This document shows positions 1 to 64,000 of a DNA stretch of 64,000 bases, in pieces; position 1 is the first letter of the stretch, and every line of letters begins with the position of its first letter. Under the pieces are notes generated by a model that saw only the letters and a list, made by a program, of their open reading frames with translations, did not search any database and was not told where the DNA came from. Source of the DNA: Gimesia chilikensis (GTDB lineage: Bacteria > Planctomycetota > Planctomycetia > Planctomycetales > Planctomycetaceae); NCBI RefSeq assembly GCF_007744075.1, contig NZ_CP036266.1, forward strand, positions 7,840,564 through 7,904,563, in the 5' to 3' direction. The translations under genes and the position numbers were made by a program.

Positions 1-548
1 CGGTTATAAAAGTTCATCAAGCGTCGGGCCGAAAAGCCACGCGGGACTCCCTGACTCAAAATCGTAGCTCCGGAGATGATGGCGCCCGGGTTTAACCAGG
101 GCCCCAGATGATCGAACAGCTTTGCTTTTGATGTCAGATCACCTGGTAGACAGTGCAGCAGATAATTCAGACTGACTGAATCGAAAGGGCGTGACTGCTG
201 GGGCAGGGGAGCCAGTACATCGGCCTGATAGACTTCCGGCTGGTAGCGTGCGCTCCGACTGGCGGCGGCCGCCAGACTGTTGGGATTCAAATCCAGAAGT
301 CCCAGGCGGACTTCTGAACTCGGAAAGGTGCAATGCTCCAGATAATAACCGGTGCCCACGCCGACATCGAGGTGATTGGTCGTCAGGCTCTGGTTCATCC
401 AGTTCAAAATCTGTTTAGTGCGACATTTCCAGATCAGGGAGTTGGAAATTCCCAGAACCCAGATATCGTAGATAGAAAGCATTTTTCTCGTGTAGACCGC
501 CTGTCCGGGGGCGGTATCTGCAGAGTCCAGGTTCATAAAGGATGGCAT
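1..548 (-). CDS. Class I SAM-dependent methyltransferase, partial (C-terminus outside window)
   Basis: The frame is open from 548 to the left edge, about 182 residues. It contains a typical SAM-binding motif I (LDVGVGTGYYL), followed by LLDLNPNSL (acidic loop motif II) and a QADVLAPLP stretch (motif III-like), so it is a Rossmann-fold methyltransferase of the Methyltransf_11/25 type. The substrate cannot be told. Two in-frame ATGs are possible (546-548 and 534-536) and neither has a strong ribosome binding site. It starts about 25 bases after the dprA stop, so it is probably the second gene of a leftward dprA operon. Confidence 0.8.
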   Translation of the reverse strand, partial: MPSFMNLDSADTAPGQAVYTRKMLSIYDIWVLGISNSLIWKCRTKQILNWMNQSLTTNHLDVGVGTGYYLEHCTFPSSEVRLGLLDLNPNSLAAAASRSARYQPEVYQADVLAPLPQQSRPFDSVSLNYLLHCLPGDLTSKAKLFDHLGPWLNPGAIISGATILSQGVPRGFSARRLMNFYN

Positions 549-572
549 TCGAAGCAAAGACAGAGTTTCGGA

Positions 573-1739
573 TCAGCCGGTGGCTCTGACAAGAAATCCG
601 CCCGGCAGACGTTTCACGACCTTCCGCATTTCCAGAACCGTCAAGGTGGAGAGAATGCGGGACGAGTCGAGATTACTGGATTGCACGATTTCATTCAAAT
701 GCTGCGGCTCGAGTGTGACCAAATTCAACACATCCCGTTCAAAATCGCTCAGAGAGAGTTCGCGCGGCGTATGCACTTCACGGTTTTCTGAGACCTTCAC
801 CGGAGTTTTAGCGGGACTCAAGCCTTCCAGTACATCTTCCACGCTGCGAACTAGCATGGCGCCATCGCGAATCAGATCATGACAGCCGGCACTCGCCGGG
901 TGATCTATTCGTCCCGGAACGGCGAATACGTCTCGCCCCTGTTCGTAAGCATGGCGGGCTGTATGCAGGGCCCCACTCTTACGCCCCGCTTCAATCAACA
1001 GTACGCCCATCGACAGTCCGCTTATAATCCGGTTACGCTGTGGAAACAGTCCAGCCACGGGAGCCTGGTCGAGAGGAAACTCGGTTACCAGGGCCCCCTG
1101 TGCGGAGACCTGCTCGGATAGTTCGCGATGTTCGGGAGGATAAATATGGGAGAGCCCGGTTGCCATTACGGCGATCGTGCGGCCGCCGGCTTTGAGAGCG
1201 CCCCGATGGGCTGCCTGATCGATGCCCCGTGCCAGTCCACTCACCACTGTCACACCAGCACGTGCCAGGGCGGCTGCCATTTTTTCGGCCTGCTGTAACC
1301 CATAATGCGTACACTTTCGTGAACCGACAATCGCAACCGCCAGTTCGTCTTCGGGCAGGATCTCTCCTTTGCAGTAGAGCAGGGCAGGGGGATCGGGCAT
1401 TTCCCTTAAGAGGGATGGGTAATCATCTGACTCTTCAAACAGCAGCTGGTATCCTGCGGCACGACAGCGCTGAAGCTCTTCTTCAGCCGTCGATTTGGCG
1501 GTACGATAGATGATGGCGTTGGCCAGTTTCTCGCCGATTCCCGGCACGTTCAGCAGATCCTGTCGAGGGGCATTTAAGATTTGACTCGGTGTTCCAAACT
1601 GGTCCAGCAGGGAACGCCGGATGCGCGGTCCGACTCCCTGAATCAGATTAAGCTGGATCTGATCCAGCAGTAACTGGTCTGATTCAGAGGATTCGGCTGG
1701 CATATGCGGATCACACTCGATGAGAACAGGCAGAGACAT
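573..1739 (-). CDS. dprA: DNA-processing protein DprA
   Basis: 388 residues, normal for DprA (Smf). The protein loads RecA on single-stranded DNA during natural transformation. The N-terminal third has a helix-hairpin-helix segment (VPGIGEKLANAI). The Rossmann-like core has the family signatures GSRKCTHYG, SGLARGIDQAAH and PQRNRIISGLS, then EAGRKSGALHTA and AVPGRI. The C-terminal about 60 residues look like the winged-helix domain. It is transcribed leftward and followed closely by the methyltransferase gene. Confidence 0.95.
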   Translation of the reverse strand: MSLPVLIECDPHMPAESSESDQLLLDQIQLNLIQGVGPRIRRSLLDQFGTPSQILNAPRQDLLNVPGIGEKLANAIIYRTAKSTAEEELQRCRAAGYQLLFEESDDYPSLLREMPDPPALLYCKGEILPEDELAVAIVGSRKCTHYGLQQAEKMAAALARAGVTVVSGLARGIDQAAHRGALKAGGRTIAVMATGLSHIYPPEHRELSEQVSAQGALVTEFPLDQAPVAGLFPQRNRIISGLSMGVLLIEAGRKSGALHTARHAYEQGRDVFAVPGRIDHPASAGCHDLIRDGAMLVRSVEDVLEGLSPAKTPVKVSENREVHTPRELSLSDFERDVLNLVTLEPQHLNEIVQSSNLDSSRILSTLTVLEMRKVVKRLPGGFLVRATG

Positions 1740-1896
1740 TCATATTAACGTGCGTACATGTTCTCATAAAAGTCATGAAAAAACAACTAAGATCAATGCT
1801 CAATCTCAGGGAAGGGGAGTCTGACACTTGACAGCAACCGCTGTTTGCCTCTAAACACGAAGCACATCGTTTTGAATTTCCAGGAAGGCCAGGTAC

Positions 1897-2043
1897 ATGC
1901 TGGATAAGATTTTTTTTATCATCGCCTGCATCATTATCCCCGTGTTATGGGGAGTGATCGTGAACTGGATTTTCAATCAATGGCAAGATCGCTCGAACAA
2001 TAACTCTGATGACGACTACATTTTCCCCGACTACCAGATTTGA
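1897..2043 (+). CDS. Small single-pass membrane protein (48 aa)
   Basis: A 48-residue frame, preceded by an AGGAAGG ribosome binding site. Residues 4-25 form one hydrophobic segment (FFIIACIIIPVLWGVIV). The tail is polar and acid-rich (NNNSDDDY). It ends 12 bases before the TSUP transporter gene, so the two are likely cotranscribed. Function unknown. Confidence 0.6.
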   Translation: MLDKIFFIIACIIIPVLWGVIVNWIFNQWQDRSNNNSDDDYIFPDYQI

Positions 2044-2055
2044 GGCGGTGCGAAA

Positions 2056-2934
2056 ATGAGCGTGGGATTGTTTGATTTTCTGCTGATTTCGCTGGCCGGG
2101 GGCGCGATCGGCTTCCTGGCAGGCATGTTCGGTGTCGGGGGCGGTTTTCTGCTCGTCCCGATTCTGAATATCGTCCTGGGTGTCCCCATGGAACTGGCTG
2201 TCGGCTCCAGTGCCTGCCAGATTCTGGGACCGGCGACCACCTCTCTGCTTGCTCGGAAGATCAAAATCCGGGACCTTGCTTTTCCCCTGGTCATCACGGG
2301 AGGACTGTTCCTCGGCGTAATCGCCGGGACCAGCATTCTGGAAAAAGCAAAGAATTCCGCCAAGATCCAGCTGAACGGACAGCCGATCATCGTAGCGGAT
2401 CTCGTGGTGCTGGTTGTCTATTTTCTGATGCTGCTGACACTGGCCGTCATTTCCCTGAGAAGCGCACGTCGACCGGACTCGGAATTGAAGGACGCGATTT
2501 TCAAAAACCGCTTTCTCATCCCGCCGGTAGCGACTTTCCCCAACCTGTTCGAGGGGACGCTTTCCATTCCGGTGATCGCCTGGTTCGGATTGGCGCTCGG
2601 GCTGATTTCGGGCCTGCTGGGTATTAGTGGGGGAATCCTGCTGCTGCCCATGCTGATTTTTGGTCTGGGAATTCCCACACATCGCGCCATCACCTGCAGT
2701 CTGGTGATTGTCTGGATTGTGGCTTTTCAATCGACGATTGCCCATGCCTTACACGGCAATGTCAGTATCGAAATTGTAATCGCTCTCCTGCTGGGGGGGA
2801 CCATCGGCGCTCGACTGGGCTCGGACCTGAACTCCCGTCTCAAAGGCCTGCAGTTGAGACAGCAGTTTGGCTGGTTATTACTTTCGGTGGCTCTTATGAT
2901 TGGCATACGGCTGATCTATATGCTGGTCAGCTGA
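2056..2934 (+). CDS. TSUP family (TauE/SafE) membrane transporter
   Basis: 292 residues with about eight hydrophobic segments in two homologous halves, each starting with a glycine-rich motif: GMFGVGGGFLLVP near residue 23 and GLLGISGGILLLPM near residue 187. These repeats define the TauE/SafE/TSUP family, which exports small sulfur-containing or organic anions. The substrate cannot be read from sequence. It follows a small membrane protein gene by 12 bases. Confidence 0.9.
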   Translation: MSVGLFDFLLISLAGGAIGFLAGMFGVGGGFLLVPILNIVLGVPMELAVGSSACQILGPATTSLLARKIKIRDLAFPLVITGGLFLGVIAGTSILEKAKNSAKIQLNGQPIIVADLVVLVVYFLMLLTLAVISLRSARRPDSELKDAIFKNRFLIPPVATFPNLFEGTLSIPVIAWFGLALGLISGLLGISGGILLLPMLIFGLGIPTHRAITCSLVIVWIVAFQSTIAHALHGNVSIEIVIALLLGGTIGARLGSDLNSRLKGLQLRQQFGWLLLSVALMIGIRLIYMLVS

Positions 2935-3036
2935 AATCGATTCGAACCTGATCTCACAGCATCAGATGCCCTCAGACAGGAAAGGTACATTCCTGTTCGC
3001 AGGCACTGATCTGTTTTTTACGAGGGAGACGCATTC

Positions 3037-3618
3037 ATGGCAGCAAAATCAATTCTGTTTTTAGCCGGCGATTATGTCGAGGACTACGAAATCATGGTGC
3101 CTTTCCAGGCGCTGACGATGGTCGGTTACCAGGTCGATGTGGTCTGCCCGGACAAAAAAGCGGGTGACATCATCCGGACTTCGATCCACGACTTCGAAGG
3201 GGATCAGACGTATTCCGAAAAACGGGGGCACAACTTCACCCTGAATGCGACTTTCTCAGAGGTTAATCCCGACGATTACACTGGTCTGTTGATTCCCGGC
3301 GGGCGGGCTCCGGAATACATTCGTCTTAACGAGCGCGTACTTGAAATCACGCGCAGCTTCTTCGAAGCCGGCAAACCGGTGGCCGCCGTCTGTCACGGAC
3401 TGCAGCTGCTGGCAGCAGCAGGAGTACTCAAAGATCGCAGCTGTACTGCGTATCCTGCCTGCGGACCTGAAGTGAATCTGGCGGGTGGAACTTATGTGGA
3501 AACAGCCATTGATGGCGTGCACGTGGATGGGAACCTGGTTTCATCGCCTGCCTGGCCTGCCCATCCGCAGTGGCTGGCTGCTTTCCTGAAGGTACTGGGA
3601 ACAAAAATCGAACTCTGA
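3037..3618 (+). CDS. DJ-1/PfpI family protein
   Basis: 193 residues, the normal length. The nucleophile elbow [10 protein letters not shown] places the conserved Cys at residue 119 with His120. An acidic residue near 17-18 (EDYE) is the usual partner. PfpI-like members act as proteases, glyoxalases or deglycases; which applies here is not clear. The start is preceded by a GAGGGAG ribosome binding site. Confidence 0.88.
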
Positions 3619-3669
3619 TGTTCGTCAGCCGAACAGGCGATCCTACTAATTAACTCTGGAGACAAACTG

Positions 3670-4155
3670 ATGTCTTGCTGCTCTCTTAACTGGTCGACAA
3701 TTGGCGCGGCGCTGGGTGGACTGGCCGTCATTCTGGGTGCCTTCGCTGCGCATGGAATCGATGGTTACTTTGCAGAAAAATATGCGGGCCAGGTGAAAAC
3801 GGTCACCGGCGTCGAAGTGCCCGCTGCCCAGAAATACCTGAACGACTTCAAAACCGGCGCGCAGTACCAGATGTATCATTCACTGGCGCTGCTGGCCGTT
3901 GGTTTTGCGGGTGTGACTTCGCGAAAACAGAAGCTGCTCAACATTGCCGGCTGGTGTTTTCTGCTGGGAATCATTTTTTTCTCTGGCAGTCTTTACGTTT
4001 TAACCTTAAGCGGTCAAACTTTCTGGGGAGCGATCGCGCCCATCGGGGGTACTTTGTTGATTGTGGGCTGGTTTTCACTCGCGGCAGGCGTCTGTGCCTG
4101 TGGCGGTGGCTCAACGATTGAAACAGACGGCCCTGAGACTCCTGCCTCGACCTGA
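3670..4155 (+). CDS. DUF423 family membrane protein
   Basis: 161 residues with about four transmembrane segments. The N-terminus has the family signature GGLAVILGAFAAHG. Compared with typical DUF423 proteins (about 125 residues) it has an insertion around residues 35-60, before the QMYHSLALL segment, and a polar tail with a CACGGG stretch. Function of the family is unknown. TCTGGAG lies upstream of the start. Confidence 0.85.
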   Translation: MSCCSLNWSTIGAALGGLAVILGAFAAHGIDGYFAEKYAGQVKTVTGVEVPAAQKYLNDFKTGAQYQMYHSLALLAVGFAGVTSRKQKLLNIAGWCFLLGIIFFSGSLYVLTLSGQTFWGAIAPIGGTLLIVGWFSLAAGVCACGGGSTIETDGPETPAST

Positions 4156-4232
4156 AGCCAACTCTGCGTGGCTCTGACTTATATTGATGACCAAACCCGG
4201 TCATCCCTACCTACATTCAGGATAGAACATTC

Positions 4233-5315
4233 ATGCTGATTTTTGACGCCCACCTTGATATGGCCTGGAATGCCTGCGAATGGAACCGTGATCTGGAACT
4301 GCCGGTCAGCGAAATTCGTAAATTTGAACGACAGTTCGAAAACATTATTCCCGGCGAAGCCACGGTTTCCTGGCATGCACTTCGCAAAGGGGGCGTGGGA
4401 ATGACCATCTCCACGCTGCTGCCCCGCCTGCACCGCAAGGATGCAGCACTGACACATTATCAGTCTCGCGAAGCCGCCTATGGGGTCGCCATGGGACAGC
4501 TGGCCTATTATCGGGCCATGGTGGAGAAGGGGGTTCTGCGGGAAATTCCGGACAGTAAGACCCTGAAGAGTCACGTCGAGGAGTGGGAAGCCAACGAGGC
4601 AGCTGCTCGCGAAGAAGGCAGTACGATTCCCATCGGGTTCATTCTGAGTATGGAAGGGGCCCCGCCGATCCTCTCACCCGGTCAGATCGAGCATTGGTTT
4701 GATGCCGGCCTGCGGATTCTGGGCCCCGCACATTATGGCCCTGGTCCGTACTGCTACGGAACGGGCAGTACCGGTGGTCTTAAAGAAGAAGGCCCCGCAC
4801 TGCTGAAAGAGATGGATCGGGTCGGCATGTTGCTGGACGTAACCCATCTGGCCGATCAGTCCTTCTGGGAAGCTCTGGAGATTTTCCAGGGACCTGTGCT
4901 GGCCAGCCATCACAACTGCCGTGCGCTGGTGGATGCGGATCGCCAGCTGACCGATGAGCAGATCAAAGCCCTGATCGAACGTGGAGCCGTCATTGGCTGT
5001 GCATTCGATAACTGGATGATCAAACCAGGCTGGACGATCGGCGTTTCTGATCCCAAAACGACTTCCATCGAAGATATCGCCAACCACACCGACCACATCT
5101 GCCAGCTGGCGGGTAATGCGAAGCATTGCGGGATGGGAACCGACCTCGACGGTGGTTTTGGTAAAGAACAGACGCCGCACGATCTGGATACGATTGCGGA
5201 TCTGGAAATGTACGCCAGTATCCTGGAAAAGCGGGGCTACAGCGAGGCGGACATCAAGGGTATCATGTCGCAGAACTTTATCGATTTCTTCCTGAAAGCA
5301 CTGCCAGCCGGCTAA
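4233..5315 (+). CDS. Membrane dipeptidase, peptidase family M19
   Basis: 360 residues. M19 enzymes are zinc-dependent TIM-barrel dipeptidases. Expected metal-site features are present: HLDMAWN near the N-terminus (HxD), SMEGAPP (bridging Glu), DVTHLAD, SHHNCRALVD and MGTDLDGGFG near the end. No signal peptide is visible, so it is probably cytoplasmic. A rho-independent terminator follows directly. Confidence 0.92.
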   Translation: MLIFDAHLDMAWNACEWNRDLELPVSEIRKFERQFENIIPGEATVSWHALRKGGVGMTISTLLPRLHRKDAALTHYQSREAAYGVAMGQLAYYRAMVEKGVLREIPDSKTLKSHVEEWEANEAAAREEGSTIPIGFILSMEGAPPILSPGQIEHWFDAGLRILGPAHYGPGPYCYGTGSTGGLKEEGPALLKEMDRVGMLLDVTHLADQSFWEALEIFQGPVLASHHNCRALVDADRQLTDEQIKALIERGAVIGCAFDNWMIKPGWTIGVSDPKTTSIEDIANHTDHICQLAGNAKHCGMGTDLDGGFGKEQTPHDLDTIADLEMYASILEKRGYSEADIKGIMSQNFIDFFLKALPAG

Positions 5316-5341
5316 ACTTCGATATTATCGAACAAATCAAG

Positions 5342-5387
5342 ACGCCGTATCCCTCTATATTGTAGAGAGATACGGCGTTTTTCTTTT
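5342..5387 (+). terminator. Rho-independent terminator after the dipeptidase gene
   Basis: Arms ACGCCGTATC (5342-5351) and GATACGGCGT (5369-5378), with further pairing inside the loop (CTCTATA/TGTAGAG), are followed by TTTTTCTTTT. It lies 27 bases past the stop codon. Confidence 0.88.
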
Positions 5388-5516
5388 ACCGCGTCAAAAC
5401 TTTTGAAAAACGGTCAATAATCGATTTTCTCCAGCGAATCACTCTTTGTAACGTGGCCGATCGGTTTGGCCTACTGTTCCGAATCGAACATATCTTGGAG
5501 TGAGGGAGTCTGGACA

Positions 5517-6323
5517 ATGTTATTTTTTGGCAAGAAAATCTTGATAGGTGCTGCAGTGCTGGCCACGCTGGGAACCTTCGTCTTTGGCCGTGATGTTGTG
5601 AGTTACATGAAGACGGCCGGCAATTCGGTACGGGAAGCTGTGAAATCGGAAGTTCCCGTCGATTTTGAAGTCGAACGTGCCCGTAAGATGGTAGAAGATC
5701 TGGTCCCGGATATCCGGCGTTGCATGCACGTGATCGCTGAGCAGCAGGTGGATGTAGAAACCCTGCAACAGGAAATGCATGACTCAGAGCTGGCGATGAA
5801 ACAGCAGAAAGAGGCCATGTTCACGCTGCGGTCTGACCTGGAGTCGAACGACACAGAGTTCGTTTATGCGAGTCGGACTTATTCCAAGGATGATATTCGC
5901 AATGACCTGGCACAACGGTTTGATCGTTTTAAGGTCGCTTCCGAGACCCTGAAACGTAACCAGCAGATATTGAAAGCCCGCGAAAAAGCACTGGATGCCA
6001 ATCGCGAAAAGCTGGAAAACATGCTGTCTTCCAAGATGGACCTGGAAGTGCAGATCGAACAGCTGGAAGCACGTCTCAAATCAGTTCAGGCTGCGGAAAC
6101 GGTCAGCAATCTGCAGATCGACAACTCACAGCTCACGCGAGCCAAAGGTCTGATCCGCGATCTGAATAAGCAGCTGGACGTCAAAGAGAAGCTGCTTGAC
6201 GCCGAAGGCAAGTTCACCGGTCTGATTCCCGTCGACACCAAAGTGGAAGAAAAACGGGATGTCGTAAAGCAGATGGATGAATACTTCAAACTGAAGTCCG
6301 GCGACAAAGTCGTTGCACAATAA
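5517..6323 (+). CDS. Membrane-anchored coiled-coil protein
   Basis: 268 residues. Residues 5-22 are hydrophobic (ILIGAAVLATLGTFVFG), giving a signal anchor or signal peptide. From about residue 45 the protein is charged with heptad-like patterning rich in Glu, Lys, Gln and Leu, indicating a long coiled coil to about residue 245. The ATG at 5517 is preferred over an in-frame start 51 bases upstream, because TGGAGTGAGGGAG lies upstream of it and the hydrophobic anchor starts there. Function unknown. Confidence 0.75.
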   Translation: MLFFGKKILIGAAVLATLGTFVFGRDVVSYMKTAGNSVREAVKSEVPVDFEVERARKMVEDLVPDIRRCMHVIAEQQVDVETLQQEMHDSELAMKQQKEAMFTLRSDLESNDTEFVYASRTYSKDDIRNDLAQRFDRFKVASETLKRNQQILKAREKALDANREKLENMLSSKMDLEVQIEQLEARLKSVQAAETVSNLQIDNSQLTRAKGLIRDLNKQLDVKEKLLDAEGKFTGLIPVDTKVEEKRDVVKQMDEYFKLKSGDKVVAQ

Positions 6324-6356
6324 TCGCTTTGTGATCGTAGCGAACCATAGGCGCGA

Positions 6357-6402
6357 GGGGGTGGCAGGCAGGATTTGTTGTAAAACAAGACTGCCTGCCC
6401 CC
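6357..6402 (+). terminator. Strong GC-rich hairpin after the coiled-coil gene
   Basis: Arms GTGGCAGGCAG and CTGCCTGCC(CCC), with inner TTGTTGTAAAACAA, form a long stem. No U-run follows, so it may be an atypical terminator or a REP-like palindrome. Confidence 0.5.
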
Positions 6403-6540
6403 GTTGCCTGGTTTGAAAAACAGTGAATACCGCAGTAAAAACAGGATTCTTTCGCACAATTCGTTTTCTAATCCGTTAAAATGAGAGGGTAACCGGATTA
6501 CCGGTTCCTGACACATCCGCGTTTTCCCAGGGGAATTTCA

Positions 6541-7209
6541 TTGGGCTTCTTTTCTCCCACATCCAGAGACGACCGGCAGTCTGCTGCCCCCACTGATGCG
6601 GGTACGAATTACCTGCTGTGGATTGACGGAGTCGGCACCTGGCTGGTTTATCTGCAGGAGACCCTGCGAATCGGGGGGCCGGGGAAACCAGGTTCCAGCA
6701 GCCCACTACGTTCTGAATGGGCTGATCTGGCCTTACTGTCGAACCTGTCGAGACACCACGCAACGATTACCCGTTCCGGAGAAAGTTACTATCTGGAAGC
6801 CCATGCCCCAGTGCTCTGCCAGGAACGCCCCGTCAATGATCGAGTCTTGCTGTCGGACCGGGCGACGCTTAAACTGAATCAGGACACCATCCTGTCATTT
6901 ACCCAGCCAACCGCGCTCAGCACATCTGCCTGTCTGGAGTTCACCAGCTTTCATCAGCCCCAGCAACGGCTGGATGGAATCGTACTGATGGCCGACAACT
7001 GCCTGCTGGGCGCTACCGGAGAAAATCATATTGTCTGTAAGAACTGGCCGGGATCTGTCGTGATTTACCGCCAGGGAGACCAGGTCCTCTGTCGTTCGCG
7101 ACAGGAGATCTATGTGAATGAAGAGCCTGCCTCACAGGGAGCCGTTTTAACCCCGGGTTGCCTGGTGAGTGGTCCTGAACTTCGCTTTCGCTGGGAGGTT
7201 ATTGTTTAA
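6541..7209 (+). CDS. FHA-domain-like protein
   Basis: 222 residues. The motif LSNLSRHHATI (about residue 75) is the classic FHA phosphothreonine-binding core, preceded by a strand and RIGGPG. The second half repeats the pattern weakly (GIVLMADNCLLGA, HIVCKNWPG), suggesting a second degenerate FHA-like fold. The start is TTG at 6541 with AGGGGA about 6 bases upstream. It lies in a group with a Ser/Thr kinase gene, which could supply its phosphorylated partner; this is inference from proximity. Confidence 0.72.
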   Translation: MGFFSPTSRDDRQSAAPTDAGTNYLLWIDGVGTWLVYLQETLRIGGPGKPGSSSPLRSEWADLALLSNLSRHHATITRSGESYYLEAHAPVLCQERPVNDRVLLSDRATLKLNQDTILSFTQPTALSTSACLEFTSFHQPQQRLDGIVLMADNCLLGATGENHIVCKNWPGSVVIYRQGDQVLCRSRQEIYVNEEPASQGAVLTPGCLVSGPELRFRWEVIV

Positions 7210-7250
7210 TCTGCCTGGGGGTTGTCTCGCGTAACAACACAGTTTGTACT

Positions 7251-7490
7251 ATGGAAATCGGCATCATGTTCTCAATCATCAGTCTCATTCTATTTTTATT
7301 CTCGCTGGCCTTTACGGTTCTTTATTTTGTGTTCTGGATCTGGATGCTGATTGACTGCCTGAAATACGAGCCCTCAGAGGGAAATGATAAAGTTATCTGG
7401 GCGATTGTGATTATTCTCCTGCAGGCACTGGGAGCCTTGCTGTATTACATTGTGCGTCGACCGGAACGAATTAAGCAGACGGGGCAGTAA
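7251..7490 (+). CDS. Small membrane protein, PLDc_N-like
   Basis: 79 residues with two transmembrane segments. The order FWIWMLIDCLKYE, then NDKVIWAIVIILL, then ALLYYIVRRPER matches the phospholipase D-nuclease N-terminal (PLDc_N) family, found either alone or at the N-terminus of cardiolipin synthases. Here it stands alone. An alternative start is the ATG at 7266. Function unknown. Confidence 0.7.
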   Translation: MEIGIMFSIISLILFLFSLAFTVLYFVFWIWMLIDCLKYEPSEGNDKVIWAIVIILLQALGALLYYIVRRPERIKQTGQ

Positions 7491-7586
7491 AACTTACGAA
7501 AAACTATGAACCAGAATGACTTTGTGAACGTTATTCATACACAGTCATTAGAAACAGTACCGTACGACAACAACGTTGTTTAACGG

Positions 7587-9587
7587 ATGGAAGCGGCCAT
7601 GAAATTCACCTTCGCACCAGAATCAAAGCCTCTTGAAGGATTTACGATCAAACGCGCCATCGATCGGGGCGGATTTGGTGAGGTGTACTACGCCCTGACC
7701 GATTCCGGTAAAGAGGTCGCCTTAAAACTGCTGCAGCAGAACATGGACGTCGAACTGCGGGGAGTCACACAATGCCTGAATCTCAAACATCCCAACCTGG
7801 TAACCATCTTTGATGTCAAAACGGACCGGGACGGCGATCACTGGGTGGTGATGGAATACGTCTCGGGCCAGGGACTGGATAAGGCACTGCAGCAGTATCC
7901 CGACGGCATGCCGATGGAGCAGGTCCGGTACTGGCTCTCCGGAATTTCTGAAGGCCTGTCGTATCTGCACAGTCGCGGTCTCGTACACCGGGATTTGAAA
8001 CCGTCTAACGTTTTTCGGGATGGCGAGATCATCAAAGTCGGTGACGTGGGTCTGTCCAAGTTTATTACCCACAGCCGCCGCAGCGCAAATACGCAGAGCG
8101 TGGGCACAGTACACTACATGGCGCCTGAAGTCGCACGAGGGCGTTACGGGAAGGAAGTCGATGTCTACGCGGCAGGTGTCCTGGTATACGAGATGGTTAC
8201 CGGCGTCGTTCCTTTCGACGGGGAATCGACGGCAGAGATTCTGATGAAACATCTCTCTGAAAAGCCGGATCTCAGTCGTCTACCGGCTCACCTGAGAGCC
8301 GTTGTGGGACGCGCTCTGGAAAAAGATCCGCAGCAGCGAATCTCTGACATCAAACAATTCAAACGTGAATTCGAGCGGGCTCTGTTCCAACGCGACACTG
8401 TTACGGAAATTCCCAATGACTCTTTTGAATACGAGGCAGTCAATGGGCAGCCTTCCAGAGGCACGGATTCTAACATAGCGCAATCAGACAAACACTGGGC
8501 ATACAGCCTGCTGTTACTGCCGGCCATTCTACTGATCGTGATGCTCGCTTTTGGACTGCTCATGGCCGTGGTGGGGGTTTTCGCCGGTGCGCCGCTCTTC
8601 GCGTCGGGAATTTTGATCTGTGCTTTTTGTGGCGGACTTCTGCTCACCGCGGGTTCAAGTCGAATGCTCTTCTCCGGACTGTTTAGCGCCATCGTGAAAG
8701 GGCCTCCTCCGATCAGCGATCTCTGGGATAAACAGCCCGCACAGCAGAACCAGGCCGAAGCCCAAGCTTATCGCGAACAGGTTCTGCAGGAGACACAGAT
8801 CATCCGCGAGCGGGAACAGCAGAAGGCAGATGCAGAACGCCGTCGGGTCCGCGAACAGCACCGTCGTAAACCGCGTTTTTCCAGAAACCTGACGCCGCTG
8901 ACGCCCCGTTCGGTGTCCCGGCGCGCTCGAACATATGATATCTGCAATTCCATCGTCAAAGCAGTCGTCTGCACACTGGTCATCGCGGCCGGCGTGGTCT
9001 GCTTCACCGATGGACGTATCGCCAACGGTTTCTGGAGCGGCACCGATCTGGCACCCTTTGGGCTGCTCACCTTCGGCACGTTGATCGCCGCCTGGGGTGC
9101 ATTACTGGTTGCCAAGCTCACGGAAGGCAAGTCGTTCGATCAGAGTACGCGTCGGATTATCTGGCTGGGTGCGGGCGTCGTCGTCGGCTCACTGATTTAT
9201 CTGCTGCAGACCGAACTGTTACTGACCGACCTGCCGAGTTCTCGAGGAATGTATCTGGGATTAAAACCCCTGTTCAACGTGATTGGACCTTATTCCCTGG
9301 TGTTGCCGAATGGACAACCCACGTTGATTTCCTATGTCGTGTTCTTCGGGTTGCTGTTCTGTTTCCGTCGCTGGTGGTGGCACGCTGATGCCTTCCGCCC
9401 GCGAAAATTCAGAGTCCGCTCTGTCCTGCTGACGGTCTTCGTGGCATACGTCATCACAGCCATCTGGGCCTTCCCGGTTGTAATGGGGCTGACCTGGGCC
9501 GCGATTATTTCCAGTGTCGTCCAGTTATCTGCTGCCTGGATCCACCCCGATCAGCGAGCGATTGAAATGCAGGAGGTACAGGCATGA
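7587..9587 (+). CDS. Membrane serine/threonine protein kinase (Pkn type)
   Basis: 666 residues. The kinase domain covers about residues 18-265: glycine loop RGGFGEVY, VALKLL lysine at 47, HRDLKPSN at 134-141, APE motif in YMAPEV. The DFG motif reads DVG at 153-155, keeping the metal-binding Asp. After it come a transmembrane pair (about 300-350), a basic Glu/Arg/Gln linker (about 390-435), and four to six further membrane segments. An ATG at 7599 is also possible and is better placed relative to GGAAGCGG. The stop overlaps the next start (ATGA), so the downstream gene is translationally coupled. Confidence 0.93.
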   Translation: MEAAMKFTFAPESKPLEGFTIKRAIDRGGFGEVYYALTDSGKEVALKLLQQNMDVELRGVTQCLNLKHPNLVTIFDVKTDRDGDHWVVMEYVSGQGLDKALQQYPDGMPMEQVRYWLSGISEGLSYLHSRGLVHRDLKPSNVFRDGEIIKVGDVGLSKFITHSRRSANTQSVGTVHYMAPEVARGRYGKEVDVYAAGVLVYEMVTGVVPFDGESTAEILMKHLSEKPDLSRLPAHLRAVVGRALEKDPQQRISDIKQFKREFERALFQRDTVTEIPNDSFEYEAVNGQPSRGTDSNIAQSDKHWAYSLLLLPAILLIVMLAFGLLMAVVGVFAGAPLFASGILICAFCGGLLLTAGSSRMLFSGLFSAIVKGPPPISDLWDKQPAQQNQAEAQAYREQVLQETQIIREREQQKADAERRRVREQHRRKPRFSRNLTPLTPRSVSRRARTYDICNSIVKAVVCTLVIAAGVVCFTDGRIANGFWSGTDLAPFGLLTFGTLIAAWGALLVAKLTEGKSFDQSTRRIIWLGAGVVVGSLIYLLQTELLLTDLPSSRGMYLGLKPLFNVIGPYSLVLPNGQPTLISYVVFFGLLFCFRRWWWHADAFRPRKFRVRSVLLTVFVAYVITAIWAFPVVMGLTWAAIISSVVQLSAAWIHPDQRAIEMQEVQA

Positions 9588-10381
9588 GTCCCCAAGACAG
9601 TGTATCCATGAGTTTTATGGCTCTGATTTCCATTGCTGTAATCGTTGCAGTTCTGAGTTTCCTGACGGTGAAATACAAAGCCCGGTTCCTTGCGATTGCG
9701 GGCGTTTGCCTCGTGGCATTTATTCCCGCTGTGCTGGCCGTGTCTTACGTCAGCATGGAAAGTAATTCACAAGCGACTGTGGTACAGGGGACAACAGCAG
9801 TTGCCGTCAAAGCACCTGATTTACTGGTAGAGGCGTCATCGATTCCACTGCCCGAACTGCCTTTAGTTGCACCTAAGCCGCATGACGCTCCCCAGGCTGA
9901 CCAGCCTAAGAAAGCGGAACCGCTGCCCGAGTGGATCAGTTCCAGTCAGGAAGGTTCAGGAGGCATGAAGCAGGTCTTTCAGTCAGGACTGTTTGCTACT
10001 CCGGCCGAAGCATTTCAGGATGCACTGGGAAGAGCACGTGTGAAATTCGAAGAAACACTTAGTGCAGAGCATCCACAGTACTCGTCAGACGCCAGAACGC
10101 TCAGCCCGGAACTGGTCAGACAGGTCGCCATGCGGCGGAGCTATTACCAGACGATCGAGCATGACTTTGGTGATGTCTTGAAATCGGGTGAATCGTTTAA
10201 GCAGGATATGTACCGTGCTTATGTGGAAGTCGAACTCTCCCCCTCTGTGAAGCAGACGTTTTATACGAAATGGAAACTCCAGGCGGGAAATCAGCGGGTG
10301 ATCTGGCTGGGGGGCGCTTTTGCATTTGTGACGCTGCTCTGCCTGGGAACGACCGTGTATTTGAGAGCCTCGCATCAATAG
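9584..10381 (+). CDS. Membrane protein coupled to the kinase gene
   Basis: 265 residues. Hydrophobic segments lie at about residues 9-25 and 32-52, a proline-rich region follows (about 80-120), and a last membrane segment is at about 238-258. The middle part would lie outside the membrane. It overlaps the kinase stop by four bases (ATGA), suggesting a stoichiometric partner or sensor protein. No known family recognised. Confidence 0.75.
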   Translation: MSPQDSVSMSFMALISIAVIVAVLSFLTVKYKARFLAIAGVCLVAFIPAVLAVSYVSMESNSQATVVQGTTAVAVKAPDLLVEASSIPLPELPLVAPKPHDAPQADQPKKAEPLPEWISSSQEGSGGMKQVFQSGLFATPAEAFQDALGRARVKFEETLSAEHPQYSSDARTLSPELVRQVAMRRSYYQTIEHDFGDVLKSGESFKQDMYRAYVEVELSPSVKQTFYTKWKLQAGNQRVIWLGGAFAFVTLLCLGTTVYLRASHQ

Positions 10382-10438
10382 GCTACAATCCAGGCTGACT
10401 GAACTTTCTTCATTCCTGCGGAAACCGACGAAGCTCTC

Positions 10439-11083
10439 ATGCCGATTGACGAAGCCGATCAACTCCTTGTGTCACAAATCAGGCAAGGCGACTCCGACGC
10501 CTGGGCCGAGCTGATCGCCCGTTTTGAAGGTCGACTGCTGGCATTCGTCGACAGCCGCCTGCGGAATCGTGCCAGCAGCGAAGATGTCGTCCAGGAAACC
10601 TTCATGGGCTTTCTGATCAGCATTCCCAACTACGATGCGAATACGCCGCTGGAATCGTTTCTGTTCGCCATCGCCTCACATAAGCTGACAGACCTGCTGC
10701 GTAAACAGGGGCGACGCCCGACGATCCCCCTGTTCCCCCACGAAAACGGCGAACGGGAAAGCTACCGGGAACCGGCAGGACGGACCCGTGTGGCTTCCAG
10801 TCTGGCACGGAGCAAGGAGCGTAAAAGCAAAGAGGAGCAGGTCATCTGCGAAAGCCTGTCAGATCTGATTCAGGGCTGGATCAAGAACGGCGAATTCGAG
10901 CGACTGGAGTGCATGGAGCAGTTGTTCGTCTCGGGCAGAGCGAATAAAGAAGTCGCTGCCACGCTGCAGATTACTGAGCAGGCGGTTGCCAATCATAAGC
11001 ATTTTGTGGTCGGCAAGTTGAAGGATGCCATCAAAACCGCCCAGATTCTCGATGCCGACCTGCAGGGACTGGGGCTGAATTGA
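10439..11083 (+). CDS. RNA polymerase sigma factor, ECF-like
   Basis: 214 residues. Region 2 is visible from DAWAELIARFEG through SSEDVVQETFMGFL and FLFAIASHKLTDLLRKQ. Region 4 lies near the C-terminus (SGRANKEVAATLQITEQAVANH), a helix-turn-helix. A basic variable linker of about 50 residues separates them. It directs RNA polymerase to a gene set not identifiable here. It follows the kinase/membrane pair, so kinase control of sigma activity is possible but not shown. Confidence 0.85.
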   Translation: MPIDEADQLLVSQIRQGDSDAWAELIARFEGRLLAFVDSRLRNRASSEDVVQETFMGFLISIPNYDANTPLESFLFAIASHKLTDLLRKQGRRPTIPLFPHENGERESYREPAGRTRVASSLARSKERKSKEEQVICESLSDLIQGWIKNGEFERLECMEQLFVSGRANKEVAATLQITEQAVANHKHFVVGKLKDAIKTAQILDADLQGLGLN

Positions 11084-11104
11084 ATCTCGCTGGGCGCAGC
11101 AAAA

Positions 11105-11135
11105 AAACCTCATCCGAACATCCCGGACGAGGTTT
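11105..11135. terminator. Bidirectional terminator between convergent genes
   Basis: AAACCTCATCCG and CGGACGAGGTTT form a stem with one mismatch; A-run on the left, T-rich on the right. It separates the rightward sigma gene from the leftward small basic gene. Confidence 0.8.
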
Positions 11136-11175
11136 TCATGTTTCTCGGATCCGCAACTAACGCTGCGACATCAAC

Positions 11176-11274
11176 TTAGAACTTGATGTGCTTCCGTTTC
11201 GCCTTGCGTGCTTTGGCACTGGCAGGACGGCGACCGTGGTTTGCTTTTTTCAGTTTACGCTGTGTTTTAGCCAT
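11176..11274 (-). CDS. Very small highly basic protein (32 aa)
   Basis: 32 residues starting MAKTQRKLKK, with more than a third Lys/Arg. AAGGA lies 7 bases before the ATG, and a terminator follows the stop. Composition resembles the smallest ribosomal proteins or an RNA-binding peptide, but I cannot match it to bL36, bL34, bTHX or bS22. It is probably a conserved planctomycete small protein; the function is not known to me. Confidence 0.6.
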   Translation of the reverse strand: MAKTQRKLKKANHGRRPASAKARKAKRKHIKF

Positions 11275-11581
11275 GACATTATCCTTCGATGGTCTTCAAA
11301 TTATATGAATTAAGACCACACAATTACTGATGAGGTCTGCAGAATCTCTTTCGTAACGGGTCGGGTATTCTAGTCAAAGTATCGGATGAAAAAAAGCCAT
11401 TCCGCTGAAAATCAGAGACGCTTTACCGAAATCCTCCGGTTTTGACCCGTTATTTAACCCGAAATTGGCCGCATATCAGGCTGAGCATGTGGACTGGTGT
11501 TCCGTTTTCCGGTAGCATAGCTTGAATCAATTGAACACTGGACATAATAAAAGTAATCCCCATTGATGACAGAGACCGTAT
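11275..11581. promoter_or_regulatory. Intergenic region with comM promoter
   Basis: Divergent region between the small basic gene and comM. TTGAAT (11522-11527), a 17-base spacer and TAATAA (11545-11550) make a good sigma-70-type promoter 31 bases before the comM ATG. The rest holds nothing else I can name. Confidence 0.5.
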
Positions 11582-12451
11582 ATGCTGGCCAAGCTTTATA
11601 CCTATTCCCTGTTTGGCATCGATGCCAGGCCGGTGGAAGTCGAAGTCGATATCTCGCCCGGCGCGCTGCCCAAGACCATTCTGGTCGGGCTGGCGGAGGC
11701 AGCCGTCAAAGAAAGCACTCACCGGATCGAACGGGCTCTGGTCAACAGCGGATACAATCGTCCGATCGACCGGATTGTGATCAACCTCTCCCCGGCCGAC
11801 CTCCCCAAAGACGCCGCTTCCTTTGATTTACCGATCGCCCTCGGATTATTAACTGCCAGCGGACAACTCTCTTCAGACCGATTCGAAGACTACGCCGCCG
11901 TGGGAGAACTGGCCCTGGATGGCACGATTCGCCCCATTCGGGGTGCTCTGTCGATGGCACTCTCCGCCCGCGAGCAGGGAAAGCAGGGGCTGCTCGTCCC
12001 TGTCGAGAATGCCGATGAAGCAGCGGTCGTCGATGGTCTGGATGTCTACGCGGTCGGCACACTGGCCGAAGCGGTCGGATTTTATACGGGAACACTGCCC
12101 ATCGAACCTATCGAGTTCAGCTGGGAAAATGCCCTTGAAGAACACGGCCATTACGACATCGACTACAGCGATGTGAAAGGACAGGAATACGCCAAACGCG
12201 CCATCACCGTCGCTGCCGCCGGCATGCATCATCTGCTAATGATCGGTTCGCCCGGGACCGGCAAGACATTGCTCGCATCACGGATCAGCACAATCCTGCC
12301 ACGCCTGTCTCAGGAAGAGAGTCTGGAAACGACGCGGATCTACAGTGCGATGGGGCGCCTGTCGCGAGACCAGTCGCTGGTGATGTTACGCCAGTTCCGC
12401 ACGCCCCATCATACCATCAGCGAAGCGATAGTCTCAAATTGTGCATTCTGA
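11582..12451 (+). pseudogene. comM: ComM/YifB-type Mg chelatase-like ATPase, 5' half only (disrupted)
   Basis: 289 residues against about 500 for intact ComM. The N-terminal Lon-like part starts with the family signature MLAKLYTYSLFGIDA and includes LVGLAEAAVKES. The AAA part has Walker A (GSPGTGKT, about residue 221) and the RQFRTPHHTISEA motif. The family then continues with GLVGGG; here it changes to a short foreign tail (IVSNCAF) and a stop. The break coincides with the 3' end of a serine recombinase gene on the other strand, so the gene was cut by integration. ComM is a branch-migration helicase used in natural transformation. Confidence 0.92.
12400..12440. other. Left attachment junction (attL) in comM
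   Basis: comM-like sequence runs to the SEA codons ending at 12427 and then stops matching the family. The recombinase stop codon (12409-12411) and its last codons lie on comM sequence, so the crossover is within about 12409-12427. Confidence 0.7.
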
Positions 12452-14145
12452 CCAAACGCTCTCACTCTAATTTTAGAGACTTTCCATCGATGCTTGGATT
12501 TACGATCCCACCAAAAATCGACTCTGCAATCATGGCTGATAAGCAACTCTCGGAAAGTGTCTGCGTTCAAATGGAAACATCTTGAATACTTCCCGTCCCT
12601 GCTCTTCCCAGTCTCGATATCCACAAGTTGTCCACGCAAGCCCTCAAACAACTGTCGTCTTTCACGTAGAACATCTATCCATTCATCAGACGGGATAAAA
12701 GGATGCCTTGACTTTTTATTCTTGGCCTGCTCGATTACTTTTTCCAGTTCAGCACGCTCTGCTTTCAATTCGGATAACTGCTTGTCAAGTTGGGATAGAT
12801 GTTCAGCAGAAGCCAAAAGTAAATTTTTTGTTCCCCGCTCAATCAGGTCATCCAGTTTTGACATCTTCAGTTCAACTTCGTTCGGTTTTACCTTTTTTAG
12901 TTTAGGTAATTTCATAGCTGATTGCTTCAGGACAATCTTGTCGATTCCTTCAAGCAATTTCTGTTTGAGGAAAGGGAGGACCAAATCTTCTTCAATCTTC
13001 CATTGGGCACAACTGCATTGCTTCCCATATTTGATGGCGGTTTTGCATACATAAATGATTCTACCAGATTTCTTTTTTTCTGTATTCTTACCACTCCGAT
13101 TTAGATTCCCATACAGCGGTTTCCCACAGTTCCCGCAGTACAGGACATCCTTTAATAGATATCCACCTGATTTGTGGGAGTGGGTGTTAGTTTGTTTCCG
13201 ACGCTCGATACGTCGCTGAACTTTGTCGAATAGCGTACGACTGACGATACCATCATGGGTATTCTTCTTTATAAGAGATTCACTATTGCGGACAACTGAT
13301 GTCGTTTCAGATTTAACGACCTCTTCTCCGTCCAGCCGCCAGAATGTACCTGCTGCTCTTTTTCCAAGAGGAAGATCGCCTATATAGCGGAGATTACACA
13401 AAATATCTTGAATCGTTTTGGCACACCATTTCTTACCTGTTGGACTTGGAATATTTCTACTATTCAAATCAGCGGCAAGCCAACGGAAGCCGACATCTCG
13501 GTTTGCATAAGTCTCGAATAACCATTGGACAACTTCGACCTCATCTGGATCACCCGGAACAAATTCTTGTGACCAGTTTTTAGGTTTAGTAAACTTCTCC
13601 CTACGTCCTATAATTCTGATGTGGCATTTATCATCCACAACCTTGCGGGAGAAACCATAAGGTGTCTGCTGTCCGTATGGTGTGCCATTGGACCATGTGT
13701 TGAGTTTACCGATGAGTGTTTTCTGACCCAATTTGTATGAATATTCATGCTGGGCTTCGGAAAGAACTGAATCCACAATGCGTCCGGTATGAGTGTTCCA
13801 ATCTGAATCACCTTCCAGAAGCGTATGTAGTATGACACCTGCATTCCTTAATGTCTGTTTGGCAAATGCACCTTCGATTGAGTCCAGCCGACCAAAACGG
13901 GATTTGTCAAGGCAGAGGATTACTTCGAAATTTCCTGTCGTTGAGTCAGAGAGCATTCGAGTAAATTCTGTTCTCTTATGTTGTTCACGGGAACCAGATT
14001 TCCCATCGTCAATATACCAAGTGACGATTTCGTAGCCGTTGGCTTTTGCATAGGCAGTAATTTGTTTGCGTTGCTGGGGGATACTAGTTTTTTGATCTTT
14101 ATTTGACATCCGAAGATATGCGACTGTGGGAATTAAACGTGTCAT
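12409..14145 (-). CDS. Large serine recombinase (integrase)
   Basis: 578 residues. The resolvase domain starts with VAYLRMSNKDQ, giving the nucleophile Ser at residue 14, and includes LDKSRFGR. A Recombinase domain follows, then a zinc ribbon (LYCGNCGKPL ... CSC) and a C-terminal coiled coil with many Glu/Lys, as in large serine integrases. The ATG at 14145 is preferred because GGAG lies 8 bases upstream; a longer in-frame start at 14250 has no such signal. The 3' end crosses the att junction into comM. This enzyme most likely catalysed integration. Confidence 0.95.
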   Translation of the reverse strand: MTRLIPTVAYLRMSNKDQKTSIPQQRKQITAYAKANGYEIVTWYIDDGKSGSREQHKRTEFTRMLSDSTTGNFEVILCLDKSRFGRLDSIEGAFAKQTLRNAGVILHTLLEGDSDWNTHTGRIVDSVLSEAQHEYSYKLGQKTLIGKLNTWSNGTPYGQQTPYGFSRKVVDDKCHIRIIGRREKFTKPKNWSQEFVPGDPDEVEVVQWLFETYANRDVGFRWLAADLNSRNIPSPTGKKWCAKTIQDILCNLRYIGDLPLGKRAAGTFWRLDGEEVVKSETTSVVRNSESLIKKNTHDGIVSRTLFDKVQRRIERRKQTNTHSHKSGGYLLKDVLYCGNCGKPLYGNLNRSGKNTEKKKSGRIIYVCKTAIKYGKQCSCAQWKIEEDLVLPFLKQKLLEGIDKIVLKQSAMKLPKLKKVKPNEVELKMSKLDDLIERGTKNLLLASAEHLSQLDKQLSELKAERAELEKVIEQAKNKKSRHPFIPSDEWIDVLRERRQLFEGLRGQLVDIETGKSRDGKYSRCFHLNADTFRELLISHDCRVDFWWDRKSKHRWKVSKIRVRAFGQNAQFETIASLMV

Positions 14146-14292
14146 TGAGATACTCCAAACTTGATGGGCCACATTCATCTGGAAAGCTATTGTAGAATGA
14201 CCGAATCTTTTCGGGGAGTTCCGCCAGATGATGGAAGAACGATTGCTCATTGGAAGACTGTTTTACTTCTTTAACGTATACGAAGATTCAAA

Positions 14293-14360
14293 TAAAAAAC
14301 CCACGAAAATCGTGCCTTCGCCGCAGACATCTGCGACGAAAACTCTAATTCTCCGTGGGT
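14293..14360 (-). terminator. Terminator-like hairpin downstream of HTH gene
   Basis: Read leftward, ACCCACG and CGTGGGT enclose an inner stem (TCGTCGCAGA/TCTGCGGCGA) and are followed by TTTTTTATTT. It lies about 200 bases past the leftward HTH gene and before the recombinase gene. Confidence 0.65.
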
Positions 14361-14397
14361 GTGGTTGATTTTTGACACGGCTCCCGTGGCGTCCCTA

Positions 14398-14431
14398 TTC
14401 TACGTACGAATATAATGATCGTAAAGTAGAA
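14398..14431. repeat. Imperfect inverted repeat
   Basis: TTCTACGTACGA and TCGTAAAGTAGAA flank a 9-base centre. Placed upstream of the recombinase gene; could be a protein-binding site. Function unknown. Confidence 0.4.
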
Positions 14432-14463
14432 CTTTAGAAATTATTCAAACGGTAGGATTATTG

Positions 14464-14568
14464 TTTCTGTCGATTCCAGAATTCCAGTTTTCCACGAATT
14501 GTTGTAAGTCCCAAAACGTGGAATTGCCGATCAACGGCGCAATGCGATCTTGGTCACGTGACCGTCAG
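14464..14568 (-). repeat. 3' repeat, copy A (after HTH regulator gene)
   Basis: About 100 bases, roughly 70-80% identical to 18017-18126, sharing TTTTCCACGAATT, TTGTAAG and CCAAAAC blocks. Each copy abuts the stop codon of a leftward gene with the same HTH type. The copy contains TCCACG/CGTGGA and GGTCACGTGACC palindromes, so it may form a structured 3' UTR. Confidence 0.6.
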
Positions 14569-15119
14569 TCATTTTGAACTGTTGTCTGTACTGTCATATT
14601 CGCTTCGACCTTCTCAACTATTTGTTCGGCTGAAAGAGGCAGCATATCCGTATCAGCGTCCCCACGCAGCAAATATCTGATTAGGGCCAGCCCGTCTTCT
14701 TGGTTTGTGAATTTTCCCATTTTCTTAAAGGTGTCATACAGCCCTCTGTTCTTAATGAGTTCCCACACTGAATCTGCGGCGAGCATTCGGTACGCAGTGT
14801 CGATTTGACTTTTCAGCCGTTCGCCATCACTGTTGTTTTGCCGAATGACTTCGGCTGCTTTCTTGGCCCAGCCAGCAGGGGTGTTATCGAAATTGATTCC
14901 TGAAAAAAGTTGCTCGTAATCTTCTACTCCAAGAAGATCACACAGCTTCTTGACTTGCTCTGCGTTTCGCCCCTCAACCCTTGTCAGCCCTCGTGAGCAA
15001 ATCCGTCTCACCCACTTGTAGGGCAGGTCAGCTTTCTTTGCGGCATCCTTCTGCGAGAGGTTTCGCTCATTCAGCCGTCGCCGCACGTTCCGTTTAAATT
15101 CCTCGGGATCTCGTCTCAT
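14565..15119 (-). CDS. HTH (XRE-like) regulator
   Basis: 184 residues. Residues 10-65 hold a helix-turn-helix: LSQKDAAKKADLPYKWVRRI, followed by a segment on LLGV and an EQLF stretch as in XRE domains. The unusual recognition segment PYKWVRR recurs in the HTH-Dam protein at 18121-19245. The C-terminal 110 residues are not recognised. Four TGTCCCA-like heptamers lie just upstream and may be its operator. It is divergent from the helicase gene at 15360. Confidence 0.7.
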   Translation of the reverse strand: MRRDPEEFKRNVRRRLNERNLSQKDAAKKADLPYKWVRRICSRGLTRVEGRNAEQVKKLCDLLGVEDYEQLFSGINFDNTPAGWAKKAAEVIRQNNSDGERLKSQIDTAYRMLAADSVWELIKNRGLYDTFKKMGKFTNQEDGLALIRYLLRGDADTDMLPLSAEQIVEKVEANMTVQTTVQND

Positions 15120-15127
15120 ACCCTGAT

Positions 15128-15176
15128 TGTCCCAGATCGTGTCCCATAAATCTACTTACTGTCCCAGAATGCCCCA
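15128..15176. promoter_or_regulatory. Iterated TGTCCCA heptamers (possible operator)
   Basis: TGTCCCA at 15128-15134, 15140-15146 and 15160-15166, and TGCCCCA at 15170-15176. Spacings of 12, 20 and 10 bases fit about one or two helical turns. They start 9 bases upstream of the HTH gene start. Confidence 0.45.
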
Positions 15177-15359
15177 GAAATTATTGGAAGTATTAGGACA
15201 CTGGTAATGGTGGCGTGAGTCAGCCGAGTGGTTGGCCAAGACAAAACTCTGTTTCAGGAGAACAAAGTGATGAGTAGAGACGATTCACGCTAAACCTCAA
15301 CTACCAAAATAAATCGGCGTTAGCAGCAAATTGAGCACTCATTACAGCTAGGAGAAAAA

Positions 15360-17570
15360 ATGTCTGTAACCCAAATCAAATTAAGGAAAAGTCAAGAGGA
15401 AGCTTTCGCCGAATTAAGGCGACATGACCACGCTATATTAAATGCCCCGACAGGCTGGGGAAAAAGCATGGTGCTTTGTGCTCTTGCAGGTGATGACTTA
15501 CTTTCTGGCACAGAAAGAAAAGTTGTTATTGCGATCCCCCAAACAGTTATAGCTAAAGGATTCATCCACGATGTTTCAATCAAATTGCCGACTGGTGAAA
15601 TGCTTGATTGGGCTGTCAAACACAATCTGTGTAATTACATTCGGAACAAGACCGAAGAGCTATCGCAGTTTCTAACGGAACCAGCAAAAGATAAAAAGAT
15701 TTTCAATCGAATTATCGTGACAACTCATGCTGGTTTAGCCCGGACATTCTCAAGCTTGTCTGATAAGCAACTCGCAGAAGCGACCAAGAACACTACATTC
15801 CTCATTGATGAATCACACCACATTTCGGGGGCAGATGAATCATGTAATCAACTAGGCGCAATCGTTAATTATATTCTGGATATCGATAATCCGACGACCA
15901 CCACAAGATTGATCTTGGCGACAGCATTCTTTTTTCGTGGTGATCAATTACCGATTATCACAGAAAGTCATCTTGATCGGTTCTATCGACATTCAATTCA
16001 GTTTGACAAATATTGGCGGTCTCTCAAGCACATTAAATCATACAAGTATGATTTCGTTGCCTTTAAAGGCACAGTTTGGAAAAGTCTCAACCAACTACTT
16101 GCACAAGATCAAACTCCAACAATCATATATTGCCCGCCTAAAAATCATCGTCTGCTTCTCGGAAAAGAGAAGTCTGATTTTACAAAACGTATTGTGAGAA
16201 CGATCAAAAAACACTATCCAGAGAGTGAGTTGTGGTCTGCTGACAGTGATAATGAAGGTCGAATTATTCTTGATCTTGTCGATGGGGATCATCGAGACGA
16301 GAAAATCAAGTTTGCGATGACACAGGGAGAGCAGATTGATGTAATTCTAACAGTTGGTATGTTTAAGGAGGGTGCTGATTGGCTACAGGCACAAAGAGTA
16401 ATTGACCTAGTACCAAGTGGATCAGATCAAGACAGAAATCAACGCTTTGGAAGGCTTATCAGGGATTACCCCGGTAAGGAGCACATAAGCTATTTCTCTT
16501 TCTTTTCGGTCATTACAGATGCTCCAAAAGACGAGCAACGAAAATATTTATCTAAACTGTTTGCTCATTTTCATGCGTCTTTGATTTTGGACAATGCCCT
16601 TAATCCTATCAAAATGCCGAAGTATTATGATGATGGGCATTTTGAAGGGGGGAGCCAAGGCAGACCAGTAAATTTGCTTGGTCAGTATGATGAAGATTTG
16701 CAAGAGAGCATTCTTTCTGATTGTTATGATGCTATGATCTCATTGTTTGCTGATTGCGAGCAGCAAAACAGAAAACCTTCAGACACAGAGGCAAAAAATG
16801 CAATTGTTCGTGCTCTGAAAAACTTTGACATCGAACAAGAAGAACAGACAGCAAAACAAATAGTGTTGATGATCAGACGAAAAGCTAACATCACCCTTGC
16901 TGTTGATGATCTAGTCAATTCTGGATTCGACAAGGTTTGGTCTGACGATACTCTGAAAGGTCTACAGTTGTTTTCAGCAGGGTTTGGTGGTCCTACCAGA
17001 TTTGCTGAATTGAGAAAAATTATTTCAGGAATCTTTGACTCAAATTGGCTTGGAAATTACGAGAAGATCAAGTCTTTACCTGCTTGCCCGCCACAAAGTA
17101 GTAAAGCTTACTGGTGGATCAGCAACAACAAGGCATTTTATCGAGATGGAAGGTTGTCAAAAGAAAGAATTCATCTTTTGGAATCAATCCCTTGGTGGGA
17201 ATGGTTCAAAAAATATGATGATCGTTGGCAAGAATACTTTAATGAGATAAAAGCTTATAAGCATTATCCAACGAAGTTGTCTAAAGCATTAGAAAATTGG
17301 ACTGGCAAGCAACGTCTGATTTACTCTGCTGGCAAACTATCTCAAGATAGAATTGAGCTACTAGAATCAATTAGTTGGTGGCAATGGAAGCCTGATCGAT
17401 GGCATCGCAACTATGAATCAGTCAGAGTTTTGAAAAAAAGACCGTTTCCGAAGACTGACAAGAAATCAACTAATTGGTTTTATCAACAAAGGGTTGCTTA
17501 TCATCGAGGCAATTTATCTGTTGAGAAAATCAAGTTGCTGGAAGCAATAATATGGTGGACGTGGGGATAA
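15360..17570 (+). CDS. SF2 helicase with C-terminal helicase-associated (HA) repeats
   Basis: 736 residues. SF2 motifs in order: Walker A APTGWGKS at 29-36, DESHH at about 150, ATAFFF (motif III-like), and QDRNQRFGRLIRD (motif VI) at about 360. The last 180 residues contain three copies of the HA domain, each ending in a pattern LSxERIxLLESIxWWxW. HA repeats are probably nucleic-acid-binding. It is AT-rich relative to the flanks, and its upstream neighbour is a divergent HTH gene. It may be a defence or element-maintenance helicase; the role is inferred only. Confidence 0.85.
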   Translation: MSVTQIKLRKSQEEAFAELRRHDHAILNAPTGWGKSMVLCALAGDDLLSGTERKVVIAIPQTVIAKGFIHDVSIKLPTGEMLDWAVKHNLCNYIRNKTEELSQFLTEPAKDKKIFNRIIVTTHAGLARTFSSLSDKQLAEATKNTTFLIDESHHISGADESCNQLGAIVNYILDIDNPTTTTRLILATAFFFRGDQLPIITESHLDRFYRHSIQFDKYWRSLKHIKSYKYDFVAFKGTVWKSLNQLLAQDQTPTIIYCPPKNHRLLLGKEKSDFTKRIVRTIKKHYPESELWSADSDNEGRIILDLVDGDHRDEKIKFAMTQGEQIDVILTVGMFKEGADWLQAQRVIDLVPSGSDQDRNQRFGRLIRDYPGKEHISYFSFFSVITDAPKDEQRKYLSKLFAHFHASLILDNALNPIKMPKYYDDGHFEGGSQGRPVNLLGQYDEDLQESILSDCYDAMISLFADCEQQNRKPSDTEAKNAIVRALKNFDIEQEEQTAKQIVLMIRRKANITLAVDDLVNSGFDKVWSDDTLKGLQLFSAGFGGPTRFAELRKIISGIFDSNWLGNYEKIKSLPACPPQSSKAYWWISNNKAFYRDGRLSKERIHLLESIPWWEWFKKYDDRWQEYFNEIKAYKHYPTKLSKALENWTGKQRLIYSAGKLSQDRIELLESISWWQWKPDRWHRNYESVRVLKKRPFPKTDKKSTNWFYQQRVAYHRGNLSVEKIKLLEAIIWWTWG

Positions 17571-17585
17571 AAAAGGAGCTTCGGG

Positions 17586-17732
17586 ATGATCTTTATACCC
17601 ACTCATGTAAGAATCCGTAAGACTTATTTCGTCGGGAAAGTCGTCTTTGACTTCTACAATGGCAGACAGAATTTTGTTGAAGCGAGTAGCCAATACTTTA
17701 GTAATTGGCTTTGTGTTATCACTCGGTATTGA
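17586..17732 (+). CDS. Possible small protein (48 aa)
   Basis: 48 residues beginning MIFIPTHVRIRK. GGAG lies 7 bases upstream of the ATG and the frame starts 15 bases after the helicase stop. No family recognised; could be chance. Confidence 0.3.
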   Translation: MIFIPTHVRIRKTYFVGKVVFDFYNGRQNFVEASSQYFSNWLCVITRY

Positions 17733-18016
17733 CTGTTCGAGGTTTCTCTTTTAAGTCTCCAAACTGTTTTTGGCTAATTCGATTTTATCCACAAATATTC
17801 TTCCGATACGTGTATTGTCATCACAAAATGCCCCTTGGTTTTAAATGAACCAAGGGGCAAGGCACACAAAGGAGCTAGTGCTGTGTCAATTCCCGACACA
17901 GTAACTCATGGACACGCAACTTGTAACCCTAGAACCCTTTTGCTTAAGCACTTTTTTGACTCTTGGGCATCTCCATTTTTTCCATGAATTCAAATTTCTC
18001 GACTGTATGGAATACA
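17733..18016. other. Intergenic region with two perfect hairpins
   Basis: TGCCCCTTGGTT and AACCAAGGGGCA form a perfect 12-base stem at 17829-17859, and CTGTGTC/GACACAG another at 17881-17901. They are probably transcription ends for the helicase gene and/or the convergent HTH-Dam gene. A single TTATCCACA is at 17785-17793. Confidence 0.55.
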
Positions 18017-18126
18017 TTTCTATCGAATCCATAATTCTAATTTTCCACGAATTCTTGTAAGCTCCAAAACATGGGCTCAGTGATCAATGACGCAATAGCA
18101 CCATTGATCACTGATTCTCGTCAGCC
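18017..18126 (-). repeat. 3' repeat, copy B (after HTH-Dam gene)
   Basis: Diverged copy of 14464-14568. Shared blocks are TTTTCCACGAATT, TTGTAAG, CCAAAAC and GATCAA-GACGCAAT. It contains TGATCAATG/CATTGATCA, a perfect stem around a 12-base loop. Confidence 0.6.
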
Positions 18127-19245
18127 CCGGTTCTTACTCGTTCGCAAATACAAGCTGTTCGTTACTTGGATCGATCCGTTTGTATTCAAAGAACCGATCC
18201 CCGCATCGATCTGCAACTCTTCATCGTACAGATTATTGGGGACAGCGAGGCGACGGTCTTCGCTCCCAACGAATCCGTTGAGTGATAACAGGTAGCTGCA
18301 CCGTTGCCTCTCCATCCACGTCCACAGTTCTCCATAGTCAAATCTCCCCGAGTAAATCTCTGTTTCGGCAACATACGGTGGATCGAGGTATATCACGTCC
18401 CGAAGTCTCGTTGAAATTTCTCGATAATCCCGGACGGTGAAGGTGACATCGTGTTTCATCAGCAATCGGTGCCAGTCTTGCAGTAACGCATGAACTTCTT
18501 CGGGGGGCAGGCCATTTCGTTTGTGGTGGAAACCAACAGTGAACTTTCCCTTTTGGTTAAACCGCACAAATCCATTTCGGCAGGTCCGAAGAACGAAAAA
18601 GAAGTCACAGGGATCGTGGCTCTCATTGAACAGGTCTCGAACCTCCAGATAATAGTTTTTTCCACGCCTGCGGAGCGTGTTCCACATCACTTCATATCTT
18701 TTCTGGAGCGTGGCCGGATCGGACCTAATTTGCTTCCACAGTTCAATCAGCGGAGCGCAGGTGTCACTACAACGAAACCGCTTGACGGGGATGTCGCTCT
18801 TCAATAGCTCGTAAAGCACCGCACCACCGCCAAGAAACGGCTCATAATACGTGGCGATTTCGTTCGGGAAGCGTTTGACGATCTCGCCTGCTTGTAGTCG
18901 CTTCGTGCCGGTCCATCGAATCAGGCTGCGATCTGGTCTGGGAATTGAAGAAGAGACAACTTTTTCTTGCCACAGAGCTTCGACCTCTACTCCGAAGAAG
19001 CTGGCTATGTCTTGGAGGCCCGCTTTGGTTCGTTTATCTGCTCGACCAACTCCTTCATGGCAGAGTCGCCGCACCCATTTATACGGCACGCCGATTTGAT
19101 CTGCGGCTTCTCGCTGTGACAACCATCGACTCTCCAGCAGCGACCGGAAATTCTGCCGGAATGTCTCGGCTCGGCGGTAGCCGTTTCTTTCTTCCAACGT
19201 GTTGTTTTGCTCCCGTTGCCCCAATTTCGATTCCTCGTAATCCAT
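18121..19245 (-). CDS. HTH domain fused to Dam-type adenine-N6 DNA methyltransferase
   Basis: 374 residues. Residues about 28-95 form the same HTH as the regulator at 14565 (LSQREAADQIGVPYKWVRR). Residues about 105-374 are a D12-class (Dam) methylase: RWTGTKR near the start, motif I FLGGGAVL at about 135, TCRNGFVRFN, and motif IV DPPY at about 286. Such enzymes methylate adenine, often in GATC-like sites; the target here is not known. The fusion suggests site-guided or self-regulating methylation. The 3' end abuts repeat copy B. No ribosome binding site is evident at the start. Confidence 0.88.
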   Translation of the reverse strand: MDYEESKLGQREQNNTLEERNGYRRAETFRQNFRSLLESRWLSQREAADQIGVPYKWVRRLCHEGVGRADKRTKAGLQDIASFFGVEVEALWQEKVVSSSIPRPDRSLIRWTGTKRLQAGEIVKRFPNEIATYYEPFLGGGAVLYELLKSDIPVKRFRCSDTCAPLIELWKQIRSDPATLQKRYEVMWNTLRRRGKNYYLEVRDLFNESHDPCDFFFVLRTCRNGFVRFNQKGKFTVGFHHKRNGLPPEEVHALLQDWHRLLMKHDVTFTVRDYREISTRLRDVIYLDPPYVAETEIYSGRFDYGELWTWMERQRCSYLLSLNGFVGSEDRRLAVPNNLYDEELQIDAGIGSLNTNGSIQVTNSLYLRTSKNRG

Positions 19246-19658
19246 TCAGTTCGACCGTAACTGATTGATACCACTTTCTCTATCCACCTTTATCTCCTCG
19301 GATATTAGTGAATTATGGGCGTATTGGACACCTACAAGAAGGGCGAAAGAAAACGATCTTTGGTAAGGCAGATCGCAAGGACAAGACACCGGCAAGTGCG
19401 CCAACAAAGACACAATCATGTGAACAAAAATGAATAAGTACAGATCTGGCAAGCAGGCAAGAAAAATATTAATTGCCCTAATTTCGTGTGGCTGGGATTC
19501 GTGATGGGATTATCCCAACTCACTGATGTGACTGTGTTTACGGATGTCACATTTGCCCATCAGGAAAGAGATTGAAAGGGAGGGACACCGATAATGCGTT
19601 TTACTGATTCGCCACCGTCGGCGGATCGAAATTTTAAACCATATTCTGGAGACTACGA
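19246..19658. other. Divergent intergenic region
   Basis: 413 bases between the leftward HTH-Dam gene and a rightward gene. GATTCGCC/GGCGGATC forms a small palindrome at about 19606-19627. CTGGAGAC is the likely ribosome binding site of the next gene. Nothing else is recognised. Confidence 0.4.
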
Positions 19659-20456
19659 ATGAGCAAGAAAAAAACTGCGAAGCATCAAACCCCGAAACAA
19701 GTCCGTCGTAATCTATCACAACGGATGAAGAAGGGAGAACTGTATGTAGTTTTTACTGGGATCGACGACGAAGTAATGTCACTCCTTACTTATGACGACC
19801 CGGCGAGAACGCCACGCATCTACAGCAAAACCGCACTCGATCCTCGGGTTTGTGAGCAACTCATCATCTGCAAAAGCGTGGAGTCTGCAGTCAAGTGTCT
19901 CGGACCCGAAACCTACGCCGTCGTTTTGCCACTGTCAGCAATGATCGAATACTACGGCGAATTTGAAGTACGACGATGGGCCAAATCGCAGCAATATGTC
20001 AGTCCTACCGAAGTCCGTGGTTACGTATCGAAGAAGGTTGCAACCCTGTCGGTGGGAAATAACTGGAATTCCGCCCGAGTCCGTGGGATTTATATAAAGC
20101 AGGTTGGCGATAACCATAGCCGATGGATATCTAATAATCTCACAAGCACACTTGCTGATCTGCTTGGCTTCTTAGAATGCGTTCGCTTCGAGTTCCTGCA
20201 ATACGACCCTGACGAGTTGATCGTTGATCATTTTGAGGACCTCTGCAATGGTAGTGATTATCTGCTTGACTTCGAAGATCCCTCCGAATCAGTTAACGGT
20301 GACGAGCTATCAACCTTCGAACATCAACTCGAAACCGTGGAGGAGGACATCATGACTTTAGACGAACTTATCGAACTCGTTGGCGAATCATTCAAGCTCG
20401 CCGACCTTCCGTCTCTGGAACAGCCAACATCGAGTCCTCTCATTCTCGTCGGCTGA
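19659..20456 (+). CDS. Hypothetical protein
   Basis: 265 residues, start supported by TGGAG 9 bases upstream. N-terminal 35 residues are Lys/Arg-rich (MSKKKTAKHQ), suggesting nucleic-acid contact. The C-terminal third is strongly acidic (ESVNGDELS, EEDIMTLDEL). The middle has no motif I recognise. It is alone in its orientation, with a structured region downstream. Confidence 0.6.
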   Translation: MSKKKTAKHQTPKQVRRNLSQRMKKGELYVVFTGIDDEVMSLLTYDDPARTPRIYSKTALDPRVCEQLIICKSVESAVKCLGPETYAVVLPLSAMIEYYGEFEVRRWAKSQQYVSPTEVRGYVSKKVATLSVGNNWNSARVRGIYIKQVGDNHSRWISNNLTSTLADLLGFLECVRFEFLQYDPDELIVDHFEDLCNGSDYLLDFEDPSESVNGDELSTFEHQLETVEEDIMTLDELIELVGESFKLADLPSLEQPTSSPLILVG

Positions 20457-20536
20457 CCATTCTCTGGGCCGCCGCTTCCGATTGTGTAAGCCAATTCTAA
20501 CGGTCCGCAATTCTTAAACACAATTTTTGTAACCGG

Positions 20537-20584
20537 CGTGCCGGGTGCGCACGGATTGCGCACCGAGCGGGAACACTCGGCACG
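20537..20584 (+). promoter_or_regulatory. Structured leader with competing stems
   Basis: GGTGCGCA (20544-20551) pairs with TGCGCACC (20557-20564). CGTGCCG (20537-20543) pairs with CGGCACG (20578-20584), but CTCGG (20576-20580) can instead pair with CCGAG (20563-20567). The alternatives exclude each other, as in attenuator-like leaders. It lies 45 bases before two small coupled genes. Confidence 0.45.
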
Positions 20585-20629
20585 TTCGGTCTTTGTAAAA
20601 AGTCTGCGCAAGTTTGGAGAAACAAGTCC

Positions 20630-20755
20630 ATGAAACAAAAAAACAAAAAGGAGAGGCCATCAGTGCCCAGTCGTAACAAGAGTTTATCAGTAAGGTTGTC
20701 ACCGAACATTGCGACAATAGAGCGAAAACCGCTAACTACTTTTCAAGGAGAATGA
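20630..20755 (+). CDS. Possible small basic protein (41 aa)
   Basis: 41 residues starting MKQKNKKERPSV. TGGAGA lies about 11 bases upstream. Its stop overlaps the next start as ATGA (20752-20755), which supports both frames. No family recognised. Confidence 0.45.
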   Translation: MKQKNKKERPSVPSRNKSLSVRLSPNIATIERKPLTTFQGE

Positions 20756-21009
20756 TTATGCCGAAGCATATGCAAGCCAGAACAATTGAGATTCTCTCGA
20801 TCACGGCAGGCAATGTTATTGTGAGAAAGATCACGAAAGAAATGTCGAATGTGAGAACGACGAAAAAGTCTGTTGTGCTTATCACGTACCGACCGGACCC
20901 TGCCAACAGCCATCGTTCAGAGATTGTGGCTGTCACCACAGAACAGGCGCAGAGGATGCGAGACGATCTCGATAGCATATTGAACGTCGAAAATCTGTCG
21001 TGGATGTAG
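20752..21009 (+). CDS. Small hypothetical protein (85 aa)
   Basis: 85 residues from the ATG at 20752 (ATGA overlap with the previous frame), or 83 from 20758, which is better spaced from AAGGAG. The sequence has alternating beta-like segments (GNVIVRKITK, KSVVLITYRP) and a helical end. Function unknown. Confidence 0.55.
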   Translation: MIMPKHMQARTIEILSITAGNVIVRKITKEMSNVRTTKKSVVLITYRPDPANSHRSEIVAVTTEQAQRMRDDLDSILNVENLSWM

Positions 21010-21294
21010 CATTTCAGTCCGTTACAACTTTTGTGCCGGTGGCTGAACGCATCTCGTAAAGTATTATCATGAAGCCACTTATGACCCCAACTTTACAATG
21101 CAAAAAATCGTGCGTATCGTTGAATGTAGGACGACAACAACGTGCGTGATCAATAACTGCAAGTAGCCGTTCACAACTCTGCCGACGGAATTTTCCATGA
21201 CAACAGAACTGCGCTACCGGTGTGCGCAGAGAAAACCAAGTGAATCTGAATGAACCAAACCTGTAACTATTTTTTCAAATTGGAGGACCATGAA

Positions 21295-22230
21295 ATGAAT
21301 ATGACTGCAATCCAACCTAAACAGCGGGCCGATACGTTGTCGGCCACCGAACCCGTCATTCAAGAATTCGGAACGAAGCTTCAACTCATTCGAGACCGAG
21401 TAGTGTCTGTTGCCAATGGATACCAGACCGGCGTGTACATCGTAGGAAGACCCGGCACGTCCAAGACGTTCACGGTGCGACAAGAGTTGGAATTACTCGA
21501 CAAACCATGGGTGAATAAGAACGCCCGCATGACGCCGATGGGGTTGTTCGAATTTCTTGCCGATCATCCCGAACACGTCATCGTCCTCGATGACATCACA
21601 TCGCTCTTCAAAAACGAGCAGGCACTTCAGATTCTGTTGGCTGCGCTCGATGGACAGCCCGACGAGCCGAGGCTCATTTCCTACAAGAGCAAGGACAGGG
21701 ATGAACGAATCTGGTTCACCGGGTCGATCATTGCCATCAGCAACATTCCATTAAGGCATGATCCGTTGGCCCGAGCTTTGGGCAGTCGGATCGTGATGCT
21801 GGAACACGAGCCGACCGATGAGGAAGTCGCAGTGTTCATCCGGCACTTGGCTCTTCAGGGCTACCCAGAGTTATCACCGGATGAATGCCTCGAAGTTGCG
21901 GAGTTTTTGATTGCCGAAACTCGGAAGATGGACCAGCGCCTTGATCTGCGGCATCTGACCAAGGCGTGGCAGGACTACCGGCAAGTCAAGCAGGGTGATG
22001 CCTTGACCTCATGGCAAGACCTTGTGCGGTCCAGTCTTCAAAAGCAGATTGCCGAACCTGTGCGTGCTATTTCCAAGGATGAAGACAAGGAAATTCAACG
22101 ACAACTCATCAAAGAACTCACAGAGAGATTTCCCAATGATCGCCACAGTCAGTTGGCCGAATGGCCGCACGGCAAATCCACATTCTACAAGCGTCTCAAG
22201 GAAGTCACGTCCACTGCACGAATGGTATGA
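21295..22230 (+). CDS. AAA-type ATPase
   Basis: 311 residues. Walker A reads GRPGTSKT at about 50-57 and Walker B VIVLDDIT at about 94-101, followed by GSIIAISN (sensor 1 region) and a GSRIVMLEHEP segment. The C-terminal 100 residues are helical and charged. The ATG at 21295 is chosen because TTGGAGG lies about 8 bases upstream. It precedes two DNA methylase genes, a typical mobile-element or phage-like arrangement. Its target is unknown. Confidence 0.75.
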   Translation: MNMTAIQPKQRADTLSATEPVIQEFGTKLQLIRDRVVSVANGYQTGVYIVGRPGTSKTFTVRQELELLDKPWVNKNARMTPMGLFEFLADHPEHVIVLDDITSLFKNEQALQILLAALDGQPDEPRLISYKSKDRDERIWFTGSIIAISNIPLRHDPLARALGSRIVMLEHEPTDEEVAVFIRHLALQGYPELSPDECLEVAEFLIAETRKMDQRLDLRHLTKAWQDYRQVKQGDALTSWQDLVRSSLQKQIAEPVRAISKDEDKEIQRQLIKELTERFPNDRHSQLAEWPHGKSTFYKRLKEVTSTARMV

Positions 22231-22344
22231 CCTTCTGACACTTCACGTTTTCAGATTTTCAAGAACCAGTTTCCGGCCCTTTGCAGGGAGGGGTCGGGAT
22301 ACATCCACACATTTCATATTTCTCAAAAAAGAAAGAGAACCCCC

Positions 22345-23415
22345 ATGAACAATAGCAACAACAATACAAATCGCATCACTACTCATCACTCGACTGACCG
22401 AAGCTGGACCATCCACCACGGCGACGTTAACAAAGTTTTGCCGACTCTTCCACCTGTCACGTTCGATGGTACTTTTTTCGATCCACCGTATGGCCTCAAC
22501 TTCATGGGGGAAGAATGGGACGGAACTCTCCCGCCCGTAAGCGTACTCGAAGGTCTGCTGCGACTCTGCAAACCGGGTGCTTATTTGCTCGCCTTTGGCC
22601 ATCCAAGGACCTTTCACCGACTCGTCTGCAATATAGAAGATGCCGGTTGGGAGATTCGAGACACGCTCTGTTGGCTCTACGGAGATGGATTCCCCAAAGG
22701 GAAAAACATTGGGCAGACTCTCGGTGAACGGTGGGGCAACTACCACACGTTGCTGAAGCCAGCATGGGAGCCAATCATTCTGGCAATGAAGCCAGTCGAT
22801 GGCAAGTTCGTAAAGAACGCCACGAACCATGGCTGCGGTGGGCTCAACATCGGAGACTGTCGAATTGGGACAACATGTTACACGAAGCGAAGTCATCAGG
22901 CTCCATCTCCAATGCTTGCAGACGGTACTGATAAGGGTAGGCATCCCGCAAATCTCATCCTCAATGAACGAGCCGCAGCGTTGCTGGATGAACAATACGG
23001 AACTTCTCGCTCCCGTCGTTCACGTCGTCGAAAGGCTGGTAGCAATGTCGGTAACGGCAAGACGCTTAAGGCATTCCGTTCTCGAATGGATGTTGTGGAG
23101 GGCTACGGTGATGAAGGTGGTGCGTCTCGGTTTTTCTACTGTGCCAAGGCCAACCGCAAGGAACGCAAGGGAAACGCCCATCCCACGGTCAAGCCGCTTG
23201 CCCTGTGTGAATATCTCGCTCGTCTAATCATCCAGCCGAAGCGTGAGACACCCCGCCGACTGTTAGTTCCGTTCTCGGGCAGCGGGTCCGAAATGATCGG
23301 AGCACTGTCGGCGGGCTGGGATCACTTAACCGGCATCGAAAAAGACGATCAATTCGTCGCCACGGCACGTCAGCGACTCTTCAAAGCAAAGGACGAATAC
23401 ACACGGCCTGCTTGA
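22345..23415 (+). CDS. DNA methyltransferase (DNA modification methylase, beta-type order)
   Basis: 356 residues. Catalytic motif IV FFDPPYGL is at about 44-51 and the SAM-binding motif VPFSGSGSEM at about 307-316, so the motif order is that of beta-class N6-adenine or N4-cytosine methylases. HPTVKPLALCEYL precedes motif I, as usual. The central part would hold target recognition. No restriction enzyme gene is next to it, so it is probably an orphan, perhaps protecting the element from restriction. Confidence 0.9.
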   Translation: MNNSNNNTNRITTHHSTDRSWTIHHGDVNKVLPTLPPVTFDGTFFDPPYGLNFMGEEWDGTLPPVSVLEGLLRLCKPGAYLLAFGHPRTFHRLVCNIEDAGWEIRDTLCWLYGDGFPKGKNIGQTLGERWGNYHTLLKPAWEPIILAMKPVDGKFVKNATNHGCGGLNIGDCRIGTTCYTKRSHQAPSPMLADGTDKGRHPANLILNERAAALLDEQYGTSRSRRSRRRKAGSNVGNGKTLKAFRSRMDVVEGYGDEGGASRFFYCAKANRKERKGNAHPTVKPLALCEYLARLIIQPKRETPRRLLVPFSGSGSEMIGALSAGWDHLTGIEKDDQFVATARQRLFKAKDEYTRPA

Positions 23416-23539
23416 TCTCACCTATTCGGTCATTCGAAGCGGCGATCTCTACACCCCCTGTTTTTGAAACCCCTGTTTGAGTCAAGGCCACCGGTCTGCG
23501 CTCAGTTTTCCAAATGCCACTTTTCCAAAGGACGTAAAA

Positions 23540-24646
23540 ATGAAAAATCAAATTATCGAAGTAAAAATCAGCGACATCAAAATTGGACACCGTCACCGAA
23601 AAGACATGGGCGATGTTGAAGACTTTGCTCTGTCCATCAAAGAAAATGGACTGCTCCAGCCAATCGGTATCACGCCTAAAAATGAACTCGTCTTCGGAGA
23701 ACGTCGTCTGCGTGCCTACCGAGATGTCATGCGAAGTGAGACGATCCCGGCTCGCATCATTGACGTTCCGTCTATTCTGCACTGCCAGTTCGCCGAAAAC
23801 ACGATGAGGAAAGATTTCACTGTCAGCGAGCGTGTTGCCATTGTAGATGCACTTCGTAGTTACAAACACGGCGGGGATCGCCGGTCAAAGCAAATTCGCA
23901 ATATCGATGATGATCTGACTGTCGATCAGGCCGCAAAGCGTGCCGATCTTGGTGGCAAGGACGGTTACGCCCGTGCCAAGAAGGTTGTCGAAAAGGGCAT
24001 CCCAGAACTCGTGAATGCAATGGACAGCAATAAACTGTCTATTGTTGCGGCATCCGAGTTATCAAAGTGTGAACCTGATGAGCAAAAGTCGGTGCTCAAA
24101 AAAGGAGCCGAACATGCCAAGTGGTACGCAAACCGGATTCGAAAGCAGAAAAACGATGTTTCCACTCCCGAATACGAAACACCGCAATGGCTGTTTGACC
24201 ATCTCGATCAGGAATTCCATTTCACATTGGACGCTGCTGCTTTACCAGAAAACGCCAAATGCGAAACATTCTTCACGCCCGAATCGGATGGACTGAAACA
24301 AAGCTGGGCTGGGCAAACAGTTTGGTGCAACCCTCCTTTCAGCAAACACGAAATTGGAGATTGGGTCAAAAAGGCTTACAACGAAAGTAAGAATGGCGCA
24401 ACGACTGTAATGCTTCTTCCGAGTGCTTACAAGGACTACCGATGGTGGAAAAATTGCTGCGTTCACGGAAATATTCGGTTTCTCCACGACTACGTTCGAT
24501 TCCGTCGCCACGGTGAAAAGACGACGGCGTATCTCGATGTTACGGTCGTCATTTTTGGGCCAGACATTATTCCGGGATCAGCAGGGGCTCCGATCATCAA
24601 GGCAAATGTCGAGGCTGCATCGACAACTCCATCAACAGTGGCGTAA
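23540..24646 (+). CDS. ParB-like domain fused to phage-type N6-adenine methyltransferase
   Basis: 368 residues. Residues 1-75 are a ParB/Srx N-domain (HRHRKDMGDVEDFALSIKENG, GERRLRAY at about 53), followed by an ENTMRKDFTVSER helix and a KorB-like segment to about 195. Residues about 210-355 match the Dam_N6A phage methylase family: YETPQWLF and catalytic NPPFS at about 264. The ATG at 23540 is preferred over an earlier in-frame start, as AAAGGA precedes it. The ParB part may guide methylation or act in plasmid-like maintenance; inferred. Confidence 0.85.
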   Translation: MKNQIIEVKISDIKIGHRHRKDMGDVEDFALSIKENGLLQPIGITPKNELVFGERRLRAYRDVMRSETIPARIIDVPSILHCQFAENTMRKDFTVSERVAIVDALRSYKHGGDRRSKQIRNIDDDLTVDQAAKRADLGGKDGYARAKKVVEKGIPELVNAMDSNKLSIVAASELSKCEPDEQKSVLKKGAEHAKWYANRIRKQKNDVSTPEYETPQWLFDHLDQEFHFTLDAAALPENAKCETFFTPESDGLKQSWAGQTVWCNPPFSKHEIGDWVKKAYNESKNGATTVMLLPSAYKDYRWWKNCCVHGNIRFLHDYVRFRRHGEKTTAYLDVTVVIFGPDIIPGSAGAPIIKANVEAASTTPSTVA

Positions 24647-24698
24647 TCGTTTGCTGCAGGTTTTCTTCTCTTTTGACATAATGGAGATCCTTGAAAAA

Positions 24699-24727
24699 TA
24701 GTCCCTGATGAAATTCATCAGGGGCTA
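24699..24727. terminator. Bidirectional terminator
   Basis: TAGTCCCTGATGAA and TTCATCAGGGGCTA form a 14-base stem with a G-T pair. It lies between the convergent ParB-methylase gene and the gene at 24771. Confidence 0.75.
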
Positions 24728-24770
24728 TTACACAAACAGGACCAGCGCCAACGTATTTTCAAAACTAATT

Positions 24771-25271
24771 CTATTTGGCGACCATCTGTGAATCAAGATA
24801 TTCAACTTCGATATAATCGCCTGTCAGTTTTTTCTTTGTACTCTGAAAATGAATCCAATCTCCTTTGATTGTCGCTGGTCCTTCATACCTTTTAACTCGA
24901 TATCTGCTACTGGTGATCCAAACACGGTATTTCAGTTTAACATTTCGAGCTTCAGTTTTGACCTCTTCTTTTTTCGGTTTTTTTGCTACAGCCATCTGTT
25001 GCAAAGCTTCTGATAGGTTTTCATCAAATTCTTTGATGACCGCATTCACATCATAATAATCAATTTCTCTAGCGAATTTTGATGAATGGTGCCATTCGCC
25101 AAAATCACCATGTTCTTTCAAAAGTAATTCACAGCCATACAAAGTAGATTTAATATCCATTCCTTTCAGTTCGTCTCGCAAATGTTTTTTCGCATAGGTC
25201 ATCGGATAACGTCCATTGGATTCTGCCAATATTGCCCGATCAGATTTGATTAAAACGCCATAATTATTCAT
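24771..25271 (-). CDS. Hypothetical protein
   Basis: 166 residues. A Lys/Glu-rich linker (KKPKKEEVKTEAR) at about 98-110 separates an N-terminal alpha/beta part from a C-terminal beta-rich part with VWITSSRYRVKRYEG and GDYIEVEYL, which resembles a small SH3-like barrel. Not recognised. The start is preceded by an AT-rich stretch, and a structured leader (25338-25456) begins 67 bases upstream, exactly as for the gene at 25983. Confidence 0.6.
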   Translation of the reverse strand: MNNYGVLIKSDRAILAESNGRYPMTYAKKHLRDELKGMDIKSTLYGCELLLKEHGDFGEWHHSSKFAREIDYYDVNAVIKEFDENLSEALQQMAVAKKPKKEEVKTEARNVKLKYRVWITSSRYRVKRYEGPATIKGDWIHFQSTKKKLTGDYIEVEYLDSQMVAK

Positions 25272-25337
25272 ATTATCAACTCAAAACAAAACATAAATTT
25301 TGTAAACACAAAAATTGCTTTGAGGATGCAGGGCGGA
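25272..25337 (-). promoter_or_regulatory. AT-rich spacer between structured leader and gene
   Basis: 66 bases containing CAATTTTTGTG and TTTACAAAATTT. The equivalent spacer before the gene at 25983 also has ACAATTTTTGT. It could contain the promoter or an unstructured leader end. Confidence 0.35.
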
Positions 25338-25456
25338 GGACGAGCAGAGTAAGCGTCCAAAATGCGCATGGCTATCTCTCACATTAAAGGTGAGAGATAG
25401 CCAAGGTGGGAGGCATTTCAAGAATGAAATTATGAACCTTTCCCGATAGGGGCTAT
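25338..25456 (-). ncRNA. Structured leader element, copy 1
   Basis: Shares blocks with 26740-26886 in the same order: GGACGAG, TGCGCAT, CTCTCAC, GGTGAGA-ATAGCCAAG, TCCCG-TAGGGGCTA. Read leftward, GATAGCC pairs with GGCTATC, GGGA with TCCC, and a variable hairpin sits inside. A second stem (GGCTATCTCTCAC with GTGAGAGATAGCC) competes with the first. The strand is chosen because both copies lie 67-68 bases upstream of leftward genes. The class is not recognised. Confidence 0.5.
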
Positions 25457-25572
25457 CTCAGAAATTCATTAAAGCGTTGCCTTATTGAACTTGCCGTTTT
25501 CTCGGAAGTAAAGTTGAGACAAAAGAAAACAGCAGTTCCTCTTTCATTCATTGATACACAAGAGATAAAAAG

Positions 25573-25603
25573 TTGGGGAAGCACCAATAAGGAACTTCCC
25601 CAA
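25573..25603 (-). terminator. Terminator after the gene at 25610
   Basis: TTGGGGAAG/CTTCCCCAA stem, read leftward, followed by CTTTTTATC. Its loop (CACCAATAAGGAA) resembles the loop of the hairpin at 27431. Confidence 0.7.
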
Positions 25604-25609
25604 TAGGTA

Positions 25610-25918
25610 TTAAGTCCATTCTCGTTCAGCAGCCATTTCTTGTTCTCGGACAAATCCCTCACGCAAAGCGTCAATCAAATCGTCTACATTTTCAAATGGG
25701 TCATCATCATCATTGTAACATCCACTATGCCACTCATAGATCACCTCATCACTTCCATCTGCCGCTATTGATGGTGAGCCGCAAAATGGAAAATGTGACA
25801 GATGCCCATCTTCATGGCGATATATTGCAACTGAATTTGCAACATACATATCATCATTAAGATAGAGACGTAATGTGTCAAAAATAAATTCTTCTTCTTC
25901 TTTTGTGATTCTCGTCAT
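25610..25918 (-). CDS. Small acidic hypothetical protein
   Basis: 102 residues, rich in Asp/Glu (CYNDDDDPFENVDDL). The N-terminus is helical (TKEEEEFIFDTLRLYL). Such small acidic proteins are common in mobile elements and may mimic DNA; this is only a possibility. GGAAAC lies near the start, and a terminator follows 6 bases past the stop. Confidence 0.6.
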   Translation of the reverse strand: MTRITKEEEEFIFDTLRLYLNDDMYVANSVAIYRHEDGHLSHFPFCGSPSIAADGSDEVIYEWHSGCYNDDDDPFENVDDLIDALREGFVREQEMAAEREWT

Positions 25919-25944
25919 TTTTAGTTTCCTTTTTTATTTGAAAT

Positions 25945-25974
25945 GATTCCCCCGATGATGTCATCGGGGGAATC
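25945..25974 (-). terminator. Terminator after the gene at 25983
   Basis: GATTCCCCCGATGA and TCATCGGGGGAATC form a perfect 14-base stem with a two-base loop, 8 bases past the stop codon. The U-tract is weak. Confidence 0.65.
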
Positions 25975-25982
25975 AAAGTGAA

Positions 25983-26672
25983 TTACGCTATTTGTTTTTC
26001 TGCCATCTCAACTTTTGTGCCATGAATCGAGAATTCAAAGGTTTCCGCTTTGTCAAAAATCTTGCCTGCATAAAGCATAAATGAACTGAATGAATCCATC
26101 ATTACAGATAGCTCGCACTTGCTTGACTGCTCATATTTCACCTTCAGTTCATCAAACACTCCAATCACTGACATGAGATTTGCCGCATCGACAACAATTG
26201 AAGCCTCAAATACTTTGCGTATTTTGTTAGTTTTTTTGGCAGGAGCAGGAGCATTCACAGGAATCACTTTCAACTTTGCCTCTTTGACATCATCTTTGGT
26301 TGGCTCATCATGATTGTTTTTCTTTGCAATTTTTGATGATTCCTCGACTATCTCTTTCACCTTCTCAGGTGCATTTTTTGCCACAGATGACAATGCAGTT
26401 GTTGCATTGTTCGAAAGAGGGGCTGCTAATCGATCAGCCAGATGATTGACCTCGTACCAATTGCAAAAATCATAAGCCCATTGCCGTGTTTTTGAAAAAC
26501 GCTCTTTTACATAAGATTCAAAGGTCTTATGTGTGGCTCGGTAAAGCTTTTCTTTTTTGATCATCATCAGTGCTTTGCCAGCTTCTAATGCTTGATCAAT
26601 CCAGTTATCAACGATGGCTTCAAGACGATCTTTTTTGTCAGCTTCTCTTTTTGTCAGTTTTGTTTCAGACAT
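25983..26672 (-). CDS. Mobile-element protein, DUF3102-like N-terminus
   Basis: 229 residues. The first 90 residues match the pattern seen in plasmid and phage proteins of the DUF3102/ParB-C type: ALEAGKALMMIKKEKLYR, TFESYVKERF, RQWAYDF. A Lys/Ala/Pro-rich linker follows (about 125-150), then a C-terminal alpha/beta part (FEASIVVDAANLMSVIG). Probably DNA-related. A structured leader copy lies 68 bases upstream of the start. Confidence 0.6.
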   Translation of the reverse strand: MSETKLTKREADKKDRLEAIVDNWIDQALEAGKALMMIKKEKLYRATHKTFESYVKERFSKTRQWAYDFCNWYEVNHLADRLAAPLSNNATTALSSVAKNAPEKVKEIVEESSKIAKKNNHDEPTKDDVKEAKLKVIPVNAPAPAKKTNKIRKVFEASIVVDAANLMSVIGVFDELKVKYEQSSKCELSVMMDSFSSFMLYAGKIFDKAETFEFSIHGTKVEMAEKQIA

Positions 26673-26739
26673 GATTTATTTCCTCAATACAAAAATTGTA
26701 ATTATGTAAAGTACAAAGATTGATTGAAGAAATTAGGGG

Positions 26740-26886
26740 GGACGAGTGCGCATAGATGACTACCTCTCACAGCTTATGCAAATCATTGCATGGTTTGTGC
26801 TATACAGTCCAGATAGCACTGGTGAGAAATAGCCAAGTGGGGAGTCGCTTCAATGAAGCTTTTTTAAAGTCCCGGTAGGGGCTACA
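26740..26886 (-). ncRNA. Structured leader element, copy 2
   Basis: Diverged copy of 25338-25456, with a longer variable stem between CTCTCAC and GGTGAGA (about 48 bases) and without a 17-base insert after GGACGAG. Pairing TAGCC/GGCTA, GGGA/TCCC and inner GCTTCA/TGAAGC is kept. GTAG-GGG-CTAC here replaces GATAG-GGG-CTATC in copy 1, consistent with compensatory change. Confidence 0.5.
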
Positions 26887-26952
26887 TCGTTAAGAATTAC
26901 GCCCTATTATACGTGAGATTATGCGAAATGTAAAGTAAATACAAGCAAGATG

Positions 26953-27314
26953 AAATGTAAGGAGGTCTTTACATTTTGTGTCTTTGCTGTAAAGCAAAAC
27001 CAAAAAAAGCAGGAGAAATATCGGCATCGATTTTCTCCTGCTTTTGTGAATACGAACATCGTAACGCTATTTGATTAATTGGTGTCAGTCTTTTGATTCT
27101 TCTGTCAAATATCCTGTTTCAGATTCACTCATATCAAACCTTATGATTATCTGATTTAAAGCGCAATTCCTTTAATTTATGGACACAAAATTTGCACTGT
27201 TATTAAGCACAAATAGCAAATCTTTGTTGTACAGCAAAGATTTATTTTTTGGCGTTATTAAGTGTGCTTTTTAGCTGCTTTTAGCTGTTTATTTTCTTTG
27301 TTGTAAAGCAAAGA
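26953..27314. repeat. Family of short palindromes in an 800-base AT-rich region
   Basis: Three copies of TCTTTGYTGTAMAGCAAARM: 26981-27000, 27221-27240 and 27295-27314. A separate palindrome AAATGTAA-N8-TTACATTT is at 26953-26976. They lie between a leftward gene (start 26672) and a rightward gene (start 27481). They could be operators or iterons. This is the longest gene-free stretch (26673-27480). Confidence 0.5.
27005..27045. terminator. Terminator-like hairpin in gene-free region
   Basis: AAAAGCAGGAGAAA and TTTTCTCCTGCTTTT form a 13-base stem with A and T runs on the two sides. No gene ends here, so an unseen transcript may terminate at this site. Confidence 0.6.
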
Positions 27315-27430
27315 AAAAACCATTTTGGGAAGAGCAGAAGCAAGAGGTGAGATGGAGAAATAAATTTTCAAAATTGAGGCAGATCCACTATTATACATTA
27401 TGAGTTTAACACTAAAAATAAGGTAATAAA

Positions 27431-27461
27431 AATGGGGGAGCCCCTGATAAGAACTCCCCCA
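27431..27461 (+). promoter_or_regulatory. Hairpin just before the gene at 27481
   Basis: TGGGGGAG and CTCCCCCA stem, loop CCCCTGATAAGAA. It shares stem type and loop (ATAAGRAA) with the terminator at 25573. It is 20 bases before the ATG and could control initiation. Confidence 0.45.
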
Positions 27462-27480
27462 AAAATATAAAATAGTGATA

Positions 27481-29532
27481 ATGTATTATAGTGCATCAAT
27501 AACAAAAACTGAATATCAATTTGAAAAGAAACGCACTGAATCTCAAGTCACAGAAGACTTCCAAAGGTTTTTCTATGCTGGCTGTGGTCATAAGTTTTTA
27601 GGCTATGATTTCTCTTCTGAAATCTCCGATTCTGGACGTGCAAAAATCCCCGGTCCTAGATATTGGGATGTTCCTCAAAAAGAAAAACACAAATGGTCTC
27701 CTGTAAGAGATCACCTTGCTGGCAGACATAGAGGTATCGTCAGAGGAACTAATGAAACACATCTACCATGTGTCACAGACGATCTTGATAGGCACGATGG
27801 CACAATCAAGGCGACAAAGCACATCAAAGCAGTGCTTGATTCTTATAAGCTTCTCACCACTGAATTCAATGAATTGATGTGGTTGGCTGAAGTGAATCCC
27901 AGAAATGGCAGCACCAAGTTCTTTGGTTTTCATCGCCAAAAGAAACCTCTTAAAGTTTCAGAAGCAAACGAAATTGGAAAGAGGTTAAACGAGCGACAGA
28001 AAGCCAGTTCAATTGGTGCAAGAGAAGTCTTCCCAGATAATAGCCCACAAGTCTTTTTACCAATGAGACTCGATAAAATTACAATTGTTGATACTGGCAT
28101 ATTGGAAAAGACAAAACGCTATAGGCTTGATAGGTTGCCGGGAACAAATGAAAAGCAAAGAACATATATTGATTCTTACAGTTTGTGGGCTTTCTATGCG
28201 TGGTTACAACGTGGAGAACATTGTGATGTGCATACTTTAGAAGTTGAGCTAAAGAAAGCTTGTGCAAACACACCAGATAAGGAAATGCTATGTCAGAAAA
28301 ACCAAAAAGAAACGCTCCCTGCATCTGTGGAAGCGGAAAGAAATATAAAAAGTGCTGCTTGCCCCACATTGGCAATAGAAGAAAAGACCTCTTGTCAATC
28401 GTCAATGACACAGAATACTGGCAAGGACTCTCAAAGCGACTCATTCAACGAATCAACGAAACAGACGAATCATCACCAGTGGAATTCGACCTCGACAACG
28501 AAGAAGACCTCTTGTCAGTTTGCTTGCTTGATCGATGGGGAATCACCAAAGATTAAAAGAAATGACCCCTGTTATTGTGGAAGTGGAAAGAAGTATAAAA
28601 AGTGCTGTTTGACCTCAAGTGGTATTTGTTCGACGGTAAAGACCGTCGAAATGCTGCCCCCTAAAGAGGGGGCAGACATCAGTAAAGCCCCTGACGGGGA
28701 GGTTTCTTCAAAAGCTTTATGCAAAACATTAGAAGAGATCAGAAGTATTCCTGATGCTTTCCAGAAGAATACACAACTGGCTTTCTACTGCAACAATCAA
28801 GCAAGACGACCATTGAACGCAGAAGAGTTACTTGCCAAAGCCAAAGAATACAAAATATACAATGGCAACTGGGAAGATGGATTGTCTAATAGAATAAACA
28901 GGATCAAAGGCATTGCAAAATTTGCAGCAAAGACTTTCGATCCTAAAAAATGCGGAAGCAGTACCAGACAAAGGCCATTGCTCAACAAAAAAATGCAAGA
29001 ATGGCGGGGAAGGTCACACCTATTGAGCAAAACGTTGTCTACAAGAATCAATGTTGAAACATGGGTTGATGAGTATGGACAAGTGCAATACACCAAAGGA
29101 CGAATTGTAAACGGCATTCAACGTGATCATGTCTTGAGACTTGCCGGTATTATATCACACGTTTCTGAAACTCATGGTGGTGATATTCCGAGAAAGTCAA
29201 TCAAGGGTTGGTGGAATGAATTAGCAAATGAAAATTCAATGCCAGAATGGAAACATAATGAGTATTACTTGGCTTGCCGTCAAGTTCTGATTGATAACGG
29301 ATGGTTGAAAATGAATCACGATTATTCATATCAGAATAACCAATCAAAAAAAGGGTGGATTTTATATGAGACTGAACTTGTTGGTTCAGTTTGGGACTAC
29401 CCAACAGATACAGATACAAAGAAGAATAACAACAACAGACCCTATCTTTATAGTTGTGGCGCAATCGCCAACCAAAAAAACAGATTGGCTTCTGTTTTTG
29501 CCTTGCTTCACTCCCAAAGACCACCACCATGA
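27481..29532 (+). CDS. Large element protein with SEC-C motif; possible primase-like N-terminus
   Basis: 683 residues. The first 260 residues contain TDDLDRHDG, KFFGFH and QVFLPMRLD, which loosely resemble the DxD, sxH and LPL motifs of archaeo-eukaryotic primase-like replication proteins; this is a tentative match. Residues about 270-360 are Ser/Thr/Gln/Asn-rich and look like translation of another gene out of frame (see 28290). Then comes a SEC-C zinc motif (DPCYCGSGKKYKKCC), three in-frame palindromes, and a helical C-terminus. The ATG follows a GTG at 27475; no ribosome binding site is visible. Confidence 0.55.
   Translation: MYYSASITKTEYQFEKKRTESQVTEDFQRFFYAGCGHKFLGYDFSSEISDSGRAKIPGPRYWDVPQKEKHKWSPVRDHLAGRHRGIVRGTNETHLPCVTDDLDRHDGTIKATKHIKAVLDSYKLLTTEFNELMWLAEVNPRNGSTKFFGFHRQKKPLKVSEANEIGKRLNERQKASSIGAREVFPDNSPQVFLPMRLDKITIVDTGILEKTKRYRLDRLPGTNEKQRTYIDSYSLWAFYAWLQRGEHCDVHTLEVELKKACANTPDKEMLCQKNQKETLPASVEAERNIKSAACPTLAIEEKTSCQSSMTQNTGKDSQSDSFNESTKQTNHHQWNSTSTTKKTSCQFACLIDGESPKIKRNDPCYCGSGKKYKKCCLTSSGICSTVKTVEMLPPKEGADISKAPDGEVSSKALCKTLEEIRSIPDAFQKNTQLAFYCNNQARRPLNAEELLAKAKEYKIYNGNWEDGLSNRINRIKGIAKFAAKTFDPKKCGSSTRQRPLLNKKMQEWRGRSHLLSKTLSTRINVETWVDEYGQVQYTKGRIVNGIQRDHVLRLAGIISHVSETHGGDIPRKSIKGWWNELANENSMPEWKHNEYYLACRQVLIDNGWLKMNHDYSYQNNQSKKGWILYETELVGSVWDYPTDTDTKKNNNNRPYLYSCGAIANQKNRLASVFALLHSQRPPP
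28290..28556 (+). CDS. SEC-C motif protein in an overlapping reading frame
   Basis: 88 residues nested in the larger frame but read in another phase. It starts MSEKPKRNAPCICGSGKKYKKCC, a complete SEC-C motif, and has AAGGA six bases before its ATG and an in-frame TAA just upstream. The rest (NDTEYWQGLSKRL, EFDLDNEEDLLS) looks like a real protein, more so than the larger frame at this place. Possibly an original separate gene swallowed by readthrough after an indel. Confidence 0.5.
   Translation: MSEKPKRNAPCICGSGKKYKKCCLPHIGNRRKDLLSIVNDTEYWQGLSKRLIQRINETDESSPVEFDLDNEEDLLSVCLLDRWGITKD
28629..28699. repeat. Three palindromes in tandem inside a coding region
   Basis: TTCGACGGT/ACCGTCGAA (28629-28650, loop AAAG), CTGCCCCCT/AGGGGGCAG (28654-28675, loop AAAG), and CCCC/GGGG (28688-28699). 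They are read through in frame as a low-similarity stretch (TVKTVEMLPPKEG). Confidence 0.55.
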
Positions 29533-29696
29533 TCATCAGACCTACAAACCAACCAAATCAGACCTACAGACTCACCAGAAATGGAGATGAGAACAGAGAA
29601 GGTGTAGATTCACACTTTTACATTACTGAATTCAAATTCTGTGTTATTAGTACCCATTTTTGGTACATCTCCGAAATCCCTTGTTTTTCAGCTTGA
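29529..29696 (+). CDS. Possible small protein (55 aa)
   Basis: Starts on an ATGA overlap with the stop of the preceding large gene. It begins MIIRPTNQPN and ends in a Phe/Tyr/Trp-rich part. No family recognised; the overlap is the only support. The rest of 29697-29839 has nothing recognised. Confidence 0.3.
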   Translation: MIIRPTNQPNQTYRLTRNGDENREGVDSHFYITEFKFCVISTHFWYISEIPCFSA

Positions 29697-29839
29697 ATTG
29701 CAGGTGCGCAGCATGAGCGCTGCAATGTCAGAACGATCTCGAACAGGTACGGAATGTTGTGCAGGTCGGCGAACAGCACAACTGTGTATTAGACATTTCT
29801 CATGTTGGAGAATTTGCCGGTCCACGCATAAATAATTGC

Positions 29840-30130
29840 ATGGAACATAAGCATCTTCTTGAATCAGCACGCTGGCAAAAATTACGTTGGTTTGTTTTCG
29901 AGCGTGATGAGGGGCGGTGCGTGATCTGTGGCAATCCCGGTTCCGACACGCACCACTGGACTTACCAATGGGGTTTCTTCAATCCCGTAGCCGTTTCTTT
30001 TGTCTGCCGTCAATGTCATCAGATTTGGCAAGGAGAAAGTTCCGATCATCTTGCTGACGATCATGATCTGAAACCGAACCTTGTCAGAATTTCGGAGATC
30101 GCTCGGGCACTCGGAAGAAAATGCAGATAG
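29840..30130 (+). CDS. HNH-like zinc-finger endonuclease
   Basis: 96 residues from the ATG at 29840 (a longer in-frame start is at 29759). The core is RWFVFERDEGRCVICG, followed by DTHHWTYQ and FVCRQCHQIWQ. These CxxC, HH and CxxCH elements are those of HNH nucleases (ERDxxxCxxCG ... HH ... CxxCH). Such proteins are common in mobile elements as nicking or packaging enzymes. Start uncertain. Confidence 0.7.
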   Translation: MEHKHLLESARWQKLRWFVFERDEGRCVICGNPGSDTHHWTYQWGFFNPVAVSFVCRQCHQIWQGESSDHLADDHDLKPNLVRISEIARALGRKCR

Positions 30131-30437
30131 ACCGCCAACTTTTTTCGGAAGGTTGAAAATATTTTTGACGTAAAAAATAAATCTGCTAATATTTAATCCG
30201 CACATGCAAAAATACTTTGACTACCGCAAAACCACATCTCTCTTACTGGACGCTCCGCTATGAGCGTCTGTTTGCCTTATTCGGAAACAAGGTGAACCGC
30301 CTGTCAGCCCCACATACTGTGCTGGCATAATCCCAAAATCACGACTGCGTAGGATGCTGCGCAGACATACAAGGATGTAGTCGTTCCTGCCATTCTTGTT
30401 TTCATAATAGACTATTTTACAACAAGGTTCAGTTCGG
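30131..30437. other. Intergenic region, little recognised
   Basis: GACGCTC/GAGCGTC palindrome at 30249-30268, no U-run after it. Otherwise AT-rich and without a clear feature. Confidence 0.3.
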
Positions 30438-31421
30438 ATGCGACTTATGAAAAATATCATTTCCTGCTGCAATGCTGGCAAACGAGAGTATGGCGAGATG
30501 CACTGGTTTTGGGCTGTTTGGACAGAAGTAGATGACCATAACATGCCGAACGATCAAGAGCCAAAAGTCAGTGGATTCGCCAAATCCAAAGCCAAAGCTC
30601 GGCGAGCCGCATGGGATGCACTTGCTGCGATGGGACACCGCCGAGCCTGTTACAACGGTTGGGCCTTTCACTGGTTATTTTCGCAAAAAACAAAGGATGA
30701 CCGACCATTGTTTTCTCGTTTTAGTCTCGGAAAGAATCGTTGGTTCTGGGTAGCAGGCAATTTTTTGGAAGAGCCAATTGCGAGTGGCTTTGCCGCTTCC
30801 CCTGATATTGCTCTAAGTGACGCCGAAATGAAGGTCGGTCCAGTTCAGAGAGACGGAAACTCTATGGCTCAAGCCCATTGGAAGAAGCAACGAGCTATCC
30901 AAAGATCAAAGAAACAGGCATCTAGTTCGACTGCATTGCCATTAGAGTTCGTCTATCAGTGTCATCAATGGTGGTCAGATTACGACAAATGTTATCATGA
31001 CTCGATTTCGAAATACCGGATCGTGAAGCGGACCCAAAAACGCATTTATGTTGAAAGTACAGAATACGATAAATCCGTGGAATCGAGTGGAGAGTGGTGG
31101 GATTGGATCGAATCCACTTTCATCTTAGATCGTCGGGAGTTAGAGACGATTGGCAAGGCGAATCGATCATCAAAAGGATGGTGGTGGAATACTTATTATA
31201 GCTCACCAGAGGTCTACTATGCCGAATGTCGCAACAAGTCTCGTCCCGAATGCTTTGATATATTGGATCTTGAAGCAAGTGCAACTGAGAATCAGATCAA
31301 ATCTGCATACCGTCGCCTCGCTAAATCAAATCATCCCGACAATGGTGGTGACGCCGAAGAATTTAAACGAGTGAGAAAGGCTTATGAGCAGGCGATGAAT
31401 ATAGGGAAAAGTATCTGCTGA
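30438..31421 (+). CDS. Protein with C-terminal J domain
   Basis: 327 residues. The C-terminal about 60 residues are a DnaJ domain: CFDILDLEASATENQIKSAY, LAKSNHPDNGG with the essential HPD, and EEFKRVRKAYE. The N-terminal 240 residues are rich in Trp and basic residues (HWFWAVWTEV, RFSLGKNRWFWV) and are not recognised. A J domain recruits DnaK/Hsp70, so this is probably a co-chaperone with its own client-binding part. The start is uncertain; MHWFW at 30498 is possible. Confidence 0.75.
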   Translation: MRLMKNIISCCNAGKREYGEMHWFWAVWTEVDDHNMPNDQEPKVSGFAKSKAKARRAAWDALAAMGHRRACYNGWAFHWLFSQKTKDDRPLFSRFSLGKNRWFWVAGNFLEEPIASGFAASPDIALSDAEMKVGPVQRDGNSMAQAHWKKQRAIQRSKKQASSSTALPLEFVYQCHQWWSDYDKCYHDSISKYRIVKRTQKRIYVESTEYDKSVESSGEWWDWIESTFILDRRELETIGKANRSSKGWWWNTYYSSPEVYYAECRNKSRPECFDILDLEASATENQIKSAYRRLAKSNHPDNGGDAEEFKRVRKAYEQAMNIGKSIC

Positions 31422-31493
31422 CCAATGTTGGTTTTCAGGGTTATGTGTTACCAGATAAATGTATTACAGAGACATTGTGAAGGGATTCAGAAA

Positions 31494-32303
31494 ATGACGA
31501 CAAGAAAAACATGCCCTGATTGTGGAGTGGCTGTGGGCAAGCCACATATCAACGAATGTGACATAGAACGCTGTTCTGTTTGCGGCAAGCAGCAGATTAC
31601 GTGTGACTGCGAAGGCCACGATCCAGACCTATCTGCATGGAGAGGTGAGTGGCCGCCCGATGTCGGCAAGTCAAATGCCGATTATTGGATTACTGCCATT
31701 TATGAACGTAGAAGGCGGGAAGTGGCGCAGTACGAAGTAAGTCCACCCGAGTCCCCATGGACCGAGGGGGTGGAGCAAGATGTGATCTATCCTCAAGATT
31801 GCTACTTGCGTGCGTTGAAGTATTCAACAGATGTGCGACGTTATGGAAAAAGTCACCGACTTGTTCATGGTGAAACATTACTTGCTTTTGGCGGTCATGC
31901 TTGGGTCGAGTTACCCAATGGGCTAGTATTTGATGGTGTTTATCAGCGGTTCTATCGACGTGAGGACTACTATGGCGAAATGGCACGTGCGACACCGTGG
32001 TACATCTATGAGCCTGACGCCGCCGTAAGGTTGGACTCGTATTTGCAGACATCAATTGCCAAGTGGTGGATTACATTGGGGTTGCCCATGATTTCTAACA
32101 AGTCCCCGATTTACATAAACGAAGAGTACGTCTGCGAACTACTTCAAAAATACTATGCTAAGTCTAGCGAGGACGTACTCAAGACGATGCTGACATATGC
32201 TTTGCGAGACGTGGCAAGTGGATGTGGTATCGATGGGGCTCGGCGAATGAAGAAGAAGGATATCATTTCGGCCATCCTGCAAAGACAGCACTCCACTGCG
32301 TGA
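31494..32303 (+). CDS. Zinc-ribbon hypothetical protein
   Basis: 269 residues, ATG chosen because AAGGGA lies 8 bases upstream (an earlier in-frame start at 31425 lacks this). Residues 6-41 have five Cys plus a CDC pair (CPDCG, CSVCGKQQ, CDC), a zinc-ribbon-like tandem. The middle contains HAWVELPNGLVFDGVYQRFY, similar to papain-like or transglutaminase-like domains seen in element proteins. Function unknown. Convergent with RNase HI. Confidence 0.6.
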   Translation: MTTRKTCPDCGVAVGKPHINECDIERCSVCGKQQITCDCEGHDPDLSAWRGEWPPDVGKSNADYWITAIYERRRREVAQYEVSPPESPWTEGVEQDVIYPQDCYLRALKYSTDVRRYGKSHRLVHGETLLAFGGHAWVELPNGLVFDGVYQRFYRREDYYGEMARATPWYIYEPDAAVRLDSYLQTSIAKWWITLGLPMISNKSPIYINEEYVCELLQKYYAKSSEDVLKTMLTYALRDVASGCGIDGARRMKKKDIISAILQRQHSTA

Positions 32304-32317
32304 GAATCCCACTTTGA

Positions 32318-33046
32318 TTAGATTAGCCTCGTTCCATCGACGCCAACTTCTCGCTTTGCAGCCTCAACCATGTACATCGACTGGCAGCCAGAACAATATA
32401 GATACCAGTCATAGTAATAGGTCTGGTCTGCCTTAACGGTTTTTTTCTTGGGGGTACGCTTCACGATGGGAGTGTTGCACTTTCGGCAAGGCTGACCTTC
32501 TTCGGTCATCTTCGTATTCATGCCCGGTGTATTCAACCTCGGCACTTCGCTTTTGCTTTCTTCGGCGGGCAGATATCCCGTGTCTTCCAAGAGATCAGTT
32601 TGATTGAGTGCTGCCTCTGCCAATTGGTCACAACGTTCATTGTCCTCGACGCCAGCATGACCTTTCACCCAAACGAACTCAACCTCGTGCTTCTCGTAGG
32701 CTGCAAGTAAACGCTCCCAAAGGTCTGGGTTCTTTGCAAGCTTGGATCGAGAGGCATTCATTGCCCAACCTTTCGCACGCCATTTGAAGGCTGACCCGCC
32801 CGTGATTGCTTCGACGATGTATTTGGAATCGCTGTGAAGAGTAACGTGACACCGCACTTTCAGAGCTTCGAGGGCAACAATCACTGCTATGAGTTCCATT
32901 CGATTATTCGTTGTAAGGCGATAACCACCGGAAAGCTCTTTGCAATGTTTGCCAAAACGAAGGACGACTCCGTAGCCTCCTCTACCCGGATTGGGAACAG
33001 CACCGCCATCAGAATAGATCGTGACTCTCTTCTCTTGATCGCTCAT
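32318..33046 (-). CDS. Ribonuclease HI with C-terminal zinc-ribbon extension
   Basis: 242 residues from the ATG at 33046. The RNase H domain fills residues 1-145: SDGGAVPNPGRGG (first Asp), NNRMELIAV (Glu), HSDSKYI (Asp) and VKGHAGVEDNERCD (last Asp), all four carboxylates kept. The extra 95 residues include CRKC and CSGC pairs, a probable zinc ribbon. It degrades RNA in RNA-DNA hybrids. A longer TTG start at 33064 is possible. Confidence 0.9.
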   Translation of the reverse strand: MSDQEKRVTIYSDGGAVPNPGRGGYGVVLRFGKHCKELSGGYRLTTNNRMELIAVIVALEALKVRCHVTLHSDSKYIVEAITGGSAFKWRAKGWAMNASRSKLAKNPDLWERLLAAYEKHEVEFVWVKGHAGVEDNERCDQLAEAALNQTDLLEDTGYLPAEESKSEVPRLNTPGMNTKMTEEGQPCRKCNTPIVKRTPKKKTVKADQTYYYDWYLYCSGCQSMYMVEAAKREVGVDGTRLI

Positions 33047-33118
33047 TAGTTGTCCACGTCTCAAACAAAATGTGCAACTCGAATTACAAGTGCTATTGAG
33101 CCAGTAGCACTCTGCTAT

Positions 33119-33149
33119 CCGCTGAGGCTCGTTACTTCACGCTCAGCGG
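33119..33149. repeat. Inverted repeat upstream of RNase HI
   Basis: CCGCTGAG and CTCAGCGG flank 15 bases. It lies about 70 bases upstream of RNase HI, between divergent genes. Confidence 0.4.
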
Positions 33150-33197
33150 CTCTCCAATCATTGAGGTCATCCATGAATATCCACTGTTTTTCCTAAT

Positions 33198-33410
33198 TTG
33201 AATGCATTGCTGTCACAACATCCCTCCGGGTCGCAAGTTTCCGGCGACAAACCTCTGGGATTTGCTTTAGTATACAGTTCTGAAGTGGATGTGGCTATGA
33301 TTCTTTGGGAGCAGAATCACAGCTACAAACCACTGGCAACCAAAGTACGAGTGGATGAAGTCGGACAGAGAATGTTAGAGCGAATGAGAAGTAGAGAAAC
33401 GGTGTGCTAA
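33198..33410 (+). CDS. Small hypothetical protein (70 aa)
   Basis: 70 residues from a TTG start; no clear ribosome binding site. Its stop overlaps the next ATG (TAATG), which supports both frames. Not recognised. Confidence 0.4.
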   Translation: MNALLSQHPSGSQVSGDKPLGFALVYSSEVDVAMILWEQNHSYKPLATKVRVDEVGQRMLERMRSRETVC

Positions 33411-33607
33411 TGAAGAAACAAATCCACGATTTTGACGACTACGCTGAATTCATGACAAAGCAGCTTCGCACGCTCCGTCATTTTGAAAGATGCTTGTTTT
33501 CTGTATGGTGTGCCGACCATTTGCTGACATCACATACCGATCTCCTCGAAGAAAATCTGTCAGAACCCGACCTTCGAACATTGCAGGAGATTGTGAACGA
33601 TCTTTAG
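33410..33607 (+). CDS. Small hypothetical protein (65 aa)
   Basis: 65 residues starting MKKQIHDFDD; coupled to the previous frame through TAATG. Helical, charged. No family recognised. Confidence 0.5.
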   Translation: MKKQIHDFDDYAEFMTKQLRTLRHFERCLFSVWCADHLLTSHTDLLEENLSEPDLRTLQEIVNDL

Positions 33608-33613
33608 GATGCA

Positions 33614-33979
33614 TTGTTGGGTGGTGTGATTCCTGAAAAGGATCAACTGAATGCTCTCGACATGGAATTCATGGGAAACAATGACGAATGGTCTGCTCCG
33701 ATGAAAGACATTCATCCCATTGTATCTATCGTGAAGCAGAGCATCGGGATGTGCATTCTGTGTTGTCGCAGAAACGATGTCGGGTTGGCTCAGAAAATCG
33801 CACAGTTAGTGATTGACAGCCTTGAATGCACGCTCGAAGAAGACGATTCCAGTTATTCACCAGTGAGTCTGTTCGATCATCCGCAGATTAAACACGAACT
33901 TGAAATTCAGTTGGCGATGATTAAGCACTTGAAAGGCGAGTATGAATTGGATTCGAATCTGAGGATGATGTTTAGGTGA
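33614..33979 (+). CDS. Hypothetical protein (about 121 aa)
   Basis: 121 residues from a TTG, or about 105 from the ATG at 33662. Mainly helical with SIVKQSIGMCILCCRR and DHPQIKHELEIQLAM. It begins 6 bases after the previous stop. Function unknown. Confidence 0.45.
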   Translation: MLGGVIPEKDQLNALDMEFMGNNDEWSAPMKDIHPIVSIVKQSIGMCILCCRRNDVGLAQKIAQLVIDSLECTLEEDDSSYSPVSLFDHPQIKHELEIQLAMIKHLKGEYELDSNLRMMFR

Positions 33980-34095
33980 GGAGCATGTTGTGATCCACTA
34001 CTTCCAGATACACAAAAGAAAAGCTCTATAATCACCGTAATCACGGCTGCCTCATTTTAGTATCTGACAGATGAGGAATATTACTTATACGCATT

Positions 34096-37000
34096 TTAAG
34101 TCCTTGAAGAATCGGCCAAAGGGGTAAGGGACTCAAGACATACTCGAATACCATCTAAATGTTTTTGGTCAAACCTGAGAATGTTGTCTTTTCCATCTCG
34201 TCCCTTTTGTCGATCACAAATGATGAAATCATCCTCGTGATCTTCCAGCAGGTAGCTAATTAAACGTTTTTGAGCTTCGATATCTTTATGAATGTATTGT
34301 TGATATATTTCGCTACAGACGGGACACAAAACCAATTTGAGATCTGTCATCACTGGTAGTTGAACACCAACATGATCCGCCCACCTTTTGGAAAGTAGAT
34401 CAACATATTCAACAAACACTTCGTCCCTCTGATTTATAAAAGGCATTGTGTCACAACATATCTGGCAAAAGGGCTGATCTTCTTCTACATTAAAATAGTA
34501 ATCCAGTAGAGCATGACCGTCATATTCAGATTTGGAATATGCACGTACAGACCGAGCTCTCTTAGTAGAATTCTTTGTTGGGGCCTTTTTCAAACGTTCG
34601 ATATTTTTCTGGCGACGACGTTCAATATTTCCAGAGTCTGAATTTTCAACCGCTTGTCGATTTGCAGCTTCTCTATTCTTGTTTTCTTTGAACAGGTTAA
34701 ACGCCTCTTTGTGTTTCTTGATAAAATCGGCATCCTCTAAAGTGATTCCTAATTTATTTGCAAGTTCTAGTTCACTACGTCTCTTTGCTTCTTTTTTTTG
34801 GCTACTGCGGCCAAATTCAACGTCACTAAGCCATCTCTGGCTTGGATCGTATCGAAATCCCTCTGGTAGCATTTCTGCGGATGCGTCCAAGGGTTTTACG
34901 AAGTTACCGCTTATTTGTGGAATCCAACTGGTATTTTTAAGTGTGTGAACCAATTGAGAAGGAGCAGATCGAGATCCGTTAGCTTCGTTTTTCTGATAAC
35001 AGGCTACCAAATAATTCGGAGTGTCTGGTAACGAGTACATCGTCTTCCAAATTAAACTAGATATTTCAATTGATGGTGTTTCCAATACCTCACCTAAACC
35101 TTCAATTTTATAGTCTTCGTCAATACAAGAAGATGTACGACGCTTTCCGGCTACATTGGAAAGTTTATCATCCCATGATGGATTCCAAAAACATGGACTC
35201 TTTTCTGGAACCAAATGAATCGTTGCCCCAAGAGCTATTGCGAATTTGCCAATTCTCTCAGGATCGATTTCTAAGTTTAAGTAGCGGTTTGAAAGTGAAT
35301 ATTTACTAGATCGATATTCTTTTTTGAGTGATTCATAGAATGGTGCAAGGCCAGAATCATAAAAAGGAGTATCAAGATAAACCCACGATGGCCTTGCTCC
35401 TCTTCCTTCATCCGTTTCAAAGAGAAAATAATTCTTAAATAAGTGATTCTGTCTCGGATTCCCTTCTAAGAACTGAATGAATCTCTTTATGTCACCAGCT
35501 AATATATTATCGTCTATCTCATTTAAATATATATCATCATCTGTTTTATCAGGTTTGTATCGTTCATCGAGAATAGATTGAATTAAGTCAGACTCTCCAA
35601 CTTCACGCACTCCGATTTCTTCAAGAAACTTTCTCGCTTTCTCTTGGTCCTTTTTCTTTTTACCAGAAGCATAAATGCTTTCTCTGGTCCGAGGAAACGT
35701 TATGTCGTTCTGATCTCCATCACTTGGGAAATATGATCCTGAACCGGTTCCTAAGGAACCATCATTCATCTTCACGATCAATAGTGAATCTAATTCCTCA
35801 AACCTATATTCATCTACTAATTCTGAATAAAGAAACGCATACATCGACTGTATCCACGCATCAGGTTTAGATTTTAACCAATCAAGTAATTCTTTATCTG
35901 GTTCTATCCAACTCTTGGAGACACTTATATTATGCTCTAACATTTGAACAAAATCATCAAATCCGATATATGAGATATCGAGCGATGAAAGGAAGTGACC
36001 TAAACGAGGATTATTTTGTGAAATGCCTATTACCCACTCCTGCCGATCATTCCCCATATTTAAATAATCTAATAAGAAATGGATGTCTTTTTTGGACAGT
36101 AGTTGCTTTAAAGATACACTACTCTGAATCAGGGTTTTCGCAGGCGCATAACTATCGTAATAGGTTGGAGTAAGCGACTTGTTCGTGAACTCAGAGACAA
36201 GCCGTTTTCTCAATGGGGCATAAAATGGTATTAAGTTGTCCTCTGGAACAGGAAGGACTCCCAAAAATTCTGGTGTAAGAAGCCCCAAATCTCGGATATC
36301 TGTCATTGATTTTGCGAGTAAATCAGCGAGGTGGTCTCTTAGATCTTCATTTACTTTACATTCACGAACACTGTCCCTTGCAACCGTAGAGGCGAATGGT
36401 GCATTTATGTGGAAACGAAGTCGTGATATCTCTTTTATGGCCGGGAAATAGATAGATACATTTCCATTTTCAAGGGGCGTAATTTCCCATGTTGAATTTG
36501 AGGTCTGAGTAGATGAATTCTTTTTATCTTTTGAGCGTCTCCTTTTTCTTTCCAGATGGAAAGCTATCGAGATATCGCATTCTTTTTGCCCGTAGTCTTT
36601 ATCTGGGTCAGCGATTTCAACCTTTTCAATAAAACGCAGCCAGTTTGTTTTAGTTTTTAGGTGTTTATTATTTTGAGTATTTGATGTTCCAAGATCTGGA
36701 TCATGGGGACGTGTTGACTGTATTTCTATTATTGAATCTGAATTACTCTTCCTATGCAAAGAACCTTTACTTCCATTCGGTAAGACGAACTCGATATTAC
36801 TGATATGTTTAAGAAACAACAGTGTGATATCGGGCAACTCAAGCAACCTCCGTTTGATTTCTTCGACAGCTATACTTGGAAATTTATGAGGATGATCAAA
36901 GGGAAAAACAAACCGGGTGCGATCACCTACATTGATTCTTTTCACATTTGAAGTATCAGGAACAACTAAATCATGAATCCGAAAATGATGGTCCCCTGAA

Positions 37001-37380
37001 TGTATTTCTGGATTTTTCGTGTATGCAAATACAGCCTTGAATCCGACTCCGAATTTCCCAATCGCAGTTGGATCATCTTTCTTGGTGCTCGTTCCGATGC
37101 TCGTGATTGATTCGAAATCTTTAAATGTAAATCTACGTTTTCCATCGTGTTCAACAACTAACTGGTCTGTTTGCAATTCAAAACTAACATAACTTGCTTC
37201 TACGTCTTCCGCATTTTGCAATAATTCATAAATGAAATGAGCATTCTCAGGATACAGTTCCGTGAGTAGATTATTTATGCCTTCGCTAAAATTATTTTCT
37301 TTATTGGCATCGACCCATCGTTGTCTACTTTTTGAGAGGTCACTCAGTAGTTTTTGCATTTCATCTGACTCTGTTGACAT
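34096..37380 (-). CDS. Sacsin-like HATPase (GHKL) protein
   Basis: 1094 residues. The N-terminus is a GHKL ATPase: YELLQNAEDVE at 51-61 (N box) and IGKFGVGFKAVF at 107-118 (G box), the pattern of sacsin-like ATPases. The C-terminus has zinc-like pairs (CQICCDT, CPVC) and a basic helical stretch at about 930-975. The middle is large and not recognised. The ATG at 37380 is preferred (AAGGTGAG upstream). It starts 10 bases after the SNF2 helicase stop, so the pair is cotranscribed. A similar ATPase-plus-helicase pairing occurs in defence regions generally; the role here is inferred. Confidence 0.82.
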   Translation of the reverse strand: MSTESDEMQKLLSDLSKSRQRWVDANKENNFSEGINNLLTELYPENAHFIYELLQNAEDVEASYVSFELQTDQLVVEHDGKRRFTFKDFESITSIGTSTKKDDPTAIGKFGVGFKAVFAYTKNPEIHSGDHHFRIHDLVVPDTSNVKRINVGDRTRFVFPFDHPHKFPSIAVEEIKRRLLELPDITLLFLKHISNIEFVLPNGSKGSLHRKSNSDSIIEIQSTRPHDPDLGTSNTQNNKHLKTKTNWLRFIEKVEIADPDKDYGQKECDISIAFHLERKRRRSKDKKNSSTQTSNSTWEITPLENGNVSIYFPAIKEISRLRFHINAPFASTVARDSVRECKVNEDLRDHLADLLAKSMTDIRDLGLLTPEFLGVLPVPEDNLIPFYAPLRKRLVSEFTNKSLTPTYYDSYAPAKTLIQSSVSLKQLLSKKDIHFLLDYLNMGNDRQEWVIGISQNNPRLGHFLSSLDISYIGFDDFVQMLEHNISVSKSWIEPDKELLDWLKSKPDAWIQSMYAFLYSELVDEYRFEELDSLLIVKMNDGSLGTGSGSYFPSDGDQNDITFPRTRESIYASGKKKKDQEKARKFLEEIGVREVGESDLIQSILDERYKPDKTDDDIYLNEIDDNILAGDIKRFIQFLEGNPRQNHLFKNYFLFETDEGRGARPSWVYLDTPFYDSGLAPFYESLKKEYRSSKYSLSNRYLNLEIDPERIGKFAIALGATIHLVPEKSPCFWNPSWDDKLSNVAGKRRTSSCIDEDYKIEGLGEVLETPSIEISSLIWKTMYSLPDTPNYLVACYQKNEANGSRSAPSQLVHTLKNTSWIPQISGNFVKPLDASAEMLPEGFRYDPSQRWLSDVEFGRSSQKKEAKRRSELELANKLGITLEDADFIKKHKEAFNLFKENKNREAANRQAVENSDSGNIERRRQKNIERLKKAPTKNSTKRARSVRAYSKSEYDGHALLDYYFNVEEDQPFCQICCDTMPFINQRDEVFVEYVDLLSKRWADHVGVQLPVMTDLKLVLCPVCSEIYQQYIHKDIEAQKRLISYLLEDHEDDFIICDRQKGRDGKDNILRFDQKHLDGIRVCLESLTPLADSSRT

Positions 37381-37390
37381 AACACTCACC

Positions 37391-40300
37391 TTAACTTATT
37401 CGTATTGTTCCCACTAAAACCTGCTCATACCTGATATCATGGTTCTCAACACTGCTGCTTAATTCAGCGGACCTTTCTTCATATTCCCGATTAGCCCGAT
37501 TGATTTCAGCTTCTCTCATTCGTTGAATCTTCTTTTCAGTTGCAGACCGCAGGCGATCATTAAGCATCGCAATGCGACCTTCATAGCTGGCTTTCAGGCT
37601 CTGTCGTTTAAATTCTGCCAGCTTGATAACTTTCCTTCGATGGAAATCAAGGGCAACTTTCCAACAGTTATAGTGGAGTGATTCAAGAGTAGTCAGATCC
37701 ATTTCTGAAATAACAGAATCAGAGTCTGTAGCAACCTGCATTAATTCAAAGAAATGACTGGAGATGCTTTCATTATCTGAAATGACTATAAGTTCCAGAT
37801 CATGCCGTAAGCCAATGAAGTCCCACTGATAAATAGCAAAAGGGTAGACTCCTTCTGTAAACCTATTATCTGTAACAGAAAGGTGAATTTCAGGGTCCGT
37901 ATGTGTGTCAAATGAAAAGGCCGCCTGACGTGTCAGTGGATGTACCGGACTCAATAACTGAACCGAACGGTCTTCATTGGCAGTTTCTCCATCAAATGTT
38001 ATTGGTAAATGTGGTTCATTGCCTTTCAGCCATTTTTCCCAGTTCCGTTGTTGAATATCATTATTACTGGAGAAGACACGAGCGTCCTGTAGCATTTTCT
38101 TGCGTGCTTCTTCATTGATACGCAATGATTTGATTTCCGTTTTCCCAAGAATTGCCGCTGATTCGTTGATAGTTTCCAGATATGTACTGAGCATATTCTG
38201 AATTGCTTCCGGTTCCAGCCAATAACTCGTAGCATTATCAACATCCACTTTGAATCGATCTTTTAACGGTAGTGAGATTCCGAAGAACTCATGCTGTTTT
38301 TCTTCCAGCTTCTCCTCTTCGAGAAGCTGGCGTATTTCATTGTCTTCCAGTTGTCGCAGCCGTACCTGACGTTCGGCGGGAGTCAGTTCTGATTTAACAG
38401 CAATCTCATTTAACTCTTTTGTGATTTTTCCGAGTATGTCCTCGCTGGCACCCACAGCCTGCTCAAATATTCCAATACGCATTAAACAACGTTCATAAAT
38501 ATCAGCATCAACTGTCCCCGGTGTGATCATATTGTAAACGCTGACAAACTGGCTTTTTTGTCCGTTTCGATCAATACGTCCAATTCGCTGTTCAATTCGC
38601 ATTGGGTTCCACGGTAGGTCATAATTGATGATGCAATCGCAGAACTGGTAGTCCAGACCTTCACACCCAACTTCGGAAAACAAAACCACGTCGAGAGCTT
38701 CTGGATCATCTTTAGGTCGCTCGAAACGGTGACGAACTGTTGTGCGTTCTTCATCAGGAACATTACCATGAACTAGACCGACTCGAATCCCGGCACTTAA
38801 CAGCCCTTCTTTGAGGTAATGCAAAGTGTGTCGAAACGAGCTAAATATCATGATTCGGTGGTTAGGATATATCTGGGCTTCCTGCTTTTGGTTTACAAGT
38901 TGAATCACTTTCTCTAGCTTGGGGTCTTTCTTGTCCAGATTATTCGCCATAGCAATAACTGATTGGATTCTTTCAGCGATAGAATTCAAATCACCTGATT
39001 CGATCCCAAAATCTTCGATGTCTACTTCTGAGAGTTCCTCTTCACAGATATGTCGTGACAGAATGTCTTTGATATACGGTGCAAGCCCATACAAGCAACT
39101 GGCTGCCTGACGGCGAATCGTGGACATCATGAAGTTGACACTTCTTGAACCGTGCAAATCTGCAAGAATATCTGACTGTACTTTCAAAAGAGCATCATGC
39201 AAAGTGTTTTGAGAATCAGTAAAAGGGACTTCTACTGTGTGGGATTGTCGTATCGTAAATTCACCAATATCACGTCGGCGAGTACGATTGATAATCCCTG
39301 AAAACGTATGCAGGTTTTCAAGTTGATCGATAATTATGATCCTCTCCTGTTCCGAGGCATCAGGAGAGGATAGCTTATCGGTGATTTCATCCACTTCCGG
39401 GTTGTTGGTGAGCATTGAAGCCCCCCAAGAGGTCGACTGTGCCTTTTTCAGGCTTTCCAACGCCTTGGATTGCCATTCAACAGATGCACTACGGGCATGT
39501 CTCACCGCTTCATTGATCATGGGATTCGGCTCTGACATGTGATCGAAACTATCCCGATCAATCACTACATCTGGTCTCAACAATTTTAATAGTGAAAAGA
39601 GGTCACAATTGCCAAGCTGGAGGGGAGTGGCAGTCAAAAATATGACAGCTTCTGCGTTATCGCAGAAATATTTAACAGCCTCGTGACCATAAGTAGTGGG
39701 GTTCGAGATCCGGTGGGCTTCGTCCACAATAACAAGGTCAAAATGAGGGGCAGGATCGAGATCCAGTAAGCAAGGCTTCTTTGAATTCTTGCCTGTTTTA
39801 GTACCAGTGATAATTTCTTCATTTAGTATTGAATAGGGAATGATTCCAAACTGGTGTCTTTCAGGCCATTCTCCATCAAGATCGCATTCGGAAATGCAGT
39901 GACGAAGCATTTTCCCGTCGAAATGTTCGAAGTTCTGATCGAACCGCTTCATTTCTGTCTGCCACTTCTTTTCAGAAAGGAGTGGTCGGGGACATATGAT
40001 TAATACTGAGTTGATTTCCTGTCGAGCCTGTAATTCACGTAAAATCAGTCCTGCTTCTATGGTCTTTCCAACACCAACACCATCTGCGATCAGCAGGCGG
40101 GGGCGGTCAGCTCGAAGAAATCGGAGCACGGGGCGGTATTGATACGGAACAAAATCAATGCGAGCAGCATTTAATGAATAGAGTGTTGATGTGCTTGGGT
40201 GATTGATTAAGCGGGCTGTGAGAAGTGCCTGACATTCTGTTGCTGACAGAACCTGCTTGATTTGACTGGGTTCGTCATCAGCAATCAGTTGTGAGGTGAA

Positions 40301-40444
40301 ATAGCTGGAAGCTTTTCCATCAATCAGAACAGTATATTGATATTCCGGGTCTGTCTCTTTTACTTCTACAACTGCACCGATTTTATCTGGCTGAGATTTC
40401 AGGCGAACGATTTGGCCCAGATGGTATGGTTGTGAGTCCGGCAT
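37391..40444 (-). CDS. SNF2/RapA-type SF2 helicase
   Basis: 1017 residues. Motif I GVGVGKTIEAG at about 120-130, motif II VIVDEAHRIS at about 236, motif III FLTATPLQ, motif V-VI region VGCEGLDYQ and QRIGRIDRNGQ at about 618. The N-terminal 50 residues look like a small beta domain (LGQIVRLKSQPDKIGAVVEV). The C-terminus is a long helical arm (RRKVIKLAEFKRQSL, EINRANREYEE). It resembles RapA and DISARM DrmD-like helicases, but no other DISARM gene is present. It is followed closely by the HATPase gene. Confidence 0.88.
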   Translation of the reverse strand: MPDSQPYHLGQIVRLKSQPDKIGAVVEVKETDPEYQYTVLIDGKASSYFTSQLIADDEPSQIKQVLSATECQALLTARLINHPSTSTLYSLNAARIDFVPYQYRPVLRFLRADRPRLLIADGVGVGKTIEAGLILRELQARQEINSVLIICPRPLLSEKKWQTEMKRFDQNFEHFDGKMLRHCISECDLDGEWPERHQFGIIPYSILNEEIITGTKTGKNSKKPCLLDLDPAPHFDLVIVDEAHRISNPTTYGHEAVKYFCDNAEAVIFLTATPLQLGNCDLFSLLKLLRPDVVIDRDSFDHMSEPNPMINEAVRHARSASVEWQSKALESLKKAQSTSWGASMLTNNPEVDEITDKLSSPDASEQERIIIIDQLENLHTFSGIINRTRRRDIGEFTIRQSHTVEVPFTDSQNTLHDALLKVQSDILADLHGSRSVNFMMSTIRRQAASCLYGLAPYIKDILSRHICEEELSEVDIEDFGIESGDLNSIAERIQSVIAMANNLDKKDPKLEKVIQLVNQKQEAQIYPNHRIMIFSSFRHTLHYLKEGLLSAGIRVGLVHGNVPDEERTTVRHRFERPKDDPEALDVVLFSEVGCEGLDYQFCDCIINYDLPWNPMRIEQRIGRIDRNGQKSQFVSVYNMITPGTVDADIYERCLMRIGIFEQAVGASEDILGKITKELNEIAVKSELTPAERQVRLRQLEDNEIRQLLEEEKLEEKQHEFFGISLPLKDRFKVDVDNATSYWLEPEAIQNMLSTYLETINESAAILGKTEIKSLRINEEARKKMLQDARVFSSNNDIQQRNWEKWLKGNEPHLPITFDGETANEDRSVQLLSPVHPLTRQAAFSFDTHTDPEIHLSVTDNRFTEGVYPFAIYQWDFIGLRHDLELIVISDNESISSHFFELMQVATDSDSVISEMDLTTLESLHYNCWKVALDFHRRKVIKLAEFKRQSLKASYEGRIAMLNDRLRSATEKKIQRMREAEINRANREYEERSAELSSSVENHDIRYEQVLVGTIRIS

Positions 40445-40528
40445 TTATAACATTTCTTGGGATTATGAATTCCTCAGAGCCACACAAACTTGCATTCTGA
40501 GTCATCTGGTATATTCACTGGTATAGTA

Positions 40529-41707
40529 TTACTGATTATCAAACTGGGCTCTAATCTCCGAAATATGTTTTCTGTGATCACGTTCCTTCTTCTTCAAAAC
40601 ATGATCAACGGGGAAACCACGATTTCTAAGAAATTCTGCCTTTTCATCTTTCAGCTTTTGTGATCCAGATTTAAGAATACAATCAACGACGTATTCTTTT
40701 GCGTTTAATTCAGTTTCATCTTCACCCGATTTAAAATATGCCAGAACATTTCTAATCGATTCAAGCATATCATTCAGGCGATAGAGCTCTTTCAATGTCT
40801 TTCGAGACTGGTCGGCTGTTTTTGCTGATTCCGCAACTGATCTTATTTTGATGTCGATTTCCTTCCCCCATTGCTCTTCGTCAAAACGTTTACTGGCTTC
40901 TTTTGCAGAATTGTAACCCTGATGGACAACCACAAGGTTAGCATGTGACTCTGAATATTCATCAAACCAGATACTGCCGTTTTTCGCTTTTCTACGTCGG
41001 GGGATTTTAAGCAATAATTCGATTTCCGCTTCCAGTAATTGTTTGTATGCCGATACTTCTGATATCTGCACATCAAAATAAGCTAATTCCCGAGCAAGAT
41101 TCTGGACAACGCATTCTTCTGAGAGAAGTCTCTTGAGATTTGATACCGTGTCTGGAGAGTCCTTAGACCAAATTGAAACTACGAATCCACATCGCAGTCC
41201 ATCTCTTTTCATTTTCTCTTCTTCGGGGCTAAGATAAGAAACCACATTCAGCTTCGGCAGGTTCATTTTGATCATTCGTTTGGAGTAGGCATAAGGTGAA
41301 GCAATTTCATTATGCTGGTGAATATCGTTTGGCCGAAGCATGTTCCACGAATATGGTTTAATCCAGTTCAGATATTTACGAAAAACACTATCAGAGAAAT
41401 TAGCCACTCTTTGATCTTCGTTTGTGCGTAGCTCAACGAGGGCATCATGTGGATTTGCATTTCGTTCTTCTAAATCCCAGTCATTTCGAATTTCATAAAG
41501 AAGCTGCACGAATTCATCAAATTCAGGGAGATGCTCCTTAGGAATACGAAAGATTAAATCAATATCGTTTGGATTTCGTTTACCCCGGAAGAAACTACCA
41601 AAACCAAGAATTTCCAGTGGATGGTAAGGAAGTTCTCCAGTGTTTGCCCATTCGCCAAGAGTAACGAGACGATCAAATAGAGTTTTTTGACGTTTCGTGA
41701 GTTCCAA
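40529..41707 (-). CDS. Nucleotidyltransferase-domain protein
   Basis: 392 residues. The NTase signature GSFFRGKRNPNDIDL at 37-51 gives GS plus Asp48 and Asp50. After the about 150-residue NTase part the protein is helical and charged, with possible coiled coil to the end (KKKERDHRKHIS). The start is TTG at 41707 with GGAG about 6 bases upstream. It lies between the TIR gene (53 bases) and the SNF2 gene (84 bases). It could produce a signal nucleotide, act as a minimal nucleotidyltransferase antitoxin, or modify RNA; none is shown. Confidence 0.8.
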   Translation of the reverse strand: MELTKRQKTLFDRLVTLGEWANTGELPYHPLEILGFGSFFRGKRNPNDIDLIFRIPKEHLPEFDEFVQLLYEIRNDWDLEERNANPHDALVELRTNEDQRVANFSDSVFRKYLNWIKPYSWNMLRPNDIHQHNEIASPYAYSKRMIKMNLPKLNVVSYLSPEEEKMKRDGLRCGFVVSIWSKDSPDTVSNLKRLLSEECVVQNLARELAYFDVQISEVSAYKQLLEAEIELLLKIPRRRKAKNGSIWFDEYSESHANLVVVHQGYNSAKEASKRFDEEQWGKEIDIKIRSVAESAKTADQSRKTLKELYRLNDMLESIRNVLAYFKSGEDETELNAKEYVVDCILKSGSQKLKDEKAEFLRNRGFPVDHVLKKKERDHRKHISEIRAQFDNQ

Positions 41708-41760
41708 GATGACTCCTGTTTAAATAGGTATTATTCGATACAGTAACACTCAAAAACGAT

Positions 41761-42483
41761 TCAAAAATATGATGTGGGAGGAGGAGTTGTAGGAGATGGG
41801 GTAGTGGGTGACGGGGGTATCAGATCATTGAACTGATCTTCATTGATGACAACACCATCACCTTCTATATCATCCACAACGAACCATGTTCCATTCCCCC
41901 AAAAGGGATCTTTAAATACACGTAATTCAGCTCGTTTTGTCAGTCTCTCCAAAAGCCATACGCAGCTAATTCTATCAGGCTCAGTTTTAAGCCATGCAGG
42001 AATAACTGGAATACCTTCATAATTACAACAGGATATGTTCCTTTTTTCTTTGCGACCGAAATGGTCGGTGATTCGGAAAGTACAGATCTTTTTCGAAATT
42101 TTATCAGCTATTACATTGAGACCTTCATTAGTTGAAAGTCCATATCTGCCTGCCAAGAGAAGGACATGCTTTTTTACATCCTCTGCAGTTACTTTATGCC
42201 AAATTGGGAGAATGCGATCATTACCGGTGGTCTCTAAAGTAATCAGTCCATCAAGTTCACGCTTTGGCCAATATTTTTCAAAGAAATGTTGGCTTAAAAC
42301 TACAAGACCATATCTGCTGTTTCTCAATCCGTTCTCGATAGTTTCTCTAAGGTTGTCACCAATTTCAAATTCAAATTCGTCATACCACACATTCACATTA
42401 TTCGCAGAAAATATATTTGCCAATGGACGTACGATTTCATCTTTATCTTCACTCGCATGGCTTATGAATAAATCCCAATCCAT
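41761..42483 (-). CDS. TIR-domain protein
   Basis: 240 residues. Residues 1-135 form a TIR domain: DLFISHASEDK at the first strand, VWYDEFEFEIGDNL (BB-loop region), and YWPKRELDGL with the likely catalytic Glu77. Bacterial TIRs often cleave NAD+ on phage infection. Residues about 140-220 are unrecognised (FWGNGTWFVVDDIEGDG) and the end is a Pro/Thr repeat tail (PPSPTTPSPTTPPP). AAGGAAGG precedes the start. It heads the leftward row TIR, NTase, SNF2, HATPase and is divergent from the helicase at 42663. Confidence 0.88.
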   Translation of the reverse strand: MDWDLFISHASEDKDEIVRPLANIFSANNVNVWYDEFEFEIGDNLRETIENGLRNSRYGLVVLSQHFFEKYWPKRELDGLITLETTGNDRILPIWHKVTAEDVKKHVLLLAGRYGLSTNEGLNVIADKISKKICTFRITDHFGRKEKRNISCCNYEGIPVIPAWLKTEPDRISCVWLLERLTKRAELRVFKDPFWGNGTWFVVDDIEGDGVVINEDQFNDLIPPSPTTPSPTTPPPTSYF

Positions 42484-42662
42484 ACCAATATCCTTCCTTA
42501 ATTACACTGTTGCTGAACTGGATTCATACATTACTCGATTGCAGCTATGGACGGTTATGTATACTATCTGTACTAAATTAAATTTACCCTGCAATAAAGA
42601 GAAAGTACACACTTGAGTAGCGGGTATTCTCACAGCGAAATAAAGATCTTTGGTTGATATGA

Positions 42663-45600
42663 ATGGATGAAGAACTGGCGGAAGATTTAGACGATCCTGA
42701 ATCGATGGAAAACATCGATTTTGAACCTGCCAGATTCAGTTCAGATCTGGGATTACCATCTGTAGATGCCTCGATTCTGGATGACGCCAGTTATGCTGTC
42801 AGACAGGAGTTCCGAAACGAAGCAAAATGGAAAAGGCTTAATTGCAAAGAGATCAGCGTCCTTTCCGAGCAGGGGCGGGGAACAGTTTACGCTATTCACT
42901 TGGATGTTTCGTTTGAGTCTGATTGGACGTGGGAGGGGGCCTTTGCTTTTCGGCCCCAATCACTTGAGGACAATGAAGATTCTCCTAATTCCTACCATGA
43001 GAATATCGCTCACGAAAACGAAGCTCTCTGGTCTGGTGAAATCGTAGAAGTCGATGAACAAAATAACTGTCTATTCATCACACTGGAAGACTCTGAGAAT
43101 CCTCCACAAACAGGAGCTTTCTTTGTTCGACCTTTCGAATTTCTTTCAGTTCTCGATGCAGTCTATAACGAACCGGCATTTGAAGAAGTCAGAACTGAGT
43201 TACCAGCCAGATTAGAAGCATCTAAAGGTAATATTCATCCACAGATTGCAGAAACATGTTCAGAAGGACTTCCACATTTAACCAACTTATGGAAGCACTC
43301 TTGGAGTATTTTGTGGGGGCCTCCGGGGACAGGTAAGACATACACCACTGGATTGCAAATCGCATCAATATTGGATGATCAAACAGAACGTATTCTTGTT
43401 GTTTCAACCACCAACAGAGCAACTGATGCAGTCGCTCTCTCGATTGGAGATGCAACAAGAACAATTGATACATCTTACTTGGAGAATGGAGAGATACTTC
43501 GAATTGGCAAGGGGGCTTCTGCCCAGCGGTTCAAAGCAAATCATCTGGAAGAATTGTTGGAAGGTACTGAGTCTGAATTGCTTTCAAAAATTGAAAGCCT
43601 GACACATGATCTTAAATCAACTGAATCCTCAGATGATAAAGCATTTGCCAGAAAGAAAATCTCAGAACTGCGGTCGAAAACGAACGATCAGAGTAAACTC
43701 ATTTTTTTCGATCCAGATGTACGTGTTGTAATTTCAACGGCTTTTAAAGCAATGAGTTTTCTGAATGATTCCACAATCAGGAAATTGATTGAAAATGGTG
43801 ACGCACCATTCACAACAATCTTCATTGATGAAGCTGGGTTAATTTCCCGTACTGCGGTTGCTGCATTGTCTTTGCTCGCAGCAAAACGAGTTGTTTTAGT
43901 CGGTGATTCGAAGCAACTAGCCCCAATCAGTCGCATCACTCGAATACTGACAACTCGGCAGCAAACATGGTTGGCCAGCAGTGGTCTGAGTCATCTGGAT
44001 GAAATTGAAGAAACTCCATCAGCAGTTCATGTCCTGTCCGAACAGCGAAGAATGCATCCAGACGTATGCAAAATCGTTTCGAATTATCAGTATGATGGCT
44101 TTTTGAAAACTGCAAAGGAGACGATAGACCGGGAATCGACCCTGCCAACATTTATTTCAGATTACTCCAGAGCAATCTGGTATGTGCTTGATGAAGAAGA
44201 TTCAGATCTTGTATCGATTCGTGCAAAGAGAGGTCAGGGTAACAATAGCTGGATGAGATCCATCACTCCTGACATTTTACAAAAGTTGTTTTCAGAAAGT
44301 TCTGTAAGACAATCAAAAGGATTGTTTATTTCTCCATTCAAGGCACAGGCTCAATCCATTTCGAAGCGATTTTCTAATTGGGATCTTCCTAACTGGGAAG
44401 CTTCAACGGTTCATAGTCAGCAGGGTTCTGAGGCCGATATCGTAATATTCGATACAGTCAATGCCAGTAGTTACAGTTGGCCATTTGAAGAATGGAAAAG
44501 GCTTACGAACGTGGCTCTGAGCCGAGCCAGAGAAGCTGTCATCGTTCTGGCCAGCCGTAGTGAAATGGAAGAACCCTATCTGAAATCACTTACTGCGGAA
44601 TTGACTCCAAGCATACTGGTCCAGCAAGGTGCTACTGTTCGCTGGCAAAAGGTCGATCTCAAAGGGGGCAATACTCATAATTCTGGTCATGATCCATCAA
44701 AACAAAAAGAGAAGAGAGCCGATAATTCGCTTGGGGGCCAAATAGCCAACCGGCAGTCGATGAAACCGATTCTATCCGAGGAGCAACAACGGCTCACAAA
44801 CTTAAAACTGGATGGGAAGCCTCGTCTTGTACGTGGAGTTGCGGGAAGTGGAAAATCCATTGTCCTTTGCAACTGGCTTGCTAAAACAGTTAAGCGTATG
44901 ACCGACACGAAAGATTTCCATGTATGGGCAGTTTATGCAAATAGATCTTTGCATAAACTGCTGCGGGAGTCAGTCGAATCGGCATGGAGTTCAATGTCTG
45001 ATGGCGAATTATTTGATGAGGGTGACTTTCCGTGGGAATCAGTATCTCTCTTGCACATTAAAGATGTTCTCACTGAAATTCTCCCGATTGCATCATTAAC
45101 CATGAATCGATTCGAGTTCGATTATGACCGAGCAGCGGAAGAGTTTCTGAATTGTCATGATCAATCCGAAATGCTCCCACGCTGTTCAGCCTTATTTATT
45201 GATGAGGCTCAAGATATGGGGCCTTCCACATTGAAGCTGTTGCTTTCGCTGGTCGAACAAACTGATTTGGAAGATCCCAACAGTCGTTCCGCCCACATCT
45301 TTTACGATAATGCCCAGAATATTTATGGTCGTAAAACACCAAAATGGACAGAGTTCGGTCTGGATATGCGTGGTCGTTCCACAATCATGCGTGAGAGTTT
45401 CCGCTCAACGACGCCAGTAACAGAACTTGCTATAAACATTCTCAATCAACTCACGCCAAAGGACAAAAGACAGGACCAGCAGGAGTTGATCGAGATGGGA
45501 TTGGTTGAACGAACTCAAAATGGACCTGAAGAATGGTTGAAAATCAGATACAACCAGATCAGTGGACCTAATCCAATCTTTCATTCGTTCGATGATAGAC

Positions 45601-46031
45601 AGACTGAATTGGACGCCATTTTCAGACATTTAAAACACTTAATCACAGAAGAGAAAATCTCACCATGTGATATCTGCCTGATTTATAATTCAAATTCTGC
45701 CGTCCAGCTTCTTGAATCTAAATTAGGACCACTATTGTCTAAGATCAATGTGGAATTATCAGTTCAGACAAACCGAGCTTTTGAAAGGCGACCTAATACG
45801 CTGATCGTGACAACTTCACATTCATATAAGGGGTATGAATCGGAAGTTGTCTTGATTCCGTGTGTGGATCAGTATGTGACTGGAGATGGGCAAATCCTTG
45901 CCAACAATTTGTATGTGGCAATGACACGTGCCAGATCACTTTTAGCAATCTATGGAGTGAATGGAAACTATGATCCATCACAAATATTGATGAAAGCGAT
46001 TGGGAGATGCGTTGAGGTTCAATCAGGTTAA
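42663..46031 (+). CDS. Two SF1 helicases in one chain (Upf1-like plus UvrD-like)
   Basis: 1122 residues. First helicase: Walker A WGPPGTGKTYTTG at about 217, FIDEAGLIS at about 386, VGDSKQLAPI, STVHSQQGSEADIVIF, NVALSRAREA at about 615, the SF1B (Upf1/Dna2-like) set. Second: GVAGSGKSIV at about 725, FIDEAQDM at about 845, FYDNAQNIYG, RESFRSTTPV, TSHSYKGYESEVV, VAMTRARSLL at about 1084, the UvrD-like set. A 215-residue N-terminal domain precedes both. The upstream 180 bases form a divergent promoter with the TIR gene, so both may respond together. No clear ribosome binding site at the ATG. Confidence 0.88.
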   Translation: MDEELAEDLDDPESMENIDFEPARFSSDLGLPSVDASILDDASYAVRQEFRNEAKWKRLNCKEISVLSEQGRGTVYAIHLDVSFESDWTWEGAFAFRPQSLEDNEDSPNSYHENIAHENEALWSGEIVEVDEQNNCLFITLEDSENPPQTGAFFVRPFEFLSVLDAVYNEPAFEEVRTELPARLEASKGNIHPQIAETCSEGLPHLTNLWKHSWSILWGPPGTGKTYTTGLQIASILDDQTERILVVSTTNRATDAVALSIGDATRTIDTSYLENGEILRIGKGASAQRFKANHLEELLEGTESELLSKIESLTHDLKSTESSDDKAFARKKISELRSKTNDQSKLIFFDPDVRVVISTAFKAMSFLNDSTIRKLIENGDAPFTTIFIDEAGLISRTAVAALSLLAAKRVVLVGDSKQLAPISRITRILTTRQQTWLASSGLSHLDEIEETPSAVHVLSEQRRMHPDVCKIVSNYQYDGFLKTAKETIDRESTLPTFISDYSRAIWYVLDEEDSDLVSIRAKRGQGNNSWMRSITPDILQKLFSESSVRQSKGLFISPFKAQAQSISKRFSNWDLPNWEASTVHSQQGSEADIVIFDTVNASSYSWPFEEWKRLTNVALSRAREAVIVLASRSEMEEPYLKSLTAELTPSILVQQGATVRWQKVDLKGGNTHNSGHDPSKQKEKRADNSLGGQIANRQSMKPILSEEQQRLTNLKLDGKPRLVRGVAGSGKSIVLCNWLAKTVKRMTDTKDFHVWAVYANRSLHKLLRESVESAWSSMSDGELFDEGDFPWESVSLLHIKDVLTEILPIASLTMNRFEFDYDRAAEEFLNCHDQSEMLPRCSALFIDEAQDMGPSTLKLLLSLVEQTDLEDPNSRSAHIFYDNAQNIYGRKTPKWTEFGLDMRGRSTIMRESFRSTTPVTELAINILNQLTPKDKRQDQQELIEMGLVERTQNGPEEWLKIRYNQISGPNPIFHSFDDRQTELDAIFRHLKHLITEEKISPCDICLIYNSNSAVQLLESKLGPLLSKINVELSVQTNRAFERRPNTLIVTTSHSYKGYESEVVLIPCVDQYVTGDGQILANNLYVAMTRARSLLAIYGVNGNYDPSQILMKAIGRCVEVQSG

Positions 46032-46175
46032 GAATACTTCTTGGTTAGAGAAATTTATTATAAAATCATCTCGAAACATTTCCCCAATGGATCTGTTTAG
46101 TTTCCGAATCGGGTAGTGTGGCTAAAAAGTAATATCAATTCAAAGATTGTTTTACATGTGAGGTTGTGACTCTGT

Positions 46176-47000
46176 TTATTCATTGTGATCATCCAGAGCT
46201 TTGATGTACCGTACCGCTGATCTCTGGACAGCCGCTTTTCCATCTGTGGTAACAATCTTTCCCCAGAAGGCTCCATAGATGCGAGAGAAACTGAACGGTT
46301 CGACGGTGTCAGCAATTCGCCGAACTACTGATGCTGGCAAAGGGATGAAGTTGGGATAGGAGTACATGAAACTCACCCAGCGTCGATCCTGAACAACTTG
46401 CAAAATATCGCCGGTGAGAAGCACTCCCTCTCTAGTTGCACCCTCGGACCAGTGCAGGACCGTACCGCCGTCAAAGTGTCCACCGCACCGAATCAATGTC
46501 AGGTCATCACTGATCTCCTTCGTTTCACCATCCCAAAACTGAACGGCTGGATCGGACCGCATCACCCACTCCCGGTCGTCCTCGTGCAGATAGATCGGGC
46601 AATCAAATGCTCGGCTCCATTCCACCATGCTCGTGTAGTAGTGCGGATGTGAAATGGCAATGGCTGAGATACCACCGATGCCTTTCACCATTTGAATGAG
46701 GCCATCATCGATGAGCGGGATGCAGTCCCAGAGGATGTTTCCTTCGGGACGAACAATGAGCAATGCCCGCTGACCAATTGCAAAGGCTGGTTCCATCCCG
46801 ATCCCATAGAGACCAAATTCTTTGAGCCTGATGACGTTTCGATGCGACTCTCGAAGATCTGGGAGAGTCGTCCATTGCTGTCCTTGCCAGCCAACGTACT
46901 GCCGCTCATCAGTACAAATCTTACATTCGGGAGGTGGCTGATCCATCTCATTGAACTGCGTCCCGCAGGTTGTGCAGATGAAGTTGGACATTTTGTTCAT
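46176..47000 (-). CDS. Metallo-beta-lactamase-fold protein with zinc-ribbon N-terminus
   Basis: 274 residues. Residues 8-33 have CTTCG and CKIC, a small zinc ribbon. The MBL core has SHPHYYTSMVEW in place of HxHxDH (first two His kept, Asp-His replaced by Tyr-Tyr), then GGHFDGGTVLHW and LLTGDILQV, which supply further metal ligands. The altered motif means the second metal site may be lost. Similar proteins are annotated as hydrolases. Start alternatives at MNKM or MSNF. It is convergent with the helicase gene at 42663. Confidence 0.75.
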   Translation of the reverse strand: MNKMSNFICTTCGTQFNEMDQPPPECKICTDERQYVGWQGQQWTTLPDLRESHRNVIRLKEFGLYGIGMEPAFAIGQRALLIVRPEGNILWDCIPLIDDGLIQMVKGIGGISAIAISHPHYYTSMVEWSRAFDCPIYLHEDDREWVMRSDPAVQFWDGETKEISDDLTLIRCGGHFDGGTVLHWSEGATREGVLLTGDILQVVQDRRWVSFMYSYPNFIPLPASVVRRIADTVEPFSFSRIYGAFWGKIVTTDGKAAVQRSAVRYIKALDDHNE

Positions 47001-47051
47001 TTTTCATTGGTTTATCTACGAATTGGTATTTCGCATAAGATATGCGGCTTC

Positions 47052-47531
47052 CTACTTGGGCTTTTCTCTCTCGAATGTTGCAAGAAATATTTCATTACCG
47101 GGCGTAGAAGTGAACTCAGTAGGACGATCTTTTCCCGCTGAGGCAAAACACAACTTTCGAGTTTTCTCTCCAAGTATGTATATTCCGTTGAACCGCTTAC
47201 CCTCGCCATGACCTTTACTTGGTATGAAAACGATGGTTTTGGGTTTCTGTGTTGGATCAATGGTGCTCGTTCCCTTGATGACTTCATTGCCCTTTGAGCG
47301 AAGACTCCATGTGCCATCAGTACTATTAACCACCGTAAAGTTCTTGATGTACTCTTCGTTAATCTTAGTGCCATTGATTTCGTAGGAGACGAGCCTCCAT
47401 GTCCCTTCCAGCATCTTGCGATCATTCTTGATTGCTTCATCCTTGGCATCGTCTGCTGTAGCATTCGAACCAAACAACGTGAGCATTGCTAAAGCTCCGA
47501 CTAACATGAATCCGAAATGAGAACGTGACAC
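47052..47531 (-). CDS. TIGR03067-family secreted protein
   Basis: 159 residues from a GTG start at 47531, preferred because AAGGGGAG lies 5 bases upstream; a longer ATG start at 47573 has no such signal. The N-terminus is a signal peptide (FMLVGALAMLTLFGSNATA) cut near Ala-Asp-Asp. The body matches the planctomycete TIGR03067 family: DRKMLEGTWRLVSYEING, TFTVV-like strands, KPKTIVF, FNGIYILGEKTRKLCF. The family is a beta-barrel-like domain of unknown function. Confidence 0.85.
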   Translation of the reverse strand: MSRSHFGFMLVGALAMLTLFGSNATADDAKDEAIKNDRKMLEGTWRLVSYEINGTKINEEYIKNFTVVNSTDGTWSLRSKGNEVIKGTSTIDPTQKPKTIVFIPSKGHGEGKRFNGIYILGEKTRKLCFASAGKDRPTEFTSTPGNEIFLATFEREKPK

Positions 47532-47777
47532 AATATCTCCCCTTAAAGATGACCAGATTGGTAGTCGCCGCATTTATGACGAAAGTTGATTTTAGCCGAC
47601 CAGAAAGTTACGTACAACTATTTTAATTATGAGAGGGGCTAAAGTCCGAACTGCTCTCGAATTATCGTTACTAATCTGGCAACCCACGACACTCCTTCTA
47701 TGAGTTCCGTTTCAGACCGGATTCTGTACTTGAGCGAGTCGGGAGGTTGATATTGTAATCGATGTGGATGTCAGCAA

Positions 47778-48329
47778 TCACCCTTGTCGTCGTATTTGCC
47801 CAACCCACTGAGCCAGTTCCTTCAGGTCGTCCACATCCATCCCAGCAACAAGTTCTTGTCGGTGGCTGTCGTGAACGGCAAGAATGTGATCTTCATGGAA
47901 GATGATCTCGTCACCTTGCTTCAGTCCGTGCAGTCGGGTTTCGATCAATGGATTATCCACAGCACCACGGAACAAGCTTCCCGACCTTTCTTCCACTCGA
48001 ACCCAAAAATCCTCACCCCACCCACGAGATGGGACATTCTGTATTGGTAGCGGTATCAATGATGCAGGATGGTCGTGCTTTAAAATCGGCTTCGACATTT
48101 CACCATTACATGATGGGCAGGAACATTTCTCAAGAGAGTCCTCGTGAACGGAGAACCTTGAAGAGTCGATCCTGAGTTCAACAAACTGGCTGGGGTTTAC
48201 ATGTCGCTTGATAACATCGGGCGGGATATGGAAATTCTCTGGATTCTCGGCGTGCATTGCGACTCCATTCACCAACTCGTAATCGTTGGAGAAGTGCTGG
48301 GAGTCAAGTTGTTGTTGAAGAGTTGTCAT
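47778..48329 (-). CDS. DUF2314-like protein
   Basis: 183 residues. The C-terminal half has EDFWVRVEERSGSLFRGAVDN, then GLKQGDEIIFHEDHILAVHD, which resembles DUF2314 (a pattern of WVxV, FxGxLxN and GDxIxF). A CSCPSCNGEM pair near residue 70 suggests a zinc site. Weak match; the function is unknown. It begins 9 bases after the 68-residue gene. Confidence 0.6.
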   Translation of the reverse strand: MTTLQQQLDSQHFSNDYELVNGVAMHAENPENFHIPPDVIKRHVNPSQFVELRIDSSRFSVHEDSLEKCSCPSCNGEMSKPILKHDHPASLIPLPIQNVPSRGWGEDFWVRVEERSGSLFRGAVDNPLIETRLHGLKQGDEIIFHEDHILAVHDSHRQELVAGMDVDDLKELAQWVGQIRRQG

Positions 48330-48338
48330 TCAGTATTC

Positions 48339-48545
48339 TTAACTTTGATCCTCTCCGTCTGACGATTGTATCTCTTTCAACTGAGTCTCGATGTCGGTAA
48401 GCCGCCCTGAAATCTGCTGAAGGTACGCAATAATCATTGCGTGTGTGAATTGTGCGTCGATTCCCACTGGCGATTCAGGGAGACTTATATGTTTGATGAT
48501 GTCGGCGTAATCATCCTTGGTTTTCGATATTGGGTCTGTTTTCAT
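48339..48545 (-). CDS. Small helical hypothetical protein
   Basis: 68 residues. The C-terminal half is helical and coiled-coil-like (YLQQISGRLTDIETQLKEI). AAAGGAG lies upstream of the start, and it is in one direction with its neighbours. Confidence 0.55.
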   Translation of the reverse strand: MKTDPISKTKDDYADIIKHISLPESPVGIDAQFTHAMIIAYLQQISGRLTDIETQLKEIQSSDGEDQS

Positions 48546-48583
48546 TCTGTAACTCCTTTGTTGATTTAGGCACGACTCATTTT

Positions 48584-49096
48584 TTATTTAATCTTATCGG
48601 CGATCATTGCCTCAACTTGTTTTTCTGTCTTACGCAGGACTGCCCATTTGCCTTTTGTATTGTTCAGAAGCGACATACCACTCCCACTTAACCAGATTTC
48701 CTCGATGATAGCTGGTCGAAACGGAATACCAATGTATTCCACCAGATTGTCGCTCGTAGGATCAATCACGGCATCCTTACCTTCAGTGACACACCACGCA
48801 TGATGAATAAGTAAAGGGGTGTCTGCAAGAACAGCAAAACCTTCGACATAGATTAGACCTCTGTGCATCGACAGCATCGCCGCATTGAAGAAACACTGTT
48901 TCTTCTCGCCAAGTTCTATACCCTTCGGAAGTGGTTGTCTTCGGTATGATCTCCCGTACTTCAGCGCAATTTCTTCGGGGCATGAGAACGGATTATCGCT
49001 CGTGGGTTGCCTAATTTTCTGAACTTGGACCCTTTGTTCCAGCAAATGTCGTAATTCACTTTTATCGACCGAGCCGTTTTTTGTTTTCTTCTTCAT
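48584..49096 (-). CDS. Cysteine-peptidase-like (papain-like fold) protein
   Basis: 170 residues. The pattern KQCFFNAAML (Cys68), LIHHAWCV (His99) and VIDPTSDN (Asp112) has the order and spacing of the papain-like triad found in proteins of phages and plasmids. It could be a protease or a catalytic toxin; this is inference from the triad only. Its ATG overlaps the previous stop by one base (TGATG), so it is coupled to the pRiA4b gene. Confidence 0.6.
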   Translation of the reverse strand: MKKKTKNGSVDKSELRHLLEQRVQVQKIRQPTSDNPFSCPEEIALKYGRSYRRQPLPKGIELGEKKQCFFNAAMLSMHRGLIYVEGFAVLADTPLLIHHAWCVTEGKDAVIDPTSDNLVEYIGIPFRPAIIEEIWLSGSGMSLLNNTKGKWAVLRKTEKQVEAMIADKIK

Positions 49097-49926
49097 CAGT
49101 GGTGTTTCCTATTTGGCAGCCCTCGCCGCATCACTTTCGTTGTTTTTTCTGCATCGAACTCTTCTGGATCGAAGTCGCCAGCCCACTCCACGAAATCATC
49201 ATGTTGCTCGTGCTTCGGATCAGCTAGGGCTTCGAGGAACTCAAGATAACCCCAGATACCGCCAACGTCTTCTGGTGGGCAGTTCATCTCACCTTCGACG
49301 CATAGTGGATACCTACCGCCTTTCTCCGCACGGAGACATCCTTCGAATAGAACCTCATGTCCCCAGCCGTCACCAAAGTCGTACTTATACAGGAAGTCGA
49401 ATCGCTTGCCATCCTTCGGAATGATATCACTGATCTTGGTGATGGTGGAATCCACACACTCAAAATCCTCGAACCCATCGTCCAGTAGTTCGGGATTTCC
49501 ATAGCGTTCCCCATTGATCTCGAACTGATGAAGATGAGAGTTGGTCCAGCCCATCGCTGTCTGGATTCGTTCATGGAACTTGTCCAACGTGGAGTCCTTG
49601 ATCTGAATTCGTCGCCAGATTTGCGGCTGAGATTCGAGTAGTGTGATCTTGAATTGGTACAGTCGCTCTGGAGCCGGAATTGAGACTATGCCATCGGAGT
49701 TGTCGAGGGCTTTGGTGACGGCATCCACAATATGCCGCAGAGAGTTTCGCTTCATGCCGTTATCGGCGTGGGAGCGTGCGACCTCGGCATTCTGTCGGAT
49801 CGATTCAAGTTCTTTTGTTGTGAAAGAGATCGTGCGAGAATTATTTTCGCTGAGCTTCAAACGGTCGGCGAATTTGGGCAGGAGGTCGGCTACGACTTTG
49901 CGTTGGGCTTGGGTGAGGGAAATCAT
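49096..49926 (-). CDS. pRiA4b ORF-3 family protein
   Basis: 276 residues from the ATG at 49926, which overlaps the preceding small frame by ATGA; an earlier in-frame start exists at 49965. Residues about 90-270 match the family: YQFKITLLESQPQIWRRI, MGWTNSHLHQFEI, YKYDFGDGWGHEV, GGRYPLCVEGE, CPPEDVGGIWGY. The family is found on plasmids and islands; the role is not established. The N-terminal 80 residues are helical. Confidence 0.85.
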   Translation of the reverse strand: MISLTQAQRKVVADLLPKFADRLKLSENNSRTISFTTKELESIRQNAEVARSHADNGMKRNSLRHIVDAVTKALDNSDGIVSIPAPERLYQFKITLLESQPQIWRRIQIKDSTLDKFHERIQTAMGWTNSHLHQFEINGERYGNPELLDDGFEDFECVDSTITKISDIIPKDGKRFDFLYKYDFGDGWGHEVLFEGCLRAEKGGRYPLCVEGEMNCPPEDVGGIWGYLEFLEALADPKHEQHDDFVEWAGDFDPEEFDAEKTTKVMRRGLPNRKHH

Positions 49927-50057
49927 CGTTTCGCCCTTTTTCGTCCATCGTTTTTCTTTATCCATTTCTCAACTGCCTCGTCGTGCGTCACTCCCATCAA
50001 ACAGATTGACGTTTTTGTCCACAATGCCCCAACGTCGTTACGCCTTCGTTTCATCGA
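49923..50057 (-). CDS. Small basic protein (44 aa), coupled
   Basis: 44 residues starting MKRRRNDVGA, ending in KKNDGRKRAKR. Its stop overlaps the pRiA4b start as ATGA, and it begins 16 bases after the nuclease stop. No family recognised. Confidence 0.45.
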   Translation of the reverse strand, partial: SMKRRRNDVGALWTKTSICLMGVTHDEAVEKWIKKNDGRKRAKR

Positions 50058-50073
50058 TTTCAAGAATGCTGGT

Positions 50074-51114
50074 TTAGCATTCGTCGCCAAGTGTCTCTGT
50101 TTCGTCCACGCCCTCGTCGGACGTTCCGCCATGCCATTCAATTGACTGGAGTTTTTGTGTCACTGAGTCGTTGAAAAATTGAAAGTCTGGGGCTGAATCG
50201 AGGAACAATCTAAGGCACTGACCATCTTTGACCGGCTTTACCACTTCGGGATCGCTTAGGCCCTTCTTCCAGAAGTCCATGTCACCTTCAAATCGACCTT
50301 GCTGCCAGACGTAAGCGTTCTTCGTCCGTGCAGCCATAAACCATCGGCGTTTACCACCGAGTCGATATCTCAGGATGCGTTTTCGAAGATATGATTCTCG
50401 ATCTGCCGTCAATTCTTGCTCGAAGTACGACGTGACGGCTGGATTGCTGACACCGGCCAAAGCTGCTTTACAATCAGGCCATTTGACCTTGCTGGTACTG
50501 CCATGCTTTCGGCCTCGTGACACTGATTCTTTCGCCAACTCAGGAGCAGGATAGACATTGGAGCAGACGAGATACTCTGAATCGGTTACTGAATCCTTTG
50601 CAACGGCGATCCGACAGCAGGTGATGTCCACGCCGTATTGCTCACTGAGCCATTCTGCGGCGATTAACAGTGCATAGTCATAACCCTCGGCAATGAGAAT
50701 GATCCGCTGCTGTCGATTGATGTCGTCACGATCAACTTCCAGAAAATCCGTCAACGCATCCTGTTGTACGTCGTCCAGCAATTTGAGGAAATCATCAGGC
50801 TCCCATTGGGAGATCATTCCGGCATAGGAAATTGCCTGAAGCATGTGAAGTTTGTGATTGCCACGTTTCAGTTCAACAACGACACAACCACCCTCTTTAT
50901 CGACAGCAAGTAGATCGATGCGATCCTGCACGTTCTGCGATGGTTCTATCTCTTTTCCGATCAGGAATAGTTCCAGTCCGAGTTCCTTAAAGAAGGCATC
51001 TGGACTATTCGAGATGAACTCTTGTAAGTCGTACCGCTCCGTGATCGACACATCTGCCAGCGTGGGTGTGTCGAGCAATGAGAAGCTTTGGTTTTTTCTG
51101 TCGATCTTGAGCAT
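50074..51114 (-). CDS. PD-(D/E)xK nuclease-like protein (NucS/DUF91-type)
   Basis: 346 residues. The core RIDLLAVDKEGGCVVVELKRG gives Asp67, Glu81 and Lys83, the classic catalytic set of this fold. DLQEFISNSPD and FLIGKEIE before it match the NucS/DUF91 pattern. The C-terminal 150 residues (KHGSTSKVKWPDC, RRWFMAARTKN) are not recognised. It lies 17 bases past brxL and may belong to the same transcript, adding nuclease activity to the BREX region; this is inference. Confidence 0.75.
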   Translation of the reverse strand: MLKIDRKNQSFSLLDTPTLADVSITERYDLQEFISNSPDAFFKELGLELFLIGKEIEPSQNVQDRIDLLAVDKEGGCVVVELKRGNHKLHMLQAISYAGMISQWEPDDFLKLLDDVQQDALTDFLEVDRDDINRQQRIILIAEGYDYALLIAAEWLSEQYGVDITCCRIAVAKDSVTDSEYLVCSNVYPAPELAKESVSRGRKHGSTSKVKWPDCKAALAGVSNPAVTSYFEQELTADRESYLRKRILRYRLGGKRRWFMAARTKNAYVWQQGRFEGDMDFWKKGLSDPEVVKPVKDGQCLRLFLDSAPDFQFFNDSVTQKLQSIEWHGGTSDEGVDETETLGDEC

Positions 51115-51131
51115 AGTTTGTCTTCTCTAAG

Positions 51132-53159
51132 TTATGTCATCCCTAACGCCTTCATTGCCGCAGTCATTGGGTCAGAAAAGAACACTGGGTCCACTCTTTC
51201 CACGATGTCGCCTGACACTTCGAGGAAGTTGCGTTTGTTCTCCAGCGGAACCAATGCTCGGCGTGCCCCGTTATCCATTGCGACTTGCAGTGGTTCAGCC
51301 AGCGTGCGGAGCGATTTGATATTTCCCTGAATACTCAAGTCGCCGAGGATCACCAAACCGGCCAGAACCGATTGTCGCTTAATCGCCGAATAGACGGCGA
51401 CCACTAAGGCGATACCAGCTTCACAGGGAACGTGGTTGCTGAGTAGGTCGATGGCCTCGACGTGAAAGTCGGTCGTATCGAACTGCTGACCAATTCCCAT
51501 TTTTACCTTCTGGCCTTGAAGGTAAGCGAAGGCTCGCTGGAGCGATTCCTTCATGGCACCTTCCACACCGCCAGCGATTTTGAGTTTGCCTGTTCCCGGT
51601 GATGTGCCCACCTCCAGCCGGTAAAGCCCCACTTTACCTTGGTCATCGACGGAGGCGGTATAGAGAGAGCCGGGAGCCAGTGGGTCCGCCGCAATCATGT
51701 CTCGACCGCCTTGTTCGGGAACACCAACAAACCGTTCCTCACGAGACTCGCTGTCAATGAAAGAGAAAGAAGTCTGATGGTACTCGAATGACCCCATTTT
51801 CTTGAGTTGTTCCTTTACCCGGCGACGGCCTTCCAATGACAGTTCTAGAAGTTCTCCCAACTCATCCTTCGTCACTTCGCCGTGTGGATAGATCAGCTTG
51901 ACCAGCCCTGACACCGATTTCCGAACGGCTTTCACATCACGAGCATTCAGATGAGAACCAAGTGCGAAATGCCGGTCGATTATTTCTGTGAAATTGTGCC
52001 TTCGAAGTTCTCTCAATGCCTCCGCCAAATAATCCACGACGAAGCCATAGTGGTCGGTAAAGAACTCAACTCGCATCTTTGGGATTTCCCAACCGGGGAT
52101 GTAGAAGTGGATGCGGTCGAGAAAAGCCATGTCTTCTCGAATCACGTCAGGCATAGGCATGAATAGATGAGACGACCGAACCATAACCTCCACAGGTTGG
52201 TTGGTGTTGCCGAACATCGAAATCGATGCCATGCCGGAAAGCGAATCTTTGCCACGGGCAAACGTACCCGATTCGCAGTAGGTCTTGAGTGTAGTCACGA
52301 CTTCCTTCGGCATCTTTTGAAGGTCAGCTACTTCATCGAACGCTACAGCATCCCACATTCCTACCAATCCCATCTTGCCGCTGGCCATGTTATAGAACAG
52401 GTTGGCCACCGTTGTCGGGCCTGTGAGGAGAATCGTGTATGGTGAAAGCTCCTGATAACCGTAGCTCTTGCCGGTTCCACGGGGGCCAAGTTCGACAAGG
52501 TTATAGTTTTGTTCACAAAGGCCCAACAGACGTACTAGAAAAAGCAGCTTCACTCGTCGTTCAAAAAACGACGGCTCCATACCGATGGTACGGAGCAACA
52601 GGTCGATCCATTCATCCGTGGTGAACTGGCTGCGGCACTCCCGGTATTCTTCGAGGTCAAAGGTGGCAAGTTGAATCGGTTTGATACTGTCGATCCAGAA
52701 TGGACTACGTTTGCCTTTCTGCTCTTCATCGTACTGGTGACGCAAATCAATTTGTGCCCAAATACCTCCCATCAGTAGTCGGTCGTAATCCCGCATGAAA
52801 TGTTCAGGGATGTGAACGAACTTATGGCCAAAGTTCTTGAGTTCAGCCCAGTATTTGTCGTCATCGGAGACGTAACGGACTTGCACCTTATCGATCAGAG
52901 TATGCTTTCCTTTGTCTTTCACAATCGATTGGGCTTTGTTGGACTCATCGGGGCGGACAAAGTTCGAGGATAATGTGTTATTGACCACCTTCAGCCCGGC
53001 GTCGATGGCAACGGGATCATCGGTTGCGCAATACTTGCCCAGCAGGTATTCAAGGACGAAAACCGGGACGTTGGCCCCCACTTTCACCTTACGGACTAAA
53101 TCTTTGCGAACGACTTTGCCCGCAAACACGGATGCCGCTTTTCGGTCTAATTCTGGCAT
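51132..53159 (-). CDS. brxL: BREX protein BrxL (AAA ATPase with Lon-like C-terminus)
   Basis: 675 residues. N-terminal MCM-like region, then Walker A GPRGTGKSY at about 225, Walker B VAFDEVADL, GNTNQP (sensor), and a C-terminal Lon-like domain from about 555. BrxL is a DNA-binding ATPase required for BREX defence. The Lon dyad looks absent: the family PSAG site reads PCEAG and the Lys position is not kept; the ring ATPase motifs are intact. It starts 9 bases past pglZ. Confidence 0.93.
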   Translation of the reverse strand: MPELDRKAASVFAGKVVRKDLVRKVKVGANVPVFVLEYLLGKYCATDDPVAIDAGLKVVNNTLSSNFVRPDESNKAQSIVKDKGKHTLIDKVQVRYVSDDDKYWAELKNFGHKFVHIPEHFMRDYDRLLMGGIWAQIDLRHQYDEEQKGKRSPFWIDSIKPIQLATFDLEEYRECRSQFTTDEWIDLLLRTIGMEPSFFERRVKLLFLVRLLGLCEQNYNLVELGPRGTGKSYGYQELSPYTILLTGPTTVANLFYNMASGKMGLVGMWDAVAFDEVADLQKMPKEVVTTLKTYCESGTFARGKDSLSGMASISMFGNTNQPVEVMVRSSHLFMPMPDVIREDMAFLDRIHFYIPGWEIPKMRVEFFTDHYGFVVDYLAEALRELRRHNFTEIIDRHFALGSHLNARDVKAVRKSVSGLVKLIYPHGEVTKDELGELLELSLEGRRRVKEQLKKMGSFEYHQTSFSFIDSESREERFVGVPEQGGRDMIAADPLAPGSLYTASVDDQGKVGLYRLEVGTSPGTGKLKIAGGVEGAMKESLQRAFAYLQGQKVKMGIGQQFDTTDFHVEAIDLLSNHVPCEAGIALVVAVYSAIKRQSVLAGLVILGDLSIQGNIKSLRTLAEPLQVAMDNGARRALVPLENKRNFLEVSGDIVERVDPVFFSDPMTAAMKALGMT

Positions 53160-53168
53160 GACTTATCC

Positions 53169-55760
53169 TCACATCGAAATGGCGACATCTACAGTCAGGG
53201 GAGCCGCCAGTTCTACACCCGTGGTGGCGTCTAGCAGGTAGACTCCCACTGTCTTCTGAGAAATTTCTTCCGACAACATCACGGTGACGGTATTTGGTTC
53301 AATTCGTTTGTTGTCCTCTTCAGAAATCTTTAAATTCACTTCCCCGGTCGCATCCTCGAATCCATATGAGGCACTCACCGGCAGCGACACACACTTCTTG
53401 CTGGCCCTCAATTCGATCCGTATTTTTGGTGGTTCAAATCCGAACAGGCTCGACTCGCTTTGACTTCCGGCAATCTGCACCGAGAAAAACCTTGTGGTCA
53501 GTTTAGCCGTACCGGGAGTTAACGTCCATTGGATGCCGGTAGTTTGGACTGATGGCTTTGCCGTCGAATGCAACACAACCATCGGCACAATCAATTCTTG
53601 TGGGGATAAACCGCCGTGAAAATAAGCTCGTCCGCCTCCCTTGGATTTGAAGACAGCGAAGGTCCACGGGGTTGCTATGTCAAACTCGCTCTCAATACCC
53701 AGCGAGGTCAGTGATGTCCGTAGATAAGATGGTTCCGAAGTTCCGCCGGACCCTACCCACACCCGGCGATGCAGGTCTTCTGCTTTACCACCGGGGGCTT
53801 CGATCTTCATGTCCTCCCCGATCTCATCGGCAAACAGGTGCCCATGATCCGCTACTAGCACGATGGTCTTAATACCTTGGTCAGCCAGAATTCGAACTCC
53901 CCGTCGCAAATGGCTCAGTACACCGTCGATTTGCAGCCGGGCCTGTGACATGTTGTCTGCCTCGCCTAGTTCATCAATTTCTTGTGAGGTGATCAGAATC
54001 AAGTCGGCATTCTGAATGCCGTCCCTGACTTTCTTGGCGGGCTTAGGTAGAAGGTCGTCCAGCTTGGTATCGAAGACCTTTACTCCCGCATGTTCTTTCA
54101 GAAATGCCACTCGGTCCTTTCGATTCTTGATGACCTTACCGTCGATCTCCAGTGCGAGCTTCCCTCCCCCTACGCTGACCACCTTGGCCGACTCGTGAGC
54201 CTTGGGGAGTAGAGCCGCCATGCCGATCTCAGTGATTGTGGGCATGGTGCCAATGGCTGGCTGAACCTCCAGCTTGAAATCGTCGGAGAGCAACCGGCAT
54301 AGCCCACGAGCCATCTCAAACCGCAAAGCGTCCACCCAGACGTAAGCAACTTTGCCTTCGCCCAGAAGTGGCTTCACCTGCTTCTCGAAGATATCCCGCT
54401 GCCTCAGCAATCCTTTGATGGGATGCTTGGCCTTCGAGAACTGCGTGATGAAGTGTTTGGCTAACTCGGAACCGACTTCGGTGTATCGCTGCTCTGCTTT
54501 GGTGATGAGCTTTTCCAGCCCGTGATGATCGTTGCTTGCGGCAAACTCAAAGTTGTACTTGCGGCTCTCCATGTGCCGGTGGTGCGTGTCGAGCAAGCAC
54601 CATGGCTCATCATCGTCGGCATACGCTCTGACGAGGGCCGGAACTGTCGTGGGAGCATTCTTCAGTGCCTTGCCCACACGGTCGGCTTCGACCAAGACCT
54701 CGGCGGAGGAAGAGATCAGCGCCCATCGAGCCTGAATTGCCGGAACCACATCGGCCCAGAATCTTGAGAGGCGATACTCGGCCAACTCCAGCAGGTCCGA
54801 AGTCGCCGACTTGAGCAATTCGCTTTCCACATGTATAAGCAAAGCCCGTTCAATGCACGGGAAGGTTTCGTTCTCTGTGAGTGGTTCCACGGGAAATTCA
54901 AGCTGATCGAGGCCAAGTTCTTGTTCGACCTTGTTGGCCACGGTGACGTAGCTGTCTCGCACTTCCCGGTCGTTTCGCCATGTGCGAGCCAATCGGATGC
55001 AGGCATCAATGCCGCCATTGCTATTGGCCACTGGAACCGACGAGAGTGACACTGGTACTTGCTTATTGAGGACGGTCAATAAATCGGTCAGCAGTACATG
55101 CCGACTCAATTGTAATCGCCAGTTCGAGAGGGCATCCGCAGCGGGGAGTTCAATGTCGAAGCTGATTTGCAACAGATGACGAAGTTCCTTCTGGGCGTCC
55201 TTTTTGCCGACCTCTTCATCGTGCTGGTCGCTGTGTAAGAAGGCCAAGGCAACTTCCTGTGGATTGGCCGAGTCGAAGATGAGTTTTAACACGCCGGTTG
55301 AAATATCAATTCCCTGTTCGGCCAACGAATTCAGATCGGCCAATGACAACTTGCCCGACTCCACTTGTCGTTCGATTTCACCAACTTGATCCTCGCCCAA
55401 AATCGGCTTGAGAGCATTACGAGCTAAGACGGAAAGGCGAGTGTTGCAGGCAGGTGGTTGTTGCCGGGGTTGCATGACTATCCCCGCACAATCGAGTTCA
55501 ATCAGAGCGCTATAGGTCTTCTCACGCTCGACAGGGACGTACACGACCAACCGGGGCGGTTGTCCGTCGTTGAGCAGATGGTCGATCTCTTTGCGCAACT
55601 GAAGAAAGCTGCCTTCGTAATGGGCGACGGTGGTGTTTGGCAGGGTGAGTTCCGCTACCGCTGCGTCATAGGCTTTCTCCGGGTCGTACCAGACGACCAG
55701 CCCCTTGTCATCAACCTGTTTGGCGATGAGTTGTACGAGATGTTCAGTGACAACAGCCAT
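53169..55760 (-). CDS. pglZ: BREX phosphatase-fold protein PglZ
   Basis: 863 residues, usual for BREX PglZ. The core is an alkaline-phosphatase-like fold: VWVDALRFEMARGL at about 472 and VLVADHGHLF at about 633, with the metal-binding Asp and His. An N-terminal 230-residue region and a C-terminal beta domain (about 730-860) flank it. PglZ is required in all BREX types; its catalytic role is not settled. It lies between the TIM-barrel gene and brxL. Confidence 0.92.
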   Translation of the reverse strand: MAVVTEHLVQLIAKQVDDKGLVVWYDPEKAYDAAVAELTLPNTTVAHYEGSFLQLRKEIDHLLNDGQPPRLVVYVPVEREKTYSALIELDCAGIVMQPRQQPPACNTRLSVLARNALKPILGEDQVGEIERQVESGKLSLADLNSLAEQGIDISTGVLKLIFDSANPQEVALAFLHSDQHDEEVGKKDAQKELRHLLQISFDIELPAADALSNWRLQLSRHVLLTDLLTVLNKQVPVSLSSVPVANSNGGIDACIRLARTWRNDREVRDSYVTVANKVEQELGLDQLEFPVEPLTENETFPCIERALLIHVESELLKSATSDLLELAEYRLSRFWADVVPAIQARWALISSSAEVLVEADRVGKALKNAPTTVPALVRAYADDDEPWCLLDTHHRHMESRKYNFEFAASNDHHGLEKLITKAEQRYTEVGSELAKHFITQFSKAKHPIKGLLRQRDIFEKQVKPLLGEGKVAYVWVDALRFEMARGLCRLLSDDFKLEVQPAIGTMPTITEIGMAALLPKAHESAKVVSVGGGKLALEIDGKVIKNRKDRVAFLKEHAGVKVFDTKLDDLLPKPAKKVRDGIQNADLILITSQEIDELGEADNMSQARLQIDGVLSHLRRGVRILADQGIKTIVLVADHGHLFADEIGEDMKIEAPGGKAEDLHRRVWVGSGGTSEPSYLRTSLTSLGIESEFDIATPWTFAVFKSKGGGRAYFHGGLSPQELIVPMVVLHSTAKPSVQTTGIQWTLTPGTAKLTTRFFSVQIAGSQSESSLFGFEPPKIRIELRASKKCVSLPVSASYGFEDATGEVNLKISEEDNKRIEPNTVTVMLSEEISQKTVGVYLLDATTGVELAAPLTVDVAISM

Positions 55761-55781
55761 TTCTTTGACAATACTCCTTAG

Positions 55782-56579
55782 TTACTTCGAAGAGACATCA
55801 GGGCCACAATTAGGGCCTGCCTGCCGCCTCTGATCCAAATTTTCGTCTTGATCCGGCAAGTGCCAACTCGAAGAGATGCAGCACCAGAGAGCTGAAAAGA
55901 CACTCTCAGCGGACTTGATTTCGTCATCGATATCACTTGATTTCACAGGCGTCTCCAGAATGATCGGAGTTGCCTCGCTTAGCCAATGAGCCACTCGCTG
56001 GAAGGCCCGAATGCTCTCAAAATTCAATCTTTCATGTCGGCTTTGCGAGTTGACATAACTCATGTGAACCTGTCGCAGTCGATCATGAAACAGTTCAAGA
56101 AACGTCTCCGCTTCCTGCATCGTGGGATCGACCTGCCGTGCGTGACCGATATCAAAACAAAATGTTGCATCGGGAAGCTTCTCGAAAACCGTCCGTAACT
56201 GAGCAGCTGTCCGTCCAATCTCCTTGCGCTTGTCCATGTTCTCGATGCAGACCGCTGGCCCAAGCGACCGCCAAAGCGAGAAGTCCTCGATTACATCAGG
56301 ATGAACGATGATCGCCCAACCTCGGTCAGCAACCTTTCGAAGCTTCTCGACAAATTCGGATTCAGAGAAGCGAGTTCGTTTGCTTGGTGCGTGGAACGAG
56401 ACGTATTCGAACGGCAGTAGGTCATTCTCCAATCGATCCAGTGACTCCAATAATGGATCGAGTTCATCTTCCCGCAGTGCCGATAGTTCCACTGCATTGG
56501 CACGTTGATGTGTCGCTACCCGCAGGCCTCGTCGCACGTCGTCCAAGGCAATACTGCCTGTTGAAAATCCAATTTTCAT
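55782..56579 (-). CDS. TIM-barrel protein (xylose isomerase/AP endonuclease-like) in BREX operon
   Basis: 265 residues from the ATG at 56579, which lies one base past the NTase stop and has GGAG upstream. The AP_endonuc_2 pattern is clear: KIGFSTGSIALDD, YVSFHAPS, IIVHPDV, AVCIENMD, FCFDIGHARQVDP and QVHMSYV, placing metal-binding His, Glu and Asp residues. The family includes endonuclease IV and sugar isomerases. It is not a core BREX gene; paired here with an NTase. Confidence 0.82.
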   Translation of the reverse strand: MKIGFSTGSIALDDVRRGLRVATHQRANAVELSALREDELDPLLESLDRLENDLLPFEYVSFHAPSKRTRFSESEFVEKLRKVADRGWAIIVHPDVIEDFSLWRSLGPAVCIENMDKRKEIGRTAAQLRTVFEKLPDATFCFDIGHARQVDPTMQEAETFLELFHDRLRQVHMSYVNSQSRHERLNFESIRAFQRVAHWLSEATPIILETPVKSSDIDDEIKSAESVFSALWCCISSSWHLPDQDENLDQRRQAGPNCGPDVSSK

Positions 56580-56580
56580 C

Positions 56581-57687
56581 TTAGAACACTCCGTATTCAC
56601 AAGTAAACTCCCGCAAGGGAGTGTCGATCTCAAAACACATACTTCTCAGTGTCGCTTGCAGCCGGTGGCTGATCTCCCGACATTTCAGGAAAATGGCATC
56701 GGTGTAGACGTCCTCTTCGCTCAGTATACCAAGATGGTCCCGAACCGTCTTATCGTTGATCTGGCCAAGAAACTCTTCGTAAATACACAAGAAGGCCCTA
56801 CAAGGCTCATCCAGTCCCAATTCTCGTAACGTCCACACGAGAATGTTGAGCGGCGTCGAGTGAACGAAGTTTAACAGGTGTTTTTGAAGCTTCATTTGGT
56901 AGTCACCGGAATTCGCTCCATCGCTTAGAAGCGACTCGTTTTTGTAGCAGCTGAATACCATCAATAAACCAGCGACGAAGAGCAGCTTCCTTGAAGTCCG
57001 CAGTTTGATGTTTCGAATCGCCCATTTCTTTCCTCCTTGATCCCAGTCCTTATAAGCAAAGTCTACGCACATCGTCCGCCAGTATCGAACAACGTCGTTC
57101 ATTAGAAATCGGGGAATGCGAGACTCATCATCGGGTTGGCTATGGAAGTTTGAATCACTCATCAGATATCTATTGAGAATCTGACGAACAATGCGAGCGT
57201 AGGAACCTCCCAGTTCGTCATCAGAATCACGCAACGACGTTGCTTCCAGCAACAGAAGAACTCGCTGTGTGGTATTTCGGTTCGTGTCGGCCTGACCTCC
57301 GATGTGATGCACAATTTCATGACTAAACGCCATGTTTCCGAAGATGCCTTCCGCACCCGGTCCTTTCAGTGATACATCTTTGTAATTCATCTCTGCCAGA
57401 GTCATTTCGATTTCTCTGGCGGCGACTCGATGTTGCGTATCAGCTTGACCGTCAACCAGCATGGTCCAGTCCACGTCGCTGCCACTGGTCCACTCACGGC
57501 GAGCCAATGAACCGAAGACAACCACATCCACATCGTCCGATGTAAACTGTCGCAACGTTTTAAGAAGCAAATCCTGCACCGCAAAAGCATCCGCTTGTGC
57601 AGCCACCATCGTGGGCCATTCTTTGCCACTGTCGGCACTGAACTGCGCCACATAGTCGAAAGCGGGGTCAATTGAGCCATTGGGCAT
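56581..57687 (-). CDS. DUF294-like nucleotidyltransferase in BREX operon
   Basis: 368 residues from the ATG at 57687, which overlaps the pglX stop (TAATG). Catalytic site FGSLARREWTSGSDVDW (GS at 59-60, Asp71, Asp73). AFSHEIVHHIGGQADTNRNTT at about 136-156 is a marked conserved stretch. The C-terminal 180 residues are helical. Not a core BREX gene. Translational coupling to pglX and to the TIM-barrel gene suggests a shared function with them. Confidence 0.85.
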   Translation of the reverse strand: MPNGSIDPAFDYVAQFSADSGKEWPTMVAAQADAFAVQDLLLKTLRQFTSDDVDVVVFGSLARREWTSGSDVDWTMLVDGQADTQHRVAAREIEMTLAEMNYKDVSLKGPGAEGIFGNMAFSHEIVHHIGGQADTNRNTTQRVLLLLEATSLRDSDDELGGSYARIVRQILNRYLMSDSNFHSQPDDESRIPRFLMNDVVRYWRTMCVDFAYKDWDQGGKKWAIRNIKLRTSRKLLFVAGLLMVFSCYKNESLLSDGANSGDYQMKLQKHLLNFVHSTPLNILVWTLRELGLDEPCRAFLCIYEEFLGQINDKTVRDHLGILSEEDVYTDAIFLKCREISHRLQATLRSMCFEIDTPLREFTCEYGVF

Positions 57688-60600
57688 TACTTCACCAATC
57701 CTTTCTGATGTAGTTGCTTGCCGATGGATGACCACTCGTATTTGCCTGCGAGTAGCTCGTTCCAGTATTTCTTGGCAACCTTCCAAGGGACCAGTTCGTG
57801 GAGCGGGGCGATGTTCAGGACGACTCCATCGTTGAGGTCCGGTTCGAGATGCAGGTTTGCTGCCCGGCGCAGCTTGTCCTCGAAGTCCCGCAGTTCAGAG
57901 AGGAAGTCTTCTTGTTTTTCTGCTTCCTTGGCAATTCGCTTGGCTTCCTTACCAGAGTCGCCAGCGACGGCACTCTGGCTGCGAAGTGCTTCGAGACGGC
58001 TGGTTTCCAATCGAATCTTTGGTTCGACGTAATTTACCAACGCTTTGAAGAGCAGGTCTTTGTCCAACTGGTGGTAATACAACCAGATGGCGTAGTTCTT
58101 CTTCAAGGATTGGAGCAACCAGTAGATCGGGGCGCTTCTGCGGCTCTGCGAGTACCTAGTCACATGATCGTCCCAGAAACCGTTTTTTCCGGGTTTGCGA
58201 AGGTAGTCTCGAATCTTCTTAACGCCGAGGATGTCGCACGCCTCTGTTTCGACGGCATCTCCTCGGCCCTCAGAAATGACATCACATACATCTCGAATAC
58301 GCCTCACGATGTCATCAGCGTGGTCCGGGTCGTCAACTAGGATGGCAAGCGTTTGAGAATCTTGAGGAAGTCCACCGGCTTGACTTTGCAAACTGCCGGG
58401 TGTGTCCTGAATGGCTTGTGGAGGATACGACGGAAGAACACTGTAAGGACTCTTTGATGCAAGCTCGTTTGCGAGTTCGGAATAAGACTTTAGCCCCCAT
58501 CGTCCGAAAACAATGCCGACCGAGTGCGAAAGAAGCATCCCTGCAATAGTCGAGTCGCTCAGACTAGGAGTGCCTTCGTCGTCACGTTGCCCATCCGACG
58601 AGTCATCGTCGTCATCGAACACGTTGATTTCCCGCAGCCGACGAACATCTTGTTGAGTCATTCCGTATGCTGCATTCACTGTGCGATCCCAGTCGGCGTC
58701 AATGGCAGTAACTCGTTGCTGCAATGTAAGAAATTGGCCTCGCACGTTCCGAATCAAAGCAGTAAGGCTTGTGCAATTGGGCAGGCCGCAGTAAACGGCA
58801 CTGGTCTCGTTAATGGCGTCCAGCGATCGAAGATTCTGAATCAGATCATTGGTGGCTGCTTCAAGGCGAGGGAGGTCATCGCATTCGATGCCTTTCCACG
58901 GTAGAGTCTTAATGATGCCGCTCATAAACTTCCCAGCGTTTGACTGTAGCTCGATGAGGCTGGTGATTAGCTTCGAGTTTACCCACCCTAAAATGGCTAT
59001 GTTGCTCACCTTCGATTCTGAGAAGATGACTGGCCCTTGACTTGTGAAGAGGCAGCCAGAAGGCAGAACTCGTGCGCTAAAGCCACGCCCGCTGCGTAGC
59101 GAGTATGTCGCCCCCGGTCGCCGCCAATAGTCCGAAGCTTGACGTGCTTGGGCATCAGTTCCGTTCACACGAATGTTCGCTTCACGCATCTCTTTTCCGT
59201 CGCTATCCCATCCGACGACGAGATGAATGTTACCGTAATACCTCTGATAGCCACCGCCTTTAGCGAGATGCTCCCACCTGTTGTTTGGCCCAATCATGTC
59301 GGGAGCGACTTCCCAGCGGAGCCGGATGAACCGAAAATCATCCCACGTAGTCATCCCTTGTCGAGCCGTTCCTACGGTTGGCTCAAACTTGCTTGGTAAC
59401 ACAAGCAAGTCGGCGACCTTAGAAGGGAGAGAGTAAAGAATCTTGTAATTGGGAAAACGCTTAAACACGCTCGGAAGTAGGCGGAATGCAACCGATTCCC
59501 CACCGTTGTCGATCCTGATCGCTTTGGATAACTGTTCTTCACGTCCGGCTTGACGACGGACATCGAAAGCTACAAGTGGATGGCGAGGTAATGGATCGGC
59601 AACAAAGGTGTAAGCAGCAGACTCTACAAGGGCCGCATCCATGACCGCTGCACCAAGATCTGCAATAGTCACAATCCTGTCAATAAGAATATCGTGCCTC
59701 CAATTTCGAAGGCGGGTGGCGACCATGAAAGAGCGAGATGTAATTGCTCCTCCAATGCCAGTACATAAATGGAGAGATCGTTCAACAAATGTTGCAAGTA
59801 ATTCCGTGTAGCTGAGTGGAAATGCCTTCTTTAAGTATGCAAAAGCCCTTTCTGGTGCGAGACCGAACGGTGGATTCATAAGCACCACGTCATAGCGATT
59901 TTGGCACAAATCCACAAAGGCAAAGCCCCGTACAGCGTCCTCCGTGAATAGCCTGCGTTGCAGACGCTGGCCATTCTGCGCTTTTTCGGCGTAGGACCGC
60001 AGAGCTTCAATAACTTTTTCTTCTGCTTGCTCGAAGAATTGAGAGTCAGTGATTTCCTTTACCGAGAAGACTTTGACTACCGGCTCGCTTGGTTTGTCGA
60101 ACAGAGTCCGCTGAATCGAGATGCCACCGATTTCGTACTGCCGCTTGGCTTCACGGATCGCATCTCGAATTTCTTCTTCGATCTTGAGCAGCGATCCAGC
60201 CTCACCTGCCAGTTTCATTTTATCGAAGACGACTTCCACGACTTGGCCGAGGACTTTCGGTTCAAGCTGTCCGACAAACTCTTTGAGCATTTGCTCTTCA
60301 CCCGGCATCGGTTCCGCACAGACGAAGTTGGAGCGGGTGATCGTCGGGCGGTCCTTCTTCAGCCCCATATCCTGATATGCTCGCTGGCAACGCAGCCAAA
60401 GGGCCAACGCTGCAATCTGGCTGGCCCGCAGGTCAATGTCGATGCCGTGCAGGTTGTGGGCGAGAATCAACCGAGGAACATCACGTTCCAAGTCTTCCAA
60501 CTTCGGGTAATCCTTCTGAAGCGCCGGGCCGAGGTCGGGGTCGGCGTAGGCTTCCTCGTAAATCGTCAGCAATAGGTCGAAGCAGTACAGCAGGAAGTGA

Positions 60601-61646
60601 CCGCTGCCACAGGCTGGGTCGAGAATCTTCAATTCCCGTGGGTCCTTCTTTTGGCGGTGAAGAATGGGGACTGGGAGCTTGAGCAGTTCTTCCTGCGAAA
60701 GATCGTCTTGCCCCTCAGCGGCATCCTTGGGCGGTTGTTCGTCTTCCTTGAGGAAATTGTCGGTGGGGCGACGAACCATGTACCGGCATTGATCCTTGAG
60801 CCTCGTCTCGCCTTTACGCATCTCGTACCAGATGCGCCCCAACGTGTTGTCAGTCAGGAACTCGACCACATAGCGGGGTGTGAAAAACTGATTTCGGAAG
60901 GCCAGTTCGTAAGAATTGCGGGGTGCTTGGCTTTCCTTGCGTGCTTTATCTCGCAATTCCTTGGGCGTGAAATACTGGTAGACCCAGCCGATGGTTTCGT
61001 CCTGCGACCAGATTAGCGGCCATTGTTCTCGTAACTCAGTTTCCTCGGCCTTGATTCCGCCGCCATTGAGCAGGTCGAGAACTTCATCCAACGTCTTCTG
61101 TCGAGGGTACAGGCGATTGGCCGGATCGTTGGGATTGAAAAGCACGCCGATTTCGTCGGAGAGTGCCCCACCCAGCCAGTCCAAGAAATGACGGTAGGCA
61201 ACATCCTGATGTCCGGTGTTGTAGAGCCGTTCATCTTCCTCATGGTCGGCTAGATAGAACTTCACGCCATTGGAGTTCACACCCCGACTCACTGCTTCAC
61301 GAAACTTCTGCCCTCCTACATAGACATCACGGGCTTCCATCATCTTGTAGGCACAGAGTCGATTGAGGTGCGTGAAGGCAATTTCCCGCACCAACTGATC
61401 GAGAGCCTCCTTCGGCTTGAACCCACGGGCCTTGATGTGGGCGAAGTGATCGAGAATATCTTTGCGTGCCGCCCGATCCTCGTCAGTCGTCAAGTTATTC
61501 ATCTCGGCGTTTGAATCGGCAATGACCTTTTCATCTTTGGTAAAGATGGTGTACTTCCCCTCAAGCTCCTGTGAAATGGAGTCTTCCAGTAGCTTGCGGC
61601 ACTGCGTCACGACATTGCGGAGCTTGTTGCGAATCTCTTGGTCCAT
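57687..61646 (-). CDS. pglX: BREX adenine-specific methyltransferase PglX
   Basis: 1319 residues. N-terminal part EGKYTIFTKDE and REIAFTHLNRL are typical; SAM motif I ILDPACGSGHF at about 345 and catalytic NPPFGL at about 590; the rest would hold target recognition and helical parts. PglX methylates a non-palindromic adenine site on host DNA and is needed for self/non-self discrimination. The start is 1 base past the HEPN-like stop. Near the middle-end an Asp/Ser-rich stretch (DDDDSSDGQRDDEG) is visible. Confidence 0.95.
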   Translation of the reverse strand: MDQEIRNKLRNVVTQCRKLLEDSISQELEGKYTIFTKDEKVIADSNAEMNNLTTDEDRAARKDILDHFAHIKARGFKPKEALDQLVREIAFTHLNRLCAYKMMEARDVYVGGQKFREAVSRGVNSNGVKFYLADHEEDERLYNTGHQDVAYRHFLDWLGGALSDEIGVLFNPNDPANRLYPRQKTLDEVLDLLNGGGIKAEETELREQWPLIWSQDETIGWVYQYFTPKELRDKARKESQAPRNSYELAFRNQFFTPRYVVEFLTDNTLGRIWYEMRKGETRLKDQCRYMVRRPTDNFLKEDEQPPKDAAEGQDDLSQEELLKLPVPILHRQKKDPRELKILDPACGSGHFLLYCFDLLLTIYEEAYADPDLGPALQKDYPKLEDLERDVPRLILAHNLHGIDIDLRASQIAALALWLRCQRAYQDMGLKKDRPTITRSNFVCAEPMPGEEQMLKEFVGQLEPKVLGQVVEVVFDKMKLAGEAGSLLKIEEEIRDAIREAKRQYEIGGISIQRTLFDKPSEPVVKVFSVKEITDSQFFEQAEEKVIEALRSYAEKAQNGQRLQRRLFTEDAVRGFAFVDLCQNRYDVVLMNPPFGLAPERAFAYLKKAFPLSYTELLATFVERSLHLCTGIGGAITSRSFMVATRLRNWRHDILIDRIVTIADLGAAVMDAALVESAAYTFVADPLPRHPLVAFDVRRQAGREEQLSKAIRIDNGGESVAFRLLPSVFKRFPNYKILYSLPSKVADLLVLPSKFEPTVGTARQGMTTWDDFRFIRLRWEVAPDMIGPNNRWEHLAKGGGYQRYYGNIHLVVGWDSDGKEMREANIRVNGTDAQARQASDYWRRPGATYSLRSGRGFSARVLPSGCLFTSQGPVIFSESKVSNIAILGWVNSKLITSLIELQSNAGKFMSGIIKTLPWKGIECDDLPRLEAATNDLIQNLRSLDAINETSAVYCGLPNCTSLTALIRNVRGQFLTLQQRVTAIDADWDRTVNAAYGMTQQDVRRLREINVFDDDDDSSDGQRDDEGTPSLSDSTIAGMLLSHSVGIVFGRWGLKSYSELANELASKSPYSVLPSYPPQAIQDTPGSLQSQAGGLPQDSQTLAILVDDPDHADDIVRRIRDVCDVISEGRGDAVETEACDILGVKKIRDYLRKPGKNGFWDDHVTRYSQSRRSAPIYWLLQSLKKNYAIWLYYHQLDKDLLFKALVNYVEPKIRLETSRLEALRSQSAVAGDSGKEAKRIAKEAEKQEDFLSELRDFEDKLRRAANLHLEPDLNDGVVLNIAPLHELVPWKVAKKYWNELLAGKYEWSSIGKQLHQKGLVK

Positions 61647-61647
61647 A

Positions 61648-62454
61648 TCACTCCGCTCCCTGTGGTTGCGCCGCTCGTAGTTGTTTCATTTGATTTTGAA
61701 TCAGGTCGTCTAAACAAGTCACGACATGCCGAATCGTATCGACTGCTTGCATCGCAAAAGCTGGGGCAATTTGTTGTTGTTCGCCACTTAGGTCTGTCTT
61801 GTTCCGGTCAGCTCGATGCACGATGTCGTTGCGACGACTGACAGTATCCTCAACCAATTTGCCGAGTTCTGTCGGCTTGCGACTGAGCCTAGCTCCAATC
61901 TCGCCCCAAGGTTGTTCGACTCCGAACATCACGCCTACAACGTGGACCCCTCGTCGGCCACTGAGGTTTGTTTCCAAGTAGAGTCGAACCTTGTTTGCGA
62001 CAAACAGCGTGTCAGGATCAGCAAGAAGCCGAAGGGCATCCGGCAAGTCAAATCTGATTGCAGAGAGATGACCGACTAGTTCCTTATCTTTAATGTTGAT
62101 GAATGATCGTCCCTTGATCGTGATTAGTTCCTCAAAGTGCGCATTCATTACTGCCGGGAGATATGTCTCCAAACCAGTGCAGGCGATCACAACGGCTTGT
62201 CGAAGTAAATTGCAAAGGGCGCTCTTACGAATGAGTCTTGGGGCGACTTCAGCCCGTTCCCGAATCATCCCTAGAAAGACTTCGTTGTATATGACCATCA
62301 CCCCTTCATCGTGATCGGCCTTCACCAAATCTCGTAGTGTGCGAAGTACACCTTCTTCGGTGTTGGGCGCATCATGCTCCAAAAGCCGATAGACCTTTAG
62401 CAGCAGGTCCGCTGGCCGGATGTTGTCTTCAAAAATTTGTCGAGGACTGAGCAT
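61648..62454 (-). CDS. HEPN-like protein in BREX operon
   Basis: 268 residues, helical. Near residue 205 it has SRRNDIVHRADR, matching the HEPN RNase motif RxxxxH (R-NDIV-H). The N-terminal part (RPADLLLKVYRLLEHD, LIRKSALCNLLRQAV) fits the MAE_28990/RiboL-PSP-HEPN-type proteins. HEPN proteins are often RNases acting in defence. It sits between brxC and pglX, starting 3 bases after the brxC stop. Catalysis is inferred only. Confidence 0.7.
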   Translation of the reverse strand: MLSPRQIFEDNIRPADLLLKVYRLLEHDAPNTEEGVLRTLRDLVKADHDEGVMVIYNEVFLGMIRERAEVAPRLIRKSALCNLLRQAVVIACTGLETYLPAVMNAHFEELITIKGRSFINIKDKELVGHLSAIRFDLPDALRLLADPDTLFVANKVRLYLETNLSGRRGVHVVGVMFGVEQPWGEIGARLSRKPTELGKLVEDTVSRRNDIVHRADRNKTDLSGEQQQIAPAFAMQAVDTIRHVVTCLDDLIQNQMKQLRAAQPQGAE

Positions 62455-62457
62455 GGT

Positions 62458-64000
62458 TCATTCCAAAATGATGATGGCACCTTCGTCGATGCACTTCTGA
62501 AGTGAATCCCGAATGAGGTCGAGGGCTTTGTCGAGTTCCGCCTGCGTCTCAATGGGCCGATTAAAGAACCCCGAAACACGAACCTTTCGGATCGGGGCTT
62601 TCTTGTCGTTGCCAATCGAAAGTTCCTGCAACTTGACCAACACAGACGACTTCAACCCATCGACGGCAGCGAGATCCGACTCCATTTCGGTCAGACTGGC
62701 CTTACCGAGCGACTTTCCTTCCTGCACCGCCTCTTTGTCTTCCGTGGTGCCGACTCGCCCTTGAAGCGGAGTCAGCAATGACAATGCCATACCGGGGTTG
62801 TTGGCTTCCAGTGGTGTCCATTCCGTTCGGTTCTGGATTTCACCAATGGCTGATTCGTATGACTTCGCACGACGGTCAAAGAGATCGCAGTAAGCGGTCT
62901 TGTACGCACCCAGCACCGTCTTGGTGTGATCGGTAATGGTATCCCACGAGTCGATAAAGTCTTCGGACGCCAAGAAAGATTGCAATTCTTCAACCGTGGT
63001 GCTGAGTTCCGGCGAAGGGTTGTGGGCAGAAAGGCGGTGCCACACTTGTTCGGTTGCTTGGCGAGCCTGTCGCAATATCCCGATGGCTTCAGAGTCCAGT
63101 GACTCACGCAGGTTGCGAACCTTGTCTCTGGTCTCTCCAAAGTCCTCCCCGTTTTCGGTGAGAATACGAACGCAGTCATCCGATGCAGACGCCTGTATGC
63201 CCGTCAGCGTTTGCTGGTACTCGGACAACATGGACAGAACTGGGAGGCGGTGCGCTTCAGCCGTGGCCTTTAACTGGTAAAGTTTTTCCAGTTCATCCGC
63301 TGCTACCTTTTTGAACGCCGTGGCGATGGCTCCCTCTTCAACGTCAACTTCTTCACCGATCAGGTCTTCGAGTTGCTGTACTGCTTGCGTGAGCGTCTTG
63401 AGACCAACTGACTGCCGAGGCGAAAACAATGACGACCGGAAAGCCGGGTTATTGGTGAATGGTGTGCGTGAGGCCGGGTCTTGGTAATTGTGGAAGCGAT
63501 TACCTTGATGAGTGACTTCGATTTCGCCCGCACGGAACAGCGTGGCAAGAATCAACCTCAGCATGTCACGTTCCCAGCCATAGGGAGTGCCGCCGAAGCG
63601 TTTCTCCAACGCCTTGCCCATGCGACTGTCTTTGTTGCCATAACTGTGTTCGCTCTTCAGGTAGTCCAGCACTTCCTTGGCGACATCGGCGTTGGTGTTG
63701 ATGACGAGTTTTGCCCCGTCCTTAACCACCACCGCAAGTCCCTGTTCGCTTTCATAGAAGACCTTTGGGAGCGCCTTGAGGTCGGCAGCTTTGAGAATGT
63801 GATCGGCTTCATCGCCCTTGAGTGGGCGAGAACCCATTTGTAGCTTCGGGTACAAGTCTGGCACGACCTGACTGAAGAGCTTCTTGAGGATTTCACTCAA
63901 CCCCTTGCCCAAGGCCGACGCATCCTTCTGAACGCCCCGGAACATCCCGGTACCACGTTCCATTGCCTCCGTCAGCTTGTCACGCAGACGAGTTTCGAAA
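62458..64000 (-). CDS. brxC: BREX ATPase BrxC, C-terminal part (runs off window)
   Basis: 514 residues of the C-terminus are visible; the frame stays open to the right edge, so the ATPase P-loop and start lie outside. Helical and charged with LGKGLSEILKKLF, KLVINTNADVAKEVLDYL, GWERDMLRLILATLF and GFFNRPIETQAELD, a pattern I take for BrxC/PglY. BrxC is an ATPase core component of BREX. brxA and brxB are expected further to the right. Confidence 0.8.
   Translation of the reverse strand, partial: FETRLRDKLTEAMERGTGMFRGVQKDASALGKGLSEILKKLFSQVVPDLYPKLQMGSRPLKGDEADHILKAADLKALPKVFYESEQGLAVVVKDGAKLVINTNADVAKEVLDYLKSEHSYGNKDSRMGKALEKRFGGTPYGWERDMLRLILATLFRAGEIEVTHQGNRFHNYQDPASRTPFTNNPAFRSSLFSPRQSVGLKTLTQAVQQLEDLIGEEVDVEEGAIATAFKKVAADELEKLYQLKATAEAHRLPVLSMLSEYQQTLTGIQASASDDCVRILTENGEDFGETRDKVRNLRESLDSEAIGILRQARQATEQVWHRLSAHNPSPELSTTVEELQSFLASEDFIDSWDTITDHTKTVLGAYKTAYCDLFDRRAKSYESAIGEIQNRTEWTPLEANNPGMALSLLTPLQGRVGTTEDKEAVQEGKSLGKASLTEMESDLAAVDGLKSSVLVKLQELSIGNDKKAPIRKVRVSGFFNRPIETQAELDKALDLIRDSLQKCIDEGAIIILE

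Follow-up and report, generated by a model that had tools for sequence, protein, structure and literature searches.

A conserved SNF2–sacsin-type ATPase gene pair in a putative defence insertion beside a type I BREX operon of Gimesia chilikensis

In a 64,000-nucleotide stretch of the Gimesia chilikensis genome (the window), five genes lie together in an inserted block beside a type I BREX operon, and two of them, encoding a SNF2/RapA-type translocase and a sacsin-type HATPase, form a gene pair that is present in at least 17 named bacterial phyla. As a rule, the pair seems to act through a HEPN RNase domain carried by the SNF2 protein itself, while the window locus carries genes for a TIR-domain protein and a predicted nucleotidyltransferase (NTase) instead. 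The best reading of the locus is an unnamed abortive-infection module, a defence function that we infer from sequence.

All five reading frames, which occupy positions 34096–46031 in the ORF listing of the window, are intact (Table 1). Four of the genes are transcribed leftward in the order TIR, NTase, SNF2, HATPase, with gaps of 53 bases between TIR and NTase and 84 bases between NTase and SNF2; the SNF2–HATPase gap is 1 base if counted from the GTG start, or 10 bases from an ATG three codons in. The fifth gene, encoding a tandem SF1 helicase, is divergent and starts ~180 bases from the TIR start. The ORFs and their Pfam matches agree with the preliminary description of this DNA in the number, order, strands, spacing and domains of the genes, and motif inspection agrees with the NTase residues D48 and D50 that it had named; the catalytic glutamate of the TIR domain, given there as E77, is one residue earlier. 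Between the four leftward genes, no terminator-like sites are predicted on their strand. A scan for sigma-70 promoters returned fewer sites than in shuffled sequence and is uninformative, and an Rfam search gave no matches.

Table 1 Features of the Gimesia chilikensis locus, in window coordinates
Feature	Position	Strand	Remarks
Inserted block, ~12.2 kb	33979–46176		Flanks adjoin each other at other sites; low GC3
Sacsin-type HATPase	34096–37389	−	GTG start; second gene of the conserved core
SNF2/RapA/DrmD-type translocase	37391–40444	−	First gene of the conserved core
NTase, predicted pol-beta-type	40529–41707	−	392 aa; very rare; motif GS-x-D-x-D
TIR-domain protein, AbTIR/TcpB class	41761–42483	−	Catalytic E76
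Tandem SF1 helicase	42663–46031	+	Divergent; AAA_11/12 half and UvrD-like half; probable accessory
Type I BREX operon (BrxL, PglZ, PglX, BrxC)	50074–63963	−	Defence-island context, outside the cluster

The five genes are one foreign, recently acquired block. In the host genome, a single contig of 8.29 Mb, the block is flanked on the left by a gene of a 189-aa type (ending at ~33979) and on the right by a gene encoding a metallo-beta-lactamase-fold protein (46176–47000). Where these two genes recur, at another site in this genome and in two congeners (loci L134, L135 and L136), only ~70 bp lies between them. A contig of a third congener (C56 of genome G394) has the BREX-side flank in common with the window at 99.9% DNA identity, holds ~390 bp in place of window positions 33981–47791, and carries a different insert at the ~48.0 kb position. 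GC3 is 0.31–0.40 in the five block genes versus 0.51–0.61 in the adjacent flank genes tested; a more distant gene at 27.5–29.5 kb is also low (0.36). The adjacency of the flanks elsewhere, the replacement in the third congener and the low GC3 together indicate a spot for mobile cargo beside the BREX operon, which lies ~4 kb from the block. The earlier interpretation is supported in part: the insertion comparison and GC3 mark a single acquired block, and the neighbouring BREX operon places it in a defence island.

Several further observations concern this region. Next to the same BREX flank, the third congener has an island (L133, 7436–14183) that, identified by eye, encodes a CHAT/TPR-like protein of 632 aa, a DprA-like protein of 297 aa and a phosphoribosyltransferase-like protein of 212 aa. 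The BREX region of the window also holds members of the PADLOC candidate families PDC-S11 (50074–51114) and PDC-M70A (56581–57786). The 189-aa gene family (window 33434–33981) has several copies per genome, located at the edges of variable inserts (L134–L139), and is perhaps a hotspot marker. Farther away, a gene for a PD-T4-6-like kinase (7587–9587) and several genes of methyltransferase type lie within window positions 7587–24646, which suggests that the left part of the window has more mobile or defence content.

The preliminary description had named conserved co-occurrence of the four leftward genes as the check on its candidate cluster. Scanning genome contigs with an SNF2 alignment yielded 80 loci, to which five viral loci were added, and no homologue of the TIR or the NTase gene was detected in any of these 85 related neighbourhoods; the check therefore fails, and a conserved four-gene system was rejected.

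The conserved unit is the inner pair of SNF2 and sacsin-type HATPase genes. In 59 of 73 loci, the SNF2 gene has a sacsin gene directly behind it in the same orientation, mostly at distances of −32 to +40 bp, and six of the SNF2 loci with no adjacent sacsin gene lie at contig ends. Under a looser definition of adjacency, the pair is found for 63 of 71 close SNF2 relatives as against 3 of 14 more distant, outgroup SNF2s. Defined as an SNF2 relative scoring at least 450 bits and immediately followed by a sacsin HATPase gene, the pair includes the window locus (gap 1–10 bases). Pairwise distances among the SNF2 proteins correlate with those among the sacsin proteins in a mirror-tree comparison (r 0.74; permutation maximum 0.13), and both this and the adjacency counts support the earlier suggestion that the two genes form a pair. 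On plasmids of Rhizobium, Ensifer and Methanomethylovorans the helicase gene directly precedes the sacsin gene, a divergent copy of the pair occurs on an archaeal plasmid, and the SNF2 gene is also present on five putative viral contigs, three of which have a same-strand sacsin neighbour detectable by phmmer. Several relatives are located within or close to R-M, ABC-3C or Qat loci, and for one of them (L049) a SEFIR/TIR-like gene, part of a type III R-M operon, is found two genes upstream; other pairs (L025, with HEPN, and L100, without) stand among ordinary genes with no other defence genes. In Rhizobiaceae (L021, L022 and L080), a sigma-factor-like protein of 176–184 aa is encoded before the SNF2 gene; the one tested has no Pfam match, and it is possibly a dedicated regulator.

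The window translocase matches the Pfam families SNF2-rel (2.5e-17) and Helicase_C (2.9e-20), has its Walker A motif at residue 124 and its DEAH box at 241, and has RapA as its nearest PDB protein. PADLOC 2.0.0 has no dedicated model for the SNF2–sacsin pair and reads the SNF2 protein as DrmD-like, with matches to DrmD profiles (4e-109) and BrxHII profiles. The resemblance to DrmD of class 1 DISARM, however, falls below the NCBIfam equivalog cut-off (DISARM_DrmD, 296.7 bits versus 610), and DrmA, DrmB, DrmC and the methylase are all missing from the five-gene block. BrxHII of type 3 BREX and ArmA of ARMADA (PMC12839542, PMC12458937) have the RapA-type Swi2/Snf2 architecture in common with the window protein, but their partners differ, and the window unit itself lacks PglX and PglZ.

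In 42 relatives, a Swt1-type HEPN domain is fused to the N-terminus of the SNF2 protein (HEPN_Swt1, PF18731, E 9.5e-22 in the one relative scanned), and the RNxWAH active motif is intact in 38 of 39 HEPN–SNF2 proteins. The domain is absent from the window SNF2 and from ~30 other relatives. The N-terminus of the window protein coincides with the start of the region that follows the HEPN domain in its relatives, and the TIR and NTase genes occupy the place before it. No HEPN domain was detected in the block, and near HEPN-free pairs no stand-alone HEPN gene was found, the sole separate HEPN ORF being part of a split copy in L081. Mapped on the SNF2 tree, the presence of HEPN corresponds to ~9–12 gains or losses, a count that is approximate because the tree was built quickly and includes some long branches and a few mis-scored rows (L032, L051 and L055, with degenerate or odd motifs, and the truncated L052).

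Fusions of this type have been recorded: a 2013 HEPN census lists a HEPN(Swt1)–SWI2/SNF2 protein with an active HEPN domain (WQE_15321) in one line (PMC3710099). In the passages concerned, the census makes no mention of a sacsin-type partner, and the window locus differs from its entry in being HEPN-free and carrying TIR and NTase genes. Operons combining a GHKL ATPase with an SNF2 helicase were likewise reported in 2008 (PMC2292703). The pairing of HEPN–SNF2 with the sacsin-type protein itself is apparently undescribed, no paper naming or describing it having been found in the open-licence literature, an absence that is weak evidence; together with the lack of a PADLOC model for the pair, this is in line with the earlier statement that the locus fits no named system.

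The HATPase matches Pfam SACS (1.1e-17) and NCBIfam P_loop_sacsin, and PADLOC reads it as TmtA-like. It consists of a GHKL Bergerat fold with a transducer, ~600 aa of further conserved sequence and a C-terminal HNH-derived C4 zinc domain. An AF2 model (pLDDT 82) matches the folds of GyrB, Hsp90 and sacsin SR1 with Z ~15, and the fold is also like that of MutL; the fold matches span residues 28–475 only and say very little about the remainder of the protein. In the aligned HATPases, the key Bergerat residues do not vary. The C-terminus matches the McrA HNH profile (2.9e-7), and throughout the aligned set of 58 the catalytic histidine is missing and the zinc cysteines are mostly kept. With the HNH domain lacking this histidine, the block holds no recognisable DNase. 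These features bear on the idea of a restriction-like, DNA-cutting system related to DISARM or to the BREX helicases, rather than abortive infection. Such a system would account for the DrmD and BrxHII matches and for the HNH-derived C-terminus of the sacsin protein, and it has a precedent in the GHKL ATPases and SNF2 helicases of R-M-like operons (PMC2292703), but the catalytic histidine is gone from the aligned set and the block encodes neither a methylase nor DrmA/B/C nor a recognised nuclease, and we consider it very unlikely. The MORC/paraMORC ATPases of the R-M operons in question likewise place a GHKL-plus-S5 ATPase beside a SWI2/SNF2 helicase (PMC2292703), whereas the window ATPase is of sacsin rather than MORC type and the pair is accompanied by HEPN or TIR instead of a functional nuclease or methylase.

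The TIR protein matches Pfam TIR_2 (8.8e-20) and is close to AbTIR (4.2e-38). Its domain shares the conserved catalytic glutamate with the AbTIR and TcpB TIR NADases, and NADase activity is predicted; it differs from these proteins in having an extra C-terminal domain and in its operon with the NTase and the pair. For this C-terminal part (~110 aa) no relative was found, a plasmid search being without match. The protein is also ThsB-like at the domain level (PADLOC ThsB models, 2.1e-30), but the ThsA-like gene of Thoeris is missing from the block. The NTase has the motif GSFFRG-x5-DID at residues 37–50 and a match to DUF6932 (5.7e-5) that lies below the Pfam cut-off and lends weak support. It occurs in 1 of 392 genomes of the phylum and has no relatives in plasmids, phages, viral contigs or the PDB; its PADLOC matches are PDC-M63A and PDC-S09 only, both weak, and a single-sequence structure model (pLDDT 40) was unusable. 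CBASS requires a CD-NTase, and the window NTase matches none in PADLOC; likeness to MNT–HEPN toxin–antitoxin systems is limited by the weak NTase match and by the absence of a HEPN toxin from the block.

TIR effectors are often under messenger control, and the NTase and TIR genes adjoin. An NTase-made signal, as put forward in the preliminary description, would have the TIR protein switched on by a nucleotide second messenger from the NTase, in the manner of CBASS or Thoeris. We find this very improbable and the proposed signal unsupported, as the NTase shows only a DUF6932-like fragment and no match to a PADLOC CD-NTase model, no recognised domain for messenger binding, SAVED for instance, is present in the TIR protein, and the block has no ThsA-like partner.

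Our preferred reading, which comes close to being probable, is that the block is a horizontally acquired abortive-infection cassette, in which the pair acts as sensor and switch, TIR stands in for HEPN, and the NTase restrains or modifies. The SNF2/RapA-type translocase would probably move along nucleic acid or displace polymerase and so sense infection, and the sacsin/Hsp90-type ATPase clamp, with its nuclease-dead HNH zinc domain, would be the conformational switch. In most relatives, this switch presumably licenses the translocase-fused HEPN RNase, resulting in RNA cleavage and growth arrest; here, the TIR NADase that heads the operon in place of HEPN may be released or activated by the pair, resulting in loss of NAD. 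The NTase would most likely act as a partner that restrains or modifies, for instance by nucleotidylation of the MntA kind, and less likely as the synthase of a messenger. A sensing translocase, a switching HATPase and an acting toxin are suggested by the pairing itself, by the RNase fused in most members and by the dead nuclease domain; the further roles, TIR as the toxin and the NTase as its restraint or modifier, go one step beyond this.

The substitution of TIR for HEPN, an effector swap, is no more than suggestive, given that no TIR or NTase homologue was detected near the 85 relatives and that bare pairs exist at L025 and L100. The pair at L100, with neither HEPN, TIR nor NTase, indicates that an external effector may be unnecessary. 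The main rival to the cassette model accordingly takes the SNF2–sacsin pair as a self-sufficient defence unit that lies side by side with a second one, formed by TIR and NTase and perhaps also the SF1 helicase, merely sharing its insertion. Bare pairs and relatives without TIR or NTase fit this arrangement, and the 84-bp NTase–SNF2 gap, the largest in the leftward operon, could hold a promoter; the four genes are nevertheless co-stranded with short gaps and no predicted terminator-like site between them, have similarly low GC3 and arrived in one insertion event. We regard two separate units as a distinct possibility, if a doubtful one.

More generally, and tentatively, the SNF2–sacsin pair could well be a widespread, undescribed immune sensor and switch with exchangeable effectors, in effect a chaperone-gated receptor built from sacsin-like and RapA-like parts. 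If so, an Hsp90/sacsin-type ATPase would be gating a toxin linked to a translocase in an immune module whose two-gene core spans at least 17 phyla, and HEPN and TIR loci would offer a natural comparison of swapped effectors. According to the HEPN census, the human ataxia protein sacsin also combines sacsin ATPase modules with a HEPN domain (PMC3710099); the pair would then provide a bacterial setting in which to probe the role of sacsin ATPase modules beside HEPN domains.

In the cassette model, the divergent tandem SF1 helicase would be an accessory that processes nucleic acid. The first half of the protein matches AAA_12 (1.6e-32) and the second has UvrD-type motifs, with two Walker A motifs (219 and 725) and two copies of motif II (389 and 847). 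SF1 helicases recur elsewhere as a third neighbour of the pair, accounting for ~10 of the 30 genes that adjoin the sacsin gene. A RecD-like family stands beside the pair in L040, L064, L065, L066, L069 and the viral L156, and RecB-like/AAA_12 helicases in L022 and L084. The window SF1 gene is a plausible associate since such helicases recur beside the pair; the double-helicase form was not found in any relative, and the plasmids searched contain no full-length relative of the tandem protein. Pairs of Lachnospiraceae precede genes for proteins of 1824–1924 aa (L047, 16693–22167, and L054, 8653–14427), and the one large protein scanned in detail has both an SF1 helicase and a Macro domain, which hints at ADP-ribose chemistry beside the pair.
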